Assembly (NCBI RefSeq): GCF_030160115.1
Contig: NZ_BSNS01000018.1
Location: 1 to 64,000 of the forward strand
Length of the DNA stretch: 64,000 nt
Reading direction: 5' to 3'
Source of the DNA: Devosia nitrariae
Lineage (GTDB): Bacteria; Pseudomonadota; Alphaproteobacteria; Rhizobiales; Devosiaceae
A program made the translations under genes and the position numbers. This document shows, in pieces, positions 1 through 64,000 of this stretch (the stretch's first letter is position 1; every line of letters begins with the position of its first letter). The notes under the pieces are model-generated. The model made no database searches and was not told where the DNA came from. It saw only the letters and a list, made by a program, of their open reading frames with translations.

Positions 1-152
1 ACGACAAGTTCGCCTACCGACAGCGCTGGGGGATCGAAGGTTTCTTTGCCAAACTCAAGCAGTGGCGGCGCATCGCCACTCGCTACGACAAATTGGCAGC
101 CAACTTCCTTGGCTTCATCAAGATCGCAAGCATCATGCTGTGGCTCAAATAG
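1..152 (+). mobile_element. IS5-family transposase, C-terminal end
   Basis: The window opens inside an open frame that reads DKFAYRQRWGIEGFFAKLKQ near its start and ends MLWLK then TAG at 150-152. R-x-x-W-G-I-E-x-F-F-x-K-L-K is the conserved region around the catalytic Glu of IS5-type DDE transposases (second ORF of the IS427 group). Only the last 49 codons lie in the window. The right inverted repeat should fall between 153 and the neighbouring protease stop at 171, but I cannot define it without the left end. The element sits directly against the 3' end of the M50 gene. Confidence 0.85.
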
Positions 153-170
153 CTAAATTGTCACTACAAC

Positions 171-1298
171 CTAGGCCTCGAACCGAGGCCTTACTGAGCT
201 CAACGCTGCTCCATTCCCGCCACGCGCTGGCAACGCCATGAGCGCCATCATTTCCGTAAGCGTCTCGCTCGTTACGAGGCCGACCAGCTTCCCATTGACG
301 TCCGTCACCCCTACAGTCGTCGCAGAATTATCCTGCATCACTTTGAAAGCCTGCTCGAGGGTGGCGCGACAGTCGACCGTCGGAGCAGGCGCGGTCATGG
401 CGTCGGCCACCCGTGCATCCGGCCCCGCCTGCTTTATCGACCGGAGGATGTCGGTGCGATCCAGAACGCCCACGAAACCCCCATTGCCGTCGACCACGGG
501 AAACGTTCTTTGCGCGGTCCGCAAAAGCATCTCTACAGCGTCGTCGATGTGAGTATCCGGCCGGAGCGTTACGAACTGTGTCATCATCGCCTGGCGCACC
601 GGCACGCCACGCGAGACCGCCCGCAACGCGATTGAATGGGCTTCCGAGGAGGCAGCCAGATAAACGAAGATGGCGATGAAGACGAGTATCGGATTGTGGA
701 AGAGGCCGATGAAGCCGAGTACGAAGGCGGTGAATTGGCCGATCGAAGCGGCGCGCTCAGTCGCCCGCACAAAGCCCATGCGGCTTGCGAGAGCCGAACG
801 AAGCACCCGGCCGCCATCCATGGGGAAAGCGGGAATGAGGTTAAAGAGCGCGAGAAACAGGTTCACCGTAGCAAGCCGGTCCACCATTGGAACCTGCATG
901 TCGTCGATACCCATAGCGGCAGTTGCACCCAGATGTGCATGGGCAAAGACGATCAGCGCAGCGGCGATAACCACGTTCACGGCCGGACCCGCAATCGCGA
1001 TGAGGAATTCCTCCCAAGGCTCCTCCGGAATGCGTTCGAGCTGCGCGACACCGCCAATGGGCAACAGCGTCACATATGGCGTCGGCACGCCGAAAGCCCG
1101 GGCCGTGAAGATGTGCCCGAATTCGTGCAGCAGTACGCACAAGAACAGAAGCACCACGAAGAGCAGCGTGTTCCACGCCGCGGCAGCGCCGTTCGATGCG
1201 TAGCTCGAGGCGAAGATCCACGCGAGAAACAGCACGAACGTGATGTGCAGTCGCACGACTGTGCCCGCTACCTTTCCGATGTTCAGTGACCAGGACAC
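171..1298 (-). CDS. M50-family site-2 protease with tandem CBS domains
   Basis: An integral-membrane zinc protease of 375 aa. The metal site HEFGH is at residues 58-62 in a hydrophobic helix and the third ligand lies in PAFPMDGGRVL (Asp161). Several further hydrophobic segments complete the S2P core. Residues about 235-355 form two CBS domains (cytosolic adenosyl-ligand sensors), the usual architecture of the stand-alone M50/CBS group. The substrate is unknown; family members cleave membrane-bound regulators such as anti-sigma factors. The gene is monocistronic, and its 3' end lies 18 bp from the transposase remnant, so the insertion spared it. A weak copy of the 28422/29517 repeat lies 172 bp upstream of the start. 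Confidence 0.9.
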   Translation of the reverse strand: MSWSLNIGKVAGTVVRLHITFVLFLAWIFASSYASNGAAAAWNTLLFVVLLFLCVLLHEFGHIFTARAFGVPTPYVTLLPIGGVAQLERIPEEPWEEFLIAIAGPAVNVVIAAALIVFAHAHLGATAAMGIDDMQVPMVDRLATVNLFLALFNLIPAFPMDGGRVLRSALASRMGFVRATERAASIGQFTAFVLGFIGLFHNPILVFIAIFVYLAASSEAHSIALRAVSRGVPVRQAMMTQFVTLRPDTHIDDAVEMLLRTAQRTFPVVDGNGGFVGVLDRTDILRSIKQAGPDARVADAMTAPAPTVDCRATLEQAFKVMQDNSATTVGVTDVNGKLVGLVTSETLTEMMALMALPARGGNGAALSSVRPRFEA

Positions 1299-1866
1299 GT
1301 AGGCCTCTCGTTGGTAGTTGCGTTTCTGTTGTGGACAGGAGACATCCGGTGCGAGTGAGGTCCGTCGACGTCGCGCGGATCTTCGCCGAGCGGCGGGACG
1401 AGAGGTTTGGCCGCCGGTGGCGGTCTCATGCCCCTCTCTCGAGCCGGTGTTATTGCCGCGAAATTCACCGGTAAAGGTATGATTTCAATAACCGCATGTA
1501 ATGCCGGGGCCGGGATGGTCGGAGCGTGAAGATGTCGTTGGCACAGTCGAGCGTTCCGCTCGAGCGAATGCTCGTGAAATGAGCGCCTGACTCTCGCCGC
1601 AGGATCCAAGCGGGCCTGGCCTCGGCCATTCCGGTAACGGCAAGCGATCCGCTCGAAGTGATCGTTCACTCGACGGGCTTGAACTCACTCCGCAACTGAT
1701 CATCGCTTGCAGCCAGTCGGCTCCGGAGTTGGCGTTCCATTCTGCCTGTCTGCGCCGTCGACCCCATCGTCGATGTGAACGCGTGGAATGGATTCGATAA
1801 CGGTCGGATATTTCCAAGAGAGGGGCCGCCGACGTACTGTCGGCAAAGACTCACCAGGAGTTTCGG
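1299..1866. other. Intergenic region between divergent genes
   Basis: About 570 bp between the divergent M50 gene and the 1867 gene. I see no convincing protein: the open frames here have no family motif. Positions 1470-1494 match the stress-gene repeat at 28422 and 29517 at 20 of 25 positions (starts GGTAAAG, ends ATAACCG). The plus-strand gene at 1867 is preceded by CAGGAG, a good ribosome-binding site. Confidence 0.5.
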
Positions 1867-2439
1867 ATGAGATTGAAAGTCAATGACGTCGTGGACGCCG
1901 TTTCGCAGCTCGTCAGCCAGGGTTACGATCGCGAATTCCGCATAAAGGATGGTCGACTTTTCGATCTGGCACATAGTTCGGCGCTAGATCCGAAGGACAT
2001 CCACGTCGACACCGCCCTCCGTTTGGCGAGCGGACGAGACGGCGAGGATGCCTCCAACATCTATGCCATTTCGGATCGAAAGTCGCACAGCAAGGGATTG
2101 CTGATCGACGCATTCGACATTTTCGACGAGATCTGCGACCGCGGCTTGGCGGATCGGCTGGCGGAGAACCGTAGAACCGATTTTGTCGAAGACAGCGACG
2201 TCCCGAGCCGCTACGGCCTGCGCAAGGTCTACAAGAGCGAGTTCGACCGCGATCCGGAGCGCTACGTCCTGCGCATCGACTATCCGGACTTTCCAGAATG
2301 CCCGTTCGGCGAGTCATTCTCGATGCTCGGCTTCGACACCGCCGAGCAGACATATGTGTGGCTGGTCACCGGCATACTCCGGAATTCGCGGCTGAACCGA
2401 ATTCCCTATCAAGGGGCGGATGTCCCCGACAACGAATGA
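1867..2439 (+). CDS. Hypothetical protein, two-part soluble protein of 190 aa
   Basis: AGGAG lies 6 bp before this ATG, which supports the start. The first 100 residues (VNDVVDAVSQLVSQGYDREF ... LIDAFDIFDEI) look like the small protein often misannotated as phosphoribosylpyrophosphate synthetase. The second half (YGLRKVYKSEFDRDPERY ... DYPDFPECPFGESFSMLGF) is a separate block with no motif I can name. There is no signal peptide or membrane segment. The next gene starts 73 bp downstream on the same strand. Function unknown; the family resemblance is from memory of sequence style. Confidence 0.75.
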   Translation: MRLKVNDVVDAVSQLVSQGYDREFRIKDGRLFDLAHSSALDPKDIHVDTALRLASGRDGEDASNIYAISDRKSHSKGLLIDAFDIFDEICDRGLADRLAENRRTDFVEDSDVPSRYGLRKVYKSEFDRDPERYVLRIDYPDFPECPFGESFSMLGFDTAEQTYVWLVTGILRNSRLNRIPYQGADVPDNE

Positions 2440-2512
2440 ACCACGTCCGCGACCATGGCGGTGCTTCGTAAGCCGCAACGGACAGTCGAACAGAACCCTG
2501 AGGGAGTGAACA

Positions 2513-2956
2513 TTGGACAAGAACATCATCAAAGAGACGATGCTCTCGCTCGAGGCCGCCGCCTTTCAAAGCGCCCGCGAAAAGTACCTCGATTATGTCG
2601 CTGACGCCCGGCTCGACCGCAGCGAGCCGATAGAAAACGATGAGCACGCCCAGGCAGAGGTCGCCAGTGATTTTTCTGAAGCTCTCGACGATACCGTTCA
2701 CGATCACAGCGACAAGCTCGACAAGCTGAGAAAGATCGACTTCGGGCCAAAATCGACTGTCGCCGAGGGAGCGCTCGTGCGGCTCTCCGGTCGATACTTC
2801 ATCATTGCGGTCTCCACGGCTCAGTTCACATGCGATGGTCAAGAGGTCATGGGGATTTCCACAATGGCTCCAATCTTCGAAGCAATCGAAGGAGCGCGCG
2901 CCGGCGAAACCGTGGAAGTCAAGGGAAGGAAGCTTTTGATCGAAGACGTCGCATAG
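2513..2956 (+). CDS. GreA/GreB C-terminal-domain-like protein
   Basis: 147 aa, starting at TTG after GAGGGAG. The N-terminal 75 residues are acidic and helical (many Glu/Asp), recalling the coiled coil of Gre factors. Residues about 78-147 (FGPKSTVAEGALVRLSGRYF ... ISTMAPIFEAIEGARAGETV) fit the FKBP-like C-terminal domain of the GreA/GreB/Rnk group, which binds RNA polymerase near the secondary channel. The N-terminal part is too divergent to say whether the catalytic acidic tip is kept. It is probably an RNA-polymerase-associated stress factor; the family call is from pattern only. Confidence 0.65.
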   Translation: MDKNIIKETMLSLEAAAFQSAREKYLDYVADARLDRSEPIENDEHAQAEVASDFSEALDDTVHDHSDKLDKLRKIDFGPKSTVAEGALVRLSGRYFIIAVSTAQFTCDGQEVMGISTMAPIFEAIEGARAGETVEVKGRKLLIEDVA

Positions 2957-2992
2957 AGACGCTCACTGTGGCTCCTGCAACGAGAGGAGCGC

Positions 2993-3139
2993 ATGGTAGG
3001 AAAATTCGACGCGATCATAATAATTGGCGCAGACCCGTCCGGTGCTTTCCTTGCAGTCCGTTTGGCCAAGCAAGGTCAGAAGGGTGCGCTTATTGAACGT
3101 GAGCATCTGGGGGTACCTGGCTCAATGATGGCTGCTTGA
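2993..3139 (+). pseudogene. Truncated FAD/NAD(P) oxidoreductase N-terminus
   Basis: After AGAGG an ATG opens a 48-codon frame reading FDAIIIIGADPSGAFLAVRL, then KQGQK and LIEREHLG, ending TGA. This is the N-terminal Rossmann fold of the mercuric reductase/dihydrolipoamide dehydrogenase family, but the dinucleotide motif GxGxxG is damaged (GADPSG) and the frame stops where the redox CxxxxC should begin. The remainder of the enzyme is absent; the sequence runs straight into the RraA-like gene. It is a deletion remnant and probably not functional. Confidence 0.7.
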
Positions 3140-3188
3140 GTAAGCAATCTGAACGGGCCAAAGTGTTCGGCAGGCCGCAAAAAGAGTA

Positions 3189-3884
3189 TTGCCACGGGCC
3201 GAAGCACAGAAGGAGGCGGGACCGTTGATCGACAGTGTGCAGGAACCGCCGGAGCGCCCAAGTGTGGCAGCAGTGACCGACGCGCTTGGGAGGGTGCTCC
3301 ATCACCGGGCCAATGTGCTGGACCTCGTCTCACCGACGCCCGGGCGCGTTCTGTTTGGTGTTGCCGTAACAATCCGTTTCCTTCCCTATCGGGAGGATCT
3401 GTTCCAGGAAGAGGTCAACAGTTTCGCGCGATGTTTCTACGCGGCGATCGGCAATGAGCCGCAGGGGAAGGTCGTCGTGTTTGACAGCAGCGGCTACGGC
3501 AGCACGTCGGTAGGCGGCGGCACGAAGCTTTCCAGGCTAAGCAACACCGGTGTCGCCGGACTGATAACCGATGCGCGGCTCCGCGATTTTCGCGAGCTGG
3601 CCGAGTATGAGCCCGTATTTTTTTGCGCCGGCGAGGCGGTGCGTGCAGGCACGGCCGAACTCATGCCCGATGCGGCGAACGTGCCGGTTGTTTTGGACGG
3701 TGTCACCGTCGTCCCGGGAGACTATGTGTACGCCGACTCCTCGGGTGCCGTCATTATACCTGCGACGCGCTTCGACGAGGTGTGGGCAGCAGCCACCGAA
3801 ATTGAAGCCAATGAAGTAGCCCAACTGCAATCGATCCGAGAGGAAAATCCGGACGACGTGAACGTGGGCAGCCGCGAACACTGA
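3189..3884 (+). CDS. RraA-family protein (HMG/CHA aldolase-like)
   Basis: 231 aa with the RraA fold pattern: an alpha/beta N-terminus, GVAVTIRFLP, GLITDARLRDF (the conserved G-x-x-x-D-x-x-x-R-D region) and GVTVVPGDYVYADSSGAVII near the C-terminus. Family members are metal-dependent 4-hydroxy-4-methyl-2-oxoglutarate or oxaloacetate lyases, or the RNase E inhibitor RraA; which activity applies here cannot be told. The start is uncertain: a TTG at 3189 is the first in-frame start, and later starts would still leave the core. It follows directly on the oxidoreductase remnant and may have lost its native leader. Confidence 0.75.
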   Translation: MPRAEAQKEAGPLIDSVQEPPERPSVAAVTDALGRVLHHRANVLDLVSPTPGRVLFGVAVTIRFLPYREDLFQEEVNSFARCFYAAIGNEPQGKVVVFDSSGYGSTSVGGGTKLSRLSNTGVAGLITDARLRDFRELAEYEPVFFCAGEAVRAGTAELMPDAANVPVVLDGVTVVPGDYVYADSSGAVIIPATRFDEVWAAATEIEANEVAQLQSIREENPDDVNVGSREH

Positions 3885-3971
3885 AGCGGCCGGCTCTGTG
3901 CACAGGCTCGTGAGGGTAAGAAAACCGCGAAAACCCCACAGGGTCGGATTGATCCGATCGCGGCCTCCGTA

Positions 3972-4253
3972 CTAGGTCACCTCTACACCCTTCCAGAATG
4001 CAATGTGGCCTTTAATTGCGGCCGCTGCGTCGGAGGGGGTGGCATACACCCATGCTGCGTTTTCGTTCGTCTCGCCATCGACGAGGAGCGAATAGTAGTT
4101 CGCAACGCCCTTCCACGGACACCGGCTGGTTGTGTCGCTCGGCTTTAGATGCTGAAGCTTGACGGACTCGAGCGGAAAGTAATGGTTGCCTTCGACGACA
4201 ACGGTCTTGTCCGATTCCGCTATCAGCGTGCCGTTCCATCTCGCAATTGCCAT
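3972..4253 (-). CDS. DUF427 domain protein
   Basis: 93 aa and nearly all one DUF427 domain: ARWNGTLIAESDKTVVVEGN, YFP, SRCPWKGVANYY, AAWVYATPSDAAAAIKGHIA and FWKGV are hallmark blocks. This small beta-rich fold is common in proteobacteria and actinobacteria; its biochemical role is unsettled. The length is normal for the single-domain form. Downstream lies the convergent RraA-like gene; upstream is an ABC-ATPase pseudogene on the same strand. Confidence 0.9.
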   Translation of the reverse strand: MAIARWNGTLIAESDKTVVVEGNHYFPLESVKLQHLKPSDTTSRCPWKGVANYYSLLVDGETNENAAWVYATPSDAAAAIKGHIAFWKGVEVT

Positions 4254-4295
4254 TCCCGTTCCTTTTCTTTGCTATGAGTTCGAGATTGTGGTGGC

Positions 4296-4845
4296 TCAGG
4301 AAACCCACCGTAGAAAATCACGGGTGCGCGGATCCTGTGGCGCACCGCAAATCACTCCCGGTGGCCTCTGCTCGACGATGTGGCCGTCATCCCAGAAATC
4401 GCGATGCCCAAATCTCACGAGCGAACTGCATCTCGTGAGGCCCGATCAGCATGGTCTGCCGGTTTTTCGGCGACGCGGCGCATTAGGGCTGCCACTCGCC
4501 CACCCATTCCGGATCGAGCGCAGAGGTGGGTCGTCGAACAACATCAGGTCCGCTTCGAGCGACATCGCACGGCCGATACCGACACGCTGCTGCTGTCCGC
4601 CGGAAAGCGCAGCGGGATTCTGCCTTGTCGAGGAGACCGGTCTCACCCAGGATTGCATCGGCCCGTGCGCGTGCCTCGTCGGGCGACTGGCCGCGCACGG
4701 TGATCAACGCCTCGGGGTGTTCTGCCGCGCCGTCCTGTCTAAAAGACGAAGGCGGTGCACCGCCGGAGATCCAGAATTTGCCGGCGGGTGGCCTTGGGCA
4801 GCGTCGACTTGCCTGCCCCCGAACGACCATGAGCAAGCGCCGTTC
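4296..4845 (-). pseudogene. Polar amino-acid ABC transporter ATPase, multiply frameshifted
   Basis: Fragments in all three minus frames add up to a His/Glu-type ABC ATPase. GAGKSTLPKAT (Walker A) is near 4815; a block ending ARADAILGETGLLDKAE is near 4650; LSGGQQQRVGIGRAMSLEAD is near 4590 with LMLFDDP (damaged Walker B) after it; SALDPEWVGE and HEMQFAREIWASRF follow; DGHIVEQRPPG leads to a stop at 4296-4298. At least four frame changes and an internal deletion between Walker A and the Q-loop make it inactive. No permease or binding-protein gene is present nearby. Confidence 0.8.
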
Positions 4846-4849
4846 CCGG

Positions 4850-5104
4850 TCACACCGGCTTGCGAGACTCCTCTTCCTCGAAGGTGACAGCCACGGCCGC
4901 ATTCGCTGAGAGCCGGACCTGCTTTCCTTCGACCGTGGCGACCAGGCCGAGATCGATAAAGTGATTGTGCCCCGCGTGACGGCCCTCGCCACTATCGCGC
5001 TTGGACAGCTTGATGCGCCCATCGACAACGGCCTCGACAGTGCCCAGATGGACACCGTCAGCGCCGATCACTTCCATATTCTGAGCGATCTGTTGGTTGC
5101 TCAT
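4850..5104 (-). CDS. DUF2171 domain protein
   Basis: 84 aa. An ATG at 5104 has AAGGAGAA 5 bp upstream, so this start is preferred over the longer frame. The sequence MEVIGADGVHLGTVEAVVDG ... KLSKRD ... HFIDLGLVATVEGKQVRLSA is the DUF2171 pattern, related to PRC-barrel folds, found as a small stress-linked protein in alphaproteobacteria. No signal peptide. Function is not established; the neighbours are the msr/redoxin group on the same strand, 217 bp upstream. Confidence 0.88.
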   Translation of the reverse strand: MSNQQIAQNMEVIGADGVHLGTVEAVVDGRIKLSKRDSGEGRHAGHNHFIDLGLVATVEGKQVRLSANAAVAVTFEEEESRKPV

Positions 5105-5321
5105 GGTGTTCTCCTTCAAGTTGACTAAATTCGTTATCTGCTGGGTAGCCGCCCAAAATGCCCATCGACCAAGCCGTGGAACGTTTCGATAGTTGGCGTG
5201 GTCGCCGGCGGGCCGTAGGCCCTCGTTCGAACACGAGACTAGTCCAATCCCATGCCAGTTTGGTCCAAACGCCGTGTCCAAACGTCCAGAAGCCGTTGCA
5301 ATACGGCCTGCAGGCTCACGG

Positions 5322-5801
5322 TTACGACCGCTTCCGGAAGATGCTCAGAAGCTTATTGACATCGACCGAGAACCCATTCTCGATCACGGTTCCCTCGGGA
5401 TCGATAGCGACGAACCACGGCGTACCACCGGTCCGATAATTCACCATCGTTTTTGGATATTGTCCGTCTGGCGAGATCGGGTCGTGGCCGAAAGGTACAT
5501 GGAGTTCGTATCGCTGCTGGTCGAGGCGCAACTGATCGGCCGTGTTTACGTCGAACCCTTCGAACACGGTCTGGACAACGGCAAATCCAACATCCAGTGG
5601 CGCTGCATGCTCAATCAACTCGAGCAGCGTCGGAAATCCATGCGAGTGACAGCCAGGGCACCAATGCTGGTAGAAGAACAAGATACGATGCCGTGACCCT
5701 AGATCATTGAGTGTCAGCGGTGTACGCGGCCGTCCGGTCTCATCGATCCAGTGGGAAACGAGGAGATCCGGTGCGACCAAACCCTGAATTCCATTTGTCA
5801 T
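5322..5801 (-). CDS. TlpA/AhpC-type redoxin with CPGC motif
   Basis: 159 aa thioredoxin-fold protein. The redox motif is HWCPGCHSHG (Cys48, Cys51), followed by the cis-Pro region GGTPWFVAIDPEGTVI near the C-terminus. No signal peptide is visible, so it is likely cytosolic. It is the third gene of a minus-strand set msrB-msrA-redoxin; the 24-bp gap from msrA suggests cotranscription. A thiol donor or recycler for the Msr enzymes is a fair inference. Confidence 0.85.
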   Translation of the reverse strand: MTNGIQGLVAPDLLVSHWIDETGRPRTPLTLNDLGSRHRILFFYQHWCPGCHSHGFPTLLELIEHAAPLDVGFAVVQTVFEGFDVNTADQLRLDQQRYELHVPFGHDPISPDGQYPKTMVNYRTGGTPWFVAIDPEGTVIENGFSVDVNKLLSIFRKRS

Positions 5802-5825
5802 GTCGCGCCCGTGCAGATCGGTGCG

Positions 5826-6338
5826 TCACGCGGCGTTCCGTCGTGGCAGTTTCCAGTCCGGCCGAACGAAGTGGCACGTATAGCCATTGGGGATGCGCTC
5901 GAGGTAATCCTGGTGTTCCGGTTCCGCCTCCCAAAAGTCGCCGGCCGACGAAATTTCCGTGACGACCTTGCCTGGCCATAAGCCCGACGCCTCGACATCA
6001 GCTATTGTATCCTCGGCCGTGCGACGTTGCTCATCGCTGGTGTAAAAGATTGCGGAGCGATAGCTCATGCCCCGGTCGTTGCCCTGGCGGTTCAATGTCG
6101 TCGGATCGTGGATTTGAAAGAAGAATTCGAGGATATCCCGATAGCTGGTCTCGTCGGGATTGAAGGTGATTTCGATCGCCTCGGCGTGGGTACCGTGGTT
6201 TCGGTAGGTCGCGTTCGGGACGTCACCGCCGGAATAGCCGACCCTGGTCGAAACAACGCCTGGCTGGCGCCTTATCAGTTGCTGCATTCCCCAGAAGCAA
6301 CCTCCGGCAAGAAGTGCGCGTTCAGTTTTCGCAGCCAT
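5826..6338 (-). CDS. msrA: Peptide-methionine (S)-S-oxide reductase MsrA
   Basis: 170 aa, the normal length for MsrA. The catalytic motif GGCFWG has Cys14; [12 protein letters not shown], the HAEAIEI block and [16 protein letters not shown] are family signatures. It reduces the S-epimer of methionine sulfoxide free or in proteins. ATG 6338 with AGGAGG upstream is preferred over a longer frame that would overlap msrB. Only 2 bp separate it from msrB, so the two are translationally linked. A second msrA lies at 36448-36957. The C-terminus [11 protein letters not shown] has no obvious resolving Cys. Confidence 0.96.
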
Positions 6339-6340
6339 CG

Positions 6341-6790
6341 TTAAGCCTCCTGACTGAAGAGTTTGAGATATTCGCCGTATCCTTCGCTCTCGAGCTGATC
6401 GCGATGAATGAAGCGGAGAGACGCCGAGTTCATGCAGTAGCGCAGACCTCCCTTCTCGCGAGGTCCATCTGGAAACACATGGCCGAGATGGCTGTTGCCG
6501 TGTCTGGAACGAGCCTCGGTGCGGGTCATTCCGTGGGACCGGTCGACATTCTCGACCACGTTTTCCGGCTCCAAGGGCTTTGTGAAGCTCGGCCAACCGG
6601 TGCCGCTGTCGAATTTATCGGCAGACGCGAATAGTGGCTCGCCCGACACCACATCCACGTATAGTCCCGGTTCCTTGTTGTCCCAGTATTCGTTCTGGAA
6701 TGGGCGTTCCGTTCCATCTTCCTGAGTCACGCGGTACTGTTCAGGCGTGAGCTTCGACACTGCCTCGGGATTTTTACTGTAGGTCTTCAT
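6341..6790 (-). CDS. msrB: Peptide-methionine (R)-S-oxide reductase MsrB
   Basis: 149 aa. [21 protein letters not shown] and [11 protein letters not shown] (catalytic Cys119) define MsrB, which reduces the R-epimer of methionine sulfoxide. The zinc-binding CxxC pairs of the E. coli type are absent ([11 protein letters not shown] where CxxC is expected), so this is the metal-free form. It is the first gene of msrB-msrA-redoxin. Its promoter region (6806-6905) is repeated upstream of a broken msrB at 11.7 kb and of usp. Confidence 0.96.
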
Positions 6791-6805
6791 CTCGTGATCT
6801 CCTTT

Positions 6806-6905
6806 GCAGGCAATCTAAGAGTAGGACCGCGAGCCCCCATGGTCCAATGCCCACTGGCTATGGAATGGATGCCCTCGGCGCGGCACGCAAGAATCATCGG
6901 TGCGG
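6806..6905 (-). promoter_or_regulatory. Dispersed promoter repeat, copy A (msrB)
   Basis: The block just upstream of msrB contains GGACC at 6824-6828 and GGTCC at 6841-6845 (read on the plus strand), an inverted pair 12 bp apart, flanked by TCTAAGAGTA and by GGCTATGGAAT. Near-identical sequence occurs at 12372-12465 and a more diverged form at 11763-11820, all on the same side of minus-strand genes. It is probably a shared promoter/operator; the factor is unknown. Confidence 0.6.
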
Positions 6906-7056
6906 CACAAACGTATGCTTCTCACGTCGAAAGGGAGTGTGGCCGTCCCGAAGCCGACCTCGACCGTCGGCCGCTGGAGTTCTGTTTGCGAAGCGCAACG
7001 CGGCAACCATCCTGGTTGGGTTGGGTTCTTGCATGCAAGAGACCAAGGAGATGAAG

Positions 7057-7440
7057 ATGAGAAATCTGACCCATTCGGTGTTAGCTGCGTTGGTGGCATC
7101 GACGTTCGTTTCCCTTCCGACCGTGGCTCAGGAGCGATCCATCGGAGGGGTTGCCGTGCCCGATAGCCAGCTGGAAGCTGTCCAGCAAAAGTGCGACGAA
7201 CTTCTCGCCGAAGGCGAGGCTGACGTCGATGAAGCGGCGCCCGCGGCGGAGGCACCGGCCGCCGGCGCGAGCAATGACCCGGCGACCACCGAGTCCGCGG
7301 CCGAAGCGCCGGTCGATCCGACGGCCGAGACGAGCAACGGCAATATGGCCGCCGATAGCGAAGCCGAGACTGCGATCGACCTCGCAATGCTTACCGTCGA
7401 GGCTTGCGAGGATGGCGGCTTCGCCGAACCTTCGATGTAG
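7057..7440 (+). CDS. Small secreted acidic protein
   Basis: 127 aa. AAGGAG ends 6 bp before the ATG at 7057, so this start is preferred to an ATG two codons earlier. Residues 1-25 (LTHSVLAALVASTFVSLP then TVAQE) are a Sec signal peptide. The mature part is Ala/Glu/Asp-rich and low in complexity (EAAPAAEAPAAGASNDPATT), ending in AMLTVEACEDGG. No catalytic motif. It stands alone, divergent from msrB and convergent with pseudoazurin. Function unknown. Confidence 0.7.
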   Translation: MRNLTHSVLAALVASTFVSLPTVAQERSIGGVAVPDSQLEAVQQKCDELLAEGEADVDEAAPAAEAPAAGASNDPATTESAAEAPVDPTAETSNGNMAADSEAETAIDLAMLTVEACEDGGFAEPSM

Positions 7441-7465
7441 TCCGACGAAGCCGGCAGGCTCCGGG

Positions 7466-7930
7466 TTACGTCGCCTCGATTTCAGCAAAGAGCGCGTCAA
7501 AGCGCTCTTTGGCTTTGGCCGGCTGCCGCGCGGCCTTGGCTTCTTCGACGTTGCTCGTGTCGTCCCCCACGACGATCAGCGCGACCATACCCATGGCATG
7601 GTGAGGCAGGCATTTCACCCCATAGATACCTGGTACGTCGAGAGTCACCGATATCGGTTGGTTTATGGCTCCCTTGAATCCCTCGGCACCCTCCGGGACC
7701 ATGCCACGTATGGTCTCGGCATTGTGGCCCCTGTCGGTCGGGACGAACGTCACCGTGTCTCCCGCCGCGATCCGGATCAATGCCGGTTCGAAGACCATCG
7801 CGCCCATTTCGCCCTGGTTGAGCATCTGCACCTCGACCTCGGCCGCGCGCGCGGGGGTCGCGGACAGGATTGCGGGGGTAGCGGCAAGTGCCATCGTACC
7901 GAGGACAGCGTGCCTGCGGTTGATCGTCAT
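7466..7930 (-). CDS. Pseudoazurin (type I blue copper protein)
   Basis: 154 aa. A signal peptide (RRHAVLGTMALAA ... ATPARA) exports it. The cupredoxin ligands are visible: His69 (DRGHNAE), Cys107, His110 and Met115 (VKCLPHHAMGM), the Cys-x2-His-x4-Met spacing of pseudoazurins. These carry single electrons in the periplasm, classically to denitrification enzymes, but no nir/nor/nos gene is near. Last gene of a minus-strand operon with a flavoprotein and cytochrome c, so here it probably takes electrons from that system. The start has AAGGAG. A C-terminal tail rich in Ala/Lys/Glu extends past the usual fold. Confidence 0.92.
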   Translation of the reverse strand: MTINRRHAVLGTMALAATPAILSATPARAAEVEVQMLNQGEMGAMVFEPALIRIAAGDTVTFVPTDRGHNAETIRGMVPEGAEGFKGAINQPISVTLDVPGIYGVKCLPHHAMGMVALIVVGDDTSNVEEAKAARQPAKAKERFDALFAEIEAT

Positions 7931-7962
7931 AGCGTTCTCCTTAATGCTGTGCGCCCTGCTGC

Positions 7963-8406
7963 CTATTCCGGCTTCTGCTCGATGAAGATGTAGTCGAGAG
8001 TTTCGATATCCGTCGGCAATTCCGTTTCGCCTGTCGGCGCGCCGCTGAGGGCGAGCATGTGGGCGATGACGTCGATGTAATCCTGGTCGCTGCGCGATGC
8101 CGGATTATCGGGCGGCATCTCCGTCTTCACATAGGTGAAAAGCGCCGCGAGCGAGGTCCCGTCCCATTTGCGCAGGAAGCTATAGCGCGCGATTGCCGGG
8201 CCGCCAGGTTGATCCGGTTCGTTGGCGCCGTCGCCGCGCAGGCCGTGGCATTTGGCACAGACCCCTGAATTGACCTTCTCGCCACGCGCGGCCTGCTCTT
8301 GCGTATAAACTCCTTCCCAGATCGATTGCTCCTCCTGCGCCGCCACGGTGACGGGCATGGTGATCAGAACAGCCGCGAGGGCGGCACCTGCAAAACTCTT
8401 CAACAT
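7963..8406 (-). CDS. Secreted class I c-type cytochrome
   Basis: 147 aa after choosing the ATG at 8406 (GGAGA upstream). Signal peptide residues 1-23 (FAGAALAAVLITMPVTVAAQ). One haem site CAKCH (Cys50, Cys53, His54) followed by GLRGDG; the likely axial Met is in VKTEMPPDNP. Single-domain periplasmic electron carrier. It sits between the Ig-like protein and pseudoazurin (32 bp), so it probably relays electrons from the upstream flavoprotein. Confidence 0.92.
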   Translation of the reverse strand: MLKSFAGAALAAVLITMPVTVAAQEEQSIWEGVYTQEQAARGEKVNSGVCAKCHGLRGDGANEPDQPGGPAIARYSFLRKWDGTSLAALFTYVKTEMPPDNPASRSDQDYIDVIAHMLALSGAPTGETELPTDIETLDYIFIEQKPE

Positions 8407-8440
8407 CGATTTCTCCGTTTCTCTGGCAGCATTTGCCCCC

Positions 8441-9376
8441 TCACAGCCTTTCGGACCGCACCTCCACGGCAAGCCGAGCGCGCGTTGCGACGTCGCCGTC
8501 AACCTCGATGCTCGCGCGATCGGATACGTGACGGCGTGCCGAGACAAACAGGGTATAGGTGCCCTTGGGCACGCGCAGTTCGGCCATCCCGCGCTCGTCG
8601 GTCAGTGCGCGGTAGGGATGCATCATCACCACCGCGCCGACGAGTGGAGCTTTGCTCGCCGCGTCCACCGCCTCGATCTGAACAACGTGCTCGGCGTGCG
8701 GTGTGAAAATCACGCCAAACTGCGCCGTGCCTGCCGCATGCGGAAGATCGAGACCGGCAGCGGCAAAACGCGCCTCCCACGTCTGCCGCCCAGGCGTTGC
8801 TGCCGCAGGCAACTCCACATCGGCATGGTAAAGCGCCTCGCTTTCCGGCCACACATCGGGGCCAAGCGTTCCCGCCGCGACTTCGCGGCCCGTCTGGTCG
8901 TGTATGGTGAAGGCTTGACCGGCAAGATCGCAGCCGCAAGCGCATTTGACGCCAACCGTGCTCCTGAAGCTTCCTCCAGCAGGAACCGCCGAGGGCGTAC
9001 CCCAGACGTTGACGCGCGTTTTGTGGGCGCACACCGCGAATGCCAAGGGGGCAGTCGTTGCCGCAAACTGGAGATCGTCGGCTGCAAAAGCAGGAAGCTC
9101 GGCGGACCAGATGCAATCGCCGAGGGTGTCAGGTGCCGACAGCGTAATCGAACCTGTGCTCGCGGCGCTTTCTGACTCGAAACCGGTGAAGAGGAGCAGG
9201 CCTACCTGCGCGCCTGCATTGTCGCGGATCAGCAGGTGATCGCCCGTCAGGTCGCATGGCGGGTCGCAAATCACGCTCGCGGTTATGATCAGATCGGCGC
9301 CGGCGTTCACCGGAGTACCACCGACCGTTACCGTCAAGCTCGGCGAGCCCGACACGGTGTCGTCGTTGTTTGCCAT
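8441..9376 (-). CDS. Cysteine-rich Ig-like protein with carboxypeptidase-regulatory-like C-terminus
   Basis: 311 aa. Two similar beta-sandwich repeats are seen: the first around GGTPVNAGADLIITASVICD with a CDPPCDLTG motif, the second around WGTPSAVPAGGSFRSTVGVK with a CACGCDLAG motif. The last 90 residues (VDAASKAPLVGAVVMMHPYR ... DERGMAELRVPKGTYTLFVS) are a carboxypeptidase-regulatory-like (CarboxypepD_reg) domain. No signal peptide or membrane helix is visible, although its partners are exported. It is encoded 68 bp after the flavoprotein and 34 bp before the cytochrome. Possible roles: metal-binding subunit, or partner co-exported with the Tat substrate. I do not know a named family for the full protein. 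Confidence 0.75.
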   Translation of the reverse strand: MANNDDTVSGSPSLTVTVGGTPVNAGADLIITASVICDPPCDLTGDHLLIRDNAGAQVGLLLFTGFESESAASTGSITLSAPDTLGDCIWSAELPAFAADDLQFAATTAPLAFAVCAHKTRVNVWGTPSAVPAGGSFRSTVGVKCACGCDLAGQAFTIHDQTGREVAAGTLGPDVWPESEALYHADVELPAAATPGRQTWEARFAAAGLDLPHAAGTAQFGVIFTPHAEHVVQIEAVDAASKAPLVGAVVMMHPYRALTDERGMAELRVPKGTYTLFVSARRHVSDRASIEVDGDVATRARLAVEVRSERL

Positions 9377-9444
9377 GATATCGGCCCGTCGGCTTGAAGG
9401 AAGGGCCAGCCGGACCGCATGGCCCGGCTGGCGCGGATACAACG

Positions 9445-11541
9445 TCAGCTGACGATCGGCTCCTGGACGGCATTGGTGGCCGCGATATAGCCATGGACGA
9501 TTGCGCGGCCGAGGCCATGCTGGTTGCCGCCGCCCGAGGACTCGCCTCCGGCGTAAAGGCCGGGAATGACCTGCCCTTCGAGATCGACGACCTGCGCCTT
9601 GCCGTTGATGTGGAGCCCGCCATAGGAGTCGTGCCACACCGGGAAGAGCGCGGCCGCAAAGAATCGCGGCTTGTCGATCCTGAACATGGGCGCATCGGGG
9701 CCCCGTTCAAATTCCGGATCGAGGTCGTCGTCGACGTAGCGGTTCCAGATCTCGACGGTTTCGACGAGATGGCTGAGCTCGACGCGCTGCCACTCACAGC
9801 CCGCCCGGATTTTCCAGGCCAACTCCTCGATCGTATCGGCCGAGAAGAAGAGGCCGTTGTCGGGTGAGGTGAACGGCGGGTTGATATCCCAACCATCGCG
9901 GTCAAGGGCGCCCTGGTCGAAGATCGCCCAAATCGGACCCGAGTGGAAATCGGGCGCCTGAGACCCCTCGTTGACCGCGGTAGCGGCGTGCACGCCGGCG
10001 TTGGCGCTGTAGGTGGTGCGTATATTCTCGGCGCTGGCGTTGCGCCAATCGAGCTGCCTGAAGGCGAGCCCTTCTTCGGGCTGACCCTTCCTCGGGCCGG
10101 GTGGATAGGCCGCGTTCGACCAGCCCTGCATCATAGTCATCTCGTTAAAGAAGCGCTTACCCACCTGGTTGACCGCAATCAGGTGCTGGAACGAGTCTGC
10201 ACCCAGATCGATGCCCGTCGCGCCGCGCAGGGAGAACGTCGGATGGCCGGGCAGCATCGTCGTATAGGGATCGCGCGTTGCAAGCGTACCCGGGAAGTGG
10301 AAGGTCGAAGGGTAGCTCAGATTCTGCTGCATGCCGGCGAGGCCTGCACCCACGCGCATACCGGCCTTGATCCCGCTCGCATCCTGGCCGCGCGGGCCGA
10401 GGAAGGCCCAACCGCTCGAGACGAACGCCGGCTCGCGAAAGCCTGGGTGGAACATGCCGCGGAACTCGGGATTGGCGGTATGTCCGCCAGCACCGATGAC
10501 AACCGCCTTGCGTGCCTTGATGTAGACGACCTCCTTCTCGTCATCGATATTGCCGTCGTTCCAGTAGCCGACGAGGCGTTCTCCGGTCACCGGATCGAGG
10601 CGCGGCGAGAAGGTCGCCTTGATGCCGAGCACACGACCTGAGAACTGCTCCTCGCGGATGATCTCGTCCATGTGGCGGTTCATCAGGAACTTCACACCCT
10701 TCTGGCGTGCACTGTACTCCAGCGGACGGGCAAGCGCGGTGCCGTTGGTGCGAGCGCCTTCGCGAACGGTGGCGCTCCCATCCTGCATCAGCGTCGGGGC
10801 GAACAGCGATGACGAGACGCCTGGAATGCCGGCGTCCTCGATCGTAATTGTGCCCTTGGTGACGTCAGTCGTCTCGCCCTCGACAAAGAACGTATAGGCG
10901 CGGCGGGCACGCGACATACCGGCGTTGCCGTGCGTGCCGGAGATGCGCGCCATGCGAACATGGTTGTCGAGGAGGAACGTGCGCACGGCCGGGCAGTTGT
11001 CGGCCCAAGCGCGATGGAGCGGACGCTCATTGTAACGGTAGGGCGCCTGCGCGGCGGGGTCGACCACCGACCAGTCGGTCATATCGCGGAAGAGCAGGTC
11101 GACATCGTCCTCGAGCTCTTCCGGGTCTTCGAGCGGCGGCACGGTTATGTAGCCGTCGGGATCGGCCTCGCCGCGGATGTCGCGCAGCTGCAACTGATCG
11201 CCACCGCCGAGCGAGACGAGACCCGTCGAGTGCAGCATCTTGCCGCCGACTTCGAAATTCTGCTCGACAATCAGCACGGTCGCGCCGAGATCGCGGGCAC
11301 GGATGGCTGCCGGGAGACCAGTCGCTCCGGCGCCGACAACCACGACGTCGACCTCATAATCCCATTCGATACCCGAGCCTTCGTCCTGCTCGGCGGTTGC
11401 GGGAACGGTCCCAGCTAACACTGCGGCGCCAACGCCTGCGGCGGCCACGCCCTGGGTGAAGAAGGCACGCCTGTTCAGGCCCGTTTCCGGCCTTCTCAGG
11501 TCATCGGTGACAGGGATATTCGCTTTGACTCTCTTGGCCAT
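9445..11541 (-). CDS. Tat-exported FAD-dependent dehydrogenase, fumarate-reductase flavoprotein type
   Basis: 698 aa. An N-terminal twin-arginine signal (NRRAFFTQGVAAAGVGAAVL) directs a folded protein to the periplasm. The FAD-binding site is VVVVGAGATGLPAAIRA (Gly70, Gly72, Gly75) with the acidic end at IVEQNF; the C-terminal FAD block is GLYAGGESSGGGNQHGLGRA. The fold is that of succinate dehydrogenase/fumarate reductase flavoproteins and ketosteroid dehydrogenases (FAD_binding_2). There is no haem or flavin-transfer domain, so electrons must leave through another protein; the cytochrome c and pseudoazurin genes downstream fit. GGAGGAG precedes the ATG. Substrate unknown. Confidence 0.9.
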   Translation of the reverse strand: MAKRVKANIPVTDDLRRPETGLNRRAFFTQGVAAAGVGAAVLAGTVPATAEQDEGSGIEWDYEVDVVVVGAGATGLPAAIRARDLGATVLIVEQNFEVGGKMLHSTGLVSLGGGDQLQLRDIRGEADPDGYITVPPLEDPEELEDDVDLLFRDMTDWSVVDPAAQAPYRYNERPLHRAWADNCPAVRTFLLDNHVRMARISGTHGNAGMSRARRAYTFFVEGETTDVTKGTITIEDAGIPGVSSSLFAPTLMQDGSATVREGARTNGTALARPLEYSARQKGVKFLMNRHMDEIIREEQFSGRVLGIKATFSPRLDPVTGERLVGYWNDGNIDDEKEVVYIKARKAVVIGAGGHTANPEFRGMFHPGFREPAFVSSGWAFLGPRGQDASGIKAGMRVGAGLAGMQQNLSYPSTFHFPGTLATRDPYTTMLPGHPTFSLRGATGIDLGADSFQHLIAVNQVGKRFFNEMTMMQGWSNAAYPPGPRKGQPEEGLAFRQLDWRNASAENIRTTYSANAGVHAATAVNEGSQAPDFHSGPIWAIFDQGALDRDGWDINPPFTSPDNGLFFSADTIEELAWKIRAGCEWQRVELSHLVETVEIWNRYVDDDLDPEFERGPDAPMFRIDKPRFFAAALFPVWHDSYGGLHINGKAQVVDLEGQVIPGLYAGGESSGGGNQHGLGRAIVHGYIAATNAVQEPIVS

Positions 11542-11610
11542 ATTCTCCTCCGTGCTAGCGCCTGGTCAGTATCTTTTGCATAACAATCACATCACGCTAT
11601 ACCGCAATAT

Positions 11611-11745
11611 CTAGGCTAACAAGCGCCTTGTTGCGCCTAACTTTTCTTCTGAATCGGCACGTTCTGTCCCATCTTCCTGAGTGGCCCGGTTCTGTTCCGG
11701 CGTCAGCTGCGCCACCGCTTCGGGGATTTTTCTGTATGTCTTCAT
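11611..11745 (-). pseudogene. msrB N-terminal remnant
   Basis: A 44-codon frame begins MKTYRKIPEAVAQLTPEQN and continues QEDGTER, matching residues 1-29 of the intact MsrB at 6341-6790; after that the sequence is unrelated and stops. The upstream promoter repeat is retained as well (11763-11820). This is the broken end of a second msrB, not a functional gene. Confidence 0.85.
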
Positions 11746-11762
11746 CTTGGGATCTCGCTTTC

Positions 11763-11820
11763 TGGGCAAATCTAAGGACAGAAACGCCGACCTCCACGGT
11801 CCGGCGCCCTTGGCAATAGC
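11763..11820 (-). repeat. Dispersed promoter repeat, copy B (msrB remnant)
   Basis: Aligns with 6806-6863: GCAAATCTAAGGACAG, CTCCACGGTCC and GCCCTTGGCAATAG parallel the msrB leader in the same order and spacing, but the GGACC arm is lost (GAAAC). It lies between the msrB remnant and the usp stop codon, as expected for a duplicated msrB unit. Confidence 0.6.
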
Positions 11821-11830
11821 CGGACGCAGG

Positions 11831-12283
11831 TCACCGGGTTACCAACACAGGCGTCGTGGTCTGGGCCAGCACATTGCTTGTCTGACTGCCCAAGAGCAGG
11901 CGACCGACGCCGCGGCGGCCGTGCGACCCCATGACAATCAGGTCGGACCCGAGCTTCTCGGCAGTGACGACAATGCCCTCGGCCGGGAAACTGTCATTGA
12001 CGTAGACGGTCTTTACCGGAACGCCAGCAGCCTTCACCTTGGCCTCGGCCTTGTCGAGCAAATCCTTGGCCGCTTTTTCCTGCGCCTCGATGAGCCCCGG
12101 GATCGGATTACCGATGTAACCCGTGCCAGCATAGTATCCCGCTCCTACTGCCGAGGCCGGCTCGCTCACGGTCACAACGGTAACATCGGAATTGAGGGTC
12201 TTCGCGAGAACGATCGCCTGATCGAGTGCCCGATCCGCAAGATCAGAACCATCCGTTGCGACAAGAATATGAGCGTATGTCAT
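11831..12283 (-). CDS. Universal stress protein, UspA family
   Basis: 150 aa, one Usp domain. ILVATDGSDLADRALDQAI opens the fold; GSHGRRGVGRLLLGS at 119-133 is the ATP-binding G-x2-G-x9-G(S/T) motif, so it is of the nucleotide-binding class. Family members support survival under starvation, oxidants or low oxygen. It has its own promoter region with a copy of the msrB leader repeat about 90 bp upstream, which hints at co-regulation with methionine sulfoxide repair. Confidence 0.93.
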   Translation of the reverse strand: MTYAHILVATDGSDLADRALDQAIVLAKTLNSDVTVVTVSEPASAVGAGYYAGTGYIGNPIPGLIEAQEKAAKDLLDKAEAKVKAAGVPVKTVYVNDSFPAEGIVVTAEKLGSDLIVMGSHGRRGVGRLLLGSQTSNVLAQTTTPVLVTR

Positions 12284-12371
12284 GTTACCTTAAGCTCGAA
12301 ATTACTATGTCAGCTAATCTACTGCTTGGGTTTTCCAGTTATCTTTATGTTCTGATCTCCCTAGCGAGTGT

Positions 12372-12465
12372 CCTAAAAGTAGGACCGCGGGTCTCCATGG
12401 TCCAATGACCTGTGGCTATGGAATCTATTCATTCGGCGCTGCATACGAAACCAAGGGGGTGCCAC
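12372..12465 (-). promoter_or_regulatory. Dispersed promoter repeat, copy C (usp)
   Basis: Contains GTAGGACCGCGG, CCATGGTCCAATG, TGGCTATGGAAT and CGGCGCTGCA in the same order as the msrB leader at 6819-6905. GGACC and GGTCC form an inverted pair with 12 bp between them. It lies 90-180 bp upstream of the minus-strand usp start. The rest of the 12284-12564 gap shows no gene. Confidence 0.6.
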
Positions 12466-12564
12466 TCATGCTTCACTCGTGCGGATTTGCGGCGCTAAGT
12501 CACCGACGGTGTTGCGAAGTGCACAGCCGTGTGGGCGCCCTCTATGAACTCAATGAGATCCGAG

Positions 12565-13746
12565 TTAGCTGGCAATACCCTCGGCGGCGCGTAGGGTTCT
12601 CGACTTGCCGATGAGGACGGTGATGCCGAGGGCGACGACAGCGATGGCGACTGCCGCGTAGGGCGTTGCGGTCAACCCAGATCCTTCCACCACCCGCCCT
12701 CCTATGAACGAGCCGCCGAAGATGCCGAGGTTGAACGCGGAGACATTCAATCCGGACGCTGTTGGTATTGCGTCAGGCGTGACCGCACTTGCCACCTTCA
12801 CAACCCCGTCCTGCATGATCGGAGGCACCGCGAAGCCAAAGATGCCGCAAATCGCGAGAACGACCAGAAGGGCGGCCTCGACACGCATCGCCAGCGCAAC
12901 AAGCACGAAGGATGCGATCAGACCGCTGAGCGTGATGACCATTGTCCTCGACGTGCCGATCTTATCGGTCAGCTTGCCACCAGCGAAGTTGCCGACGACG
13001 GTTGCGGCGCCGAAGACTACCAATCCGATGCTGAGGGTTTCGCTGCTGACACCAGTCACCTCGGTGAGGATCGGCGCCAGGAACGTGAAGATGACGAAAG
13101 TCCCGCCAAACGCCGTAGTGCTCAGCAGATACATCAAGGTGAGATCGCGGTTGCCGAGCAGTTTCATCTGCGCGAAGAAGCTCAGCGCAGGCGGCTGCGG
13201 GGTGTTCCGCGGCATGAAGATCATCAGCAACGCCAGAGCGATTGCGCCCATGGCGGCGACGACCAGGAACGTCACCCTCCAGCCAAAGCTCTGGCCGATC
13301 CACGAACCGACCGGAACGCCGATCACCATCGCGATCGTCAAACCGCCAATCATGACCGCGACCGCTGACCCAGACTTCTCCTTCAGAACGATCGACGCGA
13401 TGAAGGCAGCTCCGACCCCGAAGAAAACGCCGTGGCAAACGGCCATCACCACGCGTGAGGCTAAGAGAGTAAAGTAATCGGGTGCGATCGCGGCCGTGAG
13501 GTTGGTCGCCGTGAACAGGCCTATGAGTGACAGAATCAGGCCGCGACGTGGGTATCGTCCGGTAAGTGCCGAAAAGATCGGCGTACCAAGCGTGATCGAC
13601 AAGGCATAGAGGCTAACGAGAAGACCTGCCGTGGGGACACTGACGTTCAGGTCTTTGGCTACGCCAGGAAGCAAGCCGACGATTACGAATTCAGTCGTGC
13701 CGATCGCAAATGTAGAGGCAGCAATCGCATAAACCACGAAAGGCAT
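12565..13746 (-). CDS. MFS drug/metabolite exporter, DHA1 (AraJ/YdhP) type
   Basis: 393 aa with about twelve hydrophobic helices. The N-terminus FAIGTTEFVIVGLLPGVAKD is the typical DHA1 opening, and GRYPRRGLILSLIG is the loop 2-3 motif A region. Such carriers export arabinose-like sugars, purines or drugs by proton antiport; substrate not predictable. ATG 13746 (preceded by GGACGA) fits the family N-terminus better than the upstream GTG at 13788. A related exporter lies at 32552-33844. Confidence 0.9.
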   Translation of the reverse strand: MPFVVYAIAASTFAIGTTEFVIVGLLPGVAKDLNVSVPTAGLLVSLYALSITLGTPIFSALTGRYPRRGLILSLIGLFTATNLTAAIAPDYFTLLASRVVMAVCHGVFFGVGAAFIASIVLKEKSGSAVAVMIGGLTIAMVIGVPVGSWIGQSFGWRVTFLVVAAMGAIALALLMIFMPRNTPQPPALSFFAQMKLLGNRDLTLMYLLSTTAFGGTFVIFTFLAPILTEVTGVSSETLSIGLVVFGAATVVGNFAGGKLTDKIGTSRTMVITLSGLIASFVLVALAMRVEAALLVVLAICGIFGFAVPPIMQDGVVKVASAVTPDAIPTASGLNVSAFNLGIFGGSFIGGRVVEGSGLTATPYAAVAIAVVALGITVLIGKSRTLRAAEGIAS

Positions 13747-13851
13747 CTTTTCGTCCTGTTTCGCCACGCGGCCGCAGCTTTGGGTCACGACGTCAGCGTC
13801 TTCTGTCAGGTCGGCAGCAGCAGTTACTGCCCCGCCGTTTGCGACCGGGCG

Positions 13852-14256
13852 TCAGGCGTGGGCGATCAGCGACGCGATGTCTTCAAGCGGGCGTCGGCTG
13901 ATGTCCTTGGCGAGTTCGCCTATGATCTTGCCTGACAGATCAGGATGGCGGTGCTTGCGCATTTCACCCAGGGTCCTCGGGTCGGCGACAACCACCAAAT
14001 ACTCTACCTTCCCGTCCATGCTCAGCTTGTTGAGGAATGCAGCAGTCGATGCTGCGAAGTCATCCTCACTGAGCCGCCTGGCGTCGGGGTTGGCGGACCC
14101 TGTGTGATGGCGCGTTCCCGAGCCTGAGTTGGTGAGTTCAAGCGCGGGTGGCGTGATCTCGACCAGATGAACTCCTGGTTTCACACCCTTATTGCGGAAT
14201 AAGCGGAGCGTCGCGCCGTCAGCGACTGCCACTGTCGTACCGGGAGGTAGAATCAA
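13852..14256 (-). CDS. Host-attachment-type protein (baeRF-like)
   Basis: 134 aa. The start is TTG at 14256 with AGGAGA upstream. VAVADGATLRLFRNKGVKPG, a SGSGTRHHTGSAN linker, STAAFLNKLSMDGKVEYLVV and ADPRTLGEMRKHRHPDLSGK match the short proteins annotated host attachment protein in rhizobia, a family related to bacterial eRF1-domain (baeRF) proteins. A ribosome-linked role is only an analogy. No signal peptide. Confidence 0.85.
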   Translation of the reverse strand: MILPPGTTVAVADGATLRLFRNKGVKPGVHLVEITPPALELTNSGSGTRHHTGSANPDARRLSEDDFAASTAAFLNKLSMDGKVEYLVVVADPRTLGEMRKHRHPDLSGKIIGELAKDISRRPLEDIASLIAHA

Positions 14257-14699
14257 GCGAAGGTCTCCTGTTCACGATCCCGCTCAAGCGCGGGCGAGTT
14301 ACGATACTTCCCCGGCGGAGGGCGGCGAGAGCTCGGATCTTGGGGTGATGACGCCGCGAAGGAAAATCACCTTTGGCCATGGAGTCGATAGCCGACCGTT
14401 ATCGGTCGGGGAGCGGACACGTGGTCGGCGGTCTGCGCTGCTACGGGCGGAAAGCGCCAGCTCAAGCAAAGCTCTCTACGGCGGTGGGAGATACTTATGT
14501 CTGTGAGGTCATCATAACGGGCGGCTATCGACTCGATAGCGTGATGTGACTTCCCCTTCGCAGCCTGGAATTCCATGCTTGGGTAGCGGGCTGATCTGAC
14601 GCACAACGCGGATTTGCTCCGAGAAGGCGGCGCGGATGTTCGCGTCCCTCGTGCGTTGGGATGGACTACGCATTGGCACCGCAGGAATGAGAAACGAAC
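14257..14699. repeat. Intergenic region with a 20-bp inverted repeat pair
   Basis: No gene is visible in this 443-bp gap. 14383-14402 and 14514-14533 are inverted copies (19 of 20 match; AGTCGATAGCC at one end, GGCTATCGACT at the other) enclosing 111 bp. The right copy lies inside a perfect palindrome GCTATCGA-C-TCGATAGC (14524-14540), and CCGACC/GGTCGG at 14392-14409 forms a smaller hairpin. It may be a miniature mobile element or a regulatory/terminator structure. Confidence 0.5.
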
Positions 14700-15386
14700 A
14701 TGTTTTCAGCGATTTTCGAGGCCCTCCCGAGAAGTGAGAAGATTGCTGACTACCTTGAGAGTGCCAAAATGCTCCAGCCGCGGCTGGAGCGGATAGCCGG
14801 CTTCGTCGACAACATCCGATACAGGAGCCTGACCCGCGAGGGCTGGTACCTTTCGATTTCAAACTGGCGGGATGAAAAGTCGCTCGTCCGGTGGCGTACA
14901 ACCAAGCATCATCACGAGCTCCAGAAGAGGGGCCGAGACGAAATCTTCGCGGATTACCACCTGCGCGTTGGCCAGATCACTGCCGACAATCAGGTGCCCG
15001 CAGGATACGCCCTCACGGAGCAGCGGCTCGACGAGACTGAGGTCGGGGAGGGAACCACAGTTACCCTGATCAACGCTACACGCCCCTCGGAGTGGAAGCA
15101 GACCAACAACCCGTACGACTGCGCCGAGTGGTTAGGCCTTAACCCGTGGGCTGACAATATGACGTCCTGGGACATTTATGATGCCCTGCTCACGCCGGGC
15201 GATCTTATTGTGCTCGTATCCTGGAAGGACGCAGCGGCGGCGCGGACCTACGAGGACTCTGCCGCGCCCAATGATAGAGCGAGAATGCGGAGAGTTCGGA
15301 TCGTGCGCGACTATGGGAAATACGATCGTCGCGAGGCGCCTCAGTATTATCCAGATGCGGACGGCGGCGAGACCCTGCATGCCTGA
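14700..15386 (+). CDS. Antibiotic-biosynthesis-monooxygenase (ABM) domain protein
   Basis: 228 aa. The first 100 residues are an ABM dimeric alpha/beta barrel: FSAIFEALPRSEKIADYLES, RLERIAGFVDNIRY, EGWYLSISNWRDEKSLVRWR, TTKHHHELQKRGRDEIFADY. Residues 120-220 look like a second, diverged copy (GDLIVLVSWKDAAAARTYED). Such proteins are cofactor-free oxygenases or quinone/haem-related enzymes; the substrate cannot be told. It is followed by a secreted cupin and pirin on the same strand. Confidence 0.8.
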   Translation: MFSAIFEALPRSEKIADYLESAKMLQPRLERIAGFVDNIRYRSLTREGWYLSISNWRDEKSLVRWRTTKHHHELQKRGRDEIFADYHLRVGQITADNQVPAGYALTEQRLDETEVGEGTTVTLINATRPSEWKQTNNPYDCAEWLGLNPWADNMTSWDIYDALLTPGDLIVLVSWKDAAAARTYEDSAAPNDRARMRRVRIVRDYGKYDRREAPQYYPDADGGETLHA

Positions 15387-15494
15387 CAGTTCGACGTCGG
15401 AAGGTGCCGGCACTCCCGGTGATTTTTACCCTGAGAATGGCGATCCTCCGAATAGTCCCCAACAGGCGGGGAACACTCAGTGTGGAGAACGACC

Positions 15495-15902
15495 ATGAAG
15501 ATCCGATCAATTGTTGCTGCGGCCGCCCTTGCCTTGCCGACGTCAAGCGTTGCCGGCGACCAGGAAGCGGAAACCGTCGCCAAGAATTTCGAGGCGGCCA
15601 TTCCCAATATCCCTGGGAAATCCCTGATTGCCGTCGAGGTGACGTATCCTCCGGGGGCTGCCTCTCCAGCTCACTCTCATGCGACATCGGCGTTCATCTA
15701 CGCCTACGTAATCTCGGGTGCAATCGAGTCCAAGGTGAACGACGAAGAGGCACGCATCTTTCAAGCTGGCGAGAGCTGGTCGGAAGCACCGGGCGCTACC
15801 CATTCGGTCAGCCGGAACGCGAGCGAGACCGAGCGGGCAAAGCTGCTCGCGGTCTTCGTCCTCGACACCGGTGACAATCCGCTGACCACGCCGCTCGAAT
15901 AA
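15495..15902 (+). CDS. Secreted cupin-domain protein
   Basis: 135 aa. A short Sec signal (KIRSIVAAAALALPTSSVAG) is followed by one cupin_2 domain. PPGAASPAHSHATSAFIYAY carries the cupin motif-1 histidines and PGATHSVSRNASETE motif 2. Periplasmic metal-binding cupin; could act as a dioxygenase, isomerase or sensor. ATG 15495 with GGAG upstream is chosen. It lies between the ABM protein and pirin, all on the plus strand. Confidence 0.85.
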   Translation: MKIRSIVAAAALALPTSSVAGDQEAETVAKNFEAAIPNIPGKSLIAVEVTYPPGAASPAHSHATSAFIYAYVISGAIESKVNDEEARIFQAGESWSEAPGATHSVSRNASETERAKLLAVFVLDTGDNPLTTPLE

Positions 15903-16005
15903 TCGTTCAACCGACGGCGTCGTCAAGGCTCCCCGGCCAAGTGTCTCGGGTCTATGCGGATCCGCGAGATCACGAACAATCGACGCGCCATGAAAGGACT
16001 TTGAC

Positions 16006-16941
16006 ATGAGCTGGAACCCGGGTCTCGAGCCGCATTGCCCGCAGGCGGGAGAGCTCGATGCGATCGAAACCCAGATCATCCCGCGCGCCCGCGATCTCGG
16101 CGGTTTCGAGGTGCGGCGCGCGCTGCCGGCGCCAGCGCGGCAGATGGTTGGACCTTTCATCTTCTTCGACCAGATGGGGCCGGCCGAGTTCCTGACGGGG
16201 AACGGAATCGATGTGCGGCCGCATCCGCACATCGGGCTGGCGACGGTGACCTATCTCTATGACGGAGAGTTCCAGCATCGGGATTCACTGGGCTCGAACC
16301 AGATGATCTATCCGGGCGAGGTGAACTGGATGATTGCCGGGCGCGGCGTGACCCACTCCGAGCGCACGAGCGCGGCCACCCGTGCCGGCAAGAGCAGCCT
16401 CTTTGGCATTCAAACGTGGGTAGCACTCCCTGACCATGCTGAAGAGACCGCCGCAAAATTCGAGCACCACGGCAGGGATGCACTTCCCTTGCTCGAAGGC
16501 GAGGGCAAGACAGTGCGGCTGGTCCTGGGATCAGCGTGGGGTGCCAAGGCGCCGGTGAAGACCTTCACCGACATGTTCTACGCAGACGTGGTGCTTGAGC
16601 CCGGTGCCGGTTTGCCGCTACCTGACGATCACGAGGATCGCGGACTCTACATCACCCAAGGCACGATCGAAGTCGCTGGCGAGTGGTTCGAGAGCGGCCG
16701 GATGATGGTGTTCCGGCCGGGCGACACGATTTCGGTGCGCGCCGGCGAGAATGGGGCGCGATTGATGTTGCTGGGTGGCGAAACGCTGAACGGCCCACGT
16801 TACATCTGGTGGAACTTTGTCGCCTCCTCGCAGGAGAAGATCGAAGCGGCCAAGGACGCCTGGGCCAAAGGCGACTGGGCTCATGGTCGCTTTCACCTTC
16901 CCCCCGGGGACGATCACGAATTCATCCCGCTACCGGATTGA
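16006..16941 (+). CDS. Pirin-family protein
   Basis: 311 aa bicupin. GPFIFFDQMGPAEF and RPHPHIGLATVTYLYDGEFQ hold the Fe-binding His pair; GRGVTHSERT supplies the further ligands. The C-terminal cupin spans about 190-300 (LYITQGTIEVAGEWF). Bacterial pirins have quercetin 2,3-dioxygenase activity or modulate pyruvate metabolism and stress. AAGGA precedes the ATG. The next gene is a pyruvate-oxidase-like ThDP enzyme, a suggestive but unproved link with pirin control of pyruvate flux. Confidence 0.93.
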   Translation: MSWNPGLEPHCPQAGELDAIETQIIPRARDLGGFEVRRALPAPARQMVGPFIFFDQMGPAEFLTGNGIDVRPHPHIGLATVTYLYDGEFQHRDSLGSNQMIYPGEVNWMIAGRGVTHSERTSAATRAGKSSLFGIQTWVALPDHAEETAAKFEHHGRDALPLLEGEGKTVRLVLGSAWGAKAPVKTFTDMFYADVVLEPGAGLPLPDDHEDRGLYITQGTIEVAGEWFESGRMMVFRPGDTISVRAGENGARLMLLGGETLNGPRYIWWNFVASSQEKIEAAKDAWAKGDWAHGRFHLPPGDDHEFIPLPD

Positions 16942-17240
16942 AGGCGACGCAAACGGGCGCCTTGTCGGGGAGCTCAAGGCGCATCGACGTCGCAACCACG
17001 GCCTTCTGTCAGTCTCGTCCACCGCGGTGTGATGCCCCCTGTTCCCAGCCTGCCCACTGGGCGCGCCCGGAATACATCCGGGGGCATGCTATTCATAAAG
17101 GCAGGTTATCACCGCGCGGGCGAATCCTACTGTACAACGAGGCGCTTAGTGCAAGAGCGCAAAGTTTTTGCAGTGACGCCGCGGCATTGGCCCGGGCCCG
17201 GCGGCCATTTCGACGAGAGCGGGCCACATGGAGGCGACAC

Positions 17241-18935
17241 ATGTCGCATACCGTCGCAGACGCACTCGTCGATGTCCTCGAGGAGGTCGGCGTCAAGCAG
17301 GTCTTTGGGCTGATCGGCGACTCGCTGAACCCGTTGGGCGATGCTGTCCGGCGGAGCAAGATAGAGTGGGTCGGTGTGCGGCACGAGGAGGGCGCAGCGC
17401 TGGCCGCAGCCGGTCAGGCCAAGCTGACGGGCCGCCTCGCAGTGTGCGCGGGAACGACGGGGCCCGGCAGCACGCACCTCGTCGCGGGCCTCTACGAGGC
17501 CGCGCGCGATCACGCTCCCGTCCTGGCGTTGTCAGGGGAGATGCCGCGACGCCTGAAGGGCATCGACTATCACCAGTCGACGGAGCCAGACCTGCTCTTC
17601 CGGGACGTGTCGCTCTACACCCAGACGATCACCACGCCAGCGCAGGCGCCCAGCGTGATCCATCAGGCGATTTCGTCTGCGTACGCAGGACCCGGGGTCG
17701 CGCACCTGACCCTTCCCCAAGACGTGCTGTCCAGCAGGATCGAGCACGCCGTTCTGAGCGTGGCGACACTCAACCCACCCGGTGAGATCGCGCCGGACGA
17801 TCACGACATCGACGCGGTCGCGCGCCGCGTCGCCGCAGCTAGCTCGGTCGCCATTCTCTGCGGGGCGGGATGCCGAGGCTCGGCCGACCTGCTCCGCGAC
17901 CTGTCGGACCGGCTGAAGGCGCCGCTCGTCCATACGGTGCGCGGCAAGGAGATCATCGCCTATGACGACCCGCGCTGGATGGGCGGGCTCGGCATGATCG
18001 GCAGCAAGCCGGCCTACAATGCGGTGCAGGACTGCGACCTCCTGCTCATGGTCGGCACGGACTACCCCTATTCGAACTTCCTGCCGACGCACGGGAACGT
18101 CATCCAGATCGACGAGCGGGCCGCGGCGATCGGCCGACGCGCGCCGACGGCAATTGCCGTAAGGGGCTCGGTGCGGCCGACACTCACCGCCCTCTTGCAG
18201 AAAGTGCGACCGAAGACCGAAAGCGCGTTCTTCGACAAGGTCGCGCGGGACCGCCGCGCTTGGGACGAGCTCCTCGACAAGCAGAGCGACCCGGTTCGCA
18301 GCCGCGACAAGATCCACCCGCAGGCGGTGGCCCGCATGGTCAGCGACCTCGCAAAAGATGACGCCGTGTTCGTTTTCGATACCGGCCTCAATACGCTGTG
18401 GTCAGGCAACTGGATTCGGCAGAGCGGCAAGCAACGCATTGTCGGCTCCTTCAACAATGCGGCCGTCGGCACGGCGCTGGGGCAAGCCAACGGCATTCAG
18501 GCACTCGACCGGTCGCGACAAGTGATCGCGCTCACTGGAGATGGCGGTTTCAACATGCTAATGGGCGAATTCCTCACGGCAGTTCACCACCACCTGCCGG
18601 TGAAAATCGTGATCTTCGACAACGCCGCGTTCGGGCTCATCACGCTTGAGGCACAGAGCGTCGGAATTCTCCCGTTCCGCGAGGCAATCGAATTCCCCAA
18701 CCCGGATTACGCCGCGCTTGCGCGCGCATGCGGCGCGCAGGGATTCACAGTGCGTGATCCAGCGCTGCTCGAGGCGATTTTGATCGAAGCGTTCGCGTGC
18801 CCGGGCCCGGCGATCGTCGCCTGCGGCGTTGTACCCGACGAGATGCCGAATCTCCCTCACATCGAGCTCGAGCAGGTTGGCGGCTACGCTATTGCCAAAG
18901 TCAAGGAAGCCATCGCCGCCGTCGTCGGCGGCTAG
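17241..18935 (+). CDS. Thiamine-diphosphate enzyme, pyruvate oxidase (PoxB)-like
   Basis: 564 aa, start at ATG after GGAGG. N-terminal PYR domain: ALVDVLEEVGVKQVFGLIGD and VRHEEGAALAAAGQAKLTG, where the Glu activates ThDP. Middle domain about 185-330. C-terminal PP domain holds the ThDP motif starting GDGGFNMLMGEF and ending DNAAFG. The set matches ubiquinone-dependent pyruvate dehydrogenase PoxB, which decarboxylates pyruvate to acetate at the membrane; acetolactate synthase-like decarboxylases are the alternative. A longer frame from 16683 is rejected because it runs through the pirin gene. Confidence 0.88.
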   Translation: MSHTVADALVDVLEEVGVKQVFGLIGDSLNPLGDAVRRSKIEWVGVRHEEGAALAAAGQAKLTGRLAVCAGTTGPGSTHLVAGLYEAARDHAPVLALSGEMPRRLKGIDYHQSTEPDLLFRDVSLYTQTITTPAQAPSVIHQAISSAYAGPGVAHLTLPQDVLSSRIEHAVLSVATLNPPGEIAPDDHDIDAVARRVAAASSVAILCGAGCRGSADLLRDLSDRLKAPLVHTVRGKEIIAYDDPRWMGGLGMIGSKPAYNAVQDCDLLLMVGTDYPYSNFLPTHGNVIQIDERAAAIGRRAPTAIAVRGSVRPTLTALLQKVRPKTESAFFDKVARDRRAWDELLDKQSDPVRSRDKIHPQAVARMVSDLAKDDAVFVFDTGLNTLWSGNWIRQSGKQRIVGSFNNAAVGTALGQANGIQALDRSRQVIALTGDGGFNMLMGEFLTAVHHHLPVKIVIFDNAAFGLITLEAQSVGILPFREAIEFPNPDYAALARACGAQGFTVRDPALLEAILIEAFACPGPAIVACGVVPDEMPNLPHIELEQVGGYAIAKVKEAIAAVVGG

Positions 18936-19092
18936 CGGTTACTCGCTGTCGCTCGCCTTACGAACGGCGCGAGGCATGCGCCCGATAATCGCGGGTGGAT
19001 GGCGTCACTCGAAAGTCCAAAACACGATGCCGGGAGTCCGAAGTTTCAGATCTCGCAATAGGAATCCTGGCCGTTAGGTTTCACAGTGACTC

Positions 19093-20652
19093 TTGGTTTC
19101 GACAGACGCCTGCTCCAATGGCGCCGGGTTTCGTCCACCCACACAGAACCGAACGGATACTGATTTGAGCGATACGGATTTTGTGCAGGCGCCGTCAAGC
19201 GTACTGACGTCGGTAACCTTGGCTTCCGTGCGTTCGCATGAACCAGAGTTCGATGTCGACTTGTTCGTGATCGGTGGCGGATCTGGAGGGGTCCGTGCGG
19301 CGCGCGTGGCATCAGAGCACGGCGCCAAGGTGATGCTTGCGGAGGAATACCGGCTCGGGGGGACGTGTGTCATTCGCGGCTGCGTGCCGAAGAAGCTGTT
19401 CGTCTACGCGAGCCGTTTCAGCGATAAGTTCGAAGACGCCGCGCAATTCGGCTGGCGCCTGTCGGTCCCACGTTTCGACTGGCCTTCCCTGGTTGCGGCG
19501 AAGGACCGCGAAATCGCGCGACTCGAAGAGGTGTACAGCGCTAGTCAAGCGACCGCGGGCGTCGAGGTCGTCAGGTCCAGGGCCATACTCGAGGACGCCC
19601 ATACGGTGCACCTTCTCGATGACGGCCGACGGGTGCGTGCGCGCACGATCCTGATCGCGACTGGCGCACGGCCCGAATTGCCTGCCTTCCAGGGCATTGA
19701 ACTTGGCATCACTTCGAACGAGATCTTCGACTTGAAGACCTTCCCGAGAAAGCTCGTCATCGGCGGCGCCGGATACGTTGCTATGGAGTTCGCTGGTCTG
19801 TTCGCCGCGCTGGGGAGCGACGTCACGATCGTCTGCCGTGGAAGCAATGTGCTCGGCGGCTTTGACGAGGACGTGCGCCAGGCTGTCGCCGCATCCTACA
19901 CGAACCGCGGGATCAAGCTGATGCTCAGCGACAGCATCGCCCGTCTTGAGCAGCGGGAGGCAGCGCGAATCGACGTTACAACCGAACAAGGTGGGAGGCT
20001 GGTGGCTGATCAGGTGCTGCTCGCCTTCGGCCGCGCTCCGAACACGACCGCCCTGGGACTCGAGCGCGCCGGCGTCAGGACTGGGAGGGACGGCGCCATC
20101 ATCGTCGACGCGAACTCGCGCACGAATATTGCGAACATCTATGCAGTGGGCGACGTCACCAACCAGTTCAATCTGACGCCCGTCGCGATCCGGGAGGGCC
20201 ATGCCTTCGCCGACAGCGTCTTTGGCAAAAAAGCCTGGCAGGTCGACTACTCCAATGTCCCGACCGCAGTCTTCTCCAGTCCGGAAATCGGCACGGTTGG
20301 TCTGACCGAGCTGGAAGCCAGGGCACAATATCTTGCTGTCGATATCTACAAGGTCCGTTTCCGCCCGTTGACGGCGGCGGTGACGGGTGATTGCGAAACC
20401 TCGCTATTGAAGATCGTCGTCGACGGCGAGTCGAACCGTATCCTGGGGATTCACATCTTTACCGAGGAAGCCAGCGAAATGATCCAGGTGCTGGCCATCG
20501 CCGTTGGTAGCAGAGCCACCATGCAACACTTCATGTCTGTCATGGCCGTACACCCGACGATCGGCGAGGAACTCGTGGGAATGCTGACGCCGACCGTACG
20601 TTACGATCGGCGTGAATCTTCGGCACCTCTCGTCGCAGGCGCAGCCCATTGA
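19093..20652 (+). CDS. gor: Glutathione-disulfide reductase-like flavoenzyme
   Basis: Up to 519 aa; the enzyme core begins near DVDLFVIGGGSGGVRAARVA. GGTCVIRGCVPKK contains the redox pair (Cys92, Cys97 in this numbering); VIGGAGYVAMEFAGLFAALG is the NADPH fold; AVHPTIGEE holds the C-terminal catalytic His. It reduces GSSG to GSH with NADPH. The usual length is about 460, so the real start may be the GTG at 19228 (474 aa) or TTG at 19165; none has a strong ribosome-binding site. It stands alone among other thiol-defence genes. Confidence 0.88.
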   Translation: MVSTDACSNGAGFRPPTQNRTDTDLSDTDFVQAPSSVLTSVTLASVRSHEPEFDVDLFVIGGGSGGVRAARVASEHGAKVMLAEEYRLGGTCVIRGCVPKKLFVYASRFSDKFEDAAQFGWRLSVPRFDWPSLVAAKDREIARLEEVYSASQATAGVEVVRSRAILEDAHTVHLLDDGRRVRARTILIATGARPELPAFQGIELGITSNEIFDLKTFPRKLVIGGAGYVAMEFAGLFAALGSDVTIVCRGSNVLGGFDEDVRQAVAASYTNRGIKLMLSDSIARLEQREAARIDVTTEQGGRLVADQVLLAFGRAPNTTALGLERAGVRTGRDGAIIVDANSRTNIANIYAVGDVTNQFNLTPVAIREGHAFADSVFGKKAWQVDYSNVPTAVFSSPEIGTVGLTELEARAQYLAVDIYKVRFRPLTAAVTGDCETSLLKIVVDGESNRILGIHIFTEEASEMIQVLAIAVGSRATMQHFMSVMAVHPTIGEELVGMLTPTVRYDRRESSAPLVAGAAH

Positions 20653-20709
20653 CGCACGCGCTCCGCGGACAGAAAACGCTCCTGCTATGTGTAAAGGGCG
20701 CGATGTTCG

Positions 20710-20985
20710 ATGGACGATGATGACTTCGAGGCGGCGCTATCAGCACTCCCCGAGGGTTACAGCGAAAGGATCTATCAGGGACGGCGATACGGCGTGAGCT
20801 TTCGTCGATCCGACGACGGACGGCGAAGCAACCTGTTTGCTCGAGACCTGGCCGGAACCGACATTGTCAGTTTCAACCTCTACCGGTTGGGATCGGGCGG
20901 CGCATCTCTCAAGCCATGCGAGATGTCCGTGGAGAAAGTGAGAGAGTTCGTCTTGGGATTCCGATCAAGCGGGTCTGATGATTGA
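20710..20985 (+). CDS. Small hypothetical protein
   Basis: 91 aa, acidic start (MDDDDFEAALSALPEGYSER), then a beta-like stretch RIYQGRRYGVSFRRSDDGRR and FARDLAGTDIVSFNLYRLGS. No signal, no known motif. AAGGG lies upstream of the ATG. It lies 57 bp after gor on the same strand and could be cotranscribed. The regular composition and start support a real gene; its function is not recognised. Confidence 0.65.
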   Translation: MDDDDFEAALSALPEGYSERIYQGRRYGVSFRRSDDGRRSNLFARDLAGTDIVSFNLYRLGSGGASLKPCEMSVEKVREFVLGFRSSGSDD

Positions 20986-21114
20986 CCCGTCTTTCTCCTC
21001 CGGTCCGTCGGACCATCGAGGCGCGACGGCGGAGAACCTGGCACCACCCTGTCCCTCTCGAGGGGGGTGCATGGCAGCACTCAACGCAACAGCGACGATG
21101 TCCCGCGGCCGACA

Positions 21115-21804
21115 TCACTCGTCGGATGCGGGAAACTTCCCAGTCCGAGATCCGGTAAGTTGGCCTACTCTGGTGAGGATGTCCGATGGCTCTTGGCGGA
21201 TCGTGAAATCGGGCTCGACAAAGGCGCCTCTGACCACGCCGTCCTGATCGATTATGTAAGTCGCCGGGATTGGCAGCATCCATTCCGACGATCCATGACG
21301 GTGCCCGAAGTCATGGTCAAGCCCTGCATAATGCGCCCTGGTTTCGTCGGGGACCCGAAACACGATACCGTAGGTTGTGGCGACGCCATGGTCGACGTCG
21401 GCGAGCATCATGAGGTCGATACCCAGCTCCTGTTTCAGCTGCCTTGGCAGATCACGGGTATCGGGAGAGAGCACAACAACCTTCGCCTTCAGGCGATCAA
21501 GGTCTGCCTTGATCGCCTGAAGCGCGCGAAGCTCGGCCTTACAGAACGGGCACCACCCACCACGGTAGAAGCTGATTACAAGCGGACCGCCTTCTCGAAG
21601 GTCTTTGGACGAATGAAGCCGTCCATTCTCGTCCGGCAGGAGAAAGTCCGGTGCGGTATCGCCAACCTGCAATGCGTGCGAGACGACGTCAGTCCTCCGG
21701 AGCCAATCGACAAGATGGACGTACGAGTCCCGGTCGGCATCACTGAACTCGCCCAGAAGTTCCTGACGCACCTGATCGAGAGTTTTTGCTAAGTGATCAG
21801 ACAT
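21115..21804 (-). CDS. Peroxiredoxin-like AhpC/TSA protein (GGWCPFC type)
   Basis: 229 aa. After an 45-residue helical N-terminus comes the redoxin fold with FYRGGWCPFCKAELRALQ (Cys85, Cys88), a CxxC in place of the single peroxidatic Cys of classical peroxiredoxins, then VVVLSPDTRDLP and IPATYIIDQDGVVRGAFV. Members of this group are probably thiol peroxidases or disulfide reductants. It is a paralogue of 23160-23849; both flank a LysR gene on the same strand. Confidence 0.88.
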   Translation of the reverse strand: MSDHLAKTLDQVRQELLGEFSDADRDSYVHLVDWLRRTDVVSHALQVGDTAPDFLLPDENGRLHSSKDLREGGPLVISFYRGGWCPFCKAELRALQAIKADLDRLKAKVVVLSPDTRDLPRQLKQELGIDLMMLADVDHGVATTYGIVFRVPDETRAHYAGLDHDFGHRHGSSEWMLPIPATYIIDQDGVVRGAFVEPDFTIRQEPSDILTRVGQLTGSRTGKFPASDE

Positions 21805-22034
21805 TAAATTCGACGCTCATCTGAAAGTCCTGTTGCCTCCTGCGCGACGCTACGTCGAAGGCGGTTCACTGGGAAATATCCACGCGTTATTGTTTCTATT
21901 CCAATGGTTTATGACCGAACAGGTCGGCGATCTCAGCCAGACGACAGTCCGGTCCTCCCCCTCATGCGAAGGCCGAGCGGCCCGCGCGGAACCCATCTAA
22001 TTGTAAGACGGCAATAATCTGGCAATAGAAGCTG

Positions 22035-22973
22035 TCACGCAGATACGCCGGCCGCGTCGAGGTGGTTGTGATGCGGCGGTCTCGGGGGTGATCCCATGTG
22101 AAGAGACCAATCACGCAGCCGCGCGACTTTAACGAAGGCATCGAGCGCGGGTGAATAGCGGCGTCCCTGCACAGCAAGAAGGTGGACCTCCCGCCATACA
22201 GGATCCCCTTCGATCGGAAGCGCCTTTAGGGAGGGTAGCCGTGGCATGTGTTCGGGAGCAAGGACTATTCCGAAACCGGCGGCCGCCAGGTGCTGCAGGT
22301 GCAGATCTCTGCCGCTCCGATGATTTTGGTCCGGGGGCTCGTCTGGAAACAGGAGATGCTGAAACTTCAGAACTGCTTCGCAGTTCGAGCGGTCTAGGAT
22401 AGTGGCTTCGCGAAGTGCTTCCACACCGATCGCCGGAAGGTCTGCAAGCTGATGCGACGCTGCGAGGACGGCAACGTAGCGTTCTGCAAACAGAGACCAA
22501 TCGTCGATACGTTCTGGCTTGTCGTCAATATCGCCGACGAGGGCGACGTTTATTTCGCCCTCTAGCAGAAGCTCGACAAGGTCGTCTGGCGTCTCTTCTC
22601 GGAGCTCCACATGGAGACCAGGGACGAATTTGCGGGTTTCGGCGATTGGCTCAAGAACGAGCGAAGCGGAGATGGATGGTGCGAGGCCGATAGCCAGAGA
22701 AGCCACTTCCTTTTGCTGAAATTGACGCGCCCGGCGTCGAACAGCCTCTGTCGATGCAAGTGCGCGTTCAAGCATGGGCAACACTGCTTTGCCCAAGTCA
22801 GTCAGGTGGGTAAGTTGACGCTCGCGATAAATAAGCTGGCCCCCGAGCTCTTGTTCCAGCTTTTGCACGCCCTTGGTCAGGGCCGGTTGCGTAACGTTGC
22901 ACATCTCCGCAGCGCGCGTGAAATTGAGCGTGCTTGCAACCGCCAGAAAGTACCGAACCTGATGAAGTTCCAT
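22035..22973 (-). CDS. LysR-family transcriptional regulator
   Basis: 312 aa from ATG 22973. N-terminal winged HTH: MELHQVRYFLAVASTLNFTR, AAEMCNVTQPALTKGVQKLE. The effector domain spans about 90-295. The N-terminus resembles OxyR/HcaR-like LysR members that sense oxidants or aromatic acids, but no sensory Cys pair is obvious. It lies between two peroxiredoxin-like genes on the minus strand, the likely targets. Confidence 0.9.
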   Translation of the reverse strand: MELHQVRYFLAVASTLNFTRAAEMCNVTQPALTKGVQKLEQELGGQLIYRERQLTHLTDLGKAVLPMLERALASTEAVRRRARQFQQKEVASLAIGLAPSISASLVLEPIAETRKFVPGLHVELREETPDDLVELLLEGEINVALVGDIDDKPERIDDWSLFAERYVAVLAASHQLADLPAIGVEALREATILDRSNCEAVLKFQHLLFPDEPPDQNHRSGRDLHLQHLAAAGFGIVLAPEHMPRLPSLKALPIEGDPVWREVHLLAVQGRRYSPALDAFVKVARLRDWSLHMGSPPRPPHHNHLDAAGVSA

Positions 22974-23159
22974 CGGATGTTCACCGCCAACTTTACGTGT
23001 CACTACCGACCACGTGCGATCACCATGCAGCTCACACGGCAGGAAGGGCACGATCGTGAAGTTAGGTTGGCACCGGTTCTGGCGCGATGAAACCCGCGTC
23101 CGGCATCCTTGGACGGTCGGACACGTTTTCTGGAATCCAGGATTGGCTACGCTTGAGGA

Positions 23160-23849
23160 TTAGTGCACCACGCGTGCGCGAATTTGGTTCAGGACGGGAA
23201 AGAGTTCCGTTGGGTCCCCGCGTCGCGTATAGTCGACACTAATATCGGCATACTCGACGATGCCATCCGGCCCTATCACGTACCGGGCTGGCATCGTCAA
23301 TGTCCAGCTCGGCTCACCATTCACGGCGGCAAGGTCGAGGCCGGTTTCCAGTTCGGCGGCCCGCAACTCTTGGGATACCTTCCATCGCAGCCCGAATGCG
23401 CTGGCGACTCTCCCGCCCCTGTCGACCAGGCAAGGGAACGAGAGGTTGTGGATACGTTCCGTAGCGCCGCTCTCGTCCGCGGTTTGGGGAGAAACCGCGA
23501 CAATCGAAACACCTGTTGAGCGCAAATTCCTCGCGACGGCCTCAAGCGCGCGCAAGTCCAGTCTGCAATATGGACACCACCGCCCTCTATAGAAAACGAC
23601 GAGAACTGGGCCACGTTCTAGGAGGTCGTTCGATGAAATCGCCTTCCCATCGGAATCGCGCAGACGGAAGCGCGGAGCGTAGTCCCCAGCACGAACAGCC
23701 CTTTCGGCAATCCCCGACGACACGAGGTCTTCAATAGCCCCCTGGCGGACACGGCTGATATGCTGAGGGGTGCTTTCATGGCACCTTTCCCTAACAGCAT
23801 CGAGTTCATCCTGGAGTGGCATCGTGGTCATTCTTGCCCCAGTCGGCAC
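23160..23849 (-). CDS. Peroxiredoxin-like AhpC/TSA protein (GRWCPYC type)
   Basis: 229 aa, same length and layout as the protein at 21115-21804: helical N-terminus, VVFYRGRWCPYCRLDLRALE with Cys92/Cys95, IVAVSPQTADESG and MPARYVIGPDGIVEYADI. It is an ancient duplicate rather than a recent one, since identity is confined to motifs. The start could be one of three nearby Met codons (1, 7 or 10). Probably thiol-dependent peroxide or disulfide reduction. Confidence 0.88.
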   Translation of the reverse strand: MPTGARMTTMPLQDELDAVRERCHESTPQHISRVRQGAIEDLVSSGIAERAVRAGDYAPRFRLRDSDGKAISSNDLLERGPVLVVFYRGRWCPYCRLDLRALEAVARNLRSTGVSIVAVSPQTADESGATERIHNLSFPCLVDRGGRVASAFGLRWKVSQELRAAELETGLDLAAVNGEPSWTLTMPARYVIGPDGIVEYADISVDYTRRGDPTELFPVLNQIRARVVH

Positions 23850-23994
23850 CAGCGACTTTATATTGGGTTGGCATATTGGGTTGGCGGCAGTGTGGCGGTA
23901 GTGCCAAAATGCAAGTTTGACAAATTCCGCCCGACATGGGCGGTGTTTGCCTCGCGCGCACCGTCGATTTTTGCCTCGTGCGACTCCTGCGACC

Positions 23995-24915
23995 TTAGCT
24001 CAGTATCGCGAGGTCGTCGTCCAGAGATTTTCTCAAACGCGAAGCCGCGAAATCGATGAACAAGCGCAGTTTCAAGGGCAAGAGCGCCTGCCGGGCGTGA
24101 ACGATATGGACCGGTGTCGGCGCGGGTTCGAAATCCCGCAGGATAATCGACAGCTTTCCCTCCGAGACAGGCTTGACGACTTGATAGGAGAGGACGTTTG
24201 TAACGCCGACACCCGCGATCGCGGCGTCTATCGCCGCTTCGGCGGTATTGATCTTCAATCGACAAATAGGCCGGACACCTCGACTCGGCTTGCCGTCCCG
24301 AGGGTCGAATACCCATGTCATGCCCGACGCGAGCGCCGTGTAGGTGATACACATATGCTTGGCCAAATCGTCCAGCGTCTTGGGTGTTCCGTGGGCCGAA
24401 AAATAGGCGGGACTCCCGCACACGACACGGCGAATTTCGCCGACCTTGGTCGCAATTAGCGCACTATCAGATAACGTCCCTGTGCGAATGGCGAGATCAA
24501 CGTGCTCATCGACGATGTCGAGCGTATGATCCGAGAGCGTTAAATAGATACCTATTTCGGGAAATTTGGCCAGGAACGCGATGATTATCGGGACGACATA
24601 AAGCCGGCCGAAAACGACCGGTGCAGTAATCGTCAGAACGCCACGCGGGATACTGTACTCGCCGGCAGCTTGGGATTCGGCCTCTCCAACCTGATCGAGA
24701 ATGCTCCTGCATGCGGCGAGATAATTGACGCCGGCCTCTGTCAGCGCCAACTTTCGCGTCGACCGGACGAGAAGCTGGGTTTTGAGATGAGCCTCGAGAT
24801 CAGCGACCTTGCGGCTGATCGTGGGAAGAGGAATGTTCAACTGCCGTCCGGCCGCGGAGAAGCTCCCAGCCTCAACCGCGGCGACAAAATATTGCATAGC
24901 TTCCAAACGATCCAT
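23995..24915 (-). CDS. LysR-family transcriptional regulator
   Basis: 306 aa. HTH in the first 65 residues (MDRLEAMQYFVAAVEAGSFS, AAGRQLNIPLPTISRKVADL), then GVLTITAPVVFGRLYVVPII, typical of the CrgA/DmlR group that often controls quinone reductases and oxidoreductases. It stands upstream of the peroxiredoxin gene and downstream of OsmC on the minus strand; which of them it controls is not visible. Confidence 0.92.
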   Translation of the reverse strand: MDRLEAMQYFVAAVEAGSFSAAGRQLNIPLPTISRKVADLEAHLKTQLLVRSTRKLALTEAGVNYLAACRSILDQVGEAESQAAGEYSIPRGVLTITAPVVFGRLYVVPIIIAFLAKFPEIGIYLTLSDHTLDIVDEHVDLAIRTGTLSDSALIATKVGEIRRVVCGSPAYFSAHGTPKTLDDLAKHMCITYTALASGMTWVFDPRDGKPSRGVRPICRLKINTAEAAIDAAIAGVGVTNVLSYQVVKPVSEGKLSIILRDFEPAPTPVHIVHARQALLPLKLRLFIDFAASRLRKSLDDDLAILS

Positions 24916-25070
24916 CTTCTCTCACTTTCCGAGAGGTCAGCCGCTTGTTAACCTGATACTGGGGCGAGTGGTAGAGTCACCTCTTCATGTGGTTCGGATT
25001 CGAGAACCCTGAGGCAGTGAAGGAATCGGCCGGGAAACCACGGCAAAGGCAACCGACGGTCCGGTGTGGC

Positions 25071-25580
25071 TCAGTCGGCATCGATGTACGGGATGGGGAG
25101 CTCAGCCAAGTCGTCCTCATAACTCGCTTGAGCACCCGCCGTCTGGCTGGAGAGGGTAAGGTCCGAGAGAGTGTGAATATCGGCGCTGATGCCGAGAATG
25201 CTGCCAACCGGGCAGAGGTTTGCCGCCTCCAGCAGGAAGGCGCGCTGTTGCGCGTCAAGTTCTCCCTCCAGCACAAGCGTGCGCTCGAATGAGTCCCGTT
25301 GGCCCTCGGCGCCATGATGGAAGCTGACACCAACTTCGACCCGCTCGAGAGGGAGTTTTTGGCGCTTGGCCTGAAACCGAACGGTCATGGCAGTGCATGC
25401 AGCAAGCGATGCGCTGAGAAGGTCGTAAGGATTGGGACCGGGAGAGACCTGACCGACGGCATCCGGGCCGCCAATAGGAAATTCGGACGCTCCGACGTGC
25501 CCTACCAAGGCTCCGTGCTTGTTGGGGTCGCTCGCGACCACAACCTCGCGGAGCTTAGCTGCGTTGTCCTCTGGTGTCAT
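25071..25580 (-). CDS. OsmC-family peroxidase-like protein
   Basis: 169 aa. The two redox cysteines sit in LLSASLAACTAMTVRFQAKR (Cys62) and ANLCPVGSILG (Cys123), the OsmC/Ohr arrangement. Such proteins reduce organic hydroperoxides with lipoyl or other thiols; this longer-tailed form is of the YhfA-like branch. The gap to the ferredoxin reductase gene upstream is 39 bp, so it is likely the third gene of an operon: molybdoenzyme, flavin reductase, OsmC. Confidence 0.9.
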   Translation of the reverse strand: MTPEDNAAKLREVVVASDPNKHGALVGHVGASEFPIGGPDAVGQVSPGPNPYDLLSASLAACTAMTVRFQAKRQKLPLERVEVGVSFHHGAEGQRDSFERTLVLEGELDAQQRAFLLEAANLCPVGSILGISADIHTLSDLTLSSQTAGAQASYEDDLAELPIPYIDAD

Positions 25581-25619
25581 ATTGCATCCCTCCTGTGTGT
25601 TGAACGCGAACGGGCGCCA

Positions 25620-26366
25620 TCAACCGCCATATCGTTCGGTCTTGATAGTCGAGGCGTCGAGTCCCGCCATGAGCGCGCCATCGGCCGCGATATTGACGAA
25701 GGGGTTTGATCCGCACACAAAAACGTGCTCCGGGGTACGCGGAAGCCGGCCAATGACCTCGGTGACCATAGCGCTGTCGATGCGCCGCCCAAAATCAGTG
25801 GTGCGCTTTGGGCTCTCACGAGTTATCGCGAGAGCCAACTCGAAGTTGGGGTCGGCTGTCTCCAACAAGAGGAGTTCGTCGCCGAACAACACGTCACGCT
25901 CTGTCCGCGATGACAGAAGCAGTGCAGTCGGCACAGTCTGAGTCAGATCGCGGCGGTGTCTGAGCATAGCCATCAGCGGTACGACGCCGGAGCCGGCTCC
26001 AATTAACAGAATTGGTGCGGTTGGACGTTCTGGCCACAGGAAATGGCCGCCAATCGGGCCGCGGAGTTCGATCTCGTCGCCCAAGGCTGCGACATCGTGG
26101 AAGAATGGCGAGACTTCGCCATCCGGGAGGCGTTCGATCGCGAGCTCGATCACATTTGAGGCACTCGGTGCTGATGCGATCGAATAGCTCCGCATTGCTA
26201 CATAACCGTCCGGAGCAGTCAGTCGCACATCGGCGTGTTGACCGGCCATGTATGTGAATGGCTTGCTGAGCCGTAAGAAGTAACTTTTGATGCTGGGCGT
26301 CTGCTCAACGATCTGGGCAATCGTGCATGTCTGCCACACCGCCGATCGTGTGCTCCTCTCAGTCAT
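25620..26366 (-). CDS. Ferredoxin-reductase-type FAD/NAD(P)H oxidoreductase
   Basis: 248 aa from ATG 26366. RSYSIASAPSA is the FAD-binding RxYS motif, LIGAGSGVVPLMAMLRH the NAD(P)H motif and VFVCGSNPFV the C-terminal CG(S/P) block. No [2Fe-2S] ferredoxin domain follows. The start overlaps the stop of the sulfite-oxidase-like gene by 8 bp, so the two proteins are made together; it is probably its electron donor or acceptor, as in MsrPQ-like or oxidoreductase/molybdoenzyme pairs. Confidence 0.9.
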   Translation of the reverse strand: MTERSTRSAVWQTCTIAQIVEQTPSIKSYFLRLSKPFTYMAGQHADVRLTAPDGYVAMRSYSIASAPSASNVIELAIERLPDGEVSPFFHDVAALGDEIELRGPIGGHFLWPERPTAPILLIGAGSGVVPLMAMLRHRRDLTQTVPTALLLSSRTERDVLFGDELLLLETADPNFELALAITRESPKRTTDFGRRIDSAMVTEVIGRLPRTPEHVFVCGSNPFVNIAADGALMAGLDASTIKTERYGG

Positions 26367-26964
26367 TGGTGTAACGCTGCTCACGCCACGGATCGCCATA
26401 TATGTGATAACCGCGCAGTTCCCAGAAGCCGGGCTCGTCGCGCTCGGTAAATTGAAGTCCATTTATCCACTTTGCGGACTTCCAGAAATAAAGGTGCGGG
26501 ACGAGAAGACGGGCTGGCCCACCATGGTCGCGCGGAAGCGGTTGCCCCTCGTACTTCAGAGCGACCATGGCCTTTCCGGAGGTAAGATCCGCGAGCGGAA
26601 CATTCGATGAATAGCCATCGAAGCAGTGCGCGAGCACGAAATCACTGGGACGTTCGACGCCGGCATCGGCAAGGATGTCGTCGACGGTCACGCCCTCCCA
26701 GTTGGTGTCGAGTTTCGACCACGTTGTGACGCAATGAATGTCTCTCGTCACTTTGGTCTGGGGCAGCGCGTTAAATTCGCTCCAAGTCCAAACCTTGACG
26801 GGCCTCGGCCCGATCTTGAGGGTGAACTTCCACTCGGCTGTATCGATGCGCGGCGTTGGTCCGGCTGTGAGGACTGGCCAGTGATCGACAACGTGCTGGC
26901 CTGGCGGGATCCGATCGGCCTCGTTACCTCCCGAATTACGTCCGAAAAAACCTCTCGTAACCAT
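26359..26964 (-). CDS. Sulfite-oxidase-like molybdopterin oxidoreductase
   Basis: 201 aa, a stand-alone oxidoreductase molybdopterin-binding domain. DIHCVTTWSKLDTNWEGV carries the Mo-ligand Cys78; SSNVPLADLTSGKAMVALKY and DHGGPARLLVPHLYFWKSAK are conserved cofactor-binding stretches. The absence of a Tat signal separates it from periplasmic MsrP; a cytosolic role is likely. Its partner is the overlapping flavin reductase gene. In this msr-rich area a sulfoxide reductase function is attractive but unproved. Confidence 0.9.
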   Translation of the reverse strand: MVTRGFFGRNSGGNEADRIPPGQHVVDHWPVLTAGPTPRIDTAEWKFTLKIGPRPVKVWTWSEFNALPQTKVTRDIHCVTTWSKLDTNWEGVTVDDILADAGVERPSDFVLAHCFDGYSSNVPLADLTSGKAMVALKYEGQPLPRDHGGPARLLVPHLYFWKSAKWINGLQFTERDEPGFWELRGYHIYGDPWREQRYTND

Positions 26965-27095
26965 GGCGCACTCCTATGCGACGTGTTTGAGTTCGGGGGA
27001 TGCTACTGGTTCAGTGACCGTAGCTGACGCCGGGCGAGACCTGCTGCGAAGCAAGGGGCGCCCGCGGCTGCGGGTGCAACAGTTGAGATGTCGGC

Positions 27096-27662
27096 CTACG
27101 CGGGTCCATCCGATCGGCCCGCGGTTTCGGTCATTTCCGAGCCATTCGATCCCCTCGACTGTACGAGCAAATCGGTTAGCGAGCTAACCGCCTCGGATAG
27201 CCGCAACACCTCTTGGACCCGAAGCTCGTCAATCTTCTCGTGAAGCAGCTCGATTTCCAGCTCCGCCTTCAGGTTGATCCTATAGTCATTCTGCGCCGCC
27301 CTGCGGTCGATGTCTTGTTGTCTGTTCTGGCTCATCACGATGATCGGCGCGGCATAGGCCGCTTGAAATGAGAGCACTAGATTCAATAAAATGAATGGAT
27401 AGGGGTCCCAGCTTTTCGCCACGGCGATGAGGTTGATCGAAACCCATGCGACAAGGACAATGGTCTGGAAAATGATAAATTTCCAGGATCCCATGACGCT
27501 TGCGACCCAGTCCGCCACGCGTTGACCGACCGACAGCGCCTCCATTGGATCGGGCATGTCGGTCGGATGAAGACGCAATGAGCGGCGAAGCCGCCGCAAC
27601 TCGGCGAGCAGCTCACGCTCGGTCGGCTCCATGTCGTCAATTTCAAGGTTCGCGACTTCCAT
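27096..27662 (-). CDS. DUF1003 membrane protein
   Basis: 188 aa. Two transmembrane helices: MGSWKFIIFQTIVLVAWVSI and PYPFILLNLVLSFQAAYAAP, followed by the signature IVMSQNRQQDIDRRAAQNDY and a helical C-terminus EIELLHEKIDELR. This is a complete DUF1003 protein; the family is widespread and of unknown function. It starts 6 bp after the wrbA stop on the same strand, so the two form an operon. Confidence 0.93.
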   Translation of the reverse strand: MEVANLEIDDMEPTERELLAELRRLRRSLRLHPTDMPDPMEALSVGQRVADWVASVMGSWKFIIFQTIVLVAWVSINLIAVAKSWDPYPFILLNLVLSFQAAYAAPIIVMSQNRQQDIDRRAAQNDYRINLKAELEIELLHEKIDELRVQEVLRLSEAVSSLTDLLVQSRGSNGSEMTETAGRSDGPA

Positions 27663-27668
27663 GGGACT

Positions 27669-28268
27669 CTAGCCGTGGAGCTTGGCTGCAACCTCGGCGA
27701 TCCTCCGACCCTGATAGCGCGCGCCGGCAAGTTCGCTTTCGCTGACCTCACGCTTGCCGTCCGGACCGGCAACGGTCGTGGCGCCATAAGGAGCGCCGCC
27801 CGTGATCTCGTCGACTTTGCTTTGCCCTGCAAAACCGTAGTCGAGCCCTACAACCGTCATCCCCATGTGGAACAGGTTGGTGATGATCGCCAACAGCGTC
27901 AGTTCCTGGCCACCGTGCTGCGTCGCGGACGAAGAGAAAGCGCCGCCCACTTTCCCATGCAGGGCACCTCTCACCCATAAGCCGCCGGCTTGATCGAGAA
28001 AGCTTGCCATCTGGGACGAGATGCGCCCAAAGCGAGTGCCCGTACCCACGACGATCGCGTCGTAGTTCGGCAGATCCTCGATCTTGGCCACAGGTGCGAT
28101 CTGATCGAGTTTGTATCCGGAAGCTTTGGCTACTTCCTCAGGCACGAGTTCAGGGACGCGCTTGACGTCGACACTTGCGCCTGCAACGGTCGCACCAGCG
28201 GCAATCTCATGTGCCAATGTCTCGACATGCCCATAAGAGGAGTAATAAAGGACGAGTACCTTGGCCAC
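27669..28268 (-). CDS. wrbA: NAD(P)H:quinone oxidoreductase WrbA
   Basis: 199 aa when started at GTG 28268 (AGGGA upstream), exactly the family length; the longer frame to 28301 is not needed. [20 protein letters not shown] is the FMN-binding loop, [20 protein letters not shown] and [12 protein letters not shown] complete the flavodoxin-like site. It carries out two-electron quinone reduction, protecting against redox cycling. First gene of a wrbA-DUF1003 pair. A 33-bp repeat lies about 155 bp upstream. Confidence 0.95.
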
Positions 28269-28421
28269 GATTGAGTCCCTATCGTTCGAATATTGTTCCA
28301 ATCGGCCGAGTTTGTGCGCAGGTTGGCGGTAGCACGAAGTAAGCCGCTGATTTATTTATGAAAATCAGCGCCGTACCGACCCCGGCCGGTAGGTTTGGAA
28401 CGTAAATCCGGTGAACGTTTG

Positions 28422-28454
28422 GGTAAAGCTATCGTATCGATAACCGGTAGGAAT
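28422..28454. repeat. 33-bp repeat, copy upstream of wrbA
   Basis: Starts GGTAAAGCTATCG, contains the imperfect palindrome TATCG-TAT-CGATA and ends GTAGGAAT. A second copy at 29517-29550 differs by two substitutions and one inserted G. The copies flank the DUF5996 gene as direct repeats and each lies upstream of a minus-strand gene. It may be an operator or a footprint of gene insertion. Confidence 0.6.
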
Positions 28455-28465
28455 GCCGCCGGGAG

Positions 28466-29431
28466 TCAGTCTGAAAGCTTGCCCGGGAGGACATTCGTGT
28501 ATGCGCGCGGGCGTCGCGGCACGCCGGTCTCGCATTCCAGCCGCGCACGGTCCCACTCAGCCAAGCGCGCCGCCGCATCGTAGGTCGTCTGGAGAAACTG
28601 CATTAAAGTTGCGTCTGGGTCATCGGCCCTGCGTACCGCGTCATAGGGCAGGATGAACTCACCCAGCACGGTGTCGAAATAGGCAGAATCTGGCGCAATC
28701 GACGCATCGGAAAAGCCGTCCGGTGCCGGATAGGCGTATGAATAGAACGCGGGAAACTCGACGCCACCGCCACCCGGCCAGAATCCGGCGGAGGAGACCT
28801 CGTGCGAGTAAGCCTCGCATGTAACGTCGTCTGGAAGTGCCGGGATGCCGCCAGGATGCCGTGGCGCCAAGCGGCCGGAAAAGCGGGTTACCGCAAGATC
28901 GAAACTGCCCCAGAACAAATGCACCGGACTGACCTTGCCCAAAAAGCCGGTGCGAAACTGCTTAAATACGCGATCGATCTGCACACAGGCATGAAAGAAG
29001 CACGTCACGGCGTTCGGGTCGTAGGGCCGCGCCTTGTGATCGTCCCGAAACGGAAGAGCATCGGCGATCTCGTTTGGCCGGCCATGAAATTCGGGCGTAC
29101 CACCGATTTCCGCAAGCAGATCCAAAAAGCTGGAATAGAAGTCGGCGACCGACATATCGGCCAGGATGAAGCTGCCGAAGCGGCCGTCGCTTGCCTGACC
29201 GGTAACCTTATGGTCGAGCAGACCAAACTCAATCTCGATGCCGCCCGGTCCATCAGGAACAATCGAGGTCGTTAGTCCTCGGGCGTTGACATAGAAGGTG
29301 GCGTGCCAGGAATGGTTGATCCAGGGAGCCCGTGCCAGTCTATATTTGCCAACCACCTGGGCGTAGAGATGGAGCGCAGCACAAGTCTCGCGCCAAGGTT
29401 CGAAAGGAATATCCGGCCAGGACATCGTCAT
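28466..29431 (-). CDS. DUF5996 family protein
   Basis: 321 aa soluble protein. WPDIPFEPWRETCAALHLYA, QVVGKYRLARAPWINHSWHA and SPVHLFWGSFDLAVTRFSGR are hallmark stretches of the DUF5996 family. There is no known enzymatic motif or signal peptide. It is monocistronic, between a LysR gene and wrbA on the same strand, and bracketed by the 33-bp repeat. Function unknown; the stress context is the only clue. Confidence 0.88.
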   Translation of the reverse strand: MTMSWPDIPFEPWRETCAALHLYAQVVGKYRLARAPWINHSWHATFYVNARGLTTSIVPDGPGGIEIEFGLLDHKVTGQASDGRFGSFILADMSVADFYSSFLDLLAEIGGTPEFHGRPNEIADALPFRDDHKARPYDPNAVTCFFHACVQIDRVFKQFRTGFLGKVSPVHLFWGSFDLAVTRFSGRLAPRHPGGIPALPDDVTCEAYSHEVSSAGFWPGGGGVEFPAFYSYAYPAPDGFSDASIAPDSAYFDTVLGEFILPYDAVRRADDPDATLMQFLQTTYDAAARLAEWDRARLECETGVPRRPRAYTNVLPGKLSD

Positions 29432-29516
29432 CGCATTCTCCTCATCCGCCGGATGGAATCCTGACTCTCGACCACCGCGAATAGCGAACGAGCATCTTCG
29501 TCACGGTGGACATCTA

Positions 29517-29550
29517 GGTAAAGCTATCGCATCGACAACCGGGTAGGAAT
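29517..29550. repeat. 33-bp repeat, copy upstream of the DUF5996 gene
   Basis: GGTAAAGCTATCGCATCGAC, then AACCGGGTAGGAAT; near-identical to 28422-28454. It lies 86 bp upstream of the DUF5996 start and just after the LysR stop codon. Confidence 0.6.
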
Positions 29551-29562
29551 CCCGATCGAATT

Positions 29563-30444
29563 CTAGCGTCGAAACTCCTCGACGAGGAAATCCGTGAACG
29601 CGCGTGCCGCGGGCTTGATGGCCTTCCCGCTCACGAACAATGCGTTGACTTCCATCGAGCCGAAGTCCCAGTCGGATAGAACGCGAACCAGGGCGCCGCT
29701 TTCCAACTCAGCCCTCGCGCTGTTGAAGGCCGTGGCGACAATACCCATCCCAGTCTTGGCGGCGGCAATCGCGCCCTCGTTGATCGTCACAGTCAACTGG
29801 CTTTTCACACGAACGGACGCAACGCGCCCGTCCTTACTGAACGAGAATGTCGGTAAGAGATGGGCCGGACCGAGGATCACAGCGTGCTGCGCAAGGTCTG
29901 ACGGCATAACGGGCACACCGTGCTCCGCGAGATAAGATGGAGCGGCTGCAAGAACCCGTGGATCTTCCATTAGTTTCCTCGCCGTGGCGCTCGAGTCCGG
30001 CATACTTCCGAAGCGGAAAGCGACGTCGATGCCTTCGATTACAAGATCCTGATAGCGATCGTTCGATAGCAATTCGACGCGGAGCTCCGGATGCAGGGAC
30101 AAAAACTTCGGGAGCCGGGGAATGACTTCCCGAAGCACAAAGCTCGACGAAGTGCCGACGCGCAGCACTCCTCGCAGTTCACCGGTTCCGCGCGCCTCGT
30201 GGTCCGCCTCGTCCAACGCCGCTAGAATCGCTTCCACCCGCGTCAGGTAGGTTACGCCGGCGTCTGTCAGGGTTACCGCGCGGGTTGTCCGGCTGAACAG
30301 AGTCGCGCCGACTTCGGCCTCCAATGCCGCAACCAGACGTGAGGCGGAGGGCTGGGAGAGGCCGAGCTCACGACCCGCGCTTGAGAAGTTGCCAACTCGT
30401 GCGGCGCGGGCGAACAATTTCAGCGCTGTGAGTCGATCGTTCAT
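29563..30444 (-). CDS. LysR-family transcriptional regulator
   Basis: 293 aa. HTH: MNDRLTALKLFARAARVGNF, RELGLSQPSASRLVAALEAE; effector domain from about residue 90 (LRGVLRVGTSSSFVLREVIP). A DmlR/CrgA-like member. It lies upstream of the DUF5996 gene and wrbA, and the 33-bp repeat in front of both genes could be its site; that is an inference from position. Confidence 0.92.
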   Translation of the reverse strand: MNDRLTALKLFARAARVGNFSSAGRELGLSQPSASRLVAALEAEVGATLFSRTTRAVTLTDAGVTYLTRVEAILAALDEADHEARGTGELRGVLRVGTSSSFVLREVIPRLPKFLSLHPELRVELLSNDRYQDLVIEGIDVAFRFGSMPDSSATARKLMEDPRVLAAAPSYLAEHGVPVMPSDLAQHAVILGPAHLLPTFSFSKDGRVASVRVKSQLTVTINEGAIAAAKTGMGIVATAFNSARAELESGALVRVLSDWDFGSMEVNALFVSGKAIKPAARAFTDFLVEEFRR

Positions 30445-30578
30445 TACTTCTCTATTTTACGCGGGATTCTCCGCCAGGTTTCCGGCGAGAAAAGTGCCAC
30501 CTCCCGCCATTAAAGAGAATACCTGCAACGTGAGACTGTGTCTCTCATTCTGTGAGAGGATGTGCGACACCGCCAGCG

Positions 30579-30907
30579 TTAGCTCTTGAGGGCCGCTAGC
30601 GGTGCATTGCGAAAACTGATCGCTATCCGGTTGTAGGCGTTCATCAAACTGATCGCGATCGTCAAGTCGACGAGCTCCCTCTCATCGAAGGCCGCTCGTA
30701 CGGCTTCATAAGCTTCATTCGGCACACCGGTATCTGCCACGCGTGTCACCGTTTCTGCCCATTCAAGAGCCGCGCGCTCACGTTCGTCAAAGAGGTGACC
30801 TGCTTCCGCCCACGCCTGCACCAGCGCGATCTTCGCCCTTCTTCAGCAGGTCGCGCGTGTGCATGTCGAGACAAAAGGCGAAGTTGTTTATCTGCGAGAC
30901 GCTTGCT
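30579..30907 (-). pseudogene. AhpD/carboxymuconolactone decarboxylase-like gene, frameshifted
   Basis: An intact 80-codon tail (QAWAEAGHLFDERERAALEW, AISLMNAYNRIAISF) is the C-terminal half of an alkylhydroperoxidase-like CMD protein. The preceding half reads in another frame: SQINNFAFCLDMHTRDLLKK, just upstream of the break near 30840. The usual CxxC is damaged (FAFC) and the N-terminus is missing behind a TGA. So the enzyme is inactive. Next to it, divergently, is a MocR regulator that may once have controlled it. Confidence 0.8.
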
Positions 30908-31062
30908 CATGTGATTGGCTCCGTAGCCCGAATATTCGAGCGACGTGGTAAGGAGACTTCGGCGCTATCAGCGACGGATGCCGCGAGCAGCCGCCTAGAA
31001 GTGACTCACATCTGGTTCCAAAAAAAGCACCAAGAACGGATAAAAATCGTGTACTACGGGGC

Positions 31063-32469
31063 ATGACCCAACCGCTGAAACTGGAGCTCGACCGATCTGC
31101 GAAGGTGCCGCTGGCCGAGCAGATTCGAAAGGGCATCAGCGCCGCGATCGAAACCGGCGTGCTCGTTCCGGGCGCGCGTCTGCCCTCATGGCTGGACATG
31201 GCATCCCAGCTTGGCGTCTCCCGTGGCACGGTAAAATCAGCCTACGAGAAATTGTCGGCGGCTCAGCTAATCGTCGCATCGCGCGCCGCCGGAACCCGTG
31301 TCGCGGATCGCCCGGCCAACATCGCTCCGATGGAACAGTCGCTCCATCCTGGTTCCTTCCTGGAAAGTTATCTGGAGAGGACGGCGGGGCCGGCCCTCTT
31401 CCAGATGGGCGTACCCGCACACGAAACATTCCCCGCGAAGCTTATCGCAAGAATCCGCTCGCACGCGCTACGTGCGGAAGCGGCCGCGCCCCCGATCTAT
31501 CCGGACCCTCGCGGCGAGCTGGAACTACGACGTGAGATCGCAGCCTATCTCGCCGTTGCACGGGGTATCGAATGTTCGCCATCTCAGCTCATAATCACCG
31601 CCGGGTACAGCAGTGGGCTCGGGCTGGTGTTGCGGGTACTCGGTCTCGAAGGACGCAAGGTCTGGATGGAAGATCCAGGTTTTCCGTTCACCCGCCAGGG
31701 GCTGGAGCTCGCGCGAATGTCGCTTGTCCCGATCCCGGTCGACGCTGCGGGCATCGACGTCGATCATGGCATACGCAATGCTCCCGATGCTGCCTTGGTC
31801 GTGGTCACACCAGGTCAGCAGGCACCGCTCGGTTTCACGCTGTCATTGACGCGACGATTACGACTTCTGGATTGGGCGGCAAGGAACGAAAGCTGGATAA
31901 TCGAAGACGATTACCTGAGCGAACTACAGCTCAATGGTCGCGCCGCTCCGGCACTCGCCTCCCTGGATCGGAGCGCACGTGTCATTCACATCGGATCATT
32001 TAGCAAAACCATCAGTCCAACTCTGCGACTTGGTTTCCTCGTCGCACCTCCCGCGCTAGCGACCCGCGTTGCGGAAGTAGCCGCGTGCCTCGCGCCACCG
32101 CCTGGTCCCTCGGTTCAACTCGCGATCGCCGAGTTCATGCGCGAAGGCCATTACTTGCGGCATTTGCGGCGCACAAAGCGCGTTTACGCAAGCAAACGTG
32201 ATGCTCTGCTACGCAACCTCCGATCGGAAGGCGATAGGGTTTCGGTCGCGGGCCTGACGGCGCTGCTGCGTCTACCGACCAAAGCACCAGACATTGTTAT
32301 AGCGCGAGAAACGCTCGCCTTCGGCATGGGACCGAGCCCATTGTCCGCCTGGTATGCCTCACCAGAGATTGCACCGTCCGGCTTGCTGCTGGGCATCGCG
32401 ACCACGCCTGAGCGACAGCTCGAACATTCCTGCGAACGGTTGATCGGGATCATCAAACGCTTCACGTGA
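31063..32469 (+). CDS. MocR/PdxR-type regulator (GntR HTH fused to aminotransferase fold)
   Basis: 468 aa. Residues 1-75 form a GntR winged helix (PLAEQIRKGISAAIETGVLV, SRGTVKSAYEKLSAAQLIVA). Residues 120-468 are a class I aminotransferase fold binding PLP; IGSFSKTISPTLRLGFLVAP contains the Schiff-base Lys. MocR proteins sense PLP or amino-compound aldimines and usually control the divergent neighbour. That neighbour here is the broken CMD gene. Convergent with the MFS gene downstream. Confidence 0.93.
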   Translation: MTQPLKLELDRSAKVPLAEQIRKGISAAIETGVLVPGARLPSWLDMASQLGVSRGTVKSAYEKLSAAQLIVASRAAGTRVADRPANIAPMEQSLHPGSFLESYLERTAGPALFQMGVPAHETFPAKLIARIRSHALRAEAAAPPIYPDPRGELELRREIAAYLAVARGIECSPSQLIITAGYSSGLGLVLRVLGLEGRKVWMEDPGFPFTRQGLELARMSLVPIPVDAAGIDVDHGIRNAPDAALVVVTPGQQAPLGFTLSLTRRLRLLDWAARNESWIIEDDYLSELQLNGRAAPALASLDRSARVIHIGSFSKTISPTLRLGFLVAPPALATRVAEVAACLAPPPGPSVQLAIAEFMREGHYLRHLRRTKRVYASKRDALLRNLRSEGDRVSVAGLTALLRLPTKAPDIVIARETLAFGMGPSPLSAWYASPEIAPSGLLLGIATTPERQLEHSCERLIGIIKRFT

Positions 32470-32551
32470 TGATCCGAAAACTTCCGGAGAATCCTATCTT
32501 CCGTCCGCGGGCGTGCCTTCGGTTCTCGATCATGGGCCTGCTCGAGGCTCC

Positions 32552-33844
32552 TCATTCCCTTCGCGCGAGGGTGACGAACCGTTTCGCCAACGCGGCGAGC
32601 GCGGACGAGGCAAGTACGATGAAGCCCGCTGTAACAAACACTGTCTGCAAGGATGTCGACGTAACAAGGATGGCGCCGAGACCGGATCCTAGGGCCACGG
32701 CTACCTGAAGGTTTGTAACATTCACTGCCGACGCGGCTTCCGGGGTTTCCGGAGCGGCGTCGAGAATCCAGACGAGCGTCCCTGGGTTCACGATTCCCCA
32801 GAACAGGCCCCACAGTACGATCAACAGGCCAGCCAGCCACGGTAAGGTACCCGCAATCGCCAGGCCGATCAGCAAAGCGGCCACCACGGCCCCGGCTCCG
32901 GCGAAGCTGCCGATGACCCCGCGCTTGAATAGCGATCCGGCGATGAGTGAGCCGACGATGCCACCGAAGCCATAGATCAGGTACAGCAGCGTGATGACGC
33001 CACTGGACAGCTGGGTGTGGTCGATCAGGAACGGCGTGATGTACGTCCAGGCGGCAAACTGCCCGATAAAGACCAACGCGCCAGCCGCCATCCCAAACCG
33101 CACAGCGCGTCGCGTCACGACTCCCACAAGATCTCGCAGATGTGTGCGCCCGTCCGGTGGAATTCCCGGCAGCAGGACCGCCTGACCTATCACCACAAAC
33201 AGTGTCACGAGTGCCGCAATACCGAACGTGAAACGCCAACCGACAAGATCGCCGAGAAACTGTCCCGCCGGCAGACCGACCACCATTCCACCGGAGATAC
33301 CTGCCGCGATGATGGTGATGGCGCGCGTGCCGCCCGCCGGGCCGACCAGCTTTGGTCCGACCGGTGAGACAACGGTCCAAAATGCTCCGAGCGTGGCACC
33401 GAAGAGCATTCGGGCGATCAGCGCCACGACGAAGTTCGGCGTCACCGCGACGACCGCGTTCGACAACAATACCGCTAGACCCAGGGCAAGGATGACCGTG
33501 CGCCGGTTGAATCGGCCGGAGCCAACGAAGAACAGCGGCGCGGCCACCGCGGCGCTGAAACCCGGCACGAGCACCATCAACCCAGCGAGGCCAAGAGAGA
33601 CATGCAGTCCGTCGGCGATCTGCGGCAACAGCCCCACCGGCAGCGTCTCCGTCATTACGATGACGAATGCGCCGAACGCGATGGCACCGACGGACGCCCA
33701 GCCCCGCCCACCCCCGGGCTCCGGGACAACGGCGGCAGCACTGGCTGCCGGTGGGGTCGCAAGAGCTGCGGTGCACGTCGATGTCGAAATAAGCCGCACC
33801 TGCATTCGGCCGTTAGTCGGCATACTCTGTTCATTCTCGAACAT
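32552..33844 (-). CDS. MFS transporter, DHA1 family
   Basis: 430 aa, about 12 hydrophobic helices after a 45-residue variable N-terminus. GAFVIVMTETLPVGLLPQIA is the family opening; FNRRTVILALGLAV the motif A region; ARMLFGATLGAFWTVVSPVG helix 4. It resembles AraJ/NepI-type exporters. The true start may be internal, at Met8 or Met14. It could export a toxic small molecule under the MocR or LysR regulators nearby. Confidence 0.9.
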   Translation of the reverse strand: MFENEQSMPTNGRMQVRLISTSTCTAALATPPAASAAAVVPEPGGGRGWASVGAIAFGAFVIVMTETLPVGLLPQIADGLHVSLGLAGLMVLVPGFSAAVAAPLFFVGSGRFNRRTVILALGLAVLLSNAVVAVTPNFVVALIARMLFGATLGAFWTVVSPVGPKLVGPAGGTRAITIIAAGISGGMVVGLPAGQFLGDLVGWRFTFGIAALVTLFVVIGQAVLLPGIPPDGRTHLRDLVGVVTRRAVRFGMAAGALVFIGQFAAWTYITPFLIDHTQLSSGVITLLYLIYGFGGIVGSLIAGSLFKRGVIGSFAGAGAVVAALLIGLAIAGTLPWLAGLLIVLWGLFWGIVNPGTLVWILDAAPETPEAASAVNVTNLQVAVALGSGLGAILVTSTSLQTVFVTAGFIVLASSALAALAKRFVTLARRE

Positions 33845-34190
33845 CTGTTCTCTCGTTCATCACGTGACTAAACTTTGCTCCATACCTTTCCGACGCAGTG
33901 CCGATGTCGCGAGTTCAGCGACTTCATACAGCTCCGCATGGAGTAGGCTGGAACTTTCGGTCCGCACGAAGCCCCGAGGCGATTGGAAAGCCGGGTCAAC
34001 ACAGCAGGACGCTGATGGCATCGGCCGTGTGGGCAGCTAACGACGTCGAAATACCGGCGTTGGTGAAGTGGTTTTCATTATGATCAGAGTTGTCGCTGGG
34101 ATCGGAACGGTCATGGCGACTGTTTCACTAACCATTCGACACAAGTTCACGAACGGCTCGATCGCAGAGAGCCGCCATGGCGTACACACG
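33845..34190. other. Intergenic region
   Basis: 346 bp between the MFS start and the NTF2-like gene stop. I see no motif-bearing frame; a 61-codon frame at 33898-34083 has no recognisable family. It probably holds the MFS promoter. Confidence 0.4.
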
Positions 34191-34595
34191 TCAGGTAGGC
34201 CGTCGTACCGCCGTCCCTAGATTATTGTCGATCAGGACTCGCCAGAGTCCATCCGCGCCGCGCCGCAGCACATCGCTCGCCATGCCTGAGAGGTGGACGT
34301 GCTTGCCGTCGGGACCTGTGCCCGAAATTGACCAATCCAGCACCATCTGGGCGACGTTGTCGGCAACGAACATATGGCGCGCCTTGGCCTCCATTGGCAG
34401 GCCGAGGCTGAGGGTGCGCTCGAGCGCAGAGGCAATCTGGGCGCGATCAGTGACGGTTGTCCCATCTGCCGCGACGAACACGGCTTCCGGCGCGAACAAG
34501 CTCATCATGGCGTCGATCTTGCCGGAGTTAAATCGCGCAATCATCGTCGGGACTATGCCTTCGGGTTCAGTAGGGAGTGAATAAGTCTCGGACAT
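34191..34595 (-). CDS. SnoaL/NTF2-like protein (nuclear transport factor 2 family)
   Basis: 134 aa from ATG 34595 with GGGGAT upstream. The cone fold is clear: GIVPTMIARFNSGKIDAMMS, LFAPEAVFVAADGTTVTDRA and GMASDVLRRGADGLWRVLID. Such proteins bind hydrophobic ligands or act as isomerases, hydratases or stress proteins. Soluble, no signal peptide, monocistronic. Confidence 0.85.
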   Translation of the reverse strand: MSETYSLPTEPEGIVPTMIARFNSGKIDAMMSLFAPEAVFVAADGTTVTDRAQIASALERTLSLGLPMEAKARHMFVADNVAQMVLDWSISGTGPDGKHVHLSGMASDVLRRGADGLWRVLIDNNLGTAVRRPT

Positions 34596-35114
34596 CAGGA
34601 ATCCCCGTTTGTGCCGGTTTAACTGCATTGCAGCCATGATGCGCAAGTTGCGCCGGTTGTTGATGGCAGCGTCGAGCGGACTGTTCCAATAGCGGACAGA
34701 TATAGTTTTCATGCCACCGCGGAATGGTGACGCGCCGGTGCTCTATTGATTCGCAAGACAGGGGGGAAATGGCTCAGCCCTTGCAAGCATTGCGCTGCAG
34801 CGGGCTGCAATAGCGATCGTCTACGGACTCTATGGCGACCGTCGTCAGTTTCGCGAGGTCACTGACAATCAGCCTGATACCGAACACTTTGCCTCGGTGG
34901 TGGATGCCCGCCAGCGTTGCAGGCGCCGCGGGTGTGGTCGTTCGCCCAATTACCAGTCGCTATGGAAACGATACCTGCCCCCAAATTGAATACGGGGATC
35001 CTTCCTGCAAAGATGCCTAAACTCGGCTGACAATCCTCTCGAGCCACCTGTGCTTGGCATCCTGGGATCAGCGGACGAGCGCTTGACAAGTACCCCATTC
35101 GAATGGAGGACGAG
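34596..35114. other. Intergenic region between divergent genes
   Basis: About 520 bp. No frame with a recognisable protein; short frames overlap on both strands with no conserved motif. TTGACA occurs at 35083 but lies too close to the ribosome-binding site of the 35115 gene to be its -35. Confidence 0.4.
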
Positions 35115-35456
35115 ATGTCCACTACAGAAGCACCCGCTATCAACGACGGTGACCGTATCGACCCGGCCGACATCGCGGCCGCACTGACGCGAGCCCCCTT
35201 TACCTACGCCGACGGCGCGACGCAGGTGTTCACTCCTGACGGGCGTACCGTGTACACCGAGAACGGGACTCAGTCGTCTGGAGAATGGAAAGTGGACGAT
35301 GACGGGAGGTTCCAGTCATTCTGGCCGCCGTCGGAATACACTACCTACGATGTTTCCTGGATCGCCAGCCCTGATGGCGGGGCCCTCGGGATCAGATTCG
35401 CTGACCCAAATCGAGGAACAAAATTCGACGGTCGATACACGCCGGGACTCTCCTGA
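35115..35456 (+). CDS. Small hypothetical protein
   Basis: 113 aa. GGAGG lies 4 bp before ATG 35115, which decides this start over an ATG four codons earlier. It reads APFTYADGATQVFTPDGRTV, YTENGTQSSGEWKVDDDGRF, SFWPPSEYTTYDVSWI: a compact beta-rich protein without signal peptide. The G-W-x-x-D-x-x-G-x-F pattern recalls proteins that recognise or mimic stress products in alphaproteobacteria, but I cannot name a family. Confidence 0.72.
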   Translation: MSTTEAPAINDGDRIDPADIAAALTRAPFTYADGATQVFTPDGRTVYTENGTQSSGEWKVDDDGRFQSFWPPSEYTTYDVSWIASPDGGALGIRFADPNRGTKFDGRYTPGLS

Positions 35457-35823
35457 GCTCCCGGTTTCCCGTCAGCTACTCAAGGCGCTCCCGCTTTCGC
35501 TATGACTGCCATTGTATCTAGGGCGACGTGAAGGTGCGGGCGCAGGTATGCGCTCGACCACTAGCGTGCCATCGAGCTTTCATCGGTTGACCAGGGGCCC
35601 TTCAGATACGTTGTCGCGTTCGGCGACCGCTATTCTAGGGGTTTCTACTCGCCCAAGGCAGCACGTACTGGCCTTGCGCCATTCATAATGCCTGTTGAAC
35701 GCCAAAGGTAGATGACAACGGGAGGATGTCCGGCATCATTGCCGTGTTATCGTAACGATGCACCTCAGGCATGGCATTTGGACGTATTACTGCCCAGTCC
35801 ACTGTCCGTCGCGGGAGGTTGTC
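35457..35823. other. Intergenic region
   Basis: 367 bp, no gene recognised. The ribosome-binding site GGGAGG of the next gene is at 35813-35818. Confidence 0.4.
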
Positions 35824-36354
35824 TTGTCTTTTTCGGTCTACGAAATAACGGTGCCGGCCATGCTGCATGGCCTAAGAGTGCTCGACGACTACCTCGACCA
35901 CGCGCAAACGCTCGAACGCACCAGGGGCCTCACACCTGGAGAGGTGCTTCAGGCGAGGCTCGCATCTGACATGCTGTCCTTCGGCGAACAGTCCAGCATT
36001 ACTTGCAACAAGGTCGAGGCGCACATGTCCAAGCTCATGCAGCGCGACCTACCAGCTCCGGTCCGACCTGCAATGATGTACCCGGCACTTAAGGGCCGCC
36101 TTCTGGAAACTCGCGGTTTCCTTCAGGCGATCGAGCCGAGCATGCTCAACGGCGCGCACACGCACACCTATAATATAACGCCGACGATCGCGCATGGTTG
36201 GTATGGCGGCAACGACTACATTCGGCACCTCGTAATGCCGGATTTTTTCTTTCACATCTCGATCGCGCACGCGATCCTTCGACACCTAGGCGCGCCAGTT
36301 GGAAAGCGTGACTATCTCGGAAATCTCAGCCAGCAGAGTGGCGGCTATTCGTGA
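35824..36354 (+). CDS. DUF1993 family protein
   Basis: 176 aa. TTG 35824 preceded by GGGAGG at 5 bp is the best start. LSFSVYEITVPAMLHGLRVL, DYLDHAQTLERTRGL and DMLSFGEQSSITCNKVEAHM are the DUF1993 pattern; the C-terminus DFFFHISIAHAILRHLGAPV is typical. All-helical DinB-like fold, function unknown. Convergent with the second msrA. Confidence 0.88.
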   Translation: MSFSVYEITVPAMLHGLRVLDDYLDHAQTLERTRGLTPGEVLQARLASDMLSFGEQSSITCNKVEAHMSKLMQRDLPAPVRPAMMYPALKGRLLETRGFLQAIEPSMLNGAHTHTYNITPTIAHGWYGGNDYIRHLVMPDFFFHISIAHAILRHLGAPVGKRDYLGNLSQQSGGYS

Positions 36355-36447
36355 TGACGGCAGTGCGGCGCGCGGCGGCAAACACGGTGGCGGAGATCAA
36401 GATGAAGTAGGGCGCCGGCTGATCCCGCACTTGGTCATTCCGGACCG

Positions 36448-36957
36448 TCAGCCACCGCGGCGTGGCAACCGCCAGTCGGGCCGCGGAAAATGGCAGCTGT
36501 AGCCGCCAGGGTGCTTCTGAAGGTAATCCTGGTGCTCCGGCTCAGCCTCCCAGAACGGCTCCTCAGGATTGATTTCGGTGACCACCGGACCCGGCCAGCG
36601 GCCCGACGCCTCGATCTCAGCAATCGTCGCGAGCGCGACTTCCTTCTGATTCTCGTCGGTGTAGTAGACGGCGGACCGGTAGCTGGGGCCGAAGTCGCTG
36701 CCCTGCTGTTCATATGTGGTCGGGTCATGGATCTGAAAGAACAGTTCGAGGAGCTTACGATAGCTTAGCAACTTTGGGTCGTAGACCACTTCGATTGCTT
36801 CGGCATGGCCGAAGTGAGCGCCGTAGGTGGGGTTTAACGTATCGCCTCCGGTATACCCGACGCGGGTCGACACCACACCCCGTGCCCGGCGCAGTAAATC
36901 CTGCAAGCCCCAGAAGCATCCACCAGCAAGGATCGCTCTCTCAGTCTTGACCGTCAT
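36448..36957 (-). CDS. msrA: Peptide-methionine (S)-S-oxide reductase MsrA, second copy
   Basis: 169 aa. [20 protein letters not shown] (Cys14), [25 protein letters not shown] and [18 protein letters not shown] identify it. It is close in layout to the msrA at 5826-6338 but clearly diverged, so both may be kept for different conditions. No msrB partner lies next to it. ATG 36957 is preferred over the longer frame. Confidence 0.95.
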
Positions 36958-37264
36958 CCCGCATCCTCTTGGCGCAGCGAGCACCAGGTTCAAACTATCG
37001 AGCTTGCATGGCACGGGGCAATGAATCGAAGGCATCCAAATAATAACTTCCGGAAATGACGCGGCGTGGAATGGAAACGATAATGAACGGTCATTTCTAA
37101 CGCGCTCGGGACGGCGGTAGCCTTTTCTTACACCTCACCGGCAGGACTTGGCGAACGCGAGAGGAAGAGTGCTTCTGCTTCGGGTCCGATCTGCCTGCAC
37201 AAGGAGTGCCTGCCCGGTGTGGCAACACAACCTTGATCTCAATCGAGCCCCCAGGAGCTGAGCT
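36958..37264. other. Intergenic region with divergent promoters
   Basis: 307 bp between msrA2 and the SPW-type gene, which are divergent. No coding region recognised. CAGGAG precedes the 37265 gene. Confidence 0.45.
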
Positions 37265-37654
37265 ATGTCATTTCGTTTCATCACCAAGGCGATCCATGCC
37301 TATCTCATCGACTATCCCGTCGCCGTCTTTCTGATTGTAGCCCCGTTCCTACTCAATCTCGGTCAGAGCGGCCCCGTGGCCATGTGGCTTTCCGTCGTGA
37401 CCGGAGTGGCGGCGCTGCTGCTCCCGATCCTCACAAATCACCCGACCGGGCTGATCCGGGTGATCCCTTATCCAGTGCACCTCTGGGTCGACCGTGCCGT
37501 TGGGATCGTCTTCCTTATCGCCCCGTTCGCATTCGGCTTTTCAGGGCTCGACGCCTGGTATTATTGGGTGCTTGCCGTTGCCGTGATCCTCGTTACATCG
37601 GTGTTCAACGCACCGGCGGTTCAAGACCGCCTCGACATGCACGTCGCCGGGTGA
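37265..37654 (+). CDS. SPW-repeat-like membrane protein
   Basis: 129 aa with four hydrophobic segments in two similar halves: DYPVAVFLIVAPFLLNLG, AMWLSVVTGVAALLLPILT, LWVDRAVGIVFLIAPFAFGF and AWYYWVLAVAVILVTSVFNA. The internal two-fold repeat fits SPW-type proteins of unknown function in the inner membrane. AGGAG upstream. A strong bidirectional terminator follows. Confidence 0.8.
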   Translation: MSFRFITKAIHAYLIDYPVAVFLIVAPFLLNLGQSGPVAMWLSVVTGVAALLLPILTNHPTGLIRVIPYPVHLWVDRAVGIVFLIAPFAFGFSGLDAWYYWVLAVAVILVTSVFNAPAVQDRLDMHVAG

Positions 37655-37662
37655 CACGACCT

Positions 37663-37692
37663 TGCGGAGTGCCGAATGGACGGCACTCCGCA
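37663..37692. terminator. Bidirectional rho-independent-type hairpin
   Basis: TGCGGAGTGCCG (37663-37674) pairs perfectly with CGGCACTCCGCA (37681-37692), 12 bp with a 6-nt loop, between the convergent SPW-like gene and the xre gene. No long T-run follows, but position and stem strength support termination for both. Confidence 0.75.
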
Positions 37693-37695
37693 TGG

Positions 37696-37965
37696 TCATC
37701 GCTCGCCGGAGAAGGAGTTCCTATCGCCGCGCACGACCATCTTGGCAGGACCAGAAACACCTCGACGTCCCTCCGACGAAGTAAACTCGATGCCCGCTGC
37801 TTCCAAGGCTTTCACCAAAGCAAGCATCGTCTCCGATGCCAGAACACTGGATTCGCTCTCGATCGTCGTGATTGACCTTCTCGACGTACCGGCGCGCTTC
37901 GCCAGTTCGGCTTGCGTCCAATTCAACAGCGCCCTAGCGGCGCGGATTTGCGAAGGATCCACCAT
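37696..37965 (-). CDS. XRE-family HTH regulator
   Basis: 89 aa, one HTH_3 domain: QIRAARALLNWTQAELAKRA, GTSRRSITTIESESSVLASE, MLALVKALEAAGIEFTSSEG. Short single-domain regulators of this kind serve as antitoxins, prophage repressors or local controllers. ATG 37965 is chosen over the longer frame. No toxin gene is evident on the same strand; the upstream 37934-38305 frame is a weak candidate partner. Confidence 0.88.
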   Translation of the reverse strand: MVDPSQIRAARALLNWTQAELAKRAGTSRRSITTIESESSVLASETMLALVKALEAAGIEFTSSEGRRGVSGPAKMVVRGDRNSFSGER

Positions 37966-38305
37966 CAGCTGCCGGCACCTTTCCACGCAGGGGAAAGGAT
38001 AGACAAGCTCGATTGGAAGGATTGAAGAACCAATTCCTGCCGCTGCGCGACGTCATTCGACGCTCGCACGGAATTGGTGGCGCCGAGGACCAGCGAATGA
38101 AAGGGGGCGGGTCCATTGTCAGGCGGCCGACATCCGGCATTCCCAATCGCTCCAGGACCCGTCCTGGAGTCGACCCATCCACACTTGTAAGGCGATGGCG
38201 CTCGAGAATGACGAAGACGTCACGGAACTCCGGCCGCGTTACCAGAGGGCATAGAACGCCCCGTCGGTTCTGCTGATCCTTCCGGACTAACCGCACCCTC
38301 CTCAT
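37934..38305 (-). CDS. Possible small hypothetical protein upstream of xre
   Basis: 123 aa, open frame reading RRGVLCPLVTRPEFRDVFVI, LERHRLTSVDGSTPGRVLER, FIRWSSAPPIPCERRMTSRS. Composition is protein-like and it overlaps the xre start by 31 bp, but there is no good ribosome-binding site and no known family. The rest of the 37987-38357 gap has nothing else. Low confidence. Confidence 0.3.
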   Translation of the reverse strand: MRRVRLVRKDQQNRRGVLCPLVTRPEFRDVFVILERHRLTSVDGSTPGRVLERLGMPDVGRLTMDPPPFIRWSSAPPIPCERRMTSRSGRNWFFNPSNRACLSFPLRGKVPAADGGSFANPRR

Positions 38306-38357
38306 TCTATTGTGCTCGCGCTCAGGCGCGTGTGCAACGCCGACGAAAGGCGTGATC

Positions 38358-39244
38358 ATGACCAGCAAGGCCGGCCAGCGGATCGATTCCGCACTCTCTG
38401 ACGACGATCGTGAGGCGCTCCGCAGGCGCGCGGTGCGTGTCGACGAGATCACCGCGGCCGCCCTGCCGACGACGTCGGAGCTGCAAACCGGGCTGCTGTT
38501 CTGCAGGGACAGCCTGCAGTCTGACGTGATGGCGTACCTCGACAGCTGGAAGGCAGGTCGCGACGGCGAAATCGATGCAGACCTTGTCGTTGCAACCGAA
38601 ACCGCGAGAGCCAATGCTGAACCTGAGGTGCTTCATAAGGTGCGGGAGCGTGCCGCTCGTTCCTTTGACGCCCACGGTAATTATGAGGATGCCCTACTTG
38701 CCGACCGTGCCGACGTGTGGCTCGCTTATCTCGGCGATGCCGATGCCCAACGTCACGTAGTCAAGCAGGCTCTTCGGGTACCATCGGGCATCCAAAAGAG
38801 CTTGGTGGCAGACGCATATCGCTTGGCATTTGCGGTTGGATTGCCGTTGCGCCGGAATGGCGCGGCATATGATTTCGGCGACGCTGACGAGCTTATGAGC
38901 GTCGGGATGCAACGTCTCGTGCGCCTCGCGCCGAGTACGCCGCCCGCATCCTCGAAATCCTGCGGGTTATTCACGGCATCGTGCAGCTCGAAACGGGACT
39001 TTCTGTCGACTTCGACGAGGTGCTCGACGAACTGGACCGGATCAGCGCGCAATTTGCTGATGACCGCGGGATCGAAAGGGATCGTCTCCGCAACAGCATT
39101 AGACGCAGCATCCAAAACATCTCGAACGCCGACGCACTCAAACGCATCGACGGCTACGTGATGCTCGAGGAACGATCAGCGCGGGCGGATGTGCAGCAAG
39201 CTCTGAAATACTGCGGGATCGCAAGAGCGGAGACGAGTCGTGAG
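38358..39244 (+). pseudogene. Hypothetical protein gene with a frameshift
   Basis: From ATG 38358 a coding-quality frame runs to about 38930 (SKAGQRIDSALSDDDREALR ... ADELMSVGMQRLVRLA), then continues in another frame as EYAARILEILRVIHGIVQLE and DEVLDELDRISAQFADDRGI. One missing base in CCG-AGTAC near 38931 would restore a single protein of about 290 aa. Helical, soluble, family not recognised. The second frame runs without stop into the phosphoesterase, so a fusion cannot be excluded. Confidence 0.6.
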
Positions 39245-39247
39245 AGC

Positions 39248-40033
39248 GTGGTCATGTCCGATCTCCACGTCGACGCGGCCGACTACGAAGTGCCCCCGAC
39301 CCCGCCCGACATCGACTGCATCATCATCGCGGGTGACATCGCCGACGGGCACCACCTGTCCGCGAGGTGGCTGCGGCACCATGTCGTGCCCATCGGCCTG
39401 CCGGTCATCTATGTCGCGGGAAACCACGATTTCTATGGATGGGACCTCGTCGACGACTACACAGGTCTCTATCGCCAGGCCGGCATCGAACTCTTGTATC
39501 CCGGCCGCCCCAGCATCGAGATTGCGGGGGTCAGGATTATAGGCTGCACGCTTTGGACAGATTACGCGATCGCAGGGGACGTCGATGCCGCTCGTGCGTG
39601 GGCTAGGTTGTCGATGCCTGATCTGCAATCCATTGATCTCGGGCTGCGCAGGATCGGCACGCGAGACCTCCTGGATTTGCACCGCAGGCACTTGAGGCTA
39701 CTAGCAGACTTGCTGACGGAGCGTGAGGCCCAGCCGCCTACTATTGTCGTCACGCATCACGCACCACACCCGACATCGCTTCGGTCGCATGTGATGATAG
39801 ATCCCTCGGATGGGTCGTTCGCGAGTGATCTTAGTCACCTCATCAAGATGACGGAACCTGCGGTGTGAATATATGGCCACGTGCATCACTCGAGAGGCTA
39901 CGACGTCGAGGCGACAAGGATCGTCTGCAATCCCAGGGGGTACGCTGTGGTCAAGCGGATTGATAGTGATCGCTCACCGTTCGAGCGGCTCGAGAACTGG
40001 TCCTTCGAGCCCGAGAAGGTAGTCGAGCTATGA
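39248..40033 (+). pseudogene. Metallophosphoesterase with in-frame TGA
   Basis: The calcineurin-like core is intact up to 39865: VVMSDLHVDAADYE (D-x-H), IIIAGDIADGHHLS (GD), VAGNHDFYGWDL (GNHD), VVTHHAPHP. At 39866-39868 a TGA interrupts MTEPAV; the same frame then goes on IYGHVHHSRGYDVEATRIVC, NPRGYAVVKRIDSD ... to TGA at 40031. A Trp (TGG) is expected at the interruption. The last metal-binding motif GHVHH lies after the stop, so the truncated product should be inactive. Nonsense mutation, sequencing error or recoding are the options. The stop overlaps the next ATG (ATGA). Confidence 0.75.
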
Positions 40034-40353
40034 AAACGGGCTGGGAGCTTGTGAGCCAGTACTCGCGGTCCATCGGTGAGATTGAGGTCGCGGCCGTGCG
40101 CGTCGGAGGGGACGTCCGCGTCGTCAGCCCAAGCGAGCTGAAGGGCTGGCTCGAGAAGATGAACTTTCGGACAGAGGAAGATTTGCCTTGGGGCGGCGAC
40201 CTCACAAAAGAGCAACACGAGGCCTACGATCGGCAGTCCTTTGCGATCTGGACCCGCGACGAGATTTGGTACCCGGTCCATGAGGACGGCCTGGTTCGGC
40301 TAGAAGGCATCGACCGGACGCCAGAGGGATGGGTCGTCAGGAGAAAGCGATGA
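40030..40353 (+). CDS. Small hypothetical protein
   Basis: 107 aa, start overlapping the phosphoesterase stop and end overlapping the next start, both by ATGA, so it is the third cistron of a tight operon. KTGWELVSQYSRSIGEIEVA, AVRVGGDVRVVSPSELKGWL, EKMNFRTEEDLPWGGDLT. No known motif. Intact, unlike its neighbours. Confidence 0.7.
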   Translation: MKTGWELVSQYSRSIGEIEVAAVRVGGDVRVVSPSELKGWLEKMNFRTEEDLPWGGDLTKEQHEAYDRQSFAIWTRDEIWYPVHEDGLVRLEGIDRTPEGWVVRRKR

Positions 40354-40609
40354 TGGATGTCAAAAACGGCCTCCTTCGCGGCACTGTATTCGCGATCGAG
40401 GCCGCCGGCATGCGGCAAGAGGACTTCGCAAGGATCATCGGCGAGGCCCCGACCCTAACGATTGACCTCTTCGATGAAATGAGAACCACACCTGTGGAGC
40501 GTTCATCGAGATATACGACAAGGCAGCCGCCGAAGCGGGCTGGCCCACCCTTGCCGACATCTTGCTCACCCACATCGACGAGCTCAGGCACGGAGACCGG
40601 AAGTCTTGA
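40350..40609 (+). pseudogene. Small hypothetical gene with a frameshift
   Basis: MDVKNGLLRGTVFAIEAAGM, RQEDFARIIGEAPTLTIDLF, then the frame degrades; from about 40490 another frame gives FIEIYDKAAAEAGWPTLADI, LLTHIDELRHGDRKS and TGA at 40607. The 260-bp span is not a multiple of three, consistent with a one-base indel. Downstream a TTG overlapping this stop opens a short coding-like stretch (KIERIGNEEATALN) cut off by the ABC transporter locus. Confidence 0.6.
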
Positions 40610-40752
40610 AAATCGAACGCATCGGCAACGAGGAAGCCACCGCCTTGAATCCCTTTGCGCTATGTCAAATCGCCACACGACAGGCAGAAGACCCGCTGAC
40701 CCGCGACGAAGCCTCCGCCGGTCAGCACAGGGAGTTGGCGGCTTTGCCGTAT

Positions 40753-41715
40753 TCAGGCCTGGGTCAAGGATTTTTCGAACCAGATTGGTTGGTAGGCGAG
40801 AGGCGCCACCAGCTTATCGGCCCGACCGTGCCAGAGGTCGGTGGCGTTGTGGAGATAGCGCATGCTGAGCTCCAGTCCCTGCCCGTACATGGATTGGTTG
40901 ATGCCGTCGGCCGTCGCCCCTTCAATGGTCGACTGCGACACGCTCTTGCCCTGATGCAGGGCCCGCGCGACCTCGATCACGGGGTCGCTGTCGAGGTAGA
41001 ACTTTGTCTCGATGGCATAGCGCTCCATCAGCGCCGGATCGGGATTGTTGAACGCCTTCACCCAGATCGAGGTATCGAGGTAGAGCGGCTGCACGTATTC
41101 CATCAGGTGGTCGAACCACGCGAGGAAAGCCTGGTCGGTGTGCGGCTGCGGTGGTTTGAAGGTATGTGCCGCGAGGAGAGCGCGCTGGAACATGGTACCG
41201 ATGAAGCTCTCGAACGCTTTGCCGGCGTCACCGAGGTCGGCGAGGAAAAGCCGCGTGAAGGGCGTCTCCTCACCTGACAGGTAGACTTTGCGGAAGACGT
41301 GGACATCGCAATAGGCCGAGCAGGTCATCACCTCGAGCGCGTTGACCTCGTGCTCGCGACCCCGCGCCTTCGGTGACTCCATGAGCACGTCATGCGTAAG
41401 GTTCCACTCCGATCCGGCATGCATGGAGAGATAGGGTTTGGCGACGGTATCGCATGCCTGGTGGGTGATGCCGCCGACGGCCCAGGCGAGTTTCTTGTCG
41501 ATCTCTGGGTGCGCCTCGGCATCGTCCCAGCGCTTGATCGATTCTGCGAGTAGAGGATGCATCCACTTGCCGCCGCCGCGCGTGCAGGCGCCCAGGCGCA
41601 CCACCTGCGGCTGATGTTCGCAGGCCTCGGTAAACGCGGATTCGACGCGCGCGTCCGCCTTCATCAGTCTCAGACTGTCGTCACAAATCGCCCAATGAGT
41701 CAGCATGTCCGACAT
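40753..41715 (-). CDS. Hypothetical His-rich helical protein in the opp operon
   Basis: 320 aa, soluble, no signal peptide. His/Asp pairs spread through predicted helices (MLTHWAICDDSLRLM, VGGITHQACDTVAKPYLSMH, REHEVNALE, YCDVHVFRK, RYLHNATDLWHG) recall metal-dependent phospholipase C/nuclease-like helical hydrolases (zinc-dependent PLC fold), but this is only a resemblance. It is the last gene of the minus-strand oligopeptide-type ABC operon, 81 bp after oppF, so it probably acts on the imported compound. Confidence 0.75.
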   Translation of the reverse strand: MSDMLTHWAICDDSLRLMKADARVESAFTEACEHQPQVVRLGACTRGGGKWMHPLLAESIKRWDDAEAHPEIDKKLAWAVGGITHQACDTVAKPYLSMHAGSEWNLTHDVLMESPKARGREHEVNALEVMTCSAYCDVHVFRKVYLSGEETPFTRLFLADLGDAGKAFESFIGTMFQRALLAAHTFKPPQPHTDQAFLAWFDHLMEYVQPLYLDTSIWVKAFNNPDPALMERYAIETKFYLDSDPVIEVARALHQGKSVSQSTIEGATADGINQSMYGQGLELSMRYLHNATDLWHGRADKLVAPLAYQPIWFEKSLTQA

Positions 41716-41796
41716 GGTGGCGCCCTTTCAGGAAATGGGATTGTCGTTGTCTCTTTGTCGGGCGGCCCACCAGCGGGCTGCCTCGGTGATCGCCCC

Positions 41797-42846
41797 TCAT
41801 GCCGGAATCCCCGCGAGCTCGAGCTCTTCGGCATGATGGCAGGCCACCTGCCGGCCGCCGGCCATCGGTCGGAGCGGCGGTACGTCCTTGCGACAGGCTT
41901 CCGTGGCGAACGCGCATCGCGGATGGAACTGGCACCCCGGCGGCGGCTTCGACGGATCGGGTATCTCCCCCGTCAACTCGGCTCGGGGGCGACCACGGAG
42001 GTTTGGTGAAGACACCGGAATGGCGGCAATCAGCGAAGCGGTATACGGGTGCAGCGGCCGAGCGAAGATCTCGGCGCTTGGCGCAAACTCGACGATCCGT
42101 CCGACATACATCACCGCCACATGGTCCGAGACATGCTTGACCACCGACAGGTCGTGGCTGATGAAGAGATAGGTCAGATTGAAGTCGTCCTGCAGGTCCT
42201 GCAGAAGGTTGAGGGTTTGGGCGCGCACCGACACGTCCAGCGCGGACACCGCCTCGTCGGCGACGACCAGGTGCGGCTCGACCACCAGGGCGCGGGCGAT
42301 AACGATGCGCTGGCGTTCACCGCCCGAGAAGGCGTGCGGGTAGCGCGGCATGAATTCCGGGCGGAGTCCCACCTTACCCATGATCATCGCCACGCGATCG
42401 CGTACTTCGGATCTTGCCACACCGCGGGCAAAGAGTGGTTGTCCAATCGCCTCCAGCACGGTCTGCCGCGCGTTGAGCGAGGTGAACGGATCCTGAAAGA
42501 TCATCCGAATGTCATTCCGCAGGTCCGTCATCGTCTTGGGTGACGCGCGGGCCAGGTCGATCCAGTCGCCCGCGCCGCGCCGGCGGTAGCGAATTTCGCC
42601 CGAGGTGGGTTCGTAGACCCTGAGGATGGCTCGGCCCAGTGTGGACTTGCCGCAGCCGGACTCCCCCACCAGGCCAACCGTCTCGCCATCCGCGACCGTC
42701 AGGTCGACGCCGTCGACCGCCTTCACCACTCCGGTCTTTTGCCTGAAGAAGCCGCCGCTCTGGCCAAAGTGCATCTTGAGGTTGCGCACCTCCAGGCAGG
42801 ACTCGGCGGTCTTGGCGGTTGCGGGAGGCTGCATCACGTCGGTCAT
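41797..42846 (-). CDS. Oligopeptide-type ABC transporter ATPase (OppF-like)
   Basis: 349 aa. Walker [17 protein letters not shown]-loop [14 protein letters not shown], signature [15 protein letters not shown], Walker [13 protein letters not shown] (Ala replaces the usual Pro) and the OppF/DppF C-terminal Cys region [20 protein letters not shown]. It energises the importer with OppD. ATG 42846 overlaps the oppD stop by 4 bp; the much longer open frame extending to 44364 is a shadow of oppD and oppC. Confidence 0.94.
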
Positions 42847-43877
42847 GCCAGGACCTCGTCGTTCTGCGCCCAGGCGGCGGCATGGACCGGATCGTGCTGG
42901 AAGCATCGGGAGGTGCTGCCGTCGAGCCGGTAGAGGTCGGGCTCCTGCCTGTCGCAAAGGCCGAAGCGACGCTCCGGGCAGCGCGTGACGAAGGGGCAGC
43001 CGGTCGGGCGCGCAAACGGATTGGGTACCATGCCGCGGATCTGCGTCAGGCGCTCGCCGCGCTGCAGGTCGAGACGGGGCACCGAACCGAGCAGCGCGCG
43101 CGTATACGGGTGCTTTGGCGCATTGAACAGATCGAACACGTTGGCCTGTTCCATGGTCCGACCGAGATACATAACGGTGACGTCGTCGGCGACTTCGGCG
43201 ACCACGCCCAGATCGTGCGTGATCAGCATGATCGAGATGCCTGACTCGCGCTGGATCTCGCGCATCAGGTTGAGCACGTTGGCCTGCGTGGTGACGTCGA
43301 GCGCGGTGGTTGGCTCGTCGGCGATCACGAGGTCGGGCCGGCAGGCCAGCGCCATGGCGATCATCGCGCGTTGCCGCATGCCGCCCGAAAGCTGGAACGG
43401 GTATGATGAGAAACGTGCCGCTGCGTCTGGGATGCGCACCCGGGTCAGAAGCTCGATGGTGCGCGCCTTGGCCTCGGCCTTCGACACGTCTTCGTGGACG
43501 AGCATCATCTCGCTGATCTGGCTGCCGATGGTGTGAACCGGCGACATCGAGGTCATCGGCTCCTGGAAGATCATCGAGATATACTTGCCCCGGATCGCCC
43601 GCATCTGCTTGCTGTTGGGGTCGAGCCTGGCGATGTCGACCGTGCGGCCATCCCTGAAGTGATAGATCATCTCGCCCGACACGATCCGGCCAGGTCTCTT
43701 GAGGATCTGGAGGATCGACGAAGCGGTCATCGACTTGCCCGAGCCACTTTCGCCGACGACGCACATGGTGTGGTTGCGGCGGAGCGTGAGGTCGAGCCCG
43801 TCGACGGCCTTGACCACGCCCGACCGGGTCTCGAAGTAGGTCGAGAGGTTCCTGATCTCGAGGAGAATGTCGGACAT
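42843..43877 (-). CDS. Oligopeptide-type ABC transporter ATPase (OppD-like)
   Basis: 344 aa. [15 protein letters not shown] (Walker A), [18 protein letters not shown] (Q-loop), [20 protein letters not shown] (signature), [13 protein letters not shown] (Walker B), and the C-terminal oligopeptide-transporter tail [20 protein letters not shown]. Partner of OppF. It begins 9 bp after the oppC stop. Confidence 0.95.
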
Positions 43878-43886
43878 GGCGGCCCC

Positions 43887-45095
43887 CTAATTGTGCGAGT
43901 AGGGATCGGCCGCGTCGCGAAGGCCGTCGCCGAGGAAGTTGAGGGCAAGCACGGCGATCACGACGGCGACCCCCGGCAGGATCAGCCACGGAGCGGTGGC
44001 TACCGTATTGACGTTCTGCGCCTCCTGCAGCAGCACGCCCCAGCTGACGACAGGCGCCCTGAGGCCGATGCCGAGGAAGGACAGTGCCGTCTCGGCGAGG
44101 ATCATTTCGGGGATAGCCAGCGTCGTCACTGCGATGATGTGGCTCATGAACGCCGGCAGCAGCTGTCGGGTGATGATGCGGAACTCGCTGACTCCGTCGA
44201 GGCGGGCAGCGGTGACAAAGTCCTCGTTCTTGAGCGACATCACCTTTCCGCGCGTCTCGCGGGCGAGGGAGGTCCAGCCGATGAGCGACAGCAGCACGGT
44301 GATCATGAAGTAGACCGCAAGCGGGTCCCAGGTCAGGGGGATCGCCGCGGCCAGGCCCATCCATAGGGGGATGGTGGGCATCGAGCGCAGGAACTCGATG
44401 GTGCGCTGGATCGCGTGGTCGACCCGGCCGCCGTAATAACCCGAGAGACCCCCTAGAATGAGGCCGATTACAAGGCTGACCGCTACGCCCACCAAGCCGA
44501 TCGACATCGACACACGTGTGCCATGGACGATGCGGGAAATATTGTCACGCCCGAGACGATCAGTGCCAAGCAGGTAGAACGGCTGGCGCGGCTCGACCGG
44601 ACCGATCAAATGGATGTTCCACTCGAAGAGCCCCCAGAAGTGATAGGTGTCGCCTTGGACGAAGAGGGCGATCGGGATCACCTTCTCGGGGTCTTCAACG
44701 AAGGTCTTGCGGTAAGTGCGGGGGTCGGTTTCGAAACTGTAGTCATGGACGTGTGGCGCGAAGCCCGATCCGTCCTCGGCAAAGAAGTGGATCGCCATGG
44801 GCGGTGCGTACTGGTGCCGGCCCGAAGTGCGGTTTGGGTCCTGCGGCGCGATGATCTCAGCGAAGGCGCCGACGAAATAAATGAAGGCGACGATCCAGAG
44901 GCTGACCACGGCGGCTTTGTGCCGCGAAAATTTCCAGCGCATGAGCTGCCACTGGCTGGCCACGTCGACCACGGTGCCGGCATCCGACTCCGCGATATCG
45001 TCGGCAACGGAGTTGCGGGCCGCGACGGTCGGGAGCGTGTCGCCCTTGGTGCGGGGATGCGTTTCGGGCACGGCGCTGGGAAGCTCGGTTGTCAT
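43887..45095 (-). CDS. Oligopeptide-type ABC transporter permease (OppC-like)
   Basis: 402 aa from ATG 45095. After a hydrophilic 65-residue start comes the OppC N-terminal domain (WSLWIVAFIY-like helix) and a large periplasmic loop, then the BPD_transp_1 domain: GTDRLGRDNISRIVHGTRVS, EAA loop FVTAARLDGVSEFRIITRQL and SFLGIGLRAPVVSWGVLLQE. It pairs with the 327-aa OppB encoded 4 bp upstream. Confidence 0.94.
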   Translation of the reverse strand: MTTELPSAVPETHPRTKGDTLPTVAARNSVADDIAESDAGTVVDVASQWQLMRWKFSRHKAAVVSLWIVAFIYFVGAFAEIIAPQDPNRTSGRHQYAPPMAIHFFAEDGSGFAPHVHDYSFETDPRTYRKTFVEDPEKVIPIALFVQGDTYHFWGLFEWNIHLIGPVEPRQPFYLLGTDRLGRDNISRIVHGTRVSMSIGLVGVAVSLVIGLILGGLSGYYGGRVDHAIQRTIEFLRSMPTIPLWMGLAAAIPLTWDPLAVYFMITVLLSLIGWTSLARETRGKVMSLKNEDFVTAARLDGVSEFRIITRQLLPAFMSHIIAVTTLAIPEMILAETALSFLGIGLRAPVVSWGVLLQEAQNVNTVATAPWLILPGVAVVIAVLALNFLGDGLRDAADPYSHN

Positions 45096-45099
45096 GGCC

Positions 45100-46083
45100 T
45101 TACTCCAGCCGAATACGCGGATCGAGGATGGCAAGCAGGATGTCCGAGACGATCGTGCCCACCAGCGTCAGAACCGAGAGCAGCAGGATGAAACCACCAG
45201 CGAGGTACATGTCCTGGCTCTGCAGCGAGGTGAGCAGCAGCGGCCCCACCGTCGGCAGGTTGAGGACCACCGAGACGATCACCGCGCCGGAGACGAGGCT
45301 CGGCAGCACCCATCCGACGGTCGAAACGAAGGGGTTGAGTGCGATCCGGATGGGGTACTTGAGGATCAGCCGCACCTCCGAGAGGCCTTTGGCGCGGGCC
45401 GTAGTGACGTATGGCTTGTTGAGCTCGTCGAGCAGGTTGGCGCGCATGATGCGGATCAGCTCTGCCGTGCGCGCCGCGCCGATCACGATCATCGGGATCC
45501 AGAGGTGACTGATGAGGTCCCAGACCTTTGCCCACGACCACGGCGCGGTCCGATATTCCGGGGAGAACAGGCCGCCCACCGACTGACCGAAGTAGCGAAA
45601 ACCGATGTACATCAGCACGAGCGCGAGGAGGAAATTGGGGATCGCAAGCCCAATGAAGCCGATAAACGTGACGATGTAGTCGCCGATCGAGTACTGCTTG
45701 ACGGCCGAATAGACGCCGATCGGGAACGAAATTGCCCAGGCAAAGAGCAGCGTCGCGAGCGACAGCAGCATGGTGAACCCGAGCTGGTCCCAGATCAGTT
45801 CCGCCACCGGGCGCTTCCACTGGAACGAGTAGCCGAAGTCGCCTTCCAGGAGGATGCCGCTGATCCAGCGCCAATATTGAATATAGAGAGGCTGATCCAG
45901 CCCGAAGCGCCGCGTAAGAAACGCGATCTGCTCCTGGCTGACGTCGCTGCCCTGCTGCATGCTGGCGACGAGCGTGGTGAGGAAGTCCCCCGGCGGCAGC
46001 TGGATGATCACGAACGCCGCGACGGAGATGAGGAACATCATCACCACCATGGCGACCAGCCGCTTGGCAATGAAGTGGATCAT
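45100..46083 (-). CDS. Oligopeptide-type ABC transporter permease (OppB-like)
   Basis: 327 aa, six hydrophobic helices. KRLVAMVVMMFLISVAAFVI opens it as in DppB/OppB; the EAA loop is VTTARAKGLSEVRLILKYPI, and the C-terminus RIRLE is conserved in this family. Forms the pore with OppC. It follows the enolase gene by 31 bp. Confidence 0.94.
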   Translation of the reverse strand: MIHFIAKRLVAMVVMMFLISVAAFVIIQLPPGDFLTTLVASMQQGSDVSQEQIAFLTRRFGLDQPLYIQYWRWISGILLEGDFGYSFQWKRPVAELIWDQLGFTMLLSLATLLFAWAISFPIGVYSAVKQYSIGDYIVTFIGFIGLAIPNFLLALVLMYIGFRYFGQSVGGLFSPEYRTAPWSWAKVWDLISHLWIPMIVIGAARTAELIRIMRANLLDELNKPYVTTARAKGLSEVRLILKYPIRIALNPFVSTVGWVLPSLVSGAVIVSVVLNLPTVGPLLLTSLQSQDMYLAGGFILLLSVLTLVGTIVSDILLAILDPRIRLE

Positions 46084-46114
46084 GCTCCTGCCTCCTTGCT
46101 GGTGGCGTGACTCG

Positions 46115-47215
46115 TCAAGCGAGGCGTTCCGCCGTCTTGAGGAAGTCGGGATCGGGATCGAGCGCCATGCCCGGAACGTCGGGGCAGGTCACGGTACCGT
46201 CGGCATTCACGGGAGCGGTATGGAGGAAGAAATCCGGTGTGCCGGCGGGTTTGGGGTAGTATTCCAGCATCCGGGCGTTGGGAATTGCTGCGAGCAGGTT
46301 CAGGTGCGCGAGTTGTTCGCCATGGGGGCAGATGTCCAGCCCGTTGGCATCGGCCATCGCGGCGATCTTGAGGAACTCGGTAACGCCGCCGGTGTATCGG
46401 GCGTCCGGTTGCAGGATGGAGATTGCCCCGGTCGCGATCAGATCGCGGAAACCATGCTTGGTATACTCGTTCTCGCCGGTCGCAATGGTGACGCCGGTCG
46501 CCTCGAACAGGCGGCGGAATCCCTCGTAATCGTCGGGCTGTACCGGCTCCTCGAACCAAAAGATGTCCTGGTCCTCCAGGCGGCGGGCGAGCGAGATCGC
46601 ATCATAGGCGCGATAGGCGCAATTGGCGTCGATCATCACTTTGATGTCTGGACCGACGGCATTGCGAACGGCGCGCACGCGCTCGACATCTTCAGTGATC
46701 GAGACGGCTCCGACCTTCATCTTAACAGCGCGGGCACCCATTTCGACATAGCCCACCATTTCCTCTGCGAGCTCCTTGAGGCCCTTGTCCGGCGCGTAGT
46801 ACCCCCCGGCGGTGTAGATCGGGATATCGGTGCGGTAGCCACCGACGAGCTTGTAGAGCGGCAGGCCCGCTACCTTACCCCTGATGTCCCACAGTGCGGT
46901 GTCGATCGAGGAGAGGGCACGCGTTTCCATGCCGCGCCGCCCATAGAGCTTGGGCGACCAGAGCTCTTTCCAGATCGCCTCCGTCATCAGAGGATCGCGA
47001 CCAATCAGCTTCTTGGTGAACTGTTCGCGAAAGGCACGCTCGGCGGGGCGAGGGCGGCCGATGCCGTACCCCGTGATGCCCGCGTTCGTCTGCACTTCGA
47101 CGAAGCTGATCTCATGATTGGTGTAGGTGTGGAGCCCGTTGCTGATGGGAACATCCCGCTTCCACTTATACTCCTTGACGTCTATGGCAGTGATCTTCAG
47201 TCCGGAGGCAGTCAT
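46115..47215 (-). CDS. Enolase-superfamily sugar-acid dehydratase (mandelate racemase subgroup)
   Basis: 366 aa from ATG 47215. The active site can be read: KMK at 165-167 (general base Lys), metal ligands Asp196 (DAN), Glu222 (EEP) and Glu248, then Asp271 and His298 (CPHGEQL) as the His-Asp dyad. This is the mandelate racemase/galactonate dehydratase group, which removes water from aldonic or uronic acids. It is encoded between the binding protein and the permeases, so the transporter probably brings in a sugar acid or glycoside, not a peptide. Exact substrate unknown. Confidence 0.93.
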   Translation of the reverse strand: MTASGLKITAIDVKEYKWKRDVPISNGLHTYTNHEISFVEVQTNAGITGYGIGRPRPAERAFREQFTKKLIGRDPLMTEAIWKELWSPKLYGRRGMETRALSSIDTALWDIRGKVAGLPLYKLVGGYRTDIPIYTAGGYYAPDKGLKELAEEMVGYVEMGARAVKMKVGAVSITEDVERVRAVRNAVGPDIKVMIDANCAYRAYDAISLARRLEDQDIFWFEEPVQPDDYEGFRRLFEATGVTIATGENEYTKHGFRDLIATGAISILQPDARYTGGVTEFLKIAAMADANGLDICPHGEQLAHLNLLAAIPNARMLEYYPKPAGTPDFFLHTAPVNADGTVTCPDVPGMALDPDPDFLKTAERLA

Positions 47216-47263
47216 CGGTAGGTCCTGAATGGCTTCTGGTAGAGCGGCGGCAGGGTCGCATGG

Positions 47264-47289
47264 CGGGAGTGCGCCGTGGCACACTCCCG
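47264..47289 (-). terminator. Hairpin after the binding-protein gene
   Basis: CGGGAGTG and CACTCCCG pair perfectly, with a GC-rich 10-nt loop region between, in the 89-bp gap between the solute-binding gene and the enolase gene. There is no T-run, so it is more likely an mRNA-stabilising or attenuating stem that raises SBP over permease expression. Confidence 0.55.
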
Positions 47290-47304
47290 GTACCTTGGGG
47301 GTGG

Positions 47305-49209
47305 CTACTGAGCGCCGGCCGCGTACTGCTCCACCTGCGTCGGGCCTGGGAACAGGGGCGCCGAACTGGCATAGGCCACCGAAGGCACGTTTTGCAGGCG
47401 ATGCACGCCGATGCCGTTCACCGGCAGGCCAAGGCCAAGGATGTTGAACTGCTCCTTGTGGATGGCGAGGATCTGCCGGTAGAGGTCCGCCTGCTTTTCG
47501 AGGTCGGGCTCAACCTGCATCTGCTCGTGAAGCGCGATCACGTCCTTCATCCACTGCGGCGGCTCCTGCGGGTCGGCGCCGCCGACAGCCCAGTGCACCC
47601 ATCCCGTCATCCACGCGGAGTCGGCGTTGAGCGGCACGTAGGCACGGGGGAAGACGTACGTGTTCATCGAGGCGCCGTCGCCGTCATCCACTAGGACATG
47701 GTGCTCGTTGGCGTTGCGCAGCGTATCCTTGGCGGCCTTCTCCAGCGAGCGGGACTGTACGTTGAAGCCGATGGCGCGCCAGTCCTCCTCGAGGAAGGGC
47801 AGCATGTCGACATAGGGCTGGCGGTCGGCACGCGTGGTGATCACGAAGTTGATCGGCTGGCCGTCCGGGGATAGGCGCCACCCATTGGCGTCCCGCTTAT
47901 CGTAGCCCGCCGCGTCGAGCAGCTGGTTCGCCATCTCGGGGTCGTACTGAGTGAACTGCGTGCCCATCTCCTCGTCGTAGAACTGCTTTTCTTCGGGACG
48001 CGGCGAGATCTGGTGCGGCGTTCCCTGGCCCGCATAAACGATATCGATGATCTCCTGCCGATCGATAGCGACGCTCAGCGCGATGCGCACGTCACGGTTC
48101 GAGAACAGGGCCTTCAGCACCGGGTCTCGCGCCGTCTGGTTGAGGTGGATCTGCACCGGAGATGCCGCCGCCCCATTGACGATCTCGAAGAACTTGAGAC
48201 CCGCCTTCGCTTCGTTGTCGAACATCACGGCGCGGTTGGCCGGCGTGTTGACGTAGCGGGCGTTGTAGTCCACCTCACCGTTTAGCACCTTGAGCAGCAT
48301 GACTTCGAAGTCCTTGACGACTTCAATTGTCGAACCGTCGAGGTACGGCAGCTGGTTTCCCTGATCATCGATCTTCCAGTAGTAGGGGTTGCGCTCCATG
48401 GTGATGATCTCGGTATCGTCTGCGCGCCGCGTGTACACCCAGGGTGTGATCACCGGCTTTTCGAGATTATTGTAGATGTTGTGTCGCTCCATGAACCGCT
48501 CTTCCCAGTTCGTGAAGCCGGCGGCGAGCGCCTCTTCTTCGGCGTTCGCGTTGAAGTCCGGGTGGAACTGTTCCATGTAGTGGCGCGGGTATGTCGCGAG
48601 CCAGATGCCGCTGTTGGTGGCGAGCTGGAGCGGCAGCATCGACTTGGAGCGGCCAAAGGTGAACTTCACGGTATAGTCGTCGATCGCCTCGACCTTCAAC
48701 TCATCTTCGGCCGTGAGAAAGCCCAACCGGAACAGGGGGTCGATATTGTCGTTGAACTGCACATGCTCGGCCCAGAACACGATGTCGGCGGCGGTGAATG
48801 GCTCGCCGTCCGACCACTTCATGCCCTCGCGCAGATCGAAGATGTACTCCGTGGCATCGGCGTTGACCTCGTATCCTTCGGCTATGTTCGGGAGCACCTC
48901 GCTCATCTCGTTGTTCCAGCGCATCAGCGGCTCGTAGTGGTAGAAGGTCTGGAGCCACGACTCGTCGCCCGCGCCCTGGTAGACCTGACGCAGATTGCCG
49001 CCGTAGGTGCGGACGCCGTCTACCGGCACAATGACCATCGGTTCGCTGCCGACGCGATCGGCGACCGGGGGCAACTCTTCCATGGCGTCGAGCATGGGGG
49101 CCTGGGCGATGGCCGTCTGGGCCAGCACGGAAGGTGCAATCAGGACAGAACTCAGCAGTCCGGCAAGGACCACGTGCGAATAGGCAAGTCGTCGCGCGAA
49201 GCGTCTCAA
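47305..49209 (-). CDS. ABC transporter solute-binding protein, family 5 (OppA/DppA type)
   Basis: 634 aa. A signal peptide (LAYSHVVLAGLLSSVLIAPS then VLAQ) exports it. ESWLQTFYHYEPLMRWNNEM, NADATEYIFDLREGMKWSDG and EPFTAADIVFWAEHVQFND are family 5 signature blocks; it is longer than the usual 500-550. It captures the substrate for the Opp-like permeases. First gene of the operon, divergent from a LysR gene; GGGAGGGG precedes the ATG. Confidence 0.95.
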   Translation of the reverse strand: MRRFARRLAYSHVVLAGLLSSVLIAPSVLAQTAIAQAPMLDAMEELPPVADRVGSEPMVIVPVDGVRTYGGNLRQVYQGAGDESWLQTFYHYEPLMRWNNEMSEVLPNIAEGYEVNADATEYIFDLREGMKWSDGEPFTAADIVFWAEHVQFNDNIDPLFRLGFLTAEDELKVEAIDDYTVKFTFGRSKSMLPLQLATNSGIWLATYPRHYMEQFHPDFNANAEEEALAAGFTNWEERFMERHNIYNNLEKPVITPWVYTRRADDTEIITMERNPYYWKIDDQGNQLPYLDGSTIEVVKDFEVMLLKVLNGEVDYNARYVNTPANRAVMFDNEAKAGLKFFEIVNGAAASPVQIHLNQTARDPVLKALFSNRDVRIALSVAIDRQEIIDIVYAGQGTPHQISPRPEEKQFYDEEMGTQFTQYDPEMANQLLDAAGYDKRDANGWRLSPDGQPINFVITTRADRQPYVDMLPFLEEDWRAIGFNVQSRSLEKAAKDTLRNANEHHVLVDDGDGASMNTYVFPRAYVPLNADSAWMTGWVHWAVGGADPQEPPQWMKDVIALHEQMQVEPDLEKQADLYRQILAIHKEQFNILGLGLPVNGIGVHRLQNVPSVAYASSAPLFPGPTQVEQYAAGAQ

Positions 49210-49315
49210 GGTATCCCCTCCCTGGATGCGGCGCGGCGGTCGCTTTCGACCCGTCCGCGCCTTAGGAAGGTCCTCCGCCTTCCCAACTATGACTCATAGG
49301 CAGGGATAGGGATGT

Positions 49316-49357
49316 CGTCTAATCATCAATAGTAAGGACTCGATGACCTGAGGTTAT
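49316..49357 (+). promoter_or_regulatory. Bipartite leader motif of LysR gene 1
   Basis: CGTCTAAT (49316-49323), 22 bp, ACCTGAGGTTAT (49346-49357), ending 7 bp before the LysR ATG. The same two blocks with the same 22-bp gap occur upstream of the LysR gene at 51955-52884. ACCTGAGGTTAT is part of an imperfect palindrome and overlaps the ribosome-binding site, consistent with autorepression. Confidence 0.65.
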
Positions 49358-49364
49358 TGCTACG

Positions 49365-50300
49365 ATGTCTCGCTACTCCAGTCGCATCAGTTTGCGTGAG
49401 ATGGAGATGATCCGCGCCATCCTTACGTACGGCACGATGGCAAAGGCGGCGCAGATGATAAACGTCTCCCAGCCGGCAATCAGCCGTATGGTCAAGCAGG
49501 CCGAGGACCGTACCGGCCTGCAGTTTTTCGAGCGCCGCGGCTCAAAGCTAATCCCCACGCCCGACCTGACGACACTGAGCCGCGAATTCGAAAAGGTGTT
49601 CGCGAGCGTCGACCGCGTTCAGGCGTTGACCTTGGCCCTCGGTGCCGGCCTCGGCCGCCCTATACACATCTCGTCCATGTCGGTTCTGGCCGAGACCATG
49701 CTGACTCCTGCGCTTGTCGATCTGCGCCGACGGCATCCACAAACGCCAATTGCCGTCAGGCTCAATCATCGTCCTGGCGTCGAGCAGGAGGTCATCCGAG
49801 AAGAGTCGGATCTGGGCCTTGTACATGGCATTGCACAGCATGATGCGCTCACCGCAATCAGCCTATGCAGCGCCCACGTGGTATGCCTGATGCACTGCGA
49901 CCATCCGCTTGCCGCATGTTCCGAGCTCGGTCCAGGCGATCTCGCCGAGGAGCCCCTGATTTCGATGGGCCGCCTATCGCCGCTCAGCCAGCAAGTCATC
50001 GACGCCTTCGACGCGGCCGGCATTGCCCGTCGGATCAGCATTCAGATCGCGGATTCCGGTCTGGCCGCGCACTTCTGCGCCAGCGGTCTCGGCCTTGCGC
50101 TGCTTGATCCATTCTTCCTCAGCTCTGGCCTGCCCGAGCATCTTGTCATGCGGCCTTTTACCCCCACCATTCAGATCGAATGCTTTGCGATCCACTCGAA
50201 CCGCCGCGTCCTACCGGAGCTCGAGGCCGACCTCCTCGAGAGCCTCCGGGCCGCCGGAGCACAGTGGGAACGCAGGTTTCGCGAAATGTTGGCCACCTAG
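49365..50300 (+). CDS. LysR-family regulator, divergent from the opp-like operon
   Basis: 311 aa. HTH: ISLREMEMIRAILTYGTMAK, AAQMINVSQPAISRMVKQAE; effector domain PIHISSMSVLAETMLTPALV onwards. It resembles NocR/OccR-type LysR regulators that control opine or amino-acid uptake. Divergent from the SBP gene across 155 bp, so it is likely the importer regulator. It shares a leader motif with the second LysR. Confidence 0.92.
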   Translation: MSRYSSRISLREMEMIRAILTYGTMAKAAQMINVSQPAISRMVKQAEDRTGLQFFERRGSKLIPTPDLTTLSREFEKVFASVDRVQALTLALGAGLGRPIHISSMSVLAETMLTPALVDLRRRHPQTPIAVRLNHRPGVEQEVIREESDLGLVHGIAQHDALTAISLCSAHVVCLMHCDHPLAACSELGPGDLAEEPLISMGRLSPLSQQVIDAFDAAGIARRISIQIADSGLAAHFCASGLGLALLDPFFLSSGLPEHLVMRPFTPTIQIECFAIHSNRRVLPELEADLLESLRAAGAQWERRFREMLAT

Positions 50301-50779
50301 AGAGCGAGATCAAGGGTACTTGACGTAACCGTAAGTGGCCGCGAGTCTTGCACGCGTCGAACGATTGGTTAGGGCCACTTTTGGCCTCTGGCACCCGGTA
50401 GTCGTTTGTCCGCTTTTTTGTTGCTTCCTCCCCCAGTAGCGGACGGCAGGCTTCCGGCCCCACTTCCGTCAGTGGATCGATCGAGGACCCCTTGCAGAAG
50501 GCGGCCGTAGTCGGAATCCTTCATACTGGCGGCTAGCACAAGCACGATGAGGCGCAGGTGAACTTCGTCCTCGGCTGACTTATTCGGATCGTCGCATCCA
50601 ACCAAGACGCTCGCTCGTAGTAGCTCCAGCGCCCCGCGGATGCCTGACCAAGTCGTTTGGGGAGCGCGTCCGCGAGAGCCCAGAGTTCCATAATCTGACG
50701 TTATGTTGCGGTTCCCAATGTGAATTGGACGTACCGGGCCGTACGACCTAGCTCTTCTCACAAAAGCGGAGGGCATGTC
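50301..50779. other. Intergenic region, possible reverse-strand remnant
   Basis: 480 bp. A minus-strand frame (50369-50821) contains a plausible protein stretch (IRGALELLRASVLVGCDDPN, LRLIVLVLAASMKDSDYGRL) with a low-complexity tail, but its 5' end overlaps the next plus-strand gene and I recognise no family. It may be a small hypothetical gene or a remnant. Confidence 0.35.
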
Positions 50780-51919
50780 GTGAGACGATATCGTGCAGGA
50801 GCTATTGGTGACACCGGGCACGTTGATAACGCAGGCCGGTACCTAGGTTTCGACGCGAGCCACGGCCTTCATTTGCCCTACAAGGACCTCGAACAATTCG
50901 AGATGACTGCCGTTGCCGATCACGACCCATCCGCGAGAGCGCACGGCATGGACATCACAGGCGCCCTTCGATCCTATTCTGATTATCGCGAGATGCTCGC
51001 CACGGAGCGGCTGGACATCGTCAGCGTCTGCTCGCGGCAAGCAAGCCGCCATGAAGAGATGGTGCTCGCTGCTGTCGCCACTGGTTGTCATGTGTTCGTG
51101 GATAAGCCGTTTACCGTTGATTTGGCATCCGCGGACCGGATTGTTCACGCTTGCGATGCGGCCGGGGTAAAGCTCGCCGTTGCGCATCAAAGTCGGTATC
51201 TGGAGCCCTTCCTGACGGCCCATCAAATGCTGCTTGCGGGTGAGATCGGTTCTCTGGTGACCATGCGAGGTCGCGTGAAGGAAGATCACCGGGGTGGTGG
51301 CGAGGATGTAATCTGCTGCGGGGTCCACATCCTCGACCTGATGCGGATGTTTGCCGGCGACCCGCAATGGGTATCGGCCTATGTCAGCGTAGAGGGTAGG
51401 GCGGTGACGAAGGCGGACGCCTATGTACCAGTGGACTGCAACGGTCTTGTTGCCGGAGACAGGACCGACGCTGCCTTCGGGTTCGAGGGCGGCGTCATAG
51501 GTCACCTCACCTCAGTTCGTAACCAGCATGATTGGGGAGAGCGCTGGGGTCTGACTCTCGAAGGTACCCGAGGGGCGGTTTCGTTGCGCATGTTCAACGA
51601 CCTTTCGTCGCCTTCGAAACTCAGCATCAGTCGGAAACGATCGGTCCCGGAGGAGGCTGGTCCGTTCGAAATTCTTGAGGTCCCACTTGAGCCCGAAGTT
51701 CCGGGTGCCGTTCCTGCCAACACCGGTTATCCGCCACTGAGAGGCAACAGGCAGGCGGTTTTTGACCTGATGAAGGCGGCCGAAGAGCGTCGCGAGCCCA
51801 AGTCCAGTGCACGGGATGGACGATGGACGCTTGAGATGGCGCTTGGCATTTATCAGTCACACCTCAGCCAGCGCCGAGTGGCCTTACCTTTGGCAGATCG
51901 CTCTCACCCGCTCGAATAG
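50780..51919 (+). CDS. Gfo/Idh/MocA-family dehydrogenase
   Basis: 379 aa from GTG 50780 with GGAGGG 8 bp before. The Rossmann N-terminus is RAGAIGDTGHVDNAGR; the NAD-site Lys is in VDKPFTVDLASADRIV (the usual EKP is DKP here); HRGGGEDVICCGVHILDLMR is the substrate-side His-Asp motif. Oxidises a sugar hydroxyl with NAD(P). It is a paralogue of the 54384 gene (same blocks, same C-terminus with H-P). Monocistronic, convergent with the LysR at 51955. Confidence 0.9.
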   Translation: MRRYRAGAIGDTGHVDNAGRYLGFDASHGLHLPYKDLEQFEMTAVADHDPSARAHGMDITGALRSYSDYREMLATERLDIVSVCSRQASRHEEMVLAAVATGCHVFVDKPFTVDLASADRIVHACDAAGVKLAVAHQSRYLEPFLTAHQMLLAGEIGSLVTMRGRVKEDHRGGGEDVICCGVHILDLMRMFAGDPQWVSAYVSVEGRAVTKADAYVPVDCNGLVAGDRTDAAFGFEGGVIGHLTSVRNQHDWGERWGLTLEGTRGAVSLRMFNDLSSPSKLSISRKRSVPEEAGPFEILEVPLEPEVPGAVPANTGYPPLRGNRQAVFDLMKAAEERREPKSSARDGRWTLEMALGIYQSHLSQRRVALPLADRSHPLE

Positions 51920-51954
51920 TTGGCCGGTTTTGGAAACGGGACGGTTGCGGGTGC

Positions 51955-52884
51955 CTAAGCGGGCACCGCATTAACGCGCATCAGCGTTTCTACAAACTCC
52001 TGGTCTATCGGCGGCCTCTCTTCGTCGGCGCGGGTGATGATGCCATAATCGTCCAGACCTGCGGGAACGGTTATCGGCAGGCGCCTGATCCGCCCCATCT
52101 TGATCTCGGATCTAAGGAGGACAGAAGGAAGACTCGAGATCATACCAGCCTCCAGCACCAGCTGCATTGTCGCATGTACCGACGTCGTTTCCACCAAACT
52201 CCTCGGGGCTCCTCCCTTGGAAGTGAAGAATTCTTCCATGAGCAGCCGCAGGGGACTAGTGATCGGCTGGAGGACCCAGGACTCCTCCAACAGGTCTGCA
52301 GTGGTCGGCTCGATCTGCGCCAACGGGTGATCGGCGGCGGCGAACAGCCAAATTTCCTCATTGCCGAGGGCCGCGAACGTAGTAGCCGACGACGTTGTTT
52401 CCGAGCGCCGCCCGATGACGATGTCGAGCCGTTGCTGCAGCAGCGCAATCACCAGCTGATCGCTCGTTCCGGTCATTAGTCGGATGGTGACCAAGGGCCG
52501 GAGTTTTTTCATGTCGGCTATCGCCGTCGGAAGGAGCCGGTGAACCACCGACGTTATCGCTCCAACGCGCACGACGCCGTGACCCCCCTCGCGCATCACG
52601 CGGGAGTCATCGAGAAACTTGACGGCCTCGTCGATGGCGCGATGCGCGTAGGTGACGGCCAACTGGCCTACCTCGGTCGGCCGCATTCCTCGGGGAAAGC
52701 GCTCAAAGAGCCTGGAGCCGACGATGTCCTCAACCTCTTGAAGCATTTTTGTGGCGGCCGGCTGCGTCATCACCATCTGCCGCGCCGCCGCATTGAGATT
52801 GTGGGTCCTGCCGAGCACAGAGATCAACTGAAGTTGTCTGAAGCGCAGTCGAGCCATGGCGTTGTGATAGCGGGAGTGGAACAT
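51955..52884 (-). CDS. LysR-family regulator, divergent from the glycoside cluster
   Basis: 309 aa. HTH: RLRFRQLQLISVLGRTHNLN, AAARQMVMTQPAATKMLQEV; effector domain from VVRVGAITSVVHRLLPTAIA. GalR/PcaQ-like GbpR group LysR members with this N-terminus often control sugar or aromatic uptake. It is divergent from the family 1 SBP gene. Its start has the ACCTGAGGTTAT block only 2 bp upstream. An alternative start is Met10. Confidence 0.92.
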   Translation of the reverse strand: MFHSRYHNAMARLRFRQLQLISVLGRTHNLNAAARQMVMTQPAATKMLQEVEDIVGSRLFERFPRGMRPTEVGQLAVTYAHRAIDEAVKFLDDSRVMREGGHGVVRVGAITSVVHRLLPTAIADMKKLRPLVTIRLMTGTSDQLVIALLQQRLDIVIGRRSETTSSATTFAALGNEEIWLFAAADHPLAQIEPTTADLLEESWVLQPITSPLRLLMEEFFTSKGGAPRSLVETTSVHATMQLVLEAGMISSLPSVLLRSEIKMGRIRRLPITVPAGLDDYGIITRADEERPPIDQEFVETLMRVNAVPA

Positions 52885-52886
52885 CG

Positions 52887-52928
52887 ATAACCTCAGGTAA
52901 TAACAACCTAGGAGAAACTCATTAGACG
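52887..52928 (-). promoter_or_regulatory. Bipartite leader motif of LysR gene 2
   Basis: On the minus strand CGTCTAAT (52928-52921), 22 bp, ACCTGAGGTTAT (52898-52887), directly before the LysR ATG. Identical blocks and spacing to 49316-49357. Confidence 0.65.
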
Positions 52929-53022
52929 GCTATCGCTGTGGGGTCTAGCCTGAACCTGCGTTTGGGCTGGTGACCATGAGGAGGCCTGGCTCACCTTCTG
53001 CCGGCGCGGATGGGAGGAGAAG

Positions 53023-54312
53023 ATGACAATCAATACCAACAGACGCACATTTCTGCTCGGCAGCGCGGCAACGATCGCCGCCGCTGGCATGGGCGTCCGG
53101 GCTACTCTTGCGCAGGAAGCGACGGTCCGCATGTTCTGGTGGGGATCAGCGCGACGCAATGAGCTTCAAACGGCGATCAACACTCTCTACGAGCAGCATT
53201 ATCCGAACATTGCGATCTTGGGCGAAACGGCAGCCTTCAACGACTATTGGCCGCGCCTTGCAACGCAGGTCGCGGGTGGCAATCCGCCCGACGTGATCAA
53301 CATGGACTATCGGTATCTGGCCGAATATGGCGGCCGCGGAGTATTGCTTCCTCTGGACCAATATGTCGGGGGTGCTCTGGGTGTTGCTGACTTCGGACCA
53401 GGTCTTGATGGCGGGCGGATGAACGGCACTCTCTACGCCGTCCCCTGCGGGGTGAACACGGCTGCGATGGTCGTGAACAGGGGCGCCTATGAGGAGGTGG
53501 AACTGGAGCCGCCTTCCGCGGCGATGACTTGGACGGAGTTCTCCGACAACGCCGTTGCCCTGACGGAAACGACCGAAAGGCCCCACTATTATGGTTCGAG
53601 TGACGGCAGCGGCAAAGAACCGGTGCTTGAGGTCTGGCTGCTTCAGCGAGGAAAGTCCCTCTACACCACCGAGGGACAACTCGGATTCACCGCCGAAGAC
53701 GCAACGGAGTGGTTCCAATTCTGGCAGGATCTACGCGAGCGGGGCGGCTGCCCACCGCCAGATGTCGTTGCGCTTGATCTTGACACATTCGAAACCGGTC
53801 TCGTGAACACCGGCTATGCTGCGCTGAACTTTGCGTTCTCGAGCAATCTCATCGGTTATCAGTCGCTCAATCCGGAGCGATTGACGTTGGCGACTTACCC
53901 AGTACCCGATACCAACCCACAGCCGGGCCACTACCTCAAGCCAGCCATGCTGTTCAGTCTTGCGGCCGAAACGCAGGTCGTCGAGGAAAGCCTCGACTAC
54001 CTCACGTTCCTGCTAACCGATCCAGAAGCCACCAAGATCATGGGGCTGGAGCGGGGAGTGCCGCTTTCTCCCGCAGTGCAGGAGAATATCGCCCCGACCC
54101 TGGACGATCAGCAGCGCGAGATGCTCGATTTCATAGCCAATCTCGACGATACGGTCCTCGCCGATCTACCGCCGCTGCCGCCGCAAGGGGCGGGCGAGGC
54201 GGAGACAATCCTCTTGCGCATCAGCGAGGAAGTGGGTTTTGGCGTGACCACGCCGGAAGCGGCGGGCGAACAGCTCGTCAGCGAAGTCAGCGCTACGCTC
54301 CAAAGGGTGTGA
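53023..54312 (+). CDS. ABC transporter solute-binding protein, family 1 (sugar type)
   Basis: 429 aa. A Tat-like signal NRRTFLLGSAATIAAAGMGV then ATLAQE. MFWWGSARRNELQTAINTLY and WPRLATQVAGGNPPDVINMD, plus the C-terminal half, fit family 1 sugar binders (MalE/UgpB-like). No permease or ATPase genes for a sugar importer are in the window, so it must use components elsewhere or act as a sensor. First gene of a plus-strand run; a strong hairpin separates it from the next gene. Confidence 0.92.
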   Translation: MTINTNRRTFLLGSAATIAAAGMGVRATLAQEATVRMFWWGSARRNELQTAINTLYEQHYPNIAILGETAAFNDYWPRLATQVAGGNPPDVINMDYRYLAEYGGRGVLLPLDQYVGGALGVADFGPGLDGGRMNGTLYAVPCGVNTAAMVVNRGAYEEVELEPPSAAMTWTEFSDNAVALTETTERPHYYGSSDGSGKEPVLEVWLLQRGKSLYTTEGQLGFTAEDATEWFQFWQDLRERGGCPPPDVVALDLDTFETGLVNTGYAALNFAFSSNLIGYQSLNPERLTLATYPVPDTNPQPGHYLKPAMLFSLAAETQVVEESLDYLTFLLTDPEATKIMGLERGVPLSPAVQENIAPTLDDQQREMLDFIANLDDTVLADLPPLPPQGAGEAETILLRISEEVGFGVTTPEAAGEQLVSEVSATLQRV

Positions 54313-54328
54313 CGCGGTTGTTCCTCCC

Positions 54329-54359
54329 GGACAGTGAGCGCCTTGGGCGCTCACTGTCC
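54329..54359 (+). terminator. Perfect 14-bp hairpin after the sugar SBP gene
   Basis: GGACAGTGAGCGCC (54329-54342), TTG, GGCGCTCACTGTCC (54346-54359): 14 bp perfect stem, 3-nt loop, followed by ACCCTCTTGTT. It lies 17 bp after the SBP stop and 25 bp before the next start: terminator or processing/stability stem for differential expression. Confidence 0.8.
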
Positions 54360-54383
54360 ACCCTCTTGTTCTAGGAGTTCCTC

Positions 54384-55505
54384 GTGAACGCTTCACGGAT
54401 CTATCGAGCCGGCGCAATCGGTCACACCGGATTTGGCGACTATGGTCACCTACTGCACCTCCCGTTCCAGCATATCCCGAACGTCGAAATGGTCGCCATC
54501 GCGGATCCCGACGAAGCGGGGCGCGAGAAAGCGATCGAGGAGAGCGGAGCAGAGGCCGGGTATGCCGATTACCGGGAGATGCTGGAAAAGGCGCAACTCG
54601 ATATCGTCAGCGTCTGCCCGCGTGAGTCAGCCGAGCACAAGGACATGATCCTTGCCGCCATTGCCGCAGGCGTACATGTTTACAGCGACAAGCCGCTCGC
54701 AGTGGATGTCGCTGAATGCGACGAGATCGTGGAGGCCAGTGAAAAAGCCGGTGTGCGGGTAGCCGTGGCCAAGCAGAGCCGTTACGTCGAGCCCTTCCTG
54801 ACCGCTAAGAAACTGCTGGAAGTCGGTGAGATCGGGGATCTCGTAACCATGCACGCCCGCGGCAAAGAGGACCACCGCGGTGGCGGTGAAGATACCCTGG
54901 TACTCGGCGTCCATATGATGGACCTGATGCGTTGGTTCGCGGGCGACCCCCAGTGGGTGTTCGGGCGCGTCACCAAAGATGGGCGGGAGATCACCAAGGC
55001 GGATGCCTTCCAGCCGACCGAGAGAAGCGGCCCGGTCGCCGGCGATGCCGTCCACGCTATGTACGGCTTTGAGAAGGGGGTTATTGGTCACTTCGTCAGC
55101 GCTGCCAACCAACACCATCGTGGAGATCGATGGGGTTTCGTCCTGGTCGGCACCAAAGCGAGCATCGCCATTCGCTTTTTCATGGACATGGAATCCCCCT
55201 CAAAGATGCGGATCACCCAAGCCAATATGGTGCCCGAAGAGGCTGAGGGTTGGGAGCCGATCGACGTTCCACCGGAGCCGGTTGTTCCCGGCAGCCCGCC
55301 GCTGGCGACCGGCCATCCGCCCACGCGCGGCAATCGCCTCGCGATCGCCGATCTCATTCGAGCCGTCGAAGAGGATCGCGAACCGCTAGTCAGCGCCCGA
55401 GATGGGCGTTGGGCCATGGAAATGGTGCACGGTATCTATTGGTCGCACCTAAGTGGCTGTCGCGTGCCGTTCCCCCTCGAAAAACGCAAACACCCTTTGA
55501 TTTGA
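54384..55505 (+). CDS. Gfo/Idh/MocA-family dehydrogenase
   Basis: 373 aa, start GTG. RAGAIGHTGFGDYGHLLHLP replaces the standard GxGxxG start; YSDKPLAVDVAECDEIVE is the NAD-site Lys; KEDHRGGGEDTLVLGVHMMD gives the His/Asp substrate motif. Paralogue of the 50780 protein. A sugar or glycoside C3 oxidation is likely, given the DUF1080 gene downstream in the same run. Confidence 0.92.
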   Translation: MNASRIYRAGAIGHTGFGDYGHLLHLPFQHIPNVEMVAIADPDEAGREKAIEESGAEAGYADYREMLEKAQLDIVSVCPRESAEHKDMILAAIAAGVHVYSDKPLAVDVAECDEIVEASEKAGVRVAVAKQSRYVEPFLTAKKLLEVGEIGDLVTMHARGKEDHRGGGEDTLVLGVHMMDLMRWFAGDPQWVFGRVTKDGREITKADAFQPTERSGPVAGDAVHAMYGFEKGVIGHFVSAANQHHRGDRWGFVLVGTKASIAIRFFMDMESPSKMRITQANMVPEEAEGWEPIDVPPEPVVPGSPPLATGHPPTRGNRLAIADLIRAVEEDREPLVSARDGRWAMEMVHGIYWSHLSGCRVPFPLEKRKHPLI

Positions 55506-55560
55506 TTACTGCGCTGCATCGCTCCACCGCCGCAATCCGCCAGCTCAACAGGTTGGATAT

Positions 55561-56652
55561 ATGAAGACCCTTCGTTACGTCATCGTCGGCATCGGGGCCG
55601 GCATCCTCTCCCAGCACAAGATGGCGCTTGAACTCGGTTCGTTCGAGCTCGTCGGCGGCATGGATGTCACCGAGAACGGACGGCTCCGGGCCGGGGAGCT
55701 CCGAGTTCCGTTCTATGACGATCTCAACTTGCTGATATCCGAGACCCGACCCGATGCGGCGGTGATCCTGGCACCGCACCCGTTCCATGCAAAGCTTGCC
55801 ATTCAGCTCCTGGATGCCGGGGTGCATGTGCTGGTGGAAAAGCCGATTGCTGTCCGCACTTCGGAGGCCGATGCGATGATCGAAGCGGCAAAGCGCAACG
55901 GACGCAAGCTTGCGGTCAATTTCCAGCATCGGGCTCGTGGCGAGATACTGACGCTCTCGCGCCTGATCAAGGAAGGGCAACTGGGCCAGGTTCAGACAAT
56001 CCATATGGTCGCGGCGTGGCCAAGGACCACGTTCTACTACAAAAGCGGGGCATGGCGCGGCACGTGGCGCGGTGAAGGCGGCGGCGTGCTGATGAACCAG
56101 GCGCCGCACAACCTGGATCTATGGTGCTTCATGTTCGGGCTGCCGAAGCGTGTCTTCTCCTGGACGCGCAACCTCATGCACGACATTGAACCGGAAGACA
56201 CCGTGCATGCGATTTGCGAGTGGGAGAGCGGTGCACTGGGATCGCTCCATATCTCCACAGCCGAGGCCGGCCGCATGGAGACGCTGGAGGTGGTCGGCAC
56301 TAAAGGCTCAGCCGTTGTTTCGGGCAAAGAATTGATCTTCAGGAGCTTGAAGGAGGACTTTGCCCTAACCGCCAAGACGAGCGCCGAAGCCATCCCCATC
56401 ATCACGGCCGAACTCGGCGAAATGCAACTTCAGCCAGGCGACGGCCATCACCTCGATGTCTATCGCAACTTCCACGACGCCATAGTGAATGACGCCCCTC
56501 TGTTGGCTTCCGGAGAGCAGGGGCGCCAGTCACTTGAACTCGCCAACGCCATGATCCTCTCGAGCCACGAGAACCGACCAGTGGAGCTACCGCTCGATCG
56601 CAAGCGGTATGACGAGTTGCTCGACGAACTGATCGCGAAAAGCAATGATTGA
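55561..56652 (+). CDS. Gfo/Idh/MocA-family dehydrogenase
   Basis: 363 aa. Rossmann start LRYVIVGIGAGILSQHKMAL; VEKPIAVRTSEADAMIEAAK contains EKP; GGVLMNQAPHNLDLWCFMFG is the catalytic N-x-x-x-H-x-x-D region seen in sugar oxidoreductases. Its last 8 bp overlap the next gene. Together with its neighbours it could perform oxidation and re-reduction around a keto intermediate. Confidence 0.94.
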   Translation: MKTLRYVIVGIGAGILSQHKMALELGSFELVGGMDVTENGRLRAGELRVPFYDDLNLLISETRPDAAVILAPHPFHAKLAIQLLDAGVHVLVEKPIAVRTSEADAMIEAAKRNGRKLAVNFQHRARGEILTLSRLIKEGQLGQVQTIHMVAAWPRTTFYYKSGAWRGTWRGEGGGVLMNQAPHNLDLWCFMFGLPKRVFSWTRNLMHDIEPEDTVHAICEWESGALGSLHISTAEAGRMETLEVVGTKGSAVVSGKELIFRSLKEDFALTAKTSAEAIPIITAELGEMQLQPGDGHHLDVYRNFHDAIVNDAPLLASGEQGRQSLELANAMILSSHENRPVELPLDRKRYDELLDELIAKSND

Positions 56653-57850
56653 AGCAGCTGTTATCGGAATTGGCGGGTTCGGTGCCATTCACGTTGCCGA
56701 TTTGAAGCGACAGGCGGAGAAAGGCCGTGTTCGCTTATCGGCCGCGGTCGTACGCAACCCAGAACGGCACGCGTCTGCCTGCGCAGCCCTGCGGGACATC
56801 GACTGCACGCTCTATACGGATTGGCGGGCGATGCTGCACGAGCGGGCAGGCAAACTCGACCTTTGCACCATTCCGACGTCGATCCATACGCACGCAGCGC
56901 TCACGATTGCCGCTTTGGAGGCAGGTGCAAACGTGCTCGTCGAGAAACCGGCGGCGGCGACCCTCGGCGAGATCGACGCCATGCGCGCGGCGGAAACCGC
57001 TGCTGGGCGGTTCGTCGCGGTCGGCTTTCAGGCGCTCTACGATCCGGTGACGTTATACATCAAGCAAGCACTGCTCGATGGGGCCATTGGCGATATCCAG
57101 TCCATGAGTTGCATGGGCATGTGGCCGCGGTCTGATGCCTACTACGCGCGTGACTGGGTGGGTACGCTCAAGCTCGGTGAAGCATGGGTGCTCGATTCAC
57201 CCTTCAACAATGCGATGGCGCATCAGGTCAATCTCATGTGCTTCCTCGCCGGGACCGAATTGGGCGAGTCCGCAAACCTGAAGAGTACCGAAGCCAACCT
57301 CATGCGTGCTCGTGACATCGAGACCACCGATACGGTTGCCCTTCGGATCATCACCTCGACCGGCGTTCCGATCCACTTCTTTGCCACTCATTGTTCTCAC
57401 GAAAGCGTCGATCCCGAGTTCGTCATCCGAGGCAGAAAGGGGACGATCCATTGGACTCTCGCAAACGTTCGGCTGCAACGGCGCGGGCACGGTGCCGAGG
57501 TTTTCGAATGCCTCAAGGGCCCGCCTCTACGTGATGCTCTGATGGACGCGGTTCTGGAGCGAACGGCTGGTCACGACCAGTTCGTCTGTGGCCTCGATAT
57601 TGCCGCAGTGCATACGCTGTGCGTTGCAGGTGCGCACTTGTCCGCCACGGTTCACCCATTCCCGAAAGATCTAATCTCACGCACGCCTGCCGGTGAATCG
57701 TTCAACACAGTGATCAACGGTATCGACGGAGTTATACGTCAGGCATTTGAGCAAGAACGCTTATTCAGCGAAATGGACCTGCCCTGGGCCGTTCCGGGCA
57801 CGGCGGTCTCGCTCGAGCAGCCGGGGACGATTACCGAGGCTTATCGATGA
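56645..57850 (+). CDS. Gfo/Idh/MocA-family dehydrogenase
   Basis: 401 aa. AVIGIGGFGAIHVADLKRQA holds GxGxxG; VEKPAAATLGEIDAMRAAET holds EKP; the substrate side is FNNAMAHQVNLMCFLAG. More diverged from the other three. Translationally coupled at both ends: 8 bp overlap upstream and ATGA downstream. Confidence 0.93.
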   Translation: MIEAAVIGIGGFGAIHVADLKRQAEKGRVRLSAAVVRNPERHASACAALRDIDCTLYTDWRAMLHERAGKLDLCTIPTSIHTHAALTIAALEAGANVLVEKPAAATLGEIDAMRAAETAAGRFVAVGFQALYDPVTLYIKQALLDGAIGDIQSMSCMGMWPRSDAYYARDWVGTLKLGEAWVLDSPFNNAMAHQVNLMCFLAGTELGESANLKSTEANLMRARDIETTDTVALRIITSTGVPIHFFATHCSHESVDPEFVIRGRKGTIHWTLANVRLQRRGHGAEVFECLKGPPLRDALMDAVLERTAGHDQFVCGLDIAAVHTLCVAGAHLSATVHPFPKDLISRTPAGESFNTVINGIDGVIRQAFEQERLFSEMDLPWAVPGTAVSLEQPGTITEAYR

Positions 57851-58221
57851 GGATCGAGCACCTCGCCTTCAATGTTACCGCGCCATTCGAAATGGCCGAC
57901 TGGTATGTCGCACATTTGGGCATGCAGATCGTCAAACGCGGCGAGACGGGCTGCTTTCTCTCCGACAAATCCGGGATGTTGCTCGAACTCTACGAAGATG
58001 CGGCAGCCCCGGCACTTGATGGTTTTTCCTTTCCGCCCGCGACCTTCCACCTGGCCTTCGCTGTTGACGAGGTAGAGAACCTGCTAAGAGCGCTAGTTAA
58101 AGGGGGCGGCCGGCAGGAGGGGACCCTGCGCACCTTGCCCAGCGGCGATCGTTTGGCCTTCGTGCGTGATCCATGGGGATTTCCGTTGCAGCTCGTCAGC
58201 CGAGCCGGTGCAACACCATGA
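57847..58221 (+). CDS. VOC-superfamily (glyoxalase-like) protein
   Basis: 124 aa, one VOC domain: MRIEHLAFNVTAPFEMADWY, ADWYVAHLGMQIVKR, TGCFLSDKSGMLLELYED, FHLAFAVDEVENLLRALVKG, RLAFVRDPWGFPLQLVSRA. Metal ligands His5 and Glu (LELYED) and a C-terminal site are kept. Could isomerise or epimerise a keto-sugar, as sugar-linked VOC proteins do. Overlaps both neighbours by ATGA. Confidence 0.93.
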   Translation: MRIEHLAFNVTAPFEMADWYVAHLGMQIVKRGETGCFLSDKSGMLLELYEDAAAPALDGFSFPPATFHLAFAVDEVENLLRALVKGGGRQEGTLRTLPSGDRLAFVRDPWGFPLQLVSRAGATP

Positions 58222-58922
58222 CCGTCTTCGACGACCTGACCAGCTTCGAGCGGATCACCCCCTCAGCCGGTTTTCCAGGCTGGAGCGAACTGCCATACAC
58301 GTTCACCTATCCGCCCGCCTGGTTTGCCGATTTGGAGCGACGGGGCGTCGATCTCGCGAAGCTTAGGACAACGCAACTAGATCCGCCCTCGCAATGGTCG
58401 GTCGACGAGAGTACTGGAATCCTCACGTGCCTAGGAAATGGCCCCCACAGCTGGCTGCGATTTGACCGACCCATGCGTGACTTTCGAGCGCATGTGGAGT
58501 GGCGGTTCGTCAAGCTGGAGCGCCCTGCGCTCTACAATAGCGGCGTCTTCGTGCGCAACGACCCCGCACGCAATATCTTCACCCAAATCGAGACCGGTTT
58601 TGATCGTCGAACAGCGGGGTTCTTTTTCACCAAAAAATTCGTCGAAGGCAATAAAACGGCCGTCTATGGGCTGCGCCCGGCAGGAGAGAACCAATACGTG
58701 CCCTTTGATCCCTTCGATCCCGACATACCCAACCTCATTAATCCTGCGGGCGAGTGGAACACCTATGACATCGCGGTAGTCGGCCGCGAGGCGAAGTTGT
58801 GGACCAACCAGGTGCACAACAGCCTTTTTACCTGTGAACTCGACGAAGGCTATTTCGGCCTCGAAGCCGAGATGCATCACATCGAATTCCGCAATATCGC
58901 CATCAGCGAGCATCCACGATGA
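58218..58922 (+). CDS. DUF1080 (3-keto-disaccharide hydrolase-like) protein
   Basis: 234 aa. MRDFRAHVEWRFVKLERPAL, NSGVFVRNDP, TAVYGLRPAGENQYVPF and WNTYDIAVVGREAKLWTNQV followed by YFGLEAEMHHIEFRNIAI are the DUF1080 concanavalin-like pattern. Family members cleave 3-keto-glycosides. No signal peptide, so it should work in the cytoplasm on a product of the Gfo/Idh/MocA enzymes. Last gene of the run, starting by ATGA overlap. Confidence 0.9.
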   Translation: MTVFDDLTSFERITPSAGFPGWSELPYTFTYPPAWFADLERRGVDLAKLRTTQLDPPSQWSVDESTGILTCLGNGPHSWLRFDRPMRDFRAHVEWRFVKLERPALYNSGVFVRNDPARNIFTQIETGFDRRTAGFFFTKKFVEGNKTAVYGLRPAGENQYVPFDPFDPDIPNLINPAGEWNTYDIAVVGREAKLWTNQVHNSLFTCELDEGYFGLEAEMHHIEFRNIAISEHPR

Positions 58923-59005
58923 GCGCCGGTGCGCAAGCTTCGCCTGACCGGTGCGATTGTTCACGCGGCCGAACTTCCGTCTGTCGTTGACTGCGGCCGG
59001 CATGC

Positions 59006-59125
59006 TTGCGCCCCGGCCATTGGTTCGAGATGCCCGACAGACACTTCAGGCTGGGCTACGGCTGGCCGTCCTATCAAGAGCTGCAAGCTGGACTGGTTGC
59101 GATATCGGGAGCTCTGCGAACGTGA
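59006..59125 (+). pseudogene. Class I/II aminotransferase C-terminal remnant
   Basis: In one plus frame PGHWFEMPDRHFRLGYGWPS, YQELQAGLVAISGALRT, then TGA at 59123. F-E-x-x-x-R-H-F-R-L-G-x-G is the C-terminal signature around the carboxylate-binding Arg of fold-type I aminotransferases. Upstream the frame is closed after 30 residues and the rest is missing, between the DUF1080 and larB genes (59126-59225 holds nothing else). Confidence 0.7.
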
Positions 59126-59225
59126 CTTTTTGGCACCTGCGATAACGGGCTAGACGGCGAGTTCTCGCCCGCCGCGGAACCGGACAGGCTACGACATCCA
59201 GTGGCGGTTCCCGCGGCAAGTGCCG

Positions 59226-59885
59226 TCAGCTGTGCTGACAGATGCGCATCATCTTGATAGCGGCGGCGGCGGCGCCGAATCCATTGTCGATGTTCACCAC
59301 GACAACGCCTGGCGCGCAGGTCGCGAGAGCCGAGGATAGGGCCGCGTGGCCGTTGGCGGAAACGCCATAACCGATCGAAGTCGGCACGGCGATGACCGGC
59401 GCCGCGATGAGCCCGGCGAGCACGCTGAACAGAGCGCCCTCCATGCCCGCAGCGGCGATCACGACTCTGAACTGTCGGATTTCCTCGAGGCGCGAGACCA
59501 GCCGCCACAACCCCGCGACACCGACATCTGCAACAATGGGAGCGGCGTATCCCATGAATTCCAGCGTTGCCGCTGCTTCGTAAGCAATGGGCGTGTCCGA
59601 AGTGCCCGCCGTAACGATTCCGATGCCGGACTGAAGTGTTGTCGGGGGCACGCTGGAACTTGCCGTTTGCGACCTGTCGGACCTGGCCAGCACGCTTTGG
59701 ACCTCTGGGCTGAGACGCGAGAATACCTCCTGCGTGAGCCGCGTCAGCAGCAACGGCATCTGCCGTTCCGTCGCGGATTGAACGATAGCCTCTATCTGCG
59801 CCACGCTCTTGCCCGAGCAAAACACCGCCTCCGGAAAGGAGGTGCGTTTCGTGCGCTGCCAATCGAGCTGGAACTCCGCGATCAT
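59226..59885 (-). CDS. larB: NPN cofactor biosynthesis protein LarB
   Basis: 219 aa, PurE-like. GIGIVTAGTSDTPIAYEAAA, VGVAGLWRLVSRLEE, IRQFRVVIAAAGMEGALFSV, VPTSIGYGVSANGHAALSSA and NIDNGFGAAAAAI match LarB, which carboxylates and hydrolyses nicotinic acid adenine dinucleotide to the P2CMN precursor. Last gene of the lar operon; its start overlaps the larE stop by 4 bp. A complete N-terminus confirms the length. Confidence 0.95.
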   Translation of the reverse strand: MIAEFQLDWQRTKRTSFPEAVFCSGKSVAQIEAIVQSATERQMPLLLTRLTQEVFSRLSPEVQSVLARSDRSQTASSSVPPTTLQSGIGIVTAGTSDTPIAYEAAATLEFMGYAAPIVADVGVAGLWRLVSRLEEIRQFRVVIAAAGMEGALFSVLAGLIAAPVIAVPTSIGYGVSANGHAALSSALATCAPGVVVVNIDNGFGAAAAAIKMMRICQHS

Positions 59886-60649
59886 CTAAGGAACATAGCC
59901 CCCTGCCGATAGCCGTGGATGCCGACAAGGACGCGGCCTTCGGCGCGGCACCGGCTTGCCACCACGAGCTCGATCCGATCCCTCATCGGCATCGCACCAT
60001 CATCGAGTTCGATCTCAATCCCCTGGCGGGTCACCCGGCAGCGAACATTTGAATTCGCAGGACACAGCGCTCGCACAGCGACTTCCACGGCGTCAACAAA
60101 AGCGAGGTCGTCGGCCGAGATGGCAATCCCGGTCTCAATCCTGCTGGCGAGGCATGGTTGCGCCGGCAATTCGGCAACTGCATCCAGTCCCAGTTCGCGA
60201 GCCAGACGTCGAACAGTTTTTTTGTCCATTCCCGCCAGGACATAGGGGTGGATGACTGAGCTCTCCGAAGCGGCAGCGAGGCCAGGCCGGAAGTCGGCCA
60301 AATCGTCCTGATTCGTTCCCGAGGCTATAGGAGCATTGGAGATGCTGCGAATGCGTTGGTAGAGATTTGTTTTGCAGAAGTAGCAGCGGTTTGCCGGGTT
60401 GTCCCGGTACCGCGGATCCTCGAATTCGCCCGATCCGATGATATGCAGCCGCCAGCCCTGCGCTTTGGCCATGGCTTCTACCCGCTCGGTAGCAGCGGGC
60501 GGTACGGCGGGAGAAACGGCATGTACCATCATGACGGTTCGGTCCAGCCGATGGGCAAAGCTGGCAAGCGTCATGCTGTCCACCCCGCCGCTGGTGGCAA
60601 TGACCAGCCCGGGATGTTCGATGATGACGCTGGCAAGCCGCTCAGACAT
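59882..60649 (-). CDS. larE: NPN cofactor sulfur-insertion protein LarE
   Basis: 255 aa from ATG 60649, which overlaps the larC stop by 8 bp. PP-loop ATSGGVDSMTLASFA (residues 20-25 SGGVDS) adenylates the pyridinium carboxylate; NRCYFCKTNLY and ELPAQPCLASRIETG carry the conserved cysteines; the latter is the sacrificial sulfur donor in single-Cys LarE. It makes the dithiolate ligand of the nickel pincer. Confidence 0.94.
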   Translation of the reverse strand: MSERLASVIIEHPGLVIATSGGVDSMTLASFAHRLDRTVMMVHAVSPAVPPAATERVEAMAKAQGWRLHIIGSGEFEDPRYRDNPANRCYFCKTNLYQRIRSISNAPIASGTNQDDLADFRPGLAAASESSVIHPYVLAGMDKKTVRRLARELGLDAVAELPAQPCLASRIETGIAISADDLAFVDAVEVAVRALCPANSNVRCRVTRQGIEIELDDGAMPMRDRIELVVASRCRAEGRVLVGIHGYRQGAMFLR

Positions 60650-61817
60650 CGCCAGGGGTCTCCGCAAGAGCGCGATTGCGGCGGCGCTGGGCGAGCGAGT
60701 GGCCAGCAATATCGTCGTTTTCGGCCTTGATCGTCACCTCGCCGCCGGGACGGCCGACCGACTTTGTGCGCACACCTCCCGACGCCGACAAGCTGCGGGA
60801 CAGCGTGCGGCGAGCGGTCTCGTGCCAGCGCAGTCCAATTGTAGAGGTCAGGCTGAGGCACGCATCCATGATCGCATCGGCCGAGCAGGGCGTGGCGAGG
60901 ACCTGAAAAGCCGTCATCGGTCGTTGTTTCTTGCCCAGCATATGCCCGACTGTCACGTCCAGTACGCCGGGCGTCGTGCGCAGGAGGTCCGAGGCTGTGC
61001 CGATTTCCTCTCCGGTCATGTCATCGACTTCGAAGTTGATGACCGTAACCCGGTCACCGTCGGCCTCGTAGGTGTCGAAAACCAAGGCTCTCAATATGTT
61101 CGGCATCCCCTTGAGCTCGCGCGTGCCGGCCCCCGTGCCCGAGCACGTCAATCGCCCCTCGCCGCGGCCAGTCGAGCGGGCATCGATATATTTCAGAATG
61201 GCAGCGCCCGTGGGCGTGACCCGCTCGCCGTCTATGGCGTCATCGCGGAACGCGAAGCCCTCGAGCAGCCGCGTCGCGGCCGGCGCGGGTACCGGAAGCA
61301 TTCCATGTTGGGTTCTGACCAGGCCGCCGCCACGCGGCAGAGGCGACACGGTCCACCGAGCCACCCGAAGTGCGGCGATTATGCTGCCAGCAGCGACGAC
61401 ATCGAGCAGGGAATCCCACCCGGCAAGTTCATGAAAGTGCACTTGATCGACCGGAACGCCGTGGATGGCGCTTTCCGCCTCGGCCAATAGCGTCAGAATG
61501 CCGACGGCGTGTCCCGCCGTGCCGTCGGAAAGCTCGAGCATTGCAATAGTCGCACGTAACTCGCTGAACTGCGCTGGCGCCTGGCCGAGTCTTGTGCCGG
61601 CCAGCGCTGCGCCAAGGCTGGGTCGCAGGCCAAACCGCCTGCAGGCGATGGCGCCGCTGGAGCCTGTGGTGAAAACGGGGACGCCGGCCATTGGCGGCAC
61701 GGCTGCGCATGCATCTGCCAGTACTCGGTCTTCGAGGCTCGGGAAGGCGTCAATCATCGCGGCAACGAACATGTCGCCTGCGATCCCTCCAACGGCGTCG
61801 AGATGAACATGCATCAT
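60642..61817 (-). CDS. larC: NPN cofactor nickel-insertion protein LarC
   Basis: 391 aa. HLDAVGGIAGDMFVAAMIDA, SAIHGVPVDQVHFHELAGWD and LVRTQHGMLPVPAPAATRLL are the LarC core; the C-terminal domain follows (INFEVDDMTGEEIGTASDLL). In Lactobacillus larC needs a programmed frameshift to join two parts; here both parts lie in one frame. It inserts nickel into the cofactor. It starts one base after the larA stop. Confidence 0.94.
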   Translation of the reverse strand: MMHVHLDAVGGIAGDMFVAAMIDAFPSLEDRVLADACAAVPPMAGVPVFTTGSSGAIACRRFGLRPSLGAALAGTRLGQAPAQFSELRATIAMLELSDGTAGHAVGILTLLAEAESAIHGVPVDQVHFHELAGWDSLLDVVAAGSIIAALRVARWTVSPLPRGGGLVRTQHGMLPVPAPAATRLLEGFAFRDDAIDGERVTPTGAAILKYIDARSTGRGEGRLTCSGTGAGTRELKGMPNILRALVFDTYEADGDRVTVINFEVDDMTGEEIGTASDLLRTTPGVLDVTVGHMLGKKQRPMTAFQVLATPCSADAIMDACLSLTSTIGLRWHETARRTLSRSLSASGGVRTKSVGRPGGEVTIKAENDDIAGHSLAQRRRNRALAETPGDV

Positions 61818-61818
61818 G

Positions 61819-63117
61819 TCATGGCGCCCGAAATAGCGGGACGACGTAAGGTCCCTCAGGAATGATGGCCACCGATCCATCACCCTGCTCGGCTATCGAG
61901 TTGGCAATGGCGTCATCGAGCGAAGGAACCACTTCCACCGCTGTTAGCGTGGCGTCGGCCGGTGAGAGGCCCGGAGCGTAGAGCTTGATCCGGCCGATCC
62001 GAAGCGGCCGGAGCTGCATTTCGGTTTGCCACTCATCGACTTCGGCGAGCGTTCTGGCAGTGAGTGTTGCTAGGAATTTTTCAGGTCCCAGTTCGACAAG
62101 GCGTCTTTGTGCGTTGGCAAATTCGGTGCTGCCCATTCCCTCGGAACACTGCGAGGCAACGATCAGCGTGCCACCGGGTGCAAGGATGTCGAGCGGCGTC
62201 ACCATGCTCTTGATGGTCTGGTAGTAGGTTTTGTCCAGTGGATAGCCGCCCGAGGAGGTGACGACCGTCTGGAACCGTCGCGGCACCGGGATTTGGGTGG
62301 CTGCCGCAATGAAATCGACTGCAGCCAGGTGACTGGAGATGATCTCGCCGAAATTGACGAAGGCCAGCCGCCGCTCTCCATCGATAACTGTATTGATTGC
62401 GTGGATCTCGCCGATACGGCGGACGATCTCGAGCTGTTCCTCGTGCAGCGGATTGCCGACCAGGTTGCACTGGATCGCCAGCGGGTCTTCCATGAAGCGA
62501 GCAGAGTGAAAGGTGCGAATGGTTTCGTGGCCGGCGACGCCCGGCGCCACCACCTTTCTGCCGCCCGACCAGCCCGCCATGAAATGAGGTTCCACCAGCC
62601 CTGTCGCCAGCCGCAGTTCGGCATTGAGAAAATGGCGATTGACGCTGATCGGCGTGTCGCGCCCGGCAGTGTGGCCAAGATCGATCAGGTCATCAGGATT
62701 GCGGGCGTCATGGTTGAGCACACGAACATGCTCCAGCACCCAGGGGTCGCCAACCAGTTCGGCCAGTTCCTCTCCGAGGTTGGGCCGATGCAGTCCTGTC
62801 GCAACGAGAATGATGATGTGGTCGAGCGGGATGCCGGCCATGACCATCGTTTCCACCACCGGGCGCAGAAAGAGGCGATTGGGTACCGGGCGGGTGATGT
62901 CGCAGATCAGGATGCAGGCACTTTTGCGGCCCAGGGCCAGTTGTGCCAGGGGCGGCGCGTTGACGGGCGAGTCAAGCGCGTCGAGCACCGCCTTGCCCGG
63001 ATCGGCGTAGACCGGCAGCCTGGCCTTTCGGATCACCGTCGGCTGCGCACCCTGCGGCAGGGTGATCGGCAGGTCGCCGCGACCGAACACTAAACTGAGA
63101 GCTTCTTGAGACAACAT
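61819..63117 (-). CDS. larA: Nickel-pincer racemase/epimerase LarA
   Basis: 432 aa. The NPN-binding and catalytic residues align by spacing with lactate racemase: His110 (GLHRPN), His178 and Lys188 (EPHFMAGWSGGRK) and His204 (TFHSARF), equivalent to His108, His174, Lys184 and His200 of L. plantarum LarA. It epimerises a 2-hydroxy acid by hydride transfer on nickel. LarA homologues include enzymes for larger hydroxy acids and sugar acids; the neighbours favour a sugar acid. AAGAGG precedes the ATG. Confidence 0.93.
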   Translation of the reverse strand: MLSQEALSLVFGRGDLPITLPQGAQPTVIRKARLPVYADPGKAVLDALDSPVNAPPLAQLALGRKSACILICDITRPVPNRLFLRPVVETMVMAGIPLDHIIILVATGLHRPNLGEELAELVGDPWVLEHVRVLNHDARNPDDLIDLGHTAGRDTPISVNRHFLNAELRLATGLVEPHFMAGWSGGRKVVAPGVAGHETIRTFHSARFMEDPLAIQCNLVGNPLHEEQLEIVRRIGEIHAINTVIDGERRLAFVNFGEIISSHLAAVDFIAAATQIPVPRRFQTVVTSSGGYPLDKTYYQTIKSMVTPLDILAPGGTLIVASQCSEGMGSTEFANAQRRLVELGPEKFLATLTARTLAEVDEWQTEMQLRPLRIGRIKLYAPGLSPADATLTAVEVVPSLDDAIANSIAEQGDGSVAIIPEGPYVVPLFRAP

Positions 63118-63141
63118 CGCCTCTTTCGTCCGAGGCCTGCA

Positions 63142-64000
63142 TTAGGGCCGCCGCGGATATTCCCAATGTTGCGCTGCCTCGCTGGCGTGCCAGGCTTCCA
63201 GATCCATCAGACCCAAACCGCGCGCCGTGCCCGACACGTCGGTTCGTTTGTTGGTCATGAACGCGAGCCAGCGACCGTCCGGGCTGACATTGGAGTTGCT
63301 TGTGCGCCAGGGCGCGTGATCGAAGGCCTGCGTCATGCGCACACGTCTGCCGCTGCCGTCGAGCTTGAGCTTCCACAGATCGACTGGGGGGTATTGGTTC
63401 TCGACGTCGCCCGAGGACTCCAGGCAGATGTGCTCGTGGTCGGGGAAGATGCCCTCGCACTCATTGTGCACGCGGTTCTCGTCGATATAGGTCACCACCT
63501 CGCCGGTGTTGATCTTGACGCCCTTGACCACGCATTTCCAATCGCCGGATGGAGTCTGCTCGTTGCGGCCGGAGTGCATGCCGATGTATTCGGCCATGAT
63601 CACTTCGCTGTCGCCGTGCCGGAAATCCTGGGGTTCGGGACGCACGTCGCCGGTGGCGCGGTAGATCACCCTGTCCTCGCCCAGGTGAGCACGACCGCTC
63701 TCGTCATAGACGATCTCCGTCACGTGGCATTCGTGCTCGAGGCCACCATCGAGCTTGGTGTCGTGATTGCCGTTCATGGCGTAGGTGATGCGGTTGGCGA
63801 GCGTGGAGACGCCGCATCCTTCGAAGATTGCCCGACCGAGGCGATAGGGGGCCGTCTTGGCCTGCCTGTCCATGATCCACAGTTCGGATTCGACGCCGCG
63901 ACTGATCTTGTCGTTCTTGTACTCGGCGGGGCCGATTAGCAGGTAGTCGCCGTTTGGCAGGAACAGCACACGCAGGAAGCTGTGGTGGTCACCCAGATTG
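63142..64000 (-). CDS. TolB-like beta-propeller protein (partial)
   Basis: At least 286 aa; the start lies beyond the window end. It reads LPNGDYLLIGPAEYKNDKIS, SSGDVENQYPPVDLWKLKLD and SPDGRWLAFMTNKRTD: repeated PD40/TolB-type propeller blades with SPDG motifs. Such proteins include oligogalacturonate-lyase-like and peptidase-associated propellers. It precedes larA by 24 bp and is likely in the same operon, so it may process the polymer or glycan whose product needs the LarA epimerase. No signal peptide can be judged without the start. Confidence 0.8.
   Translation of the reverse strand, partial: NLGDHHSFLRVLFLPNGDYLLIGPAEYKNDKISRGVESELWIMDRQAKTAPYRLGRAIFEGCGVSTLANRITYAMNGNHDTKLDGGLEHECHVTEIVYDESGRAHLGEDRVIYRATGDVRPEPQDFRHGDSEVIMAEYIGMHSGRNEQTPSGDWKCVVKGVKINTGEVVTYIDENRVHNECEGIFPDHEHICLESSGDVENQYPPVDLWKLKLDGSGRRVRMTQAFDHAPWRTSNSNVSPDGRWLAFMTNKRTDVSGTARGLGLMDLEAWHASEAAQHWEYPRRP

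Follow-up and report, generated by a model that had tools for sequence, protein, structure and literature searches.

Two genes for LysR-type regulators, lysR-A and lysR-B, in a stretch of 64,000 nucleotides of Devosia nitrariae DNA (the window) are each preceded by the same bipartite sequence. What is this element, on which genes might it act, and which of the two proteins would read it? The initial annotation took it for a leader of the lysR genes bound by both regulators, linking an opp-like importer with a Gfo/solute-binding cluster.

The composite element at sites A and B

We scanned the window for CGTCTAAT-N22-ACCTGAGGTTAT, allowing up to three mismatches. Two matches were found, both exact, at 49316-49357 on the forward strand (site A) and 52887-52928 on the reverse strand (site B), and no other; 100 dinucleotide shuffles of the window gave none. 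The ATG codons of lysR-A (49365) and lysR-B (52884) follow at 7 and 2 nt, within the 2-7 bp annotated. Across the genome (5.54 Mb) we found the dyad ATNACCTNAGGTNAT at A and B only, even at one mismatch. A relaxed composite with one mismatch is likewise confined to two places, separated by 3.5 kb, although the genome holds 52 HTH_1 matches. Controls gave no match in 136 genomes of the family. The shuffles, genome scans and 136-genome controls rule out a chance origin of A and B, and with it a random genome-wide frequency for the two exact copies.

We also reject the idea that the regulatory region was recently duplicated. Both proteins carry HTH_1 and LysR_substrate domains above the Pfam cut-offs; they are 23% identical over 232 amino acids and so are not recent copies, as had been annotated. 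The spacers of A and B are likewise unrelated, with identical bases at 4 of 19 and 3 of 16 positions, while operators A and B agree at 14 of 15 bases, each with six of seven symmetric pairs and T-N11-A. Spacers so different indicate that the DNA of the two sites did not arise by recent local duplication, and the conserved blocks look selected.

Read on the opposite strand, the element consists of the dyad ATAACCTcAGGTnAT (T-N11-A), 19 bp, a -35-like ATTAGACG, 16 bp and a -10-like CTA. In this orientation it resembles an operator-promoter of LysR type serving the divergent gene, not a leader, and the equal spacing of A and B fits normal LysR geometry. At both sites the regulator is divergent from the proposed target (Table 1), and the dyad centres, predicted from the -35- and -10-like boxes only, would lie at about -62 to -64 relative to the target start. 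The switch sequence is of an ordinary, well-known type.

Table 1. Coordinates of the candidate operator-promoters and their neighbouring genes in the window
Feature	Position	Strand	Remarks
SBP_bac_5 solute-binding protein, first gene of opp-like operon	47305..49209	-	proposed target of site A
Site A -10-like CTATGA	49294..49299	-	toward opp-like operon; inferred promoter
Site A -35-like / activation half ATTAGACG	49316..49323	-	CGTCTAAT on the + strand
Operator A, dyad ATAACCTCAGGTCAT	49343..49357	-	T-N11-A; 7 nt before lysR-A ATG
lysR-A, LysR-type regulator	49365..50300	+	HTH_1 + LysR_substrate
Operator C ATAATCTGACGTTAT	50690..50704	+	upstream of gfo1; less perfect; between A and B
Site C -35-like ATTGGACG	50724..50731	+	19 bp from operator C
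Site C -10-like CTAGCT	50748..50753	+	predicted
gfo1, Gfo/Idh/MocA oxidoreductase	50780..51919	+	proposed target of site C
lysR-B, LysR-type regulator	51955..52884	-	HTH_1 + LysR_substrate; proposed common regulator
Operator B ATAACCTCAGGTAAT	52887..52901	+	2 nt from lysR-B ATG
Site B -35-like ATTAGACG	52921..52928	+	19 bp from operator B
Site B -10-like CTAGCC	52945..52950	+	predicted
SBP_bac_1 / SBP_bac_8-type solute-binding protein	53023..54312	+	first gene after site B, proposed target; Tat-signal match just below Pfam cut-off

A third site and its counterparts in Devosia riboflavina

A third composite site (site C), absent from the initial annotation, lies before gfo1 at 50690-50753. Its operator is by inspection also a T-N11-A inverted repeat; two dyad mismatches place it outside the relaxed genome count, and no divergent lysR adjoins it. 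By plain pattern count site C does not stand out, with six places against three in the control. The case for it comes instead from its position and from a matrix trained on site B and two D. riboflavina sites, with A and C left out. Over 163,160 contig positions this matrix ranked A second (36.2) and C third (32.5); the next score, 15.9, is the reverse reading of site A. The predicted gfo1 start is a GTG at 50780; the mechanical ORF start at 50720 falls inside the promoter.

D. riboflavina (G039) has a matching cluster, gfo1-lysB-SBP-gfo2, in which two of the three sites are good and one is weak. Its orthologue of LysR-B is 62% identical, that of the SBP_bac_1 / SBP_bac_8-type protein 64% and its Gfo1 58.5%. 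The arrangement operator-19-ATTRGAC-16-CTA is common to A, B, C and two D. riboflavina promoters. D. riboflavina gfo2 is preceded by a composite where the window gfo2 has no site, and the weak site is that of gfo1 (matrix score 18.6). Matches to SBP5 were at the level of paralogues only, 39% at best, leaving the opp operon of site A without an evident counterpart in that species.

Could the element instead belong to the lysR mRNA, as a 5′ leader working through RNA or translation? The dyad adjoins both ATGs and, as the initial annotation claimed of the ribosome-binding site, probably overlaps that of lysR-B, for which gene the claim can be kept. However, neither site C nor the D. riboflavina gfo2 site has a lysR immediately downstream on that strand, and the placement of the element and its -35/-10 spacing agree with the opposite strand, that of the divergent target's promoter. 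On account of these two sites we reject an RNA element for lysR, a reading that we find scarcely credible, and the annotated bipartite leader has to be given up.

Alternatively, CGTCTAAT might be mainly the -10 element of the lysR promoter, with the dyad spacing serving autorepression and activation of the target secondary. TCTAAT resembles a -10 sequence, and CTAGAC-N16-TCTAAT can be read by eye on the lysR-B strand both here and in D. riboflavina; the copies at C and D. riboflavina gfo2, which are not beside a divergent lysR, have ATTGGAC instead. Against this, site A lacks an upstream CTAGAC, the block persists at copies with no lysR downstream, and ATTAGAGG stands at the weak D. riboflavina gfo1 site, where no divergent lysR is present. 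We regard this reading as quite improbable, and a double role of CGTCTAAT, as lysR -10 element and in target activation, as possible.

Which regulator reads the sites?

Conservation in related genomes, put forward as a check in the initial annotation, was found in part. The site is present in 4 of 136 family genomes, its own included; in two of the others (G072 and G127) it is weaker and unaccompanied by LysR-B. Close copies of LysR-B occur in only two genomes (2 of 136 at E<=1e-60), and LysR-A had no match in D. riboflavina at E<=1e-40. In D. riboflavina, then, the sites are kept alongside a LysR-B orthologue where LysR-A has no match at this threshold, from which it appears that the site tracks LysR-B, and LysR-B alone would be the simplest binder. 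A contig scan with the two-sequence LysR-B alignment, using N-terminal patterns only, returned one locus.

Three sites of identical geometry, rare in the genome and conserved with LysR-B in a second species, are thus present. They belong to neighbouring clusters for uptake and processing of sugar-like compounds that have the same switch, so that one regulator probably controls all. On sequence grounds we consider it likely that this is LysR-B, controlling gfo1, the opp-like operon and the solute-binding-protein gene from their promoters and repressing its own gene at the start. The annotated link between the opp-like importer and the Gfo/solute-binding cluster is in this respect borne out by sequence.

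From this we infer binding, activation, promoter and start positions, and inducer as follows. In the element, a LysR-type operator would be coupled to a promoter, that of a divergent or downstream target. One dimer of the LysR tetramer would occupy the T-N11-A dyad, the recognition site, beside the lysR start codon, and the other would contact the -35 region (ATTRGACG), whose centre is three helical turns (about 30 bp) away from that of the dyad; the fixed spacing would be the distance that this contact needs. Inducer and second dimer would then aid RNA polymerase at the target promoter (TTRGAC-N17-CTAnnn). LysR-B would act at B on its own divergent target, the SBP_bac_1 gene, at C on gfo1 and at A on the opp-like operon, lysR-A thereby adjoining a LysR-B operator. 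The dyad touching the lysR-B ATG would repress lysR-B as well. To judge from the neighbouring genes, the inducer is probably a sugar acid or keto-sugar-like compound.

Might A, B and C be read by both proteins, in competition or jointly, as BenM and CatM do at shared promoters? This overlaps the reading in which LysR-B is the common regulator, which does not require LysR-A. Dual recognition is favoured by the 14 of 15 bases common to operators A and B, by ATAACC-type sites beside LysR-A-like regulators elsewhere, and by the binding of BenM and CatM to the same PbenA regions (PMC6628147). Yet LysR-A and LysR-B are so little alike, the D. riboflavina sites persist without LysR-A, and in the nearest LysR-A homologue found (G163, 35%) the best site is another one, ATACTCCCAGCTTAT, which shares 10 of 15 bases with site A. 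The residue corresponding to BenM R34 is K46 in LysR-B and R41 in LysR-A, and among the seven motif-found regulators it is K in six, N in one and R in none. We counted this residue in 18 homologues of LysR-A and LysR-B gathered by protein, apart from both window proteins and D. riboflavina LysR-B: lysine is present in 7 of 7 with an ATAAC-type candidate operator, judged by eye, and in 5 of 11 without, a post hoc observation from few, related sequences. On balance the sequences make dual recognition possible rather than probable. Of the annotated claim that both regulators bind one operator, the shared operator sequence stands; binding by both is not borne out by D. riboflavina, with its lack of a LysR-A match. 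That the two proteins, of different subfamilies, arrived by convergence at a single operator-promoter design and both act on all three promoters seems, from the sequences, a little more doubtful; their inducers would then probably differ. If so, the opp-like importer, the Gfo/MocA gene and the solute-binding-protein operon would form one two-input circuit, with LysR-B sitting on the lysR-A start too.

More distant homologues bear on a further alternative, that LysR-A has its own operator A and LysR-B its own B and C, the likeness reflecting a common class of alphaproteobacterial LysR site. Four LysR-B homologues of 38-45% identity were compared. In three (G238, G391, G338) the divergent region holds an ATAACC-type site separated by 19 or 20 nt from an ATTNNNN block; the fourth (G258, 40%) has no site with the 19-nt spacing. 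Nine plasmid records hold LysR-B homologues (35-37%), and a clear ATAACC composite was seen in one (L042) of the five read. For LysR-A, a class-level search at E<=1e-42 found the window's own only (1 of 289); 23 plasmid records hold homologues (27-34%), with varied upstream sites among the eight read, and one of the homologues, L033, carries ATAACCTTTGCGAAT. In other Hyphomicrobiales genomes we inspected 19 loci with the relaxed composite. A divergent LysR gene was present at seven, in five of which the DNA-binding domain begins no more than 30 nt away; the other 12 had no LysR gene within the 3 kb covered.

The relaxed composite thus accompanies varied LysR proteins, four of the seven (L066, L067, L071, L074) scoring higher against LysR-A than LysR-B; together with the L033 site, this means that site A could be LysR-A's own. 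Elsewhere, too, ABC transport genes, opp-like or other, are found divergent to LysR-A-like regulators (L031, L035, L038). Nevertheless, the relaxed composite is found here at just two neighbouring places despite the many LysR-type HTH matches, and site A scores 36.2 on the matrix of LysR-B sites, above the 29.4 that is the best of the inspected loci outside the two Devosia genomes. Separate switches therefore seem unlikely to us. Since related sites elsewhere accompany LysR-A-like regulators, LysR-A may share site A.

For relatives of Devosia, the three sites suggest a regulon, open to testing, of uptake and keto-sugar-type genes that are so far uncharacterised, and they illustrate how a puzzling 'leader' before two regulators can mirror target promoters. 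As a natural experiment, LysR-A and LysR-B would lend themselves to asking how far two diverged LysR proteins can share DNA sites. With LysR-B as sole binder this would be an ordinary local regulon. A limited literature search, judged by the titles listed, found no prior description of the regulon.

Comparison with known LysR systems

OxyR and IlvY (PMC5002191) have a 15-bp T-N11-A inverted repeat centred about 65 bp before the target start, a further contact near the -35 and a divergent regulator. The repeat and, at A and B, the divergent regulator are alike here, and the predicted dyad position and the proposed contact near the -35 would be similar. The present locus differs in having three such units within 3.6 kb, one of them (C) without an adjoining divergent lysR, and in an operator B that touches the lysR start codon.

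The best NCBIfam match of LysR-B is TIGR02424 (TF_pcaQ), at 153.5 bits, far below the equivalog cut-off of 303.8; LysR-A scores 44.9. The Sinorhizobium meliloti PcaQ operator likewise begins ATAACC (PMC3557286, PMC12609908), the PcaQ-type PA2206 of Pseudomonas aeruginosa has a box ATTGCCTGGGGTTAT in the same 15-bp T-N11-A frame, and PcaQ, by the title of a paper cited there, also runs a transporter. However, the PcaQ operator is ATAACC-N4-GGTTAT (T-N12-A) whereas the dyad here is ATAACC-N3-GGTnAT (T-N11-A), and the neighbouring genes are not protocatechuate genes. PcaQ membership was rejected on the scores and the dyad length.

The BenM/CatM pair of Acinetobacter resembles the present one in that two LysR regulators are linked to one operator type. 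BenM and CatM have similar DNA-binding domains (PMC6628147), whereas LysR-A and LysR-B, at their low identity, differ in the recognition helix, and binding by both would be a prediction here.

A composite element at three sites

The element CGTCTAAT-N22-ACCTGAGGTTAT occurs at exactly two places in the window, each with 0 mismatches, where none were expected by chance (100 shuffles). Its occurrence before both LysR-type genes, as reported in the initial annotation, is therefore real and not due to chance. The gap to the ATG is 7 nt for lysR-A and 2 nt for lysR-B. The encoded proteins both contain HTH_1 and LysR_substrate domains, and are 23% identical over 232 residues. In a scan of the whole genome (5.54 Mb) that tolerated one mismatch at most, the dyad ATNACCTNAGGTNAT was confined to sites A and B.

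The element had been taken as a leader of the lysR genes, but the direction is wrong; the composite points at the divergent genes. Read toward these, sites A and B have the form ATAACCTcAGGT(C/A)AT - 19 bp - ATTAGACG - 16 bp - CTA(TGA/GCC), with the dyad as a T-N11-A inverted repeat. As targets we propose, for site A, the SBP_bac_5/opp-like operon and, for site B, the SBP_bac_1 gene.

When as many as three mismatches were allowed, the whole-genome scan hit six places, against three for the control. Two are A and B; another, in the stretch separating lysR-A from the Gfo/MocA gene, defines site C, ATAATCTGACGTTAT-19-ATTGGACG-16-CTAGCT, oriented toward gfo1. The remaining three have best locus scores of 7.6, 9.8 and 14.1 (L004-L006). 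In order to avoid circularity for A and C, the training set of the matrix was limited to three sites, B and two from D. riboflavina. Scoring 163,160 positions, on both strands of the complete contig, it placed B (42.1), A (36.2) and C (32.5) on top; the next score, 15.9, is site A in reverse reading. The spacers have little in common, with matches in the 19- and 16-bp spacers of 4 and 3 (A-B), 7 and 2 (A-C), and 2 and 5 (B-C). Sites A and B stand as originally described, but the two-site picture was incomplete, a third site being present before gfo1. That a common operator links the opp-like and Gfo/solute-binding clusters is borne out as probable.

Coordinates of the features on the contig
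Feature	Position	Strand	Remark
Site A	49294-49357	-	toward opp-like operon
Site B	52887-52950	+	toward SBP_bac_1 gene
Site C	50690-50753	+	scan match 50690-50729
Element before lysR-A	49316-49357	+	
Element before lysR-B	52887-52928	-	
lysR-A	49365-50300	+	
lysR-B	51955-52884	-	
gfo1	50780-51919 (predicted GTG start)	+	
SBP_bac_1 gene	53023-54312	+	
Enolase-superfamily protein	46115-47284	-	arabinonate / talarate-galactarate dehydratase-like; below NCBIfam cut-offs
Hairpin	54330-54358		
lar run	59226-63117	-	
Second SBP_bac_5 paralogue region (L032)	70388-72223		right of window

Genes led by the sites

Site B is followed by genes for SBP_bac_1, three Gfo/Idh/MocA-like proteins, a small protein that by eye looks VOC-like, and a DUF1080 (3-keto-disaccharide hydrolase domain) protein. 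Domain scanning covered gfo1 and the first of the three Gfo-like proteins after B; the other two were named by eye. Neither in the run led by site B (53023-58922, +) nor among the other ORFs of the window and remaining contig, a minority of which were domain-scanned, did we recognise by eye a sugar-ABC permease that would serve the SBP_bac_1 protein. Downstream of A lie two genes whose products were scanned for domains, a family-5 solute-binding protein and, between it and the permeases, a protein of the enolase superfamily that resembles sugar-acid dehydratases; the opp-like transport genes were named by eye from sequence. From these neighbors, our guess at the inducer is a sugar-acid or keto-glycoside.

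A strong hairpin, GACAGTGAGCGCC TTG GGCGCTCACTGTC, without a clear T-run, separates the solute-binding-protein gene from gfo2. The genes of the lar run beside the sugar cluster look like larB (AIRC domain), larC (Ni_insertion) and larA (Lar_N + LarA_C), with a candidate larE, named by eye, that matched no Pfam model; together they resemble a nickel-pincer lactate-racemase-type set. Immediately right of the window, a second SBP_bac_5 paralogue (38% identical) shares a region with opp-like genes and with genes for a GntR/FCD regulator and a beta-galactosidase-like protein of family GH42; no composite site in this region was among the top matrix scores.

Occurrence in related genomes

With up to two mismatches the composite was found in 4 of 136 Devosiaceae genomes, including this one, and control matches in none. 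The conservation sought in relatives was found in D. riboflavina, where the gene order gfo1-lysB-SBP-gfo2 is that of the window (identities 58.5, 61.7, 64.0 and 66.9%, respectively). One of its two sites precedes the solute-binding protein divergent from the LysR-B orthologue and the other precedes gfo2; a weak third (18.6), with unchanged geometry, precedes gfo1. The window's gfo2 has no composite site upstream; the separate D. riboflavina operator stands where the window has the hairpin. LysR-B orthologues (E<=1e-60) are confined to these two of the 136 genomes, and LysR-A (E<=1e-40) to that of D. nitrariae. Since D. riboflavina pairs the sites with a LysR-B orthologue and LysR-A matches only in the D. 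nitrariae genome, the site, judged from this distribution, tracks LysR-B.

The other two genomes each carry one weaker copy, remote from any gfo-lysB-SBP-type cluster. These are a lone ATTACCTCAGGTAAT before a thiolase-like gene, named by eye (L016:9711, G072), and a lone ATAACTTGAGGTTAT ahead of a peptidase-like gene, with opp-like genes also following (L017:9708, G127), both with the same geometry; neither 3-kb locus contains a LysR gene.

Across the order, 5 of 397 genomes, this one among them, encode LysR-B homologues at E<=1e-50. Of the other four, one adjoins ATAACCTTCGCTCAT-19-ATTATCCG-16-CTAG (G238); the others accompany ATAACCGATGGTAAT-20-ATTGGAA (G391), ATAACCGATTGGAAT-19-ATTTTCG (G338) and ATAACAGAATGGAAT without a second block at 19 nt (G258). 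LysR-A has a single homologue at E<=1e-50 among the 397 (G163, 35%), also divergent from an opp-like operon, with best site ATACTCCCAGCTTAT-19-ATTTGACG.

Relaxing the composite to one mismatch gives 31 places, spread over 28 of the 357 genomes scanned in the order, against two control matches. Twenty-nine lie outside the window's genome, and 19 of these were inspected as loci. A divergent LysR-type gene is present at seven, its DNA-binding domain starting within 30 nt in five and at 156 and 167 nt in two; the other 12 have no LysR gene within the 3 kb inspected. The seven regulators are diverse, L066, L067, L071 and L074 scoring higher against LysR-A, and L059, L061 and L073 against LysR-B. 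Since it stands beside diverse regulators in other genomes, the element is, on sequence grounds, a class of LysR site and no private invention of this cluster. At loci L059 and L061, from two genomes of a single genus, the operators ATAACCAAGAGTTAT and ATAACCAAGCGTTAT are followed by ATTGGACG; both loci have a LysR gene on the divergent side and the same target gene ~90 nt after the operator, possibly another regulon of the class.

The probable regulator and known LysR systems

Two independent switches, one for LysR-A and one for LysR-B, would hardly explain why the relaxed composite is limited in this genome to two neighboring places, A and B, despite at least 52 HTH_1 matches (150 of 184 candidates scored). 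We count this for LysR-B at site A, together with the persistence of the sites without LysR-A, and the site's score of 36.2, above that of the best inspected locus outside both Devosia genomes (29.4). For LysR-A we count the adjacency of its gene, the same geometry at its distant homologue (G163), and the use of ATAACC-type sites by several LysR-A-like proteins. Weighing these, LysR-B is most likely the regulator at all three sites; joint binding by both proteins is a possibility. BenM R34 is described as contacting DNA and giving specificity (PMC6628147); at the aligned position LysR-B carries K46 and LysR-A carries R41, and among the seven motif-found regulators the residue is K in six and N in one.

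Operator B, ending 2 nt from the lysR-B ATG, spans a GAGG likely used in lysR-B translation; LysR-B sitting there would be predicted to shut off its own expression. Reading the lysR-B strand by eye places CTAGAC 16 nt upstream of TCTAAT in this genome and in that of D. riboflavina. TCTAAT could be a -10, with CTAGAC upstream, and thus two divergent promoters may overlap at site B. By eye, site A has no upstream CTAGAC-type box.

The TTAGAC-N17-CTANNN of sites A and B loosely resembles the Sinorhizobium meliloti sigma-70 form given as CTTGAC-N17-CTATAT (PMC2873474). Counted from these -35/-10-like boxes, the dyad center lies ~62-64 bp upstream of the predicted start, and LysR sites have been described near -65 (PMC5002191); the fixed spacing would thus be the distance that a LysR tetramer needs from its recognition site to the -35. 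The cluster is well supported, at the level of sequence, as a further example of already known LysR-type regulation.
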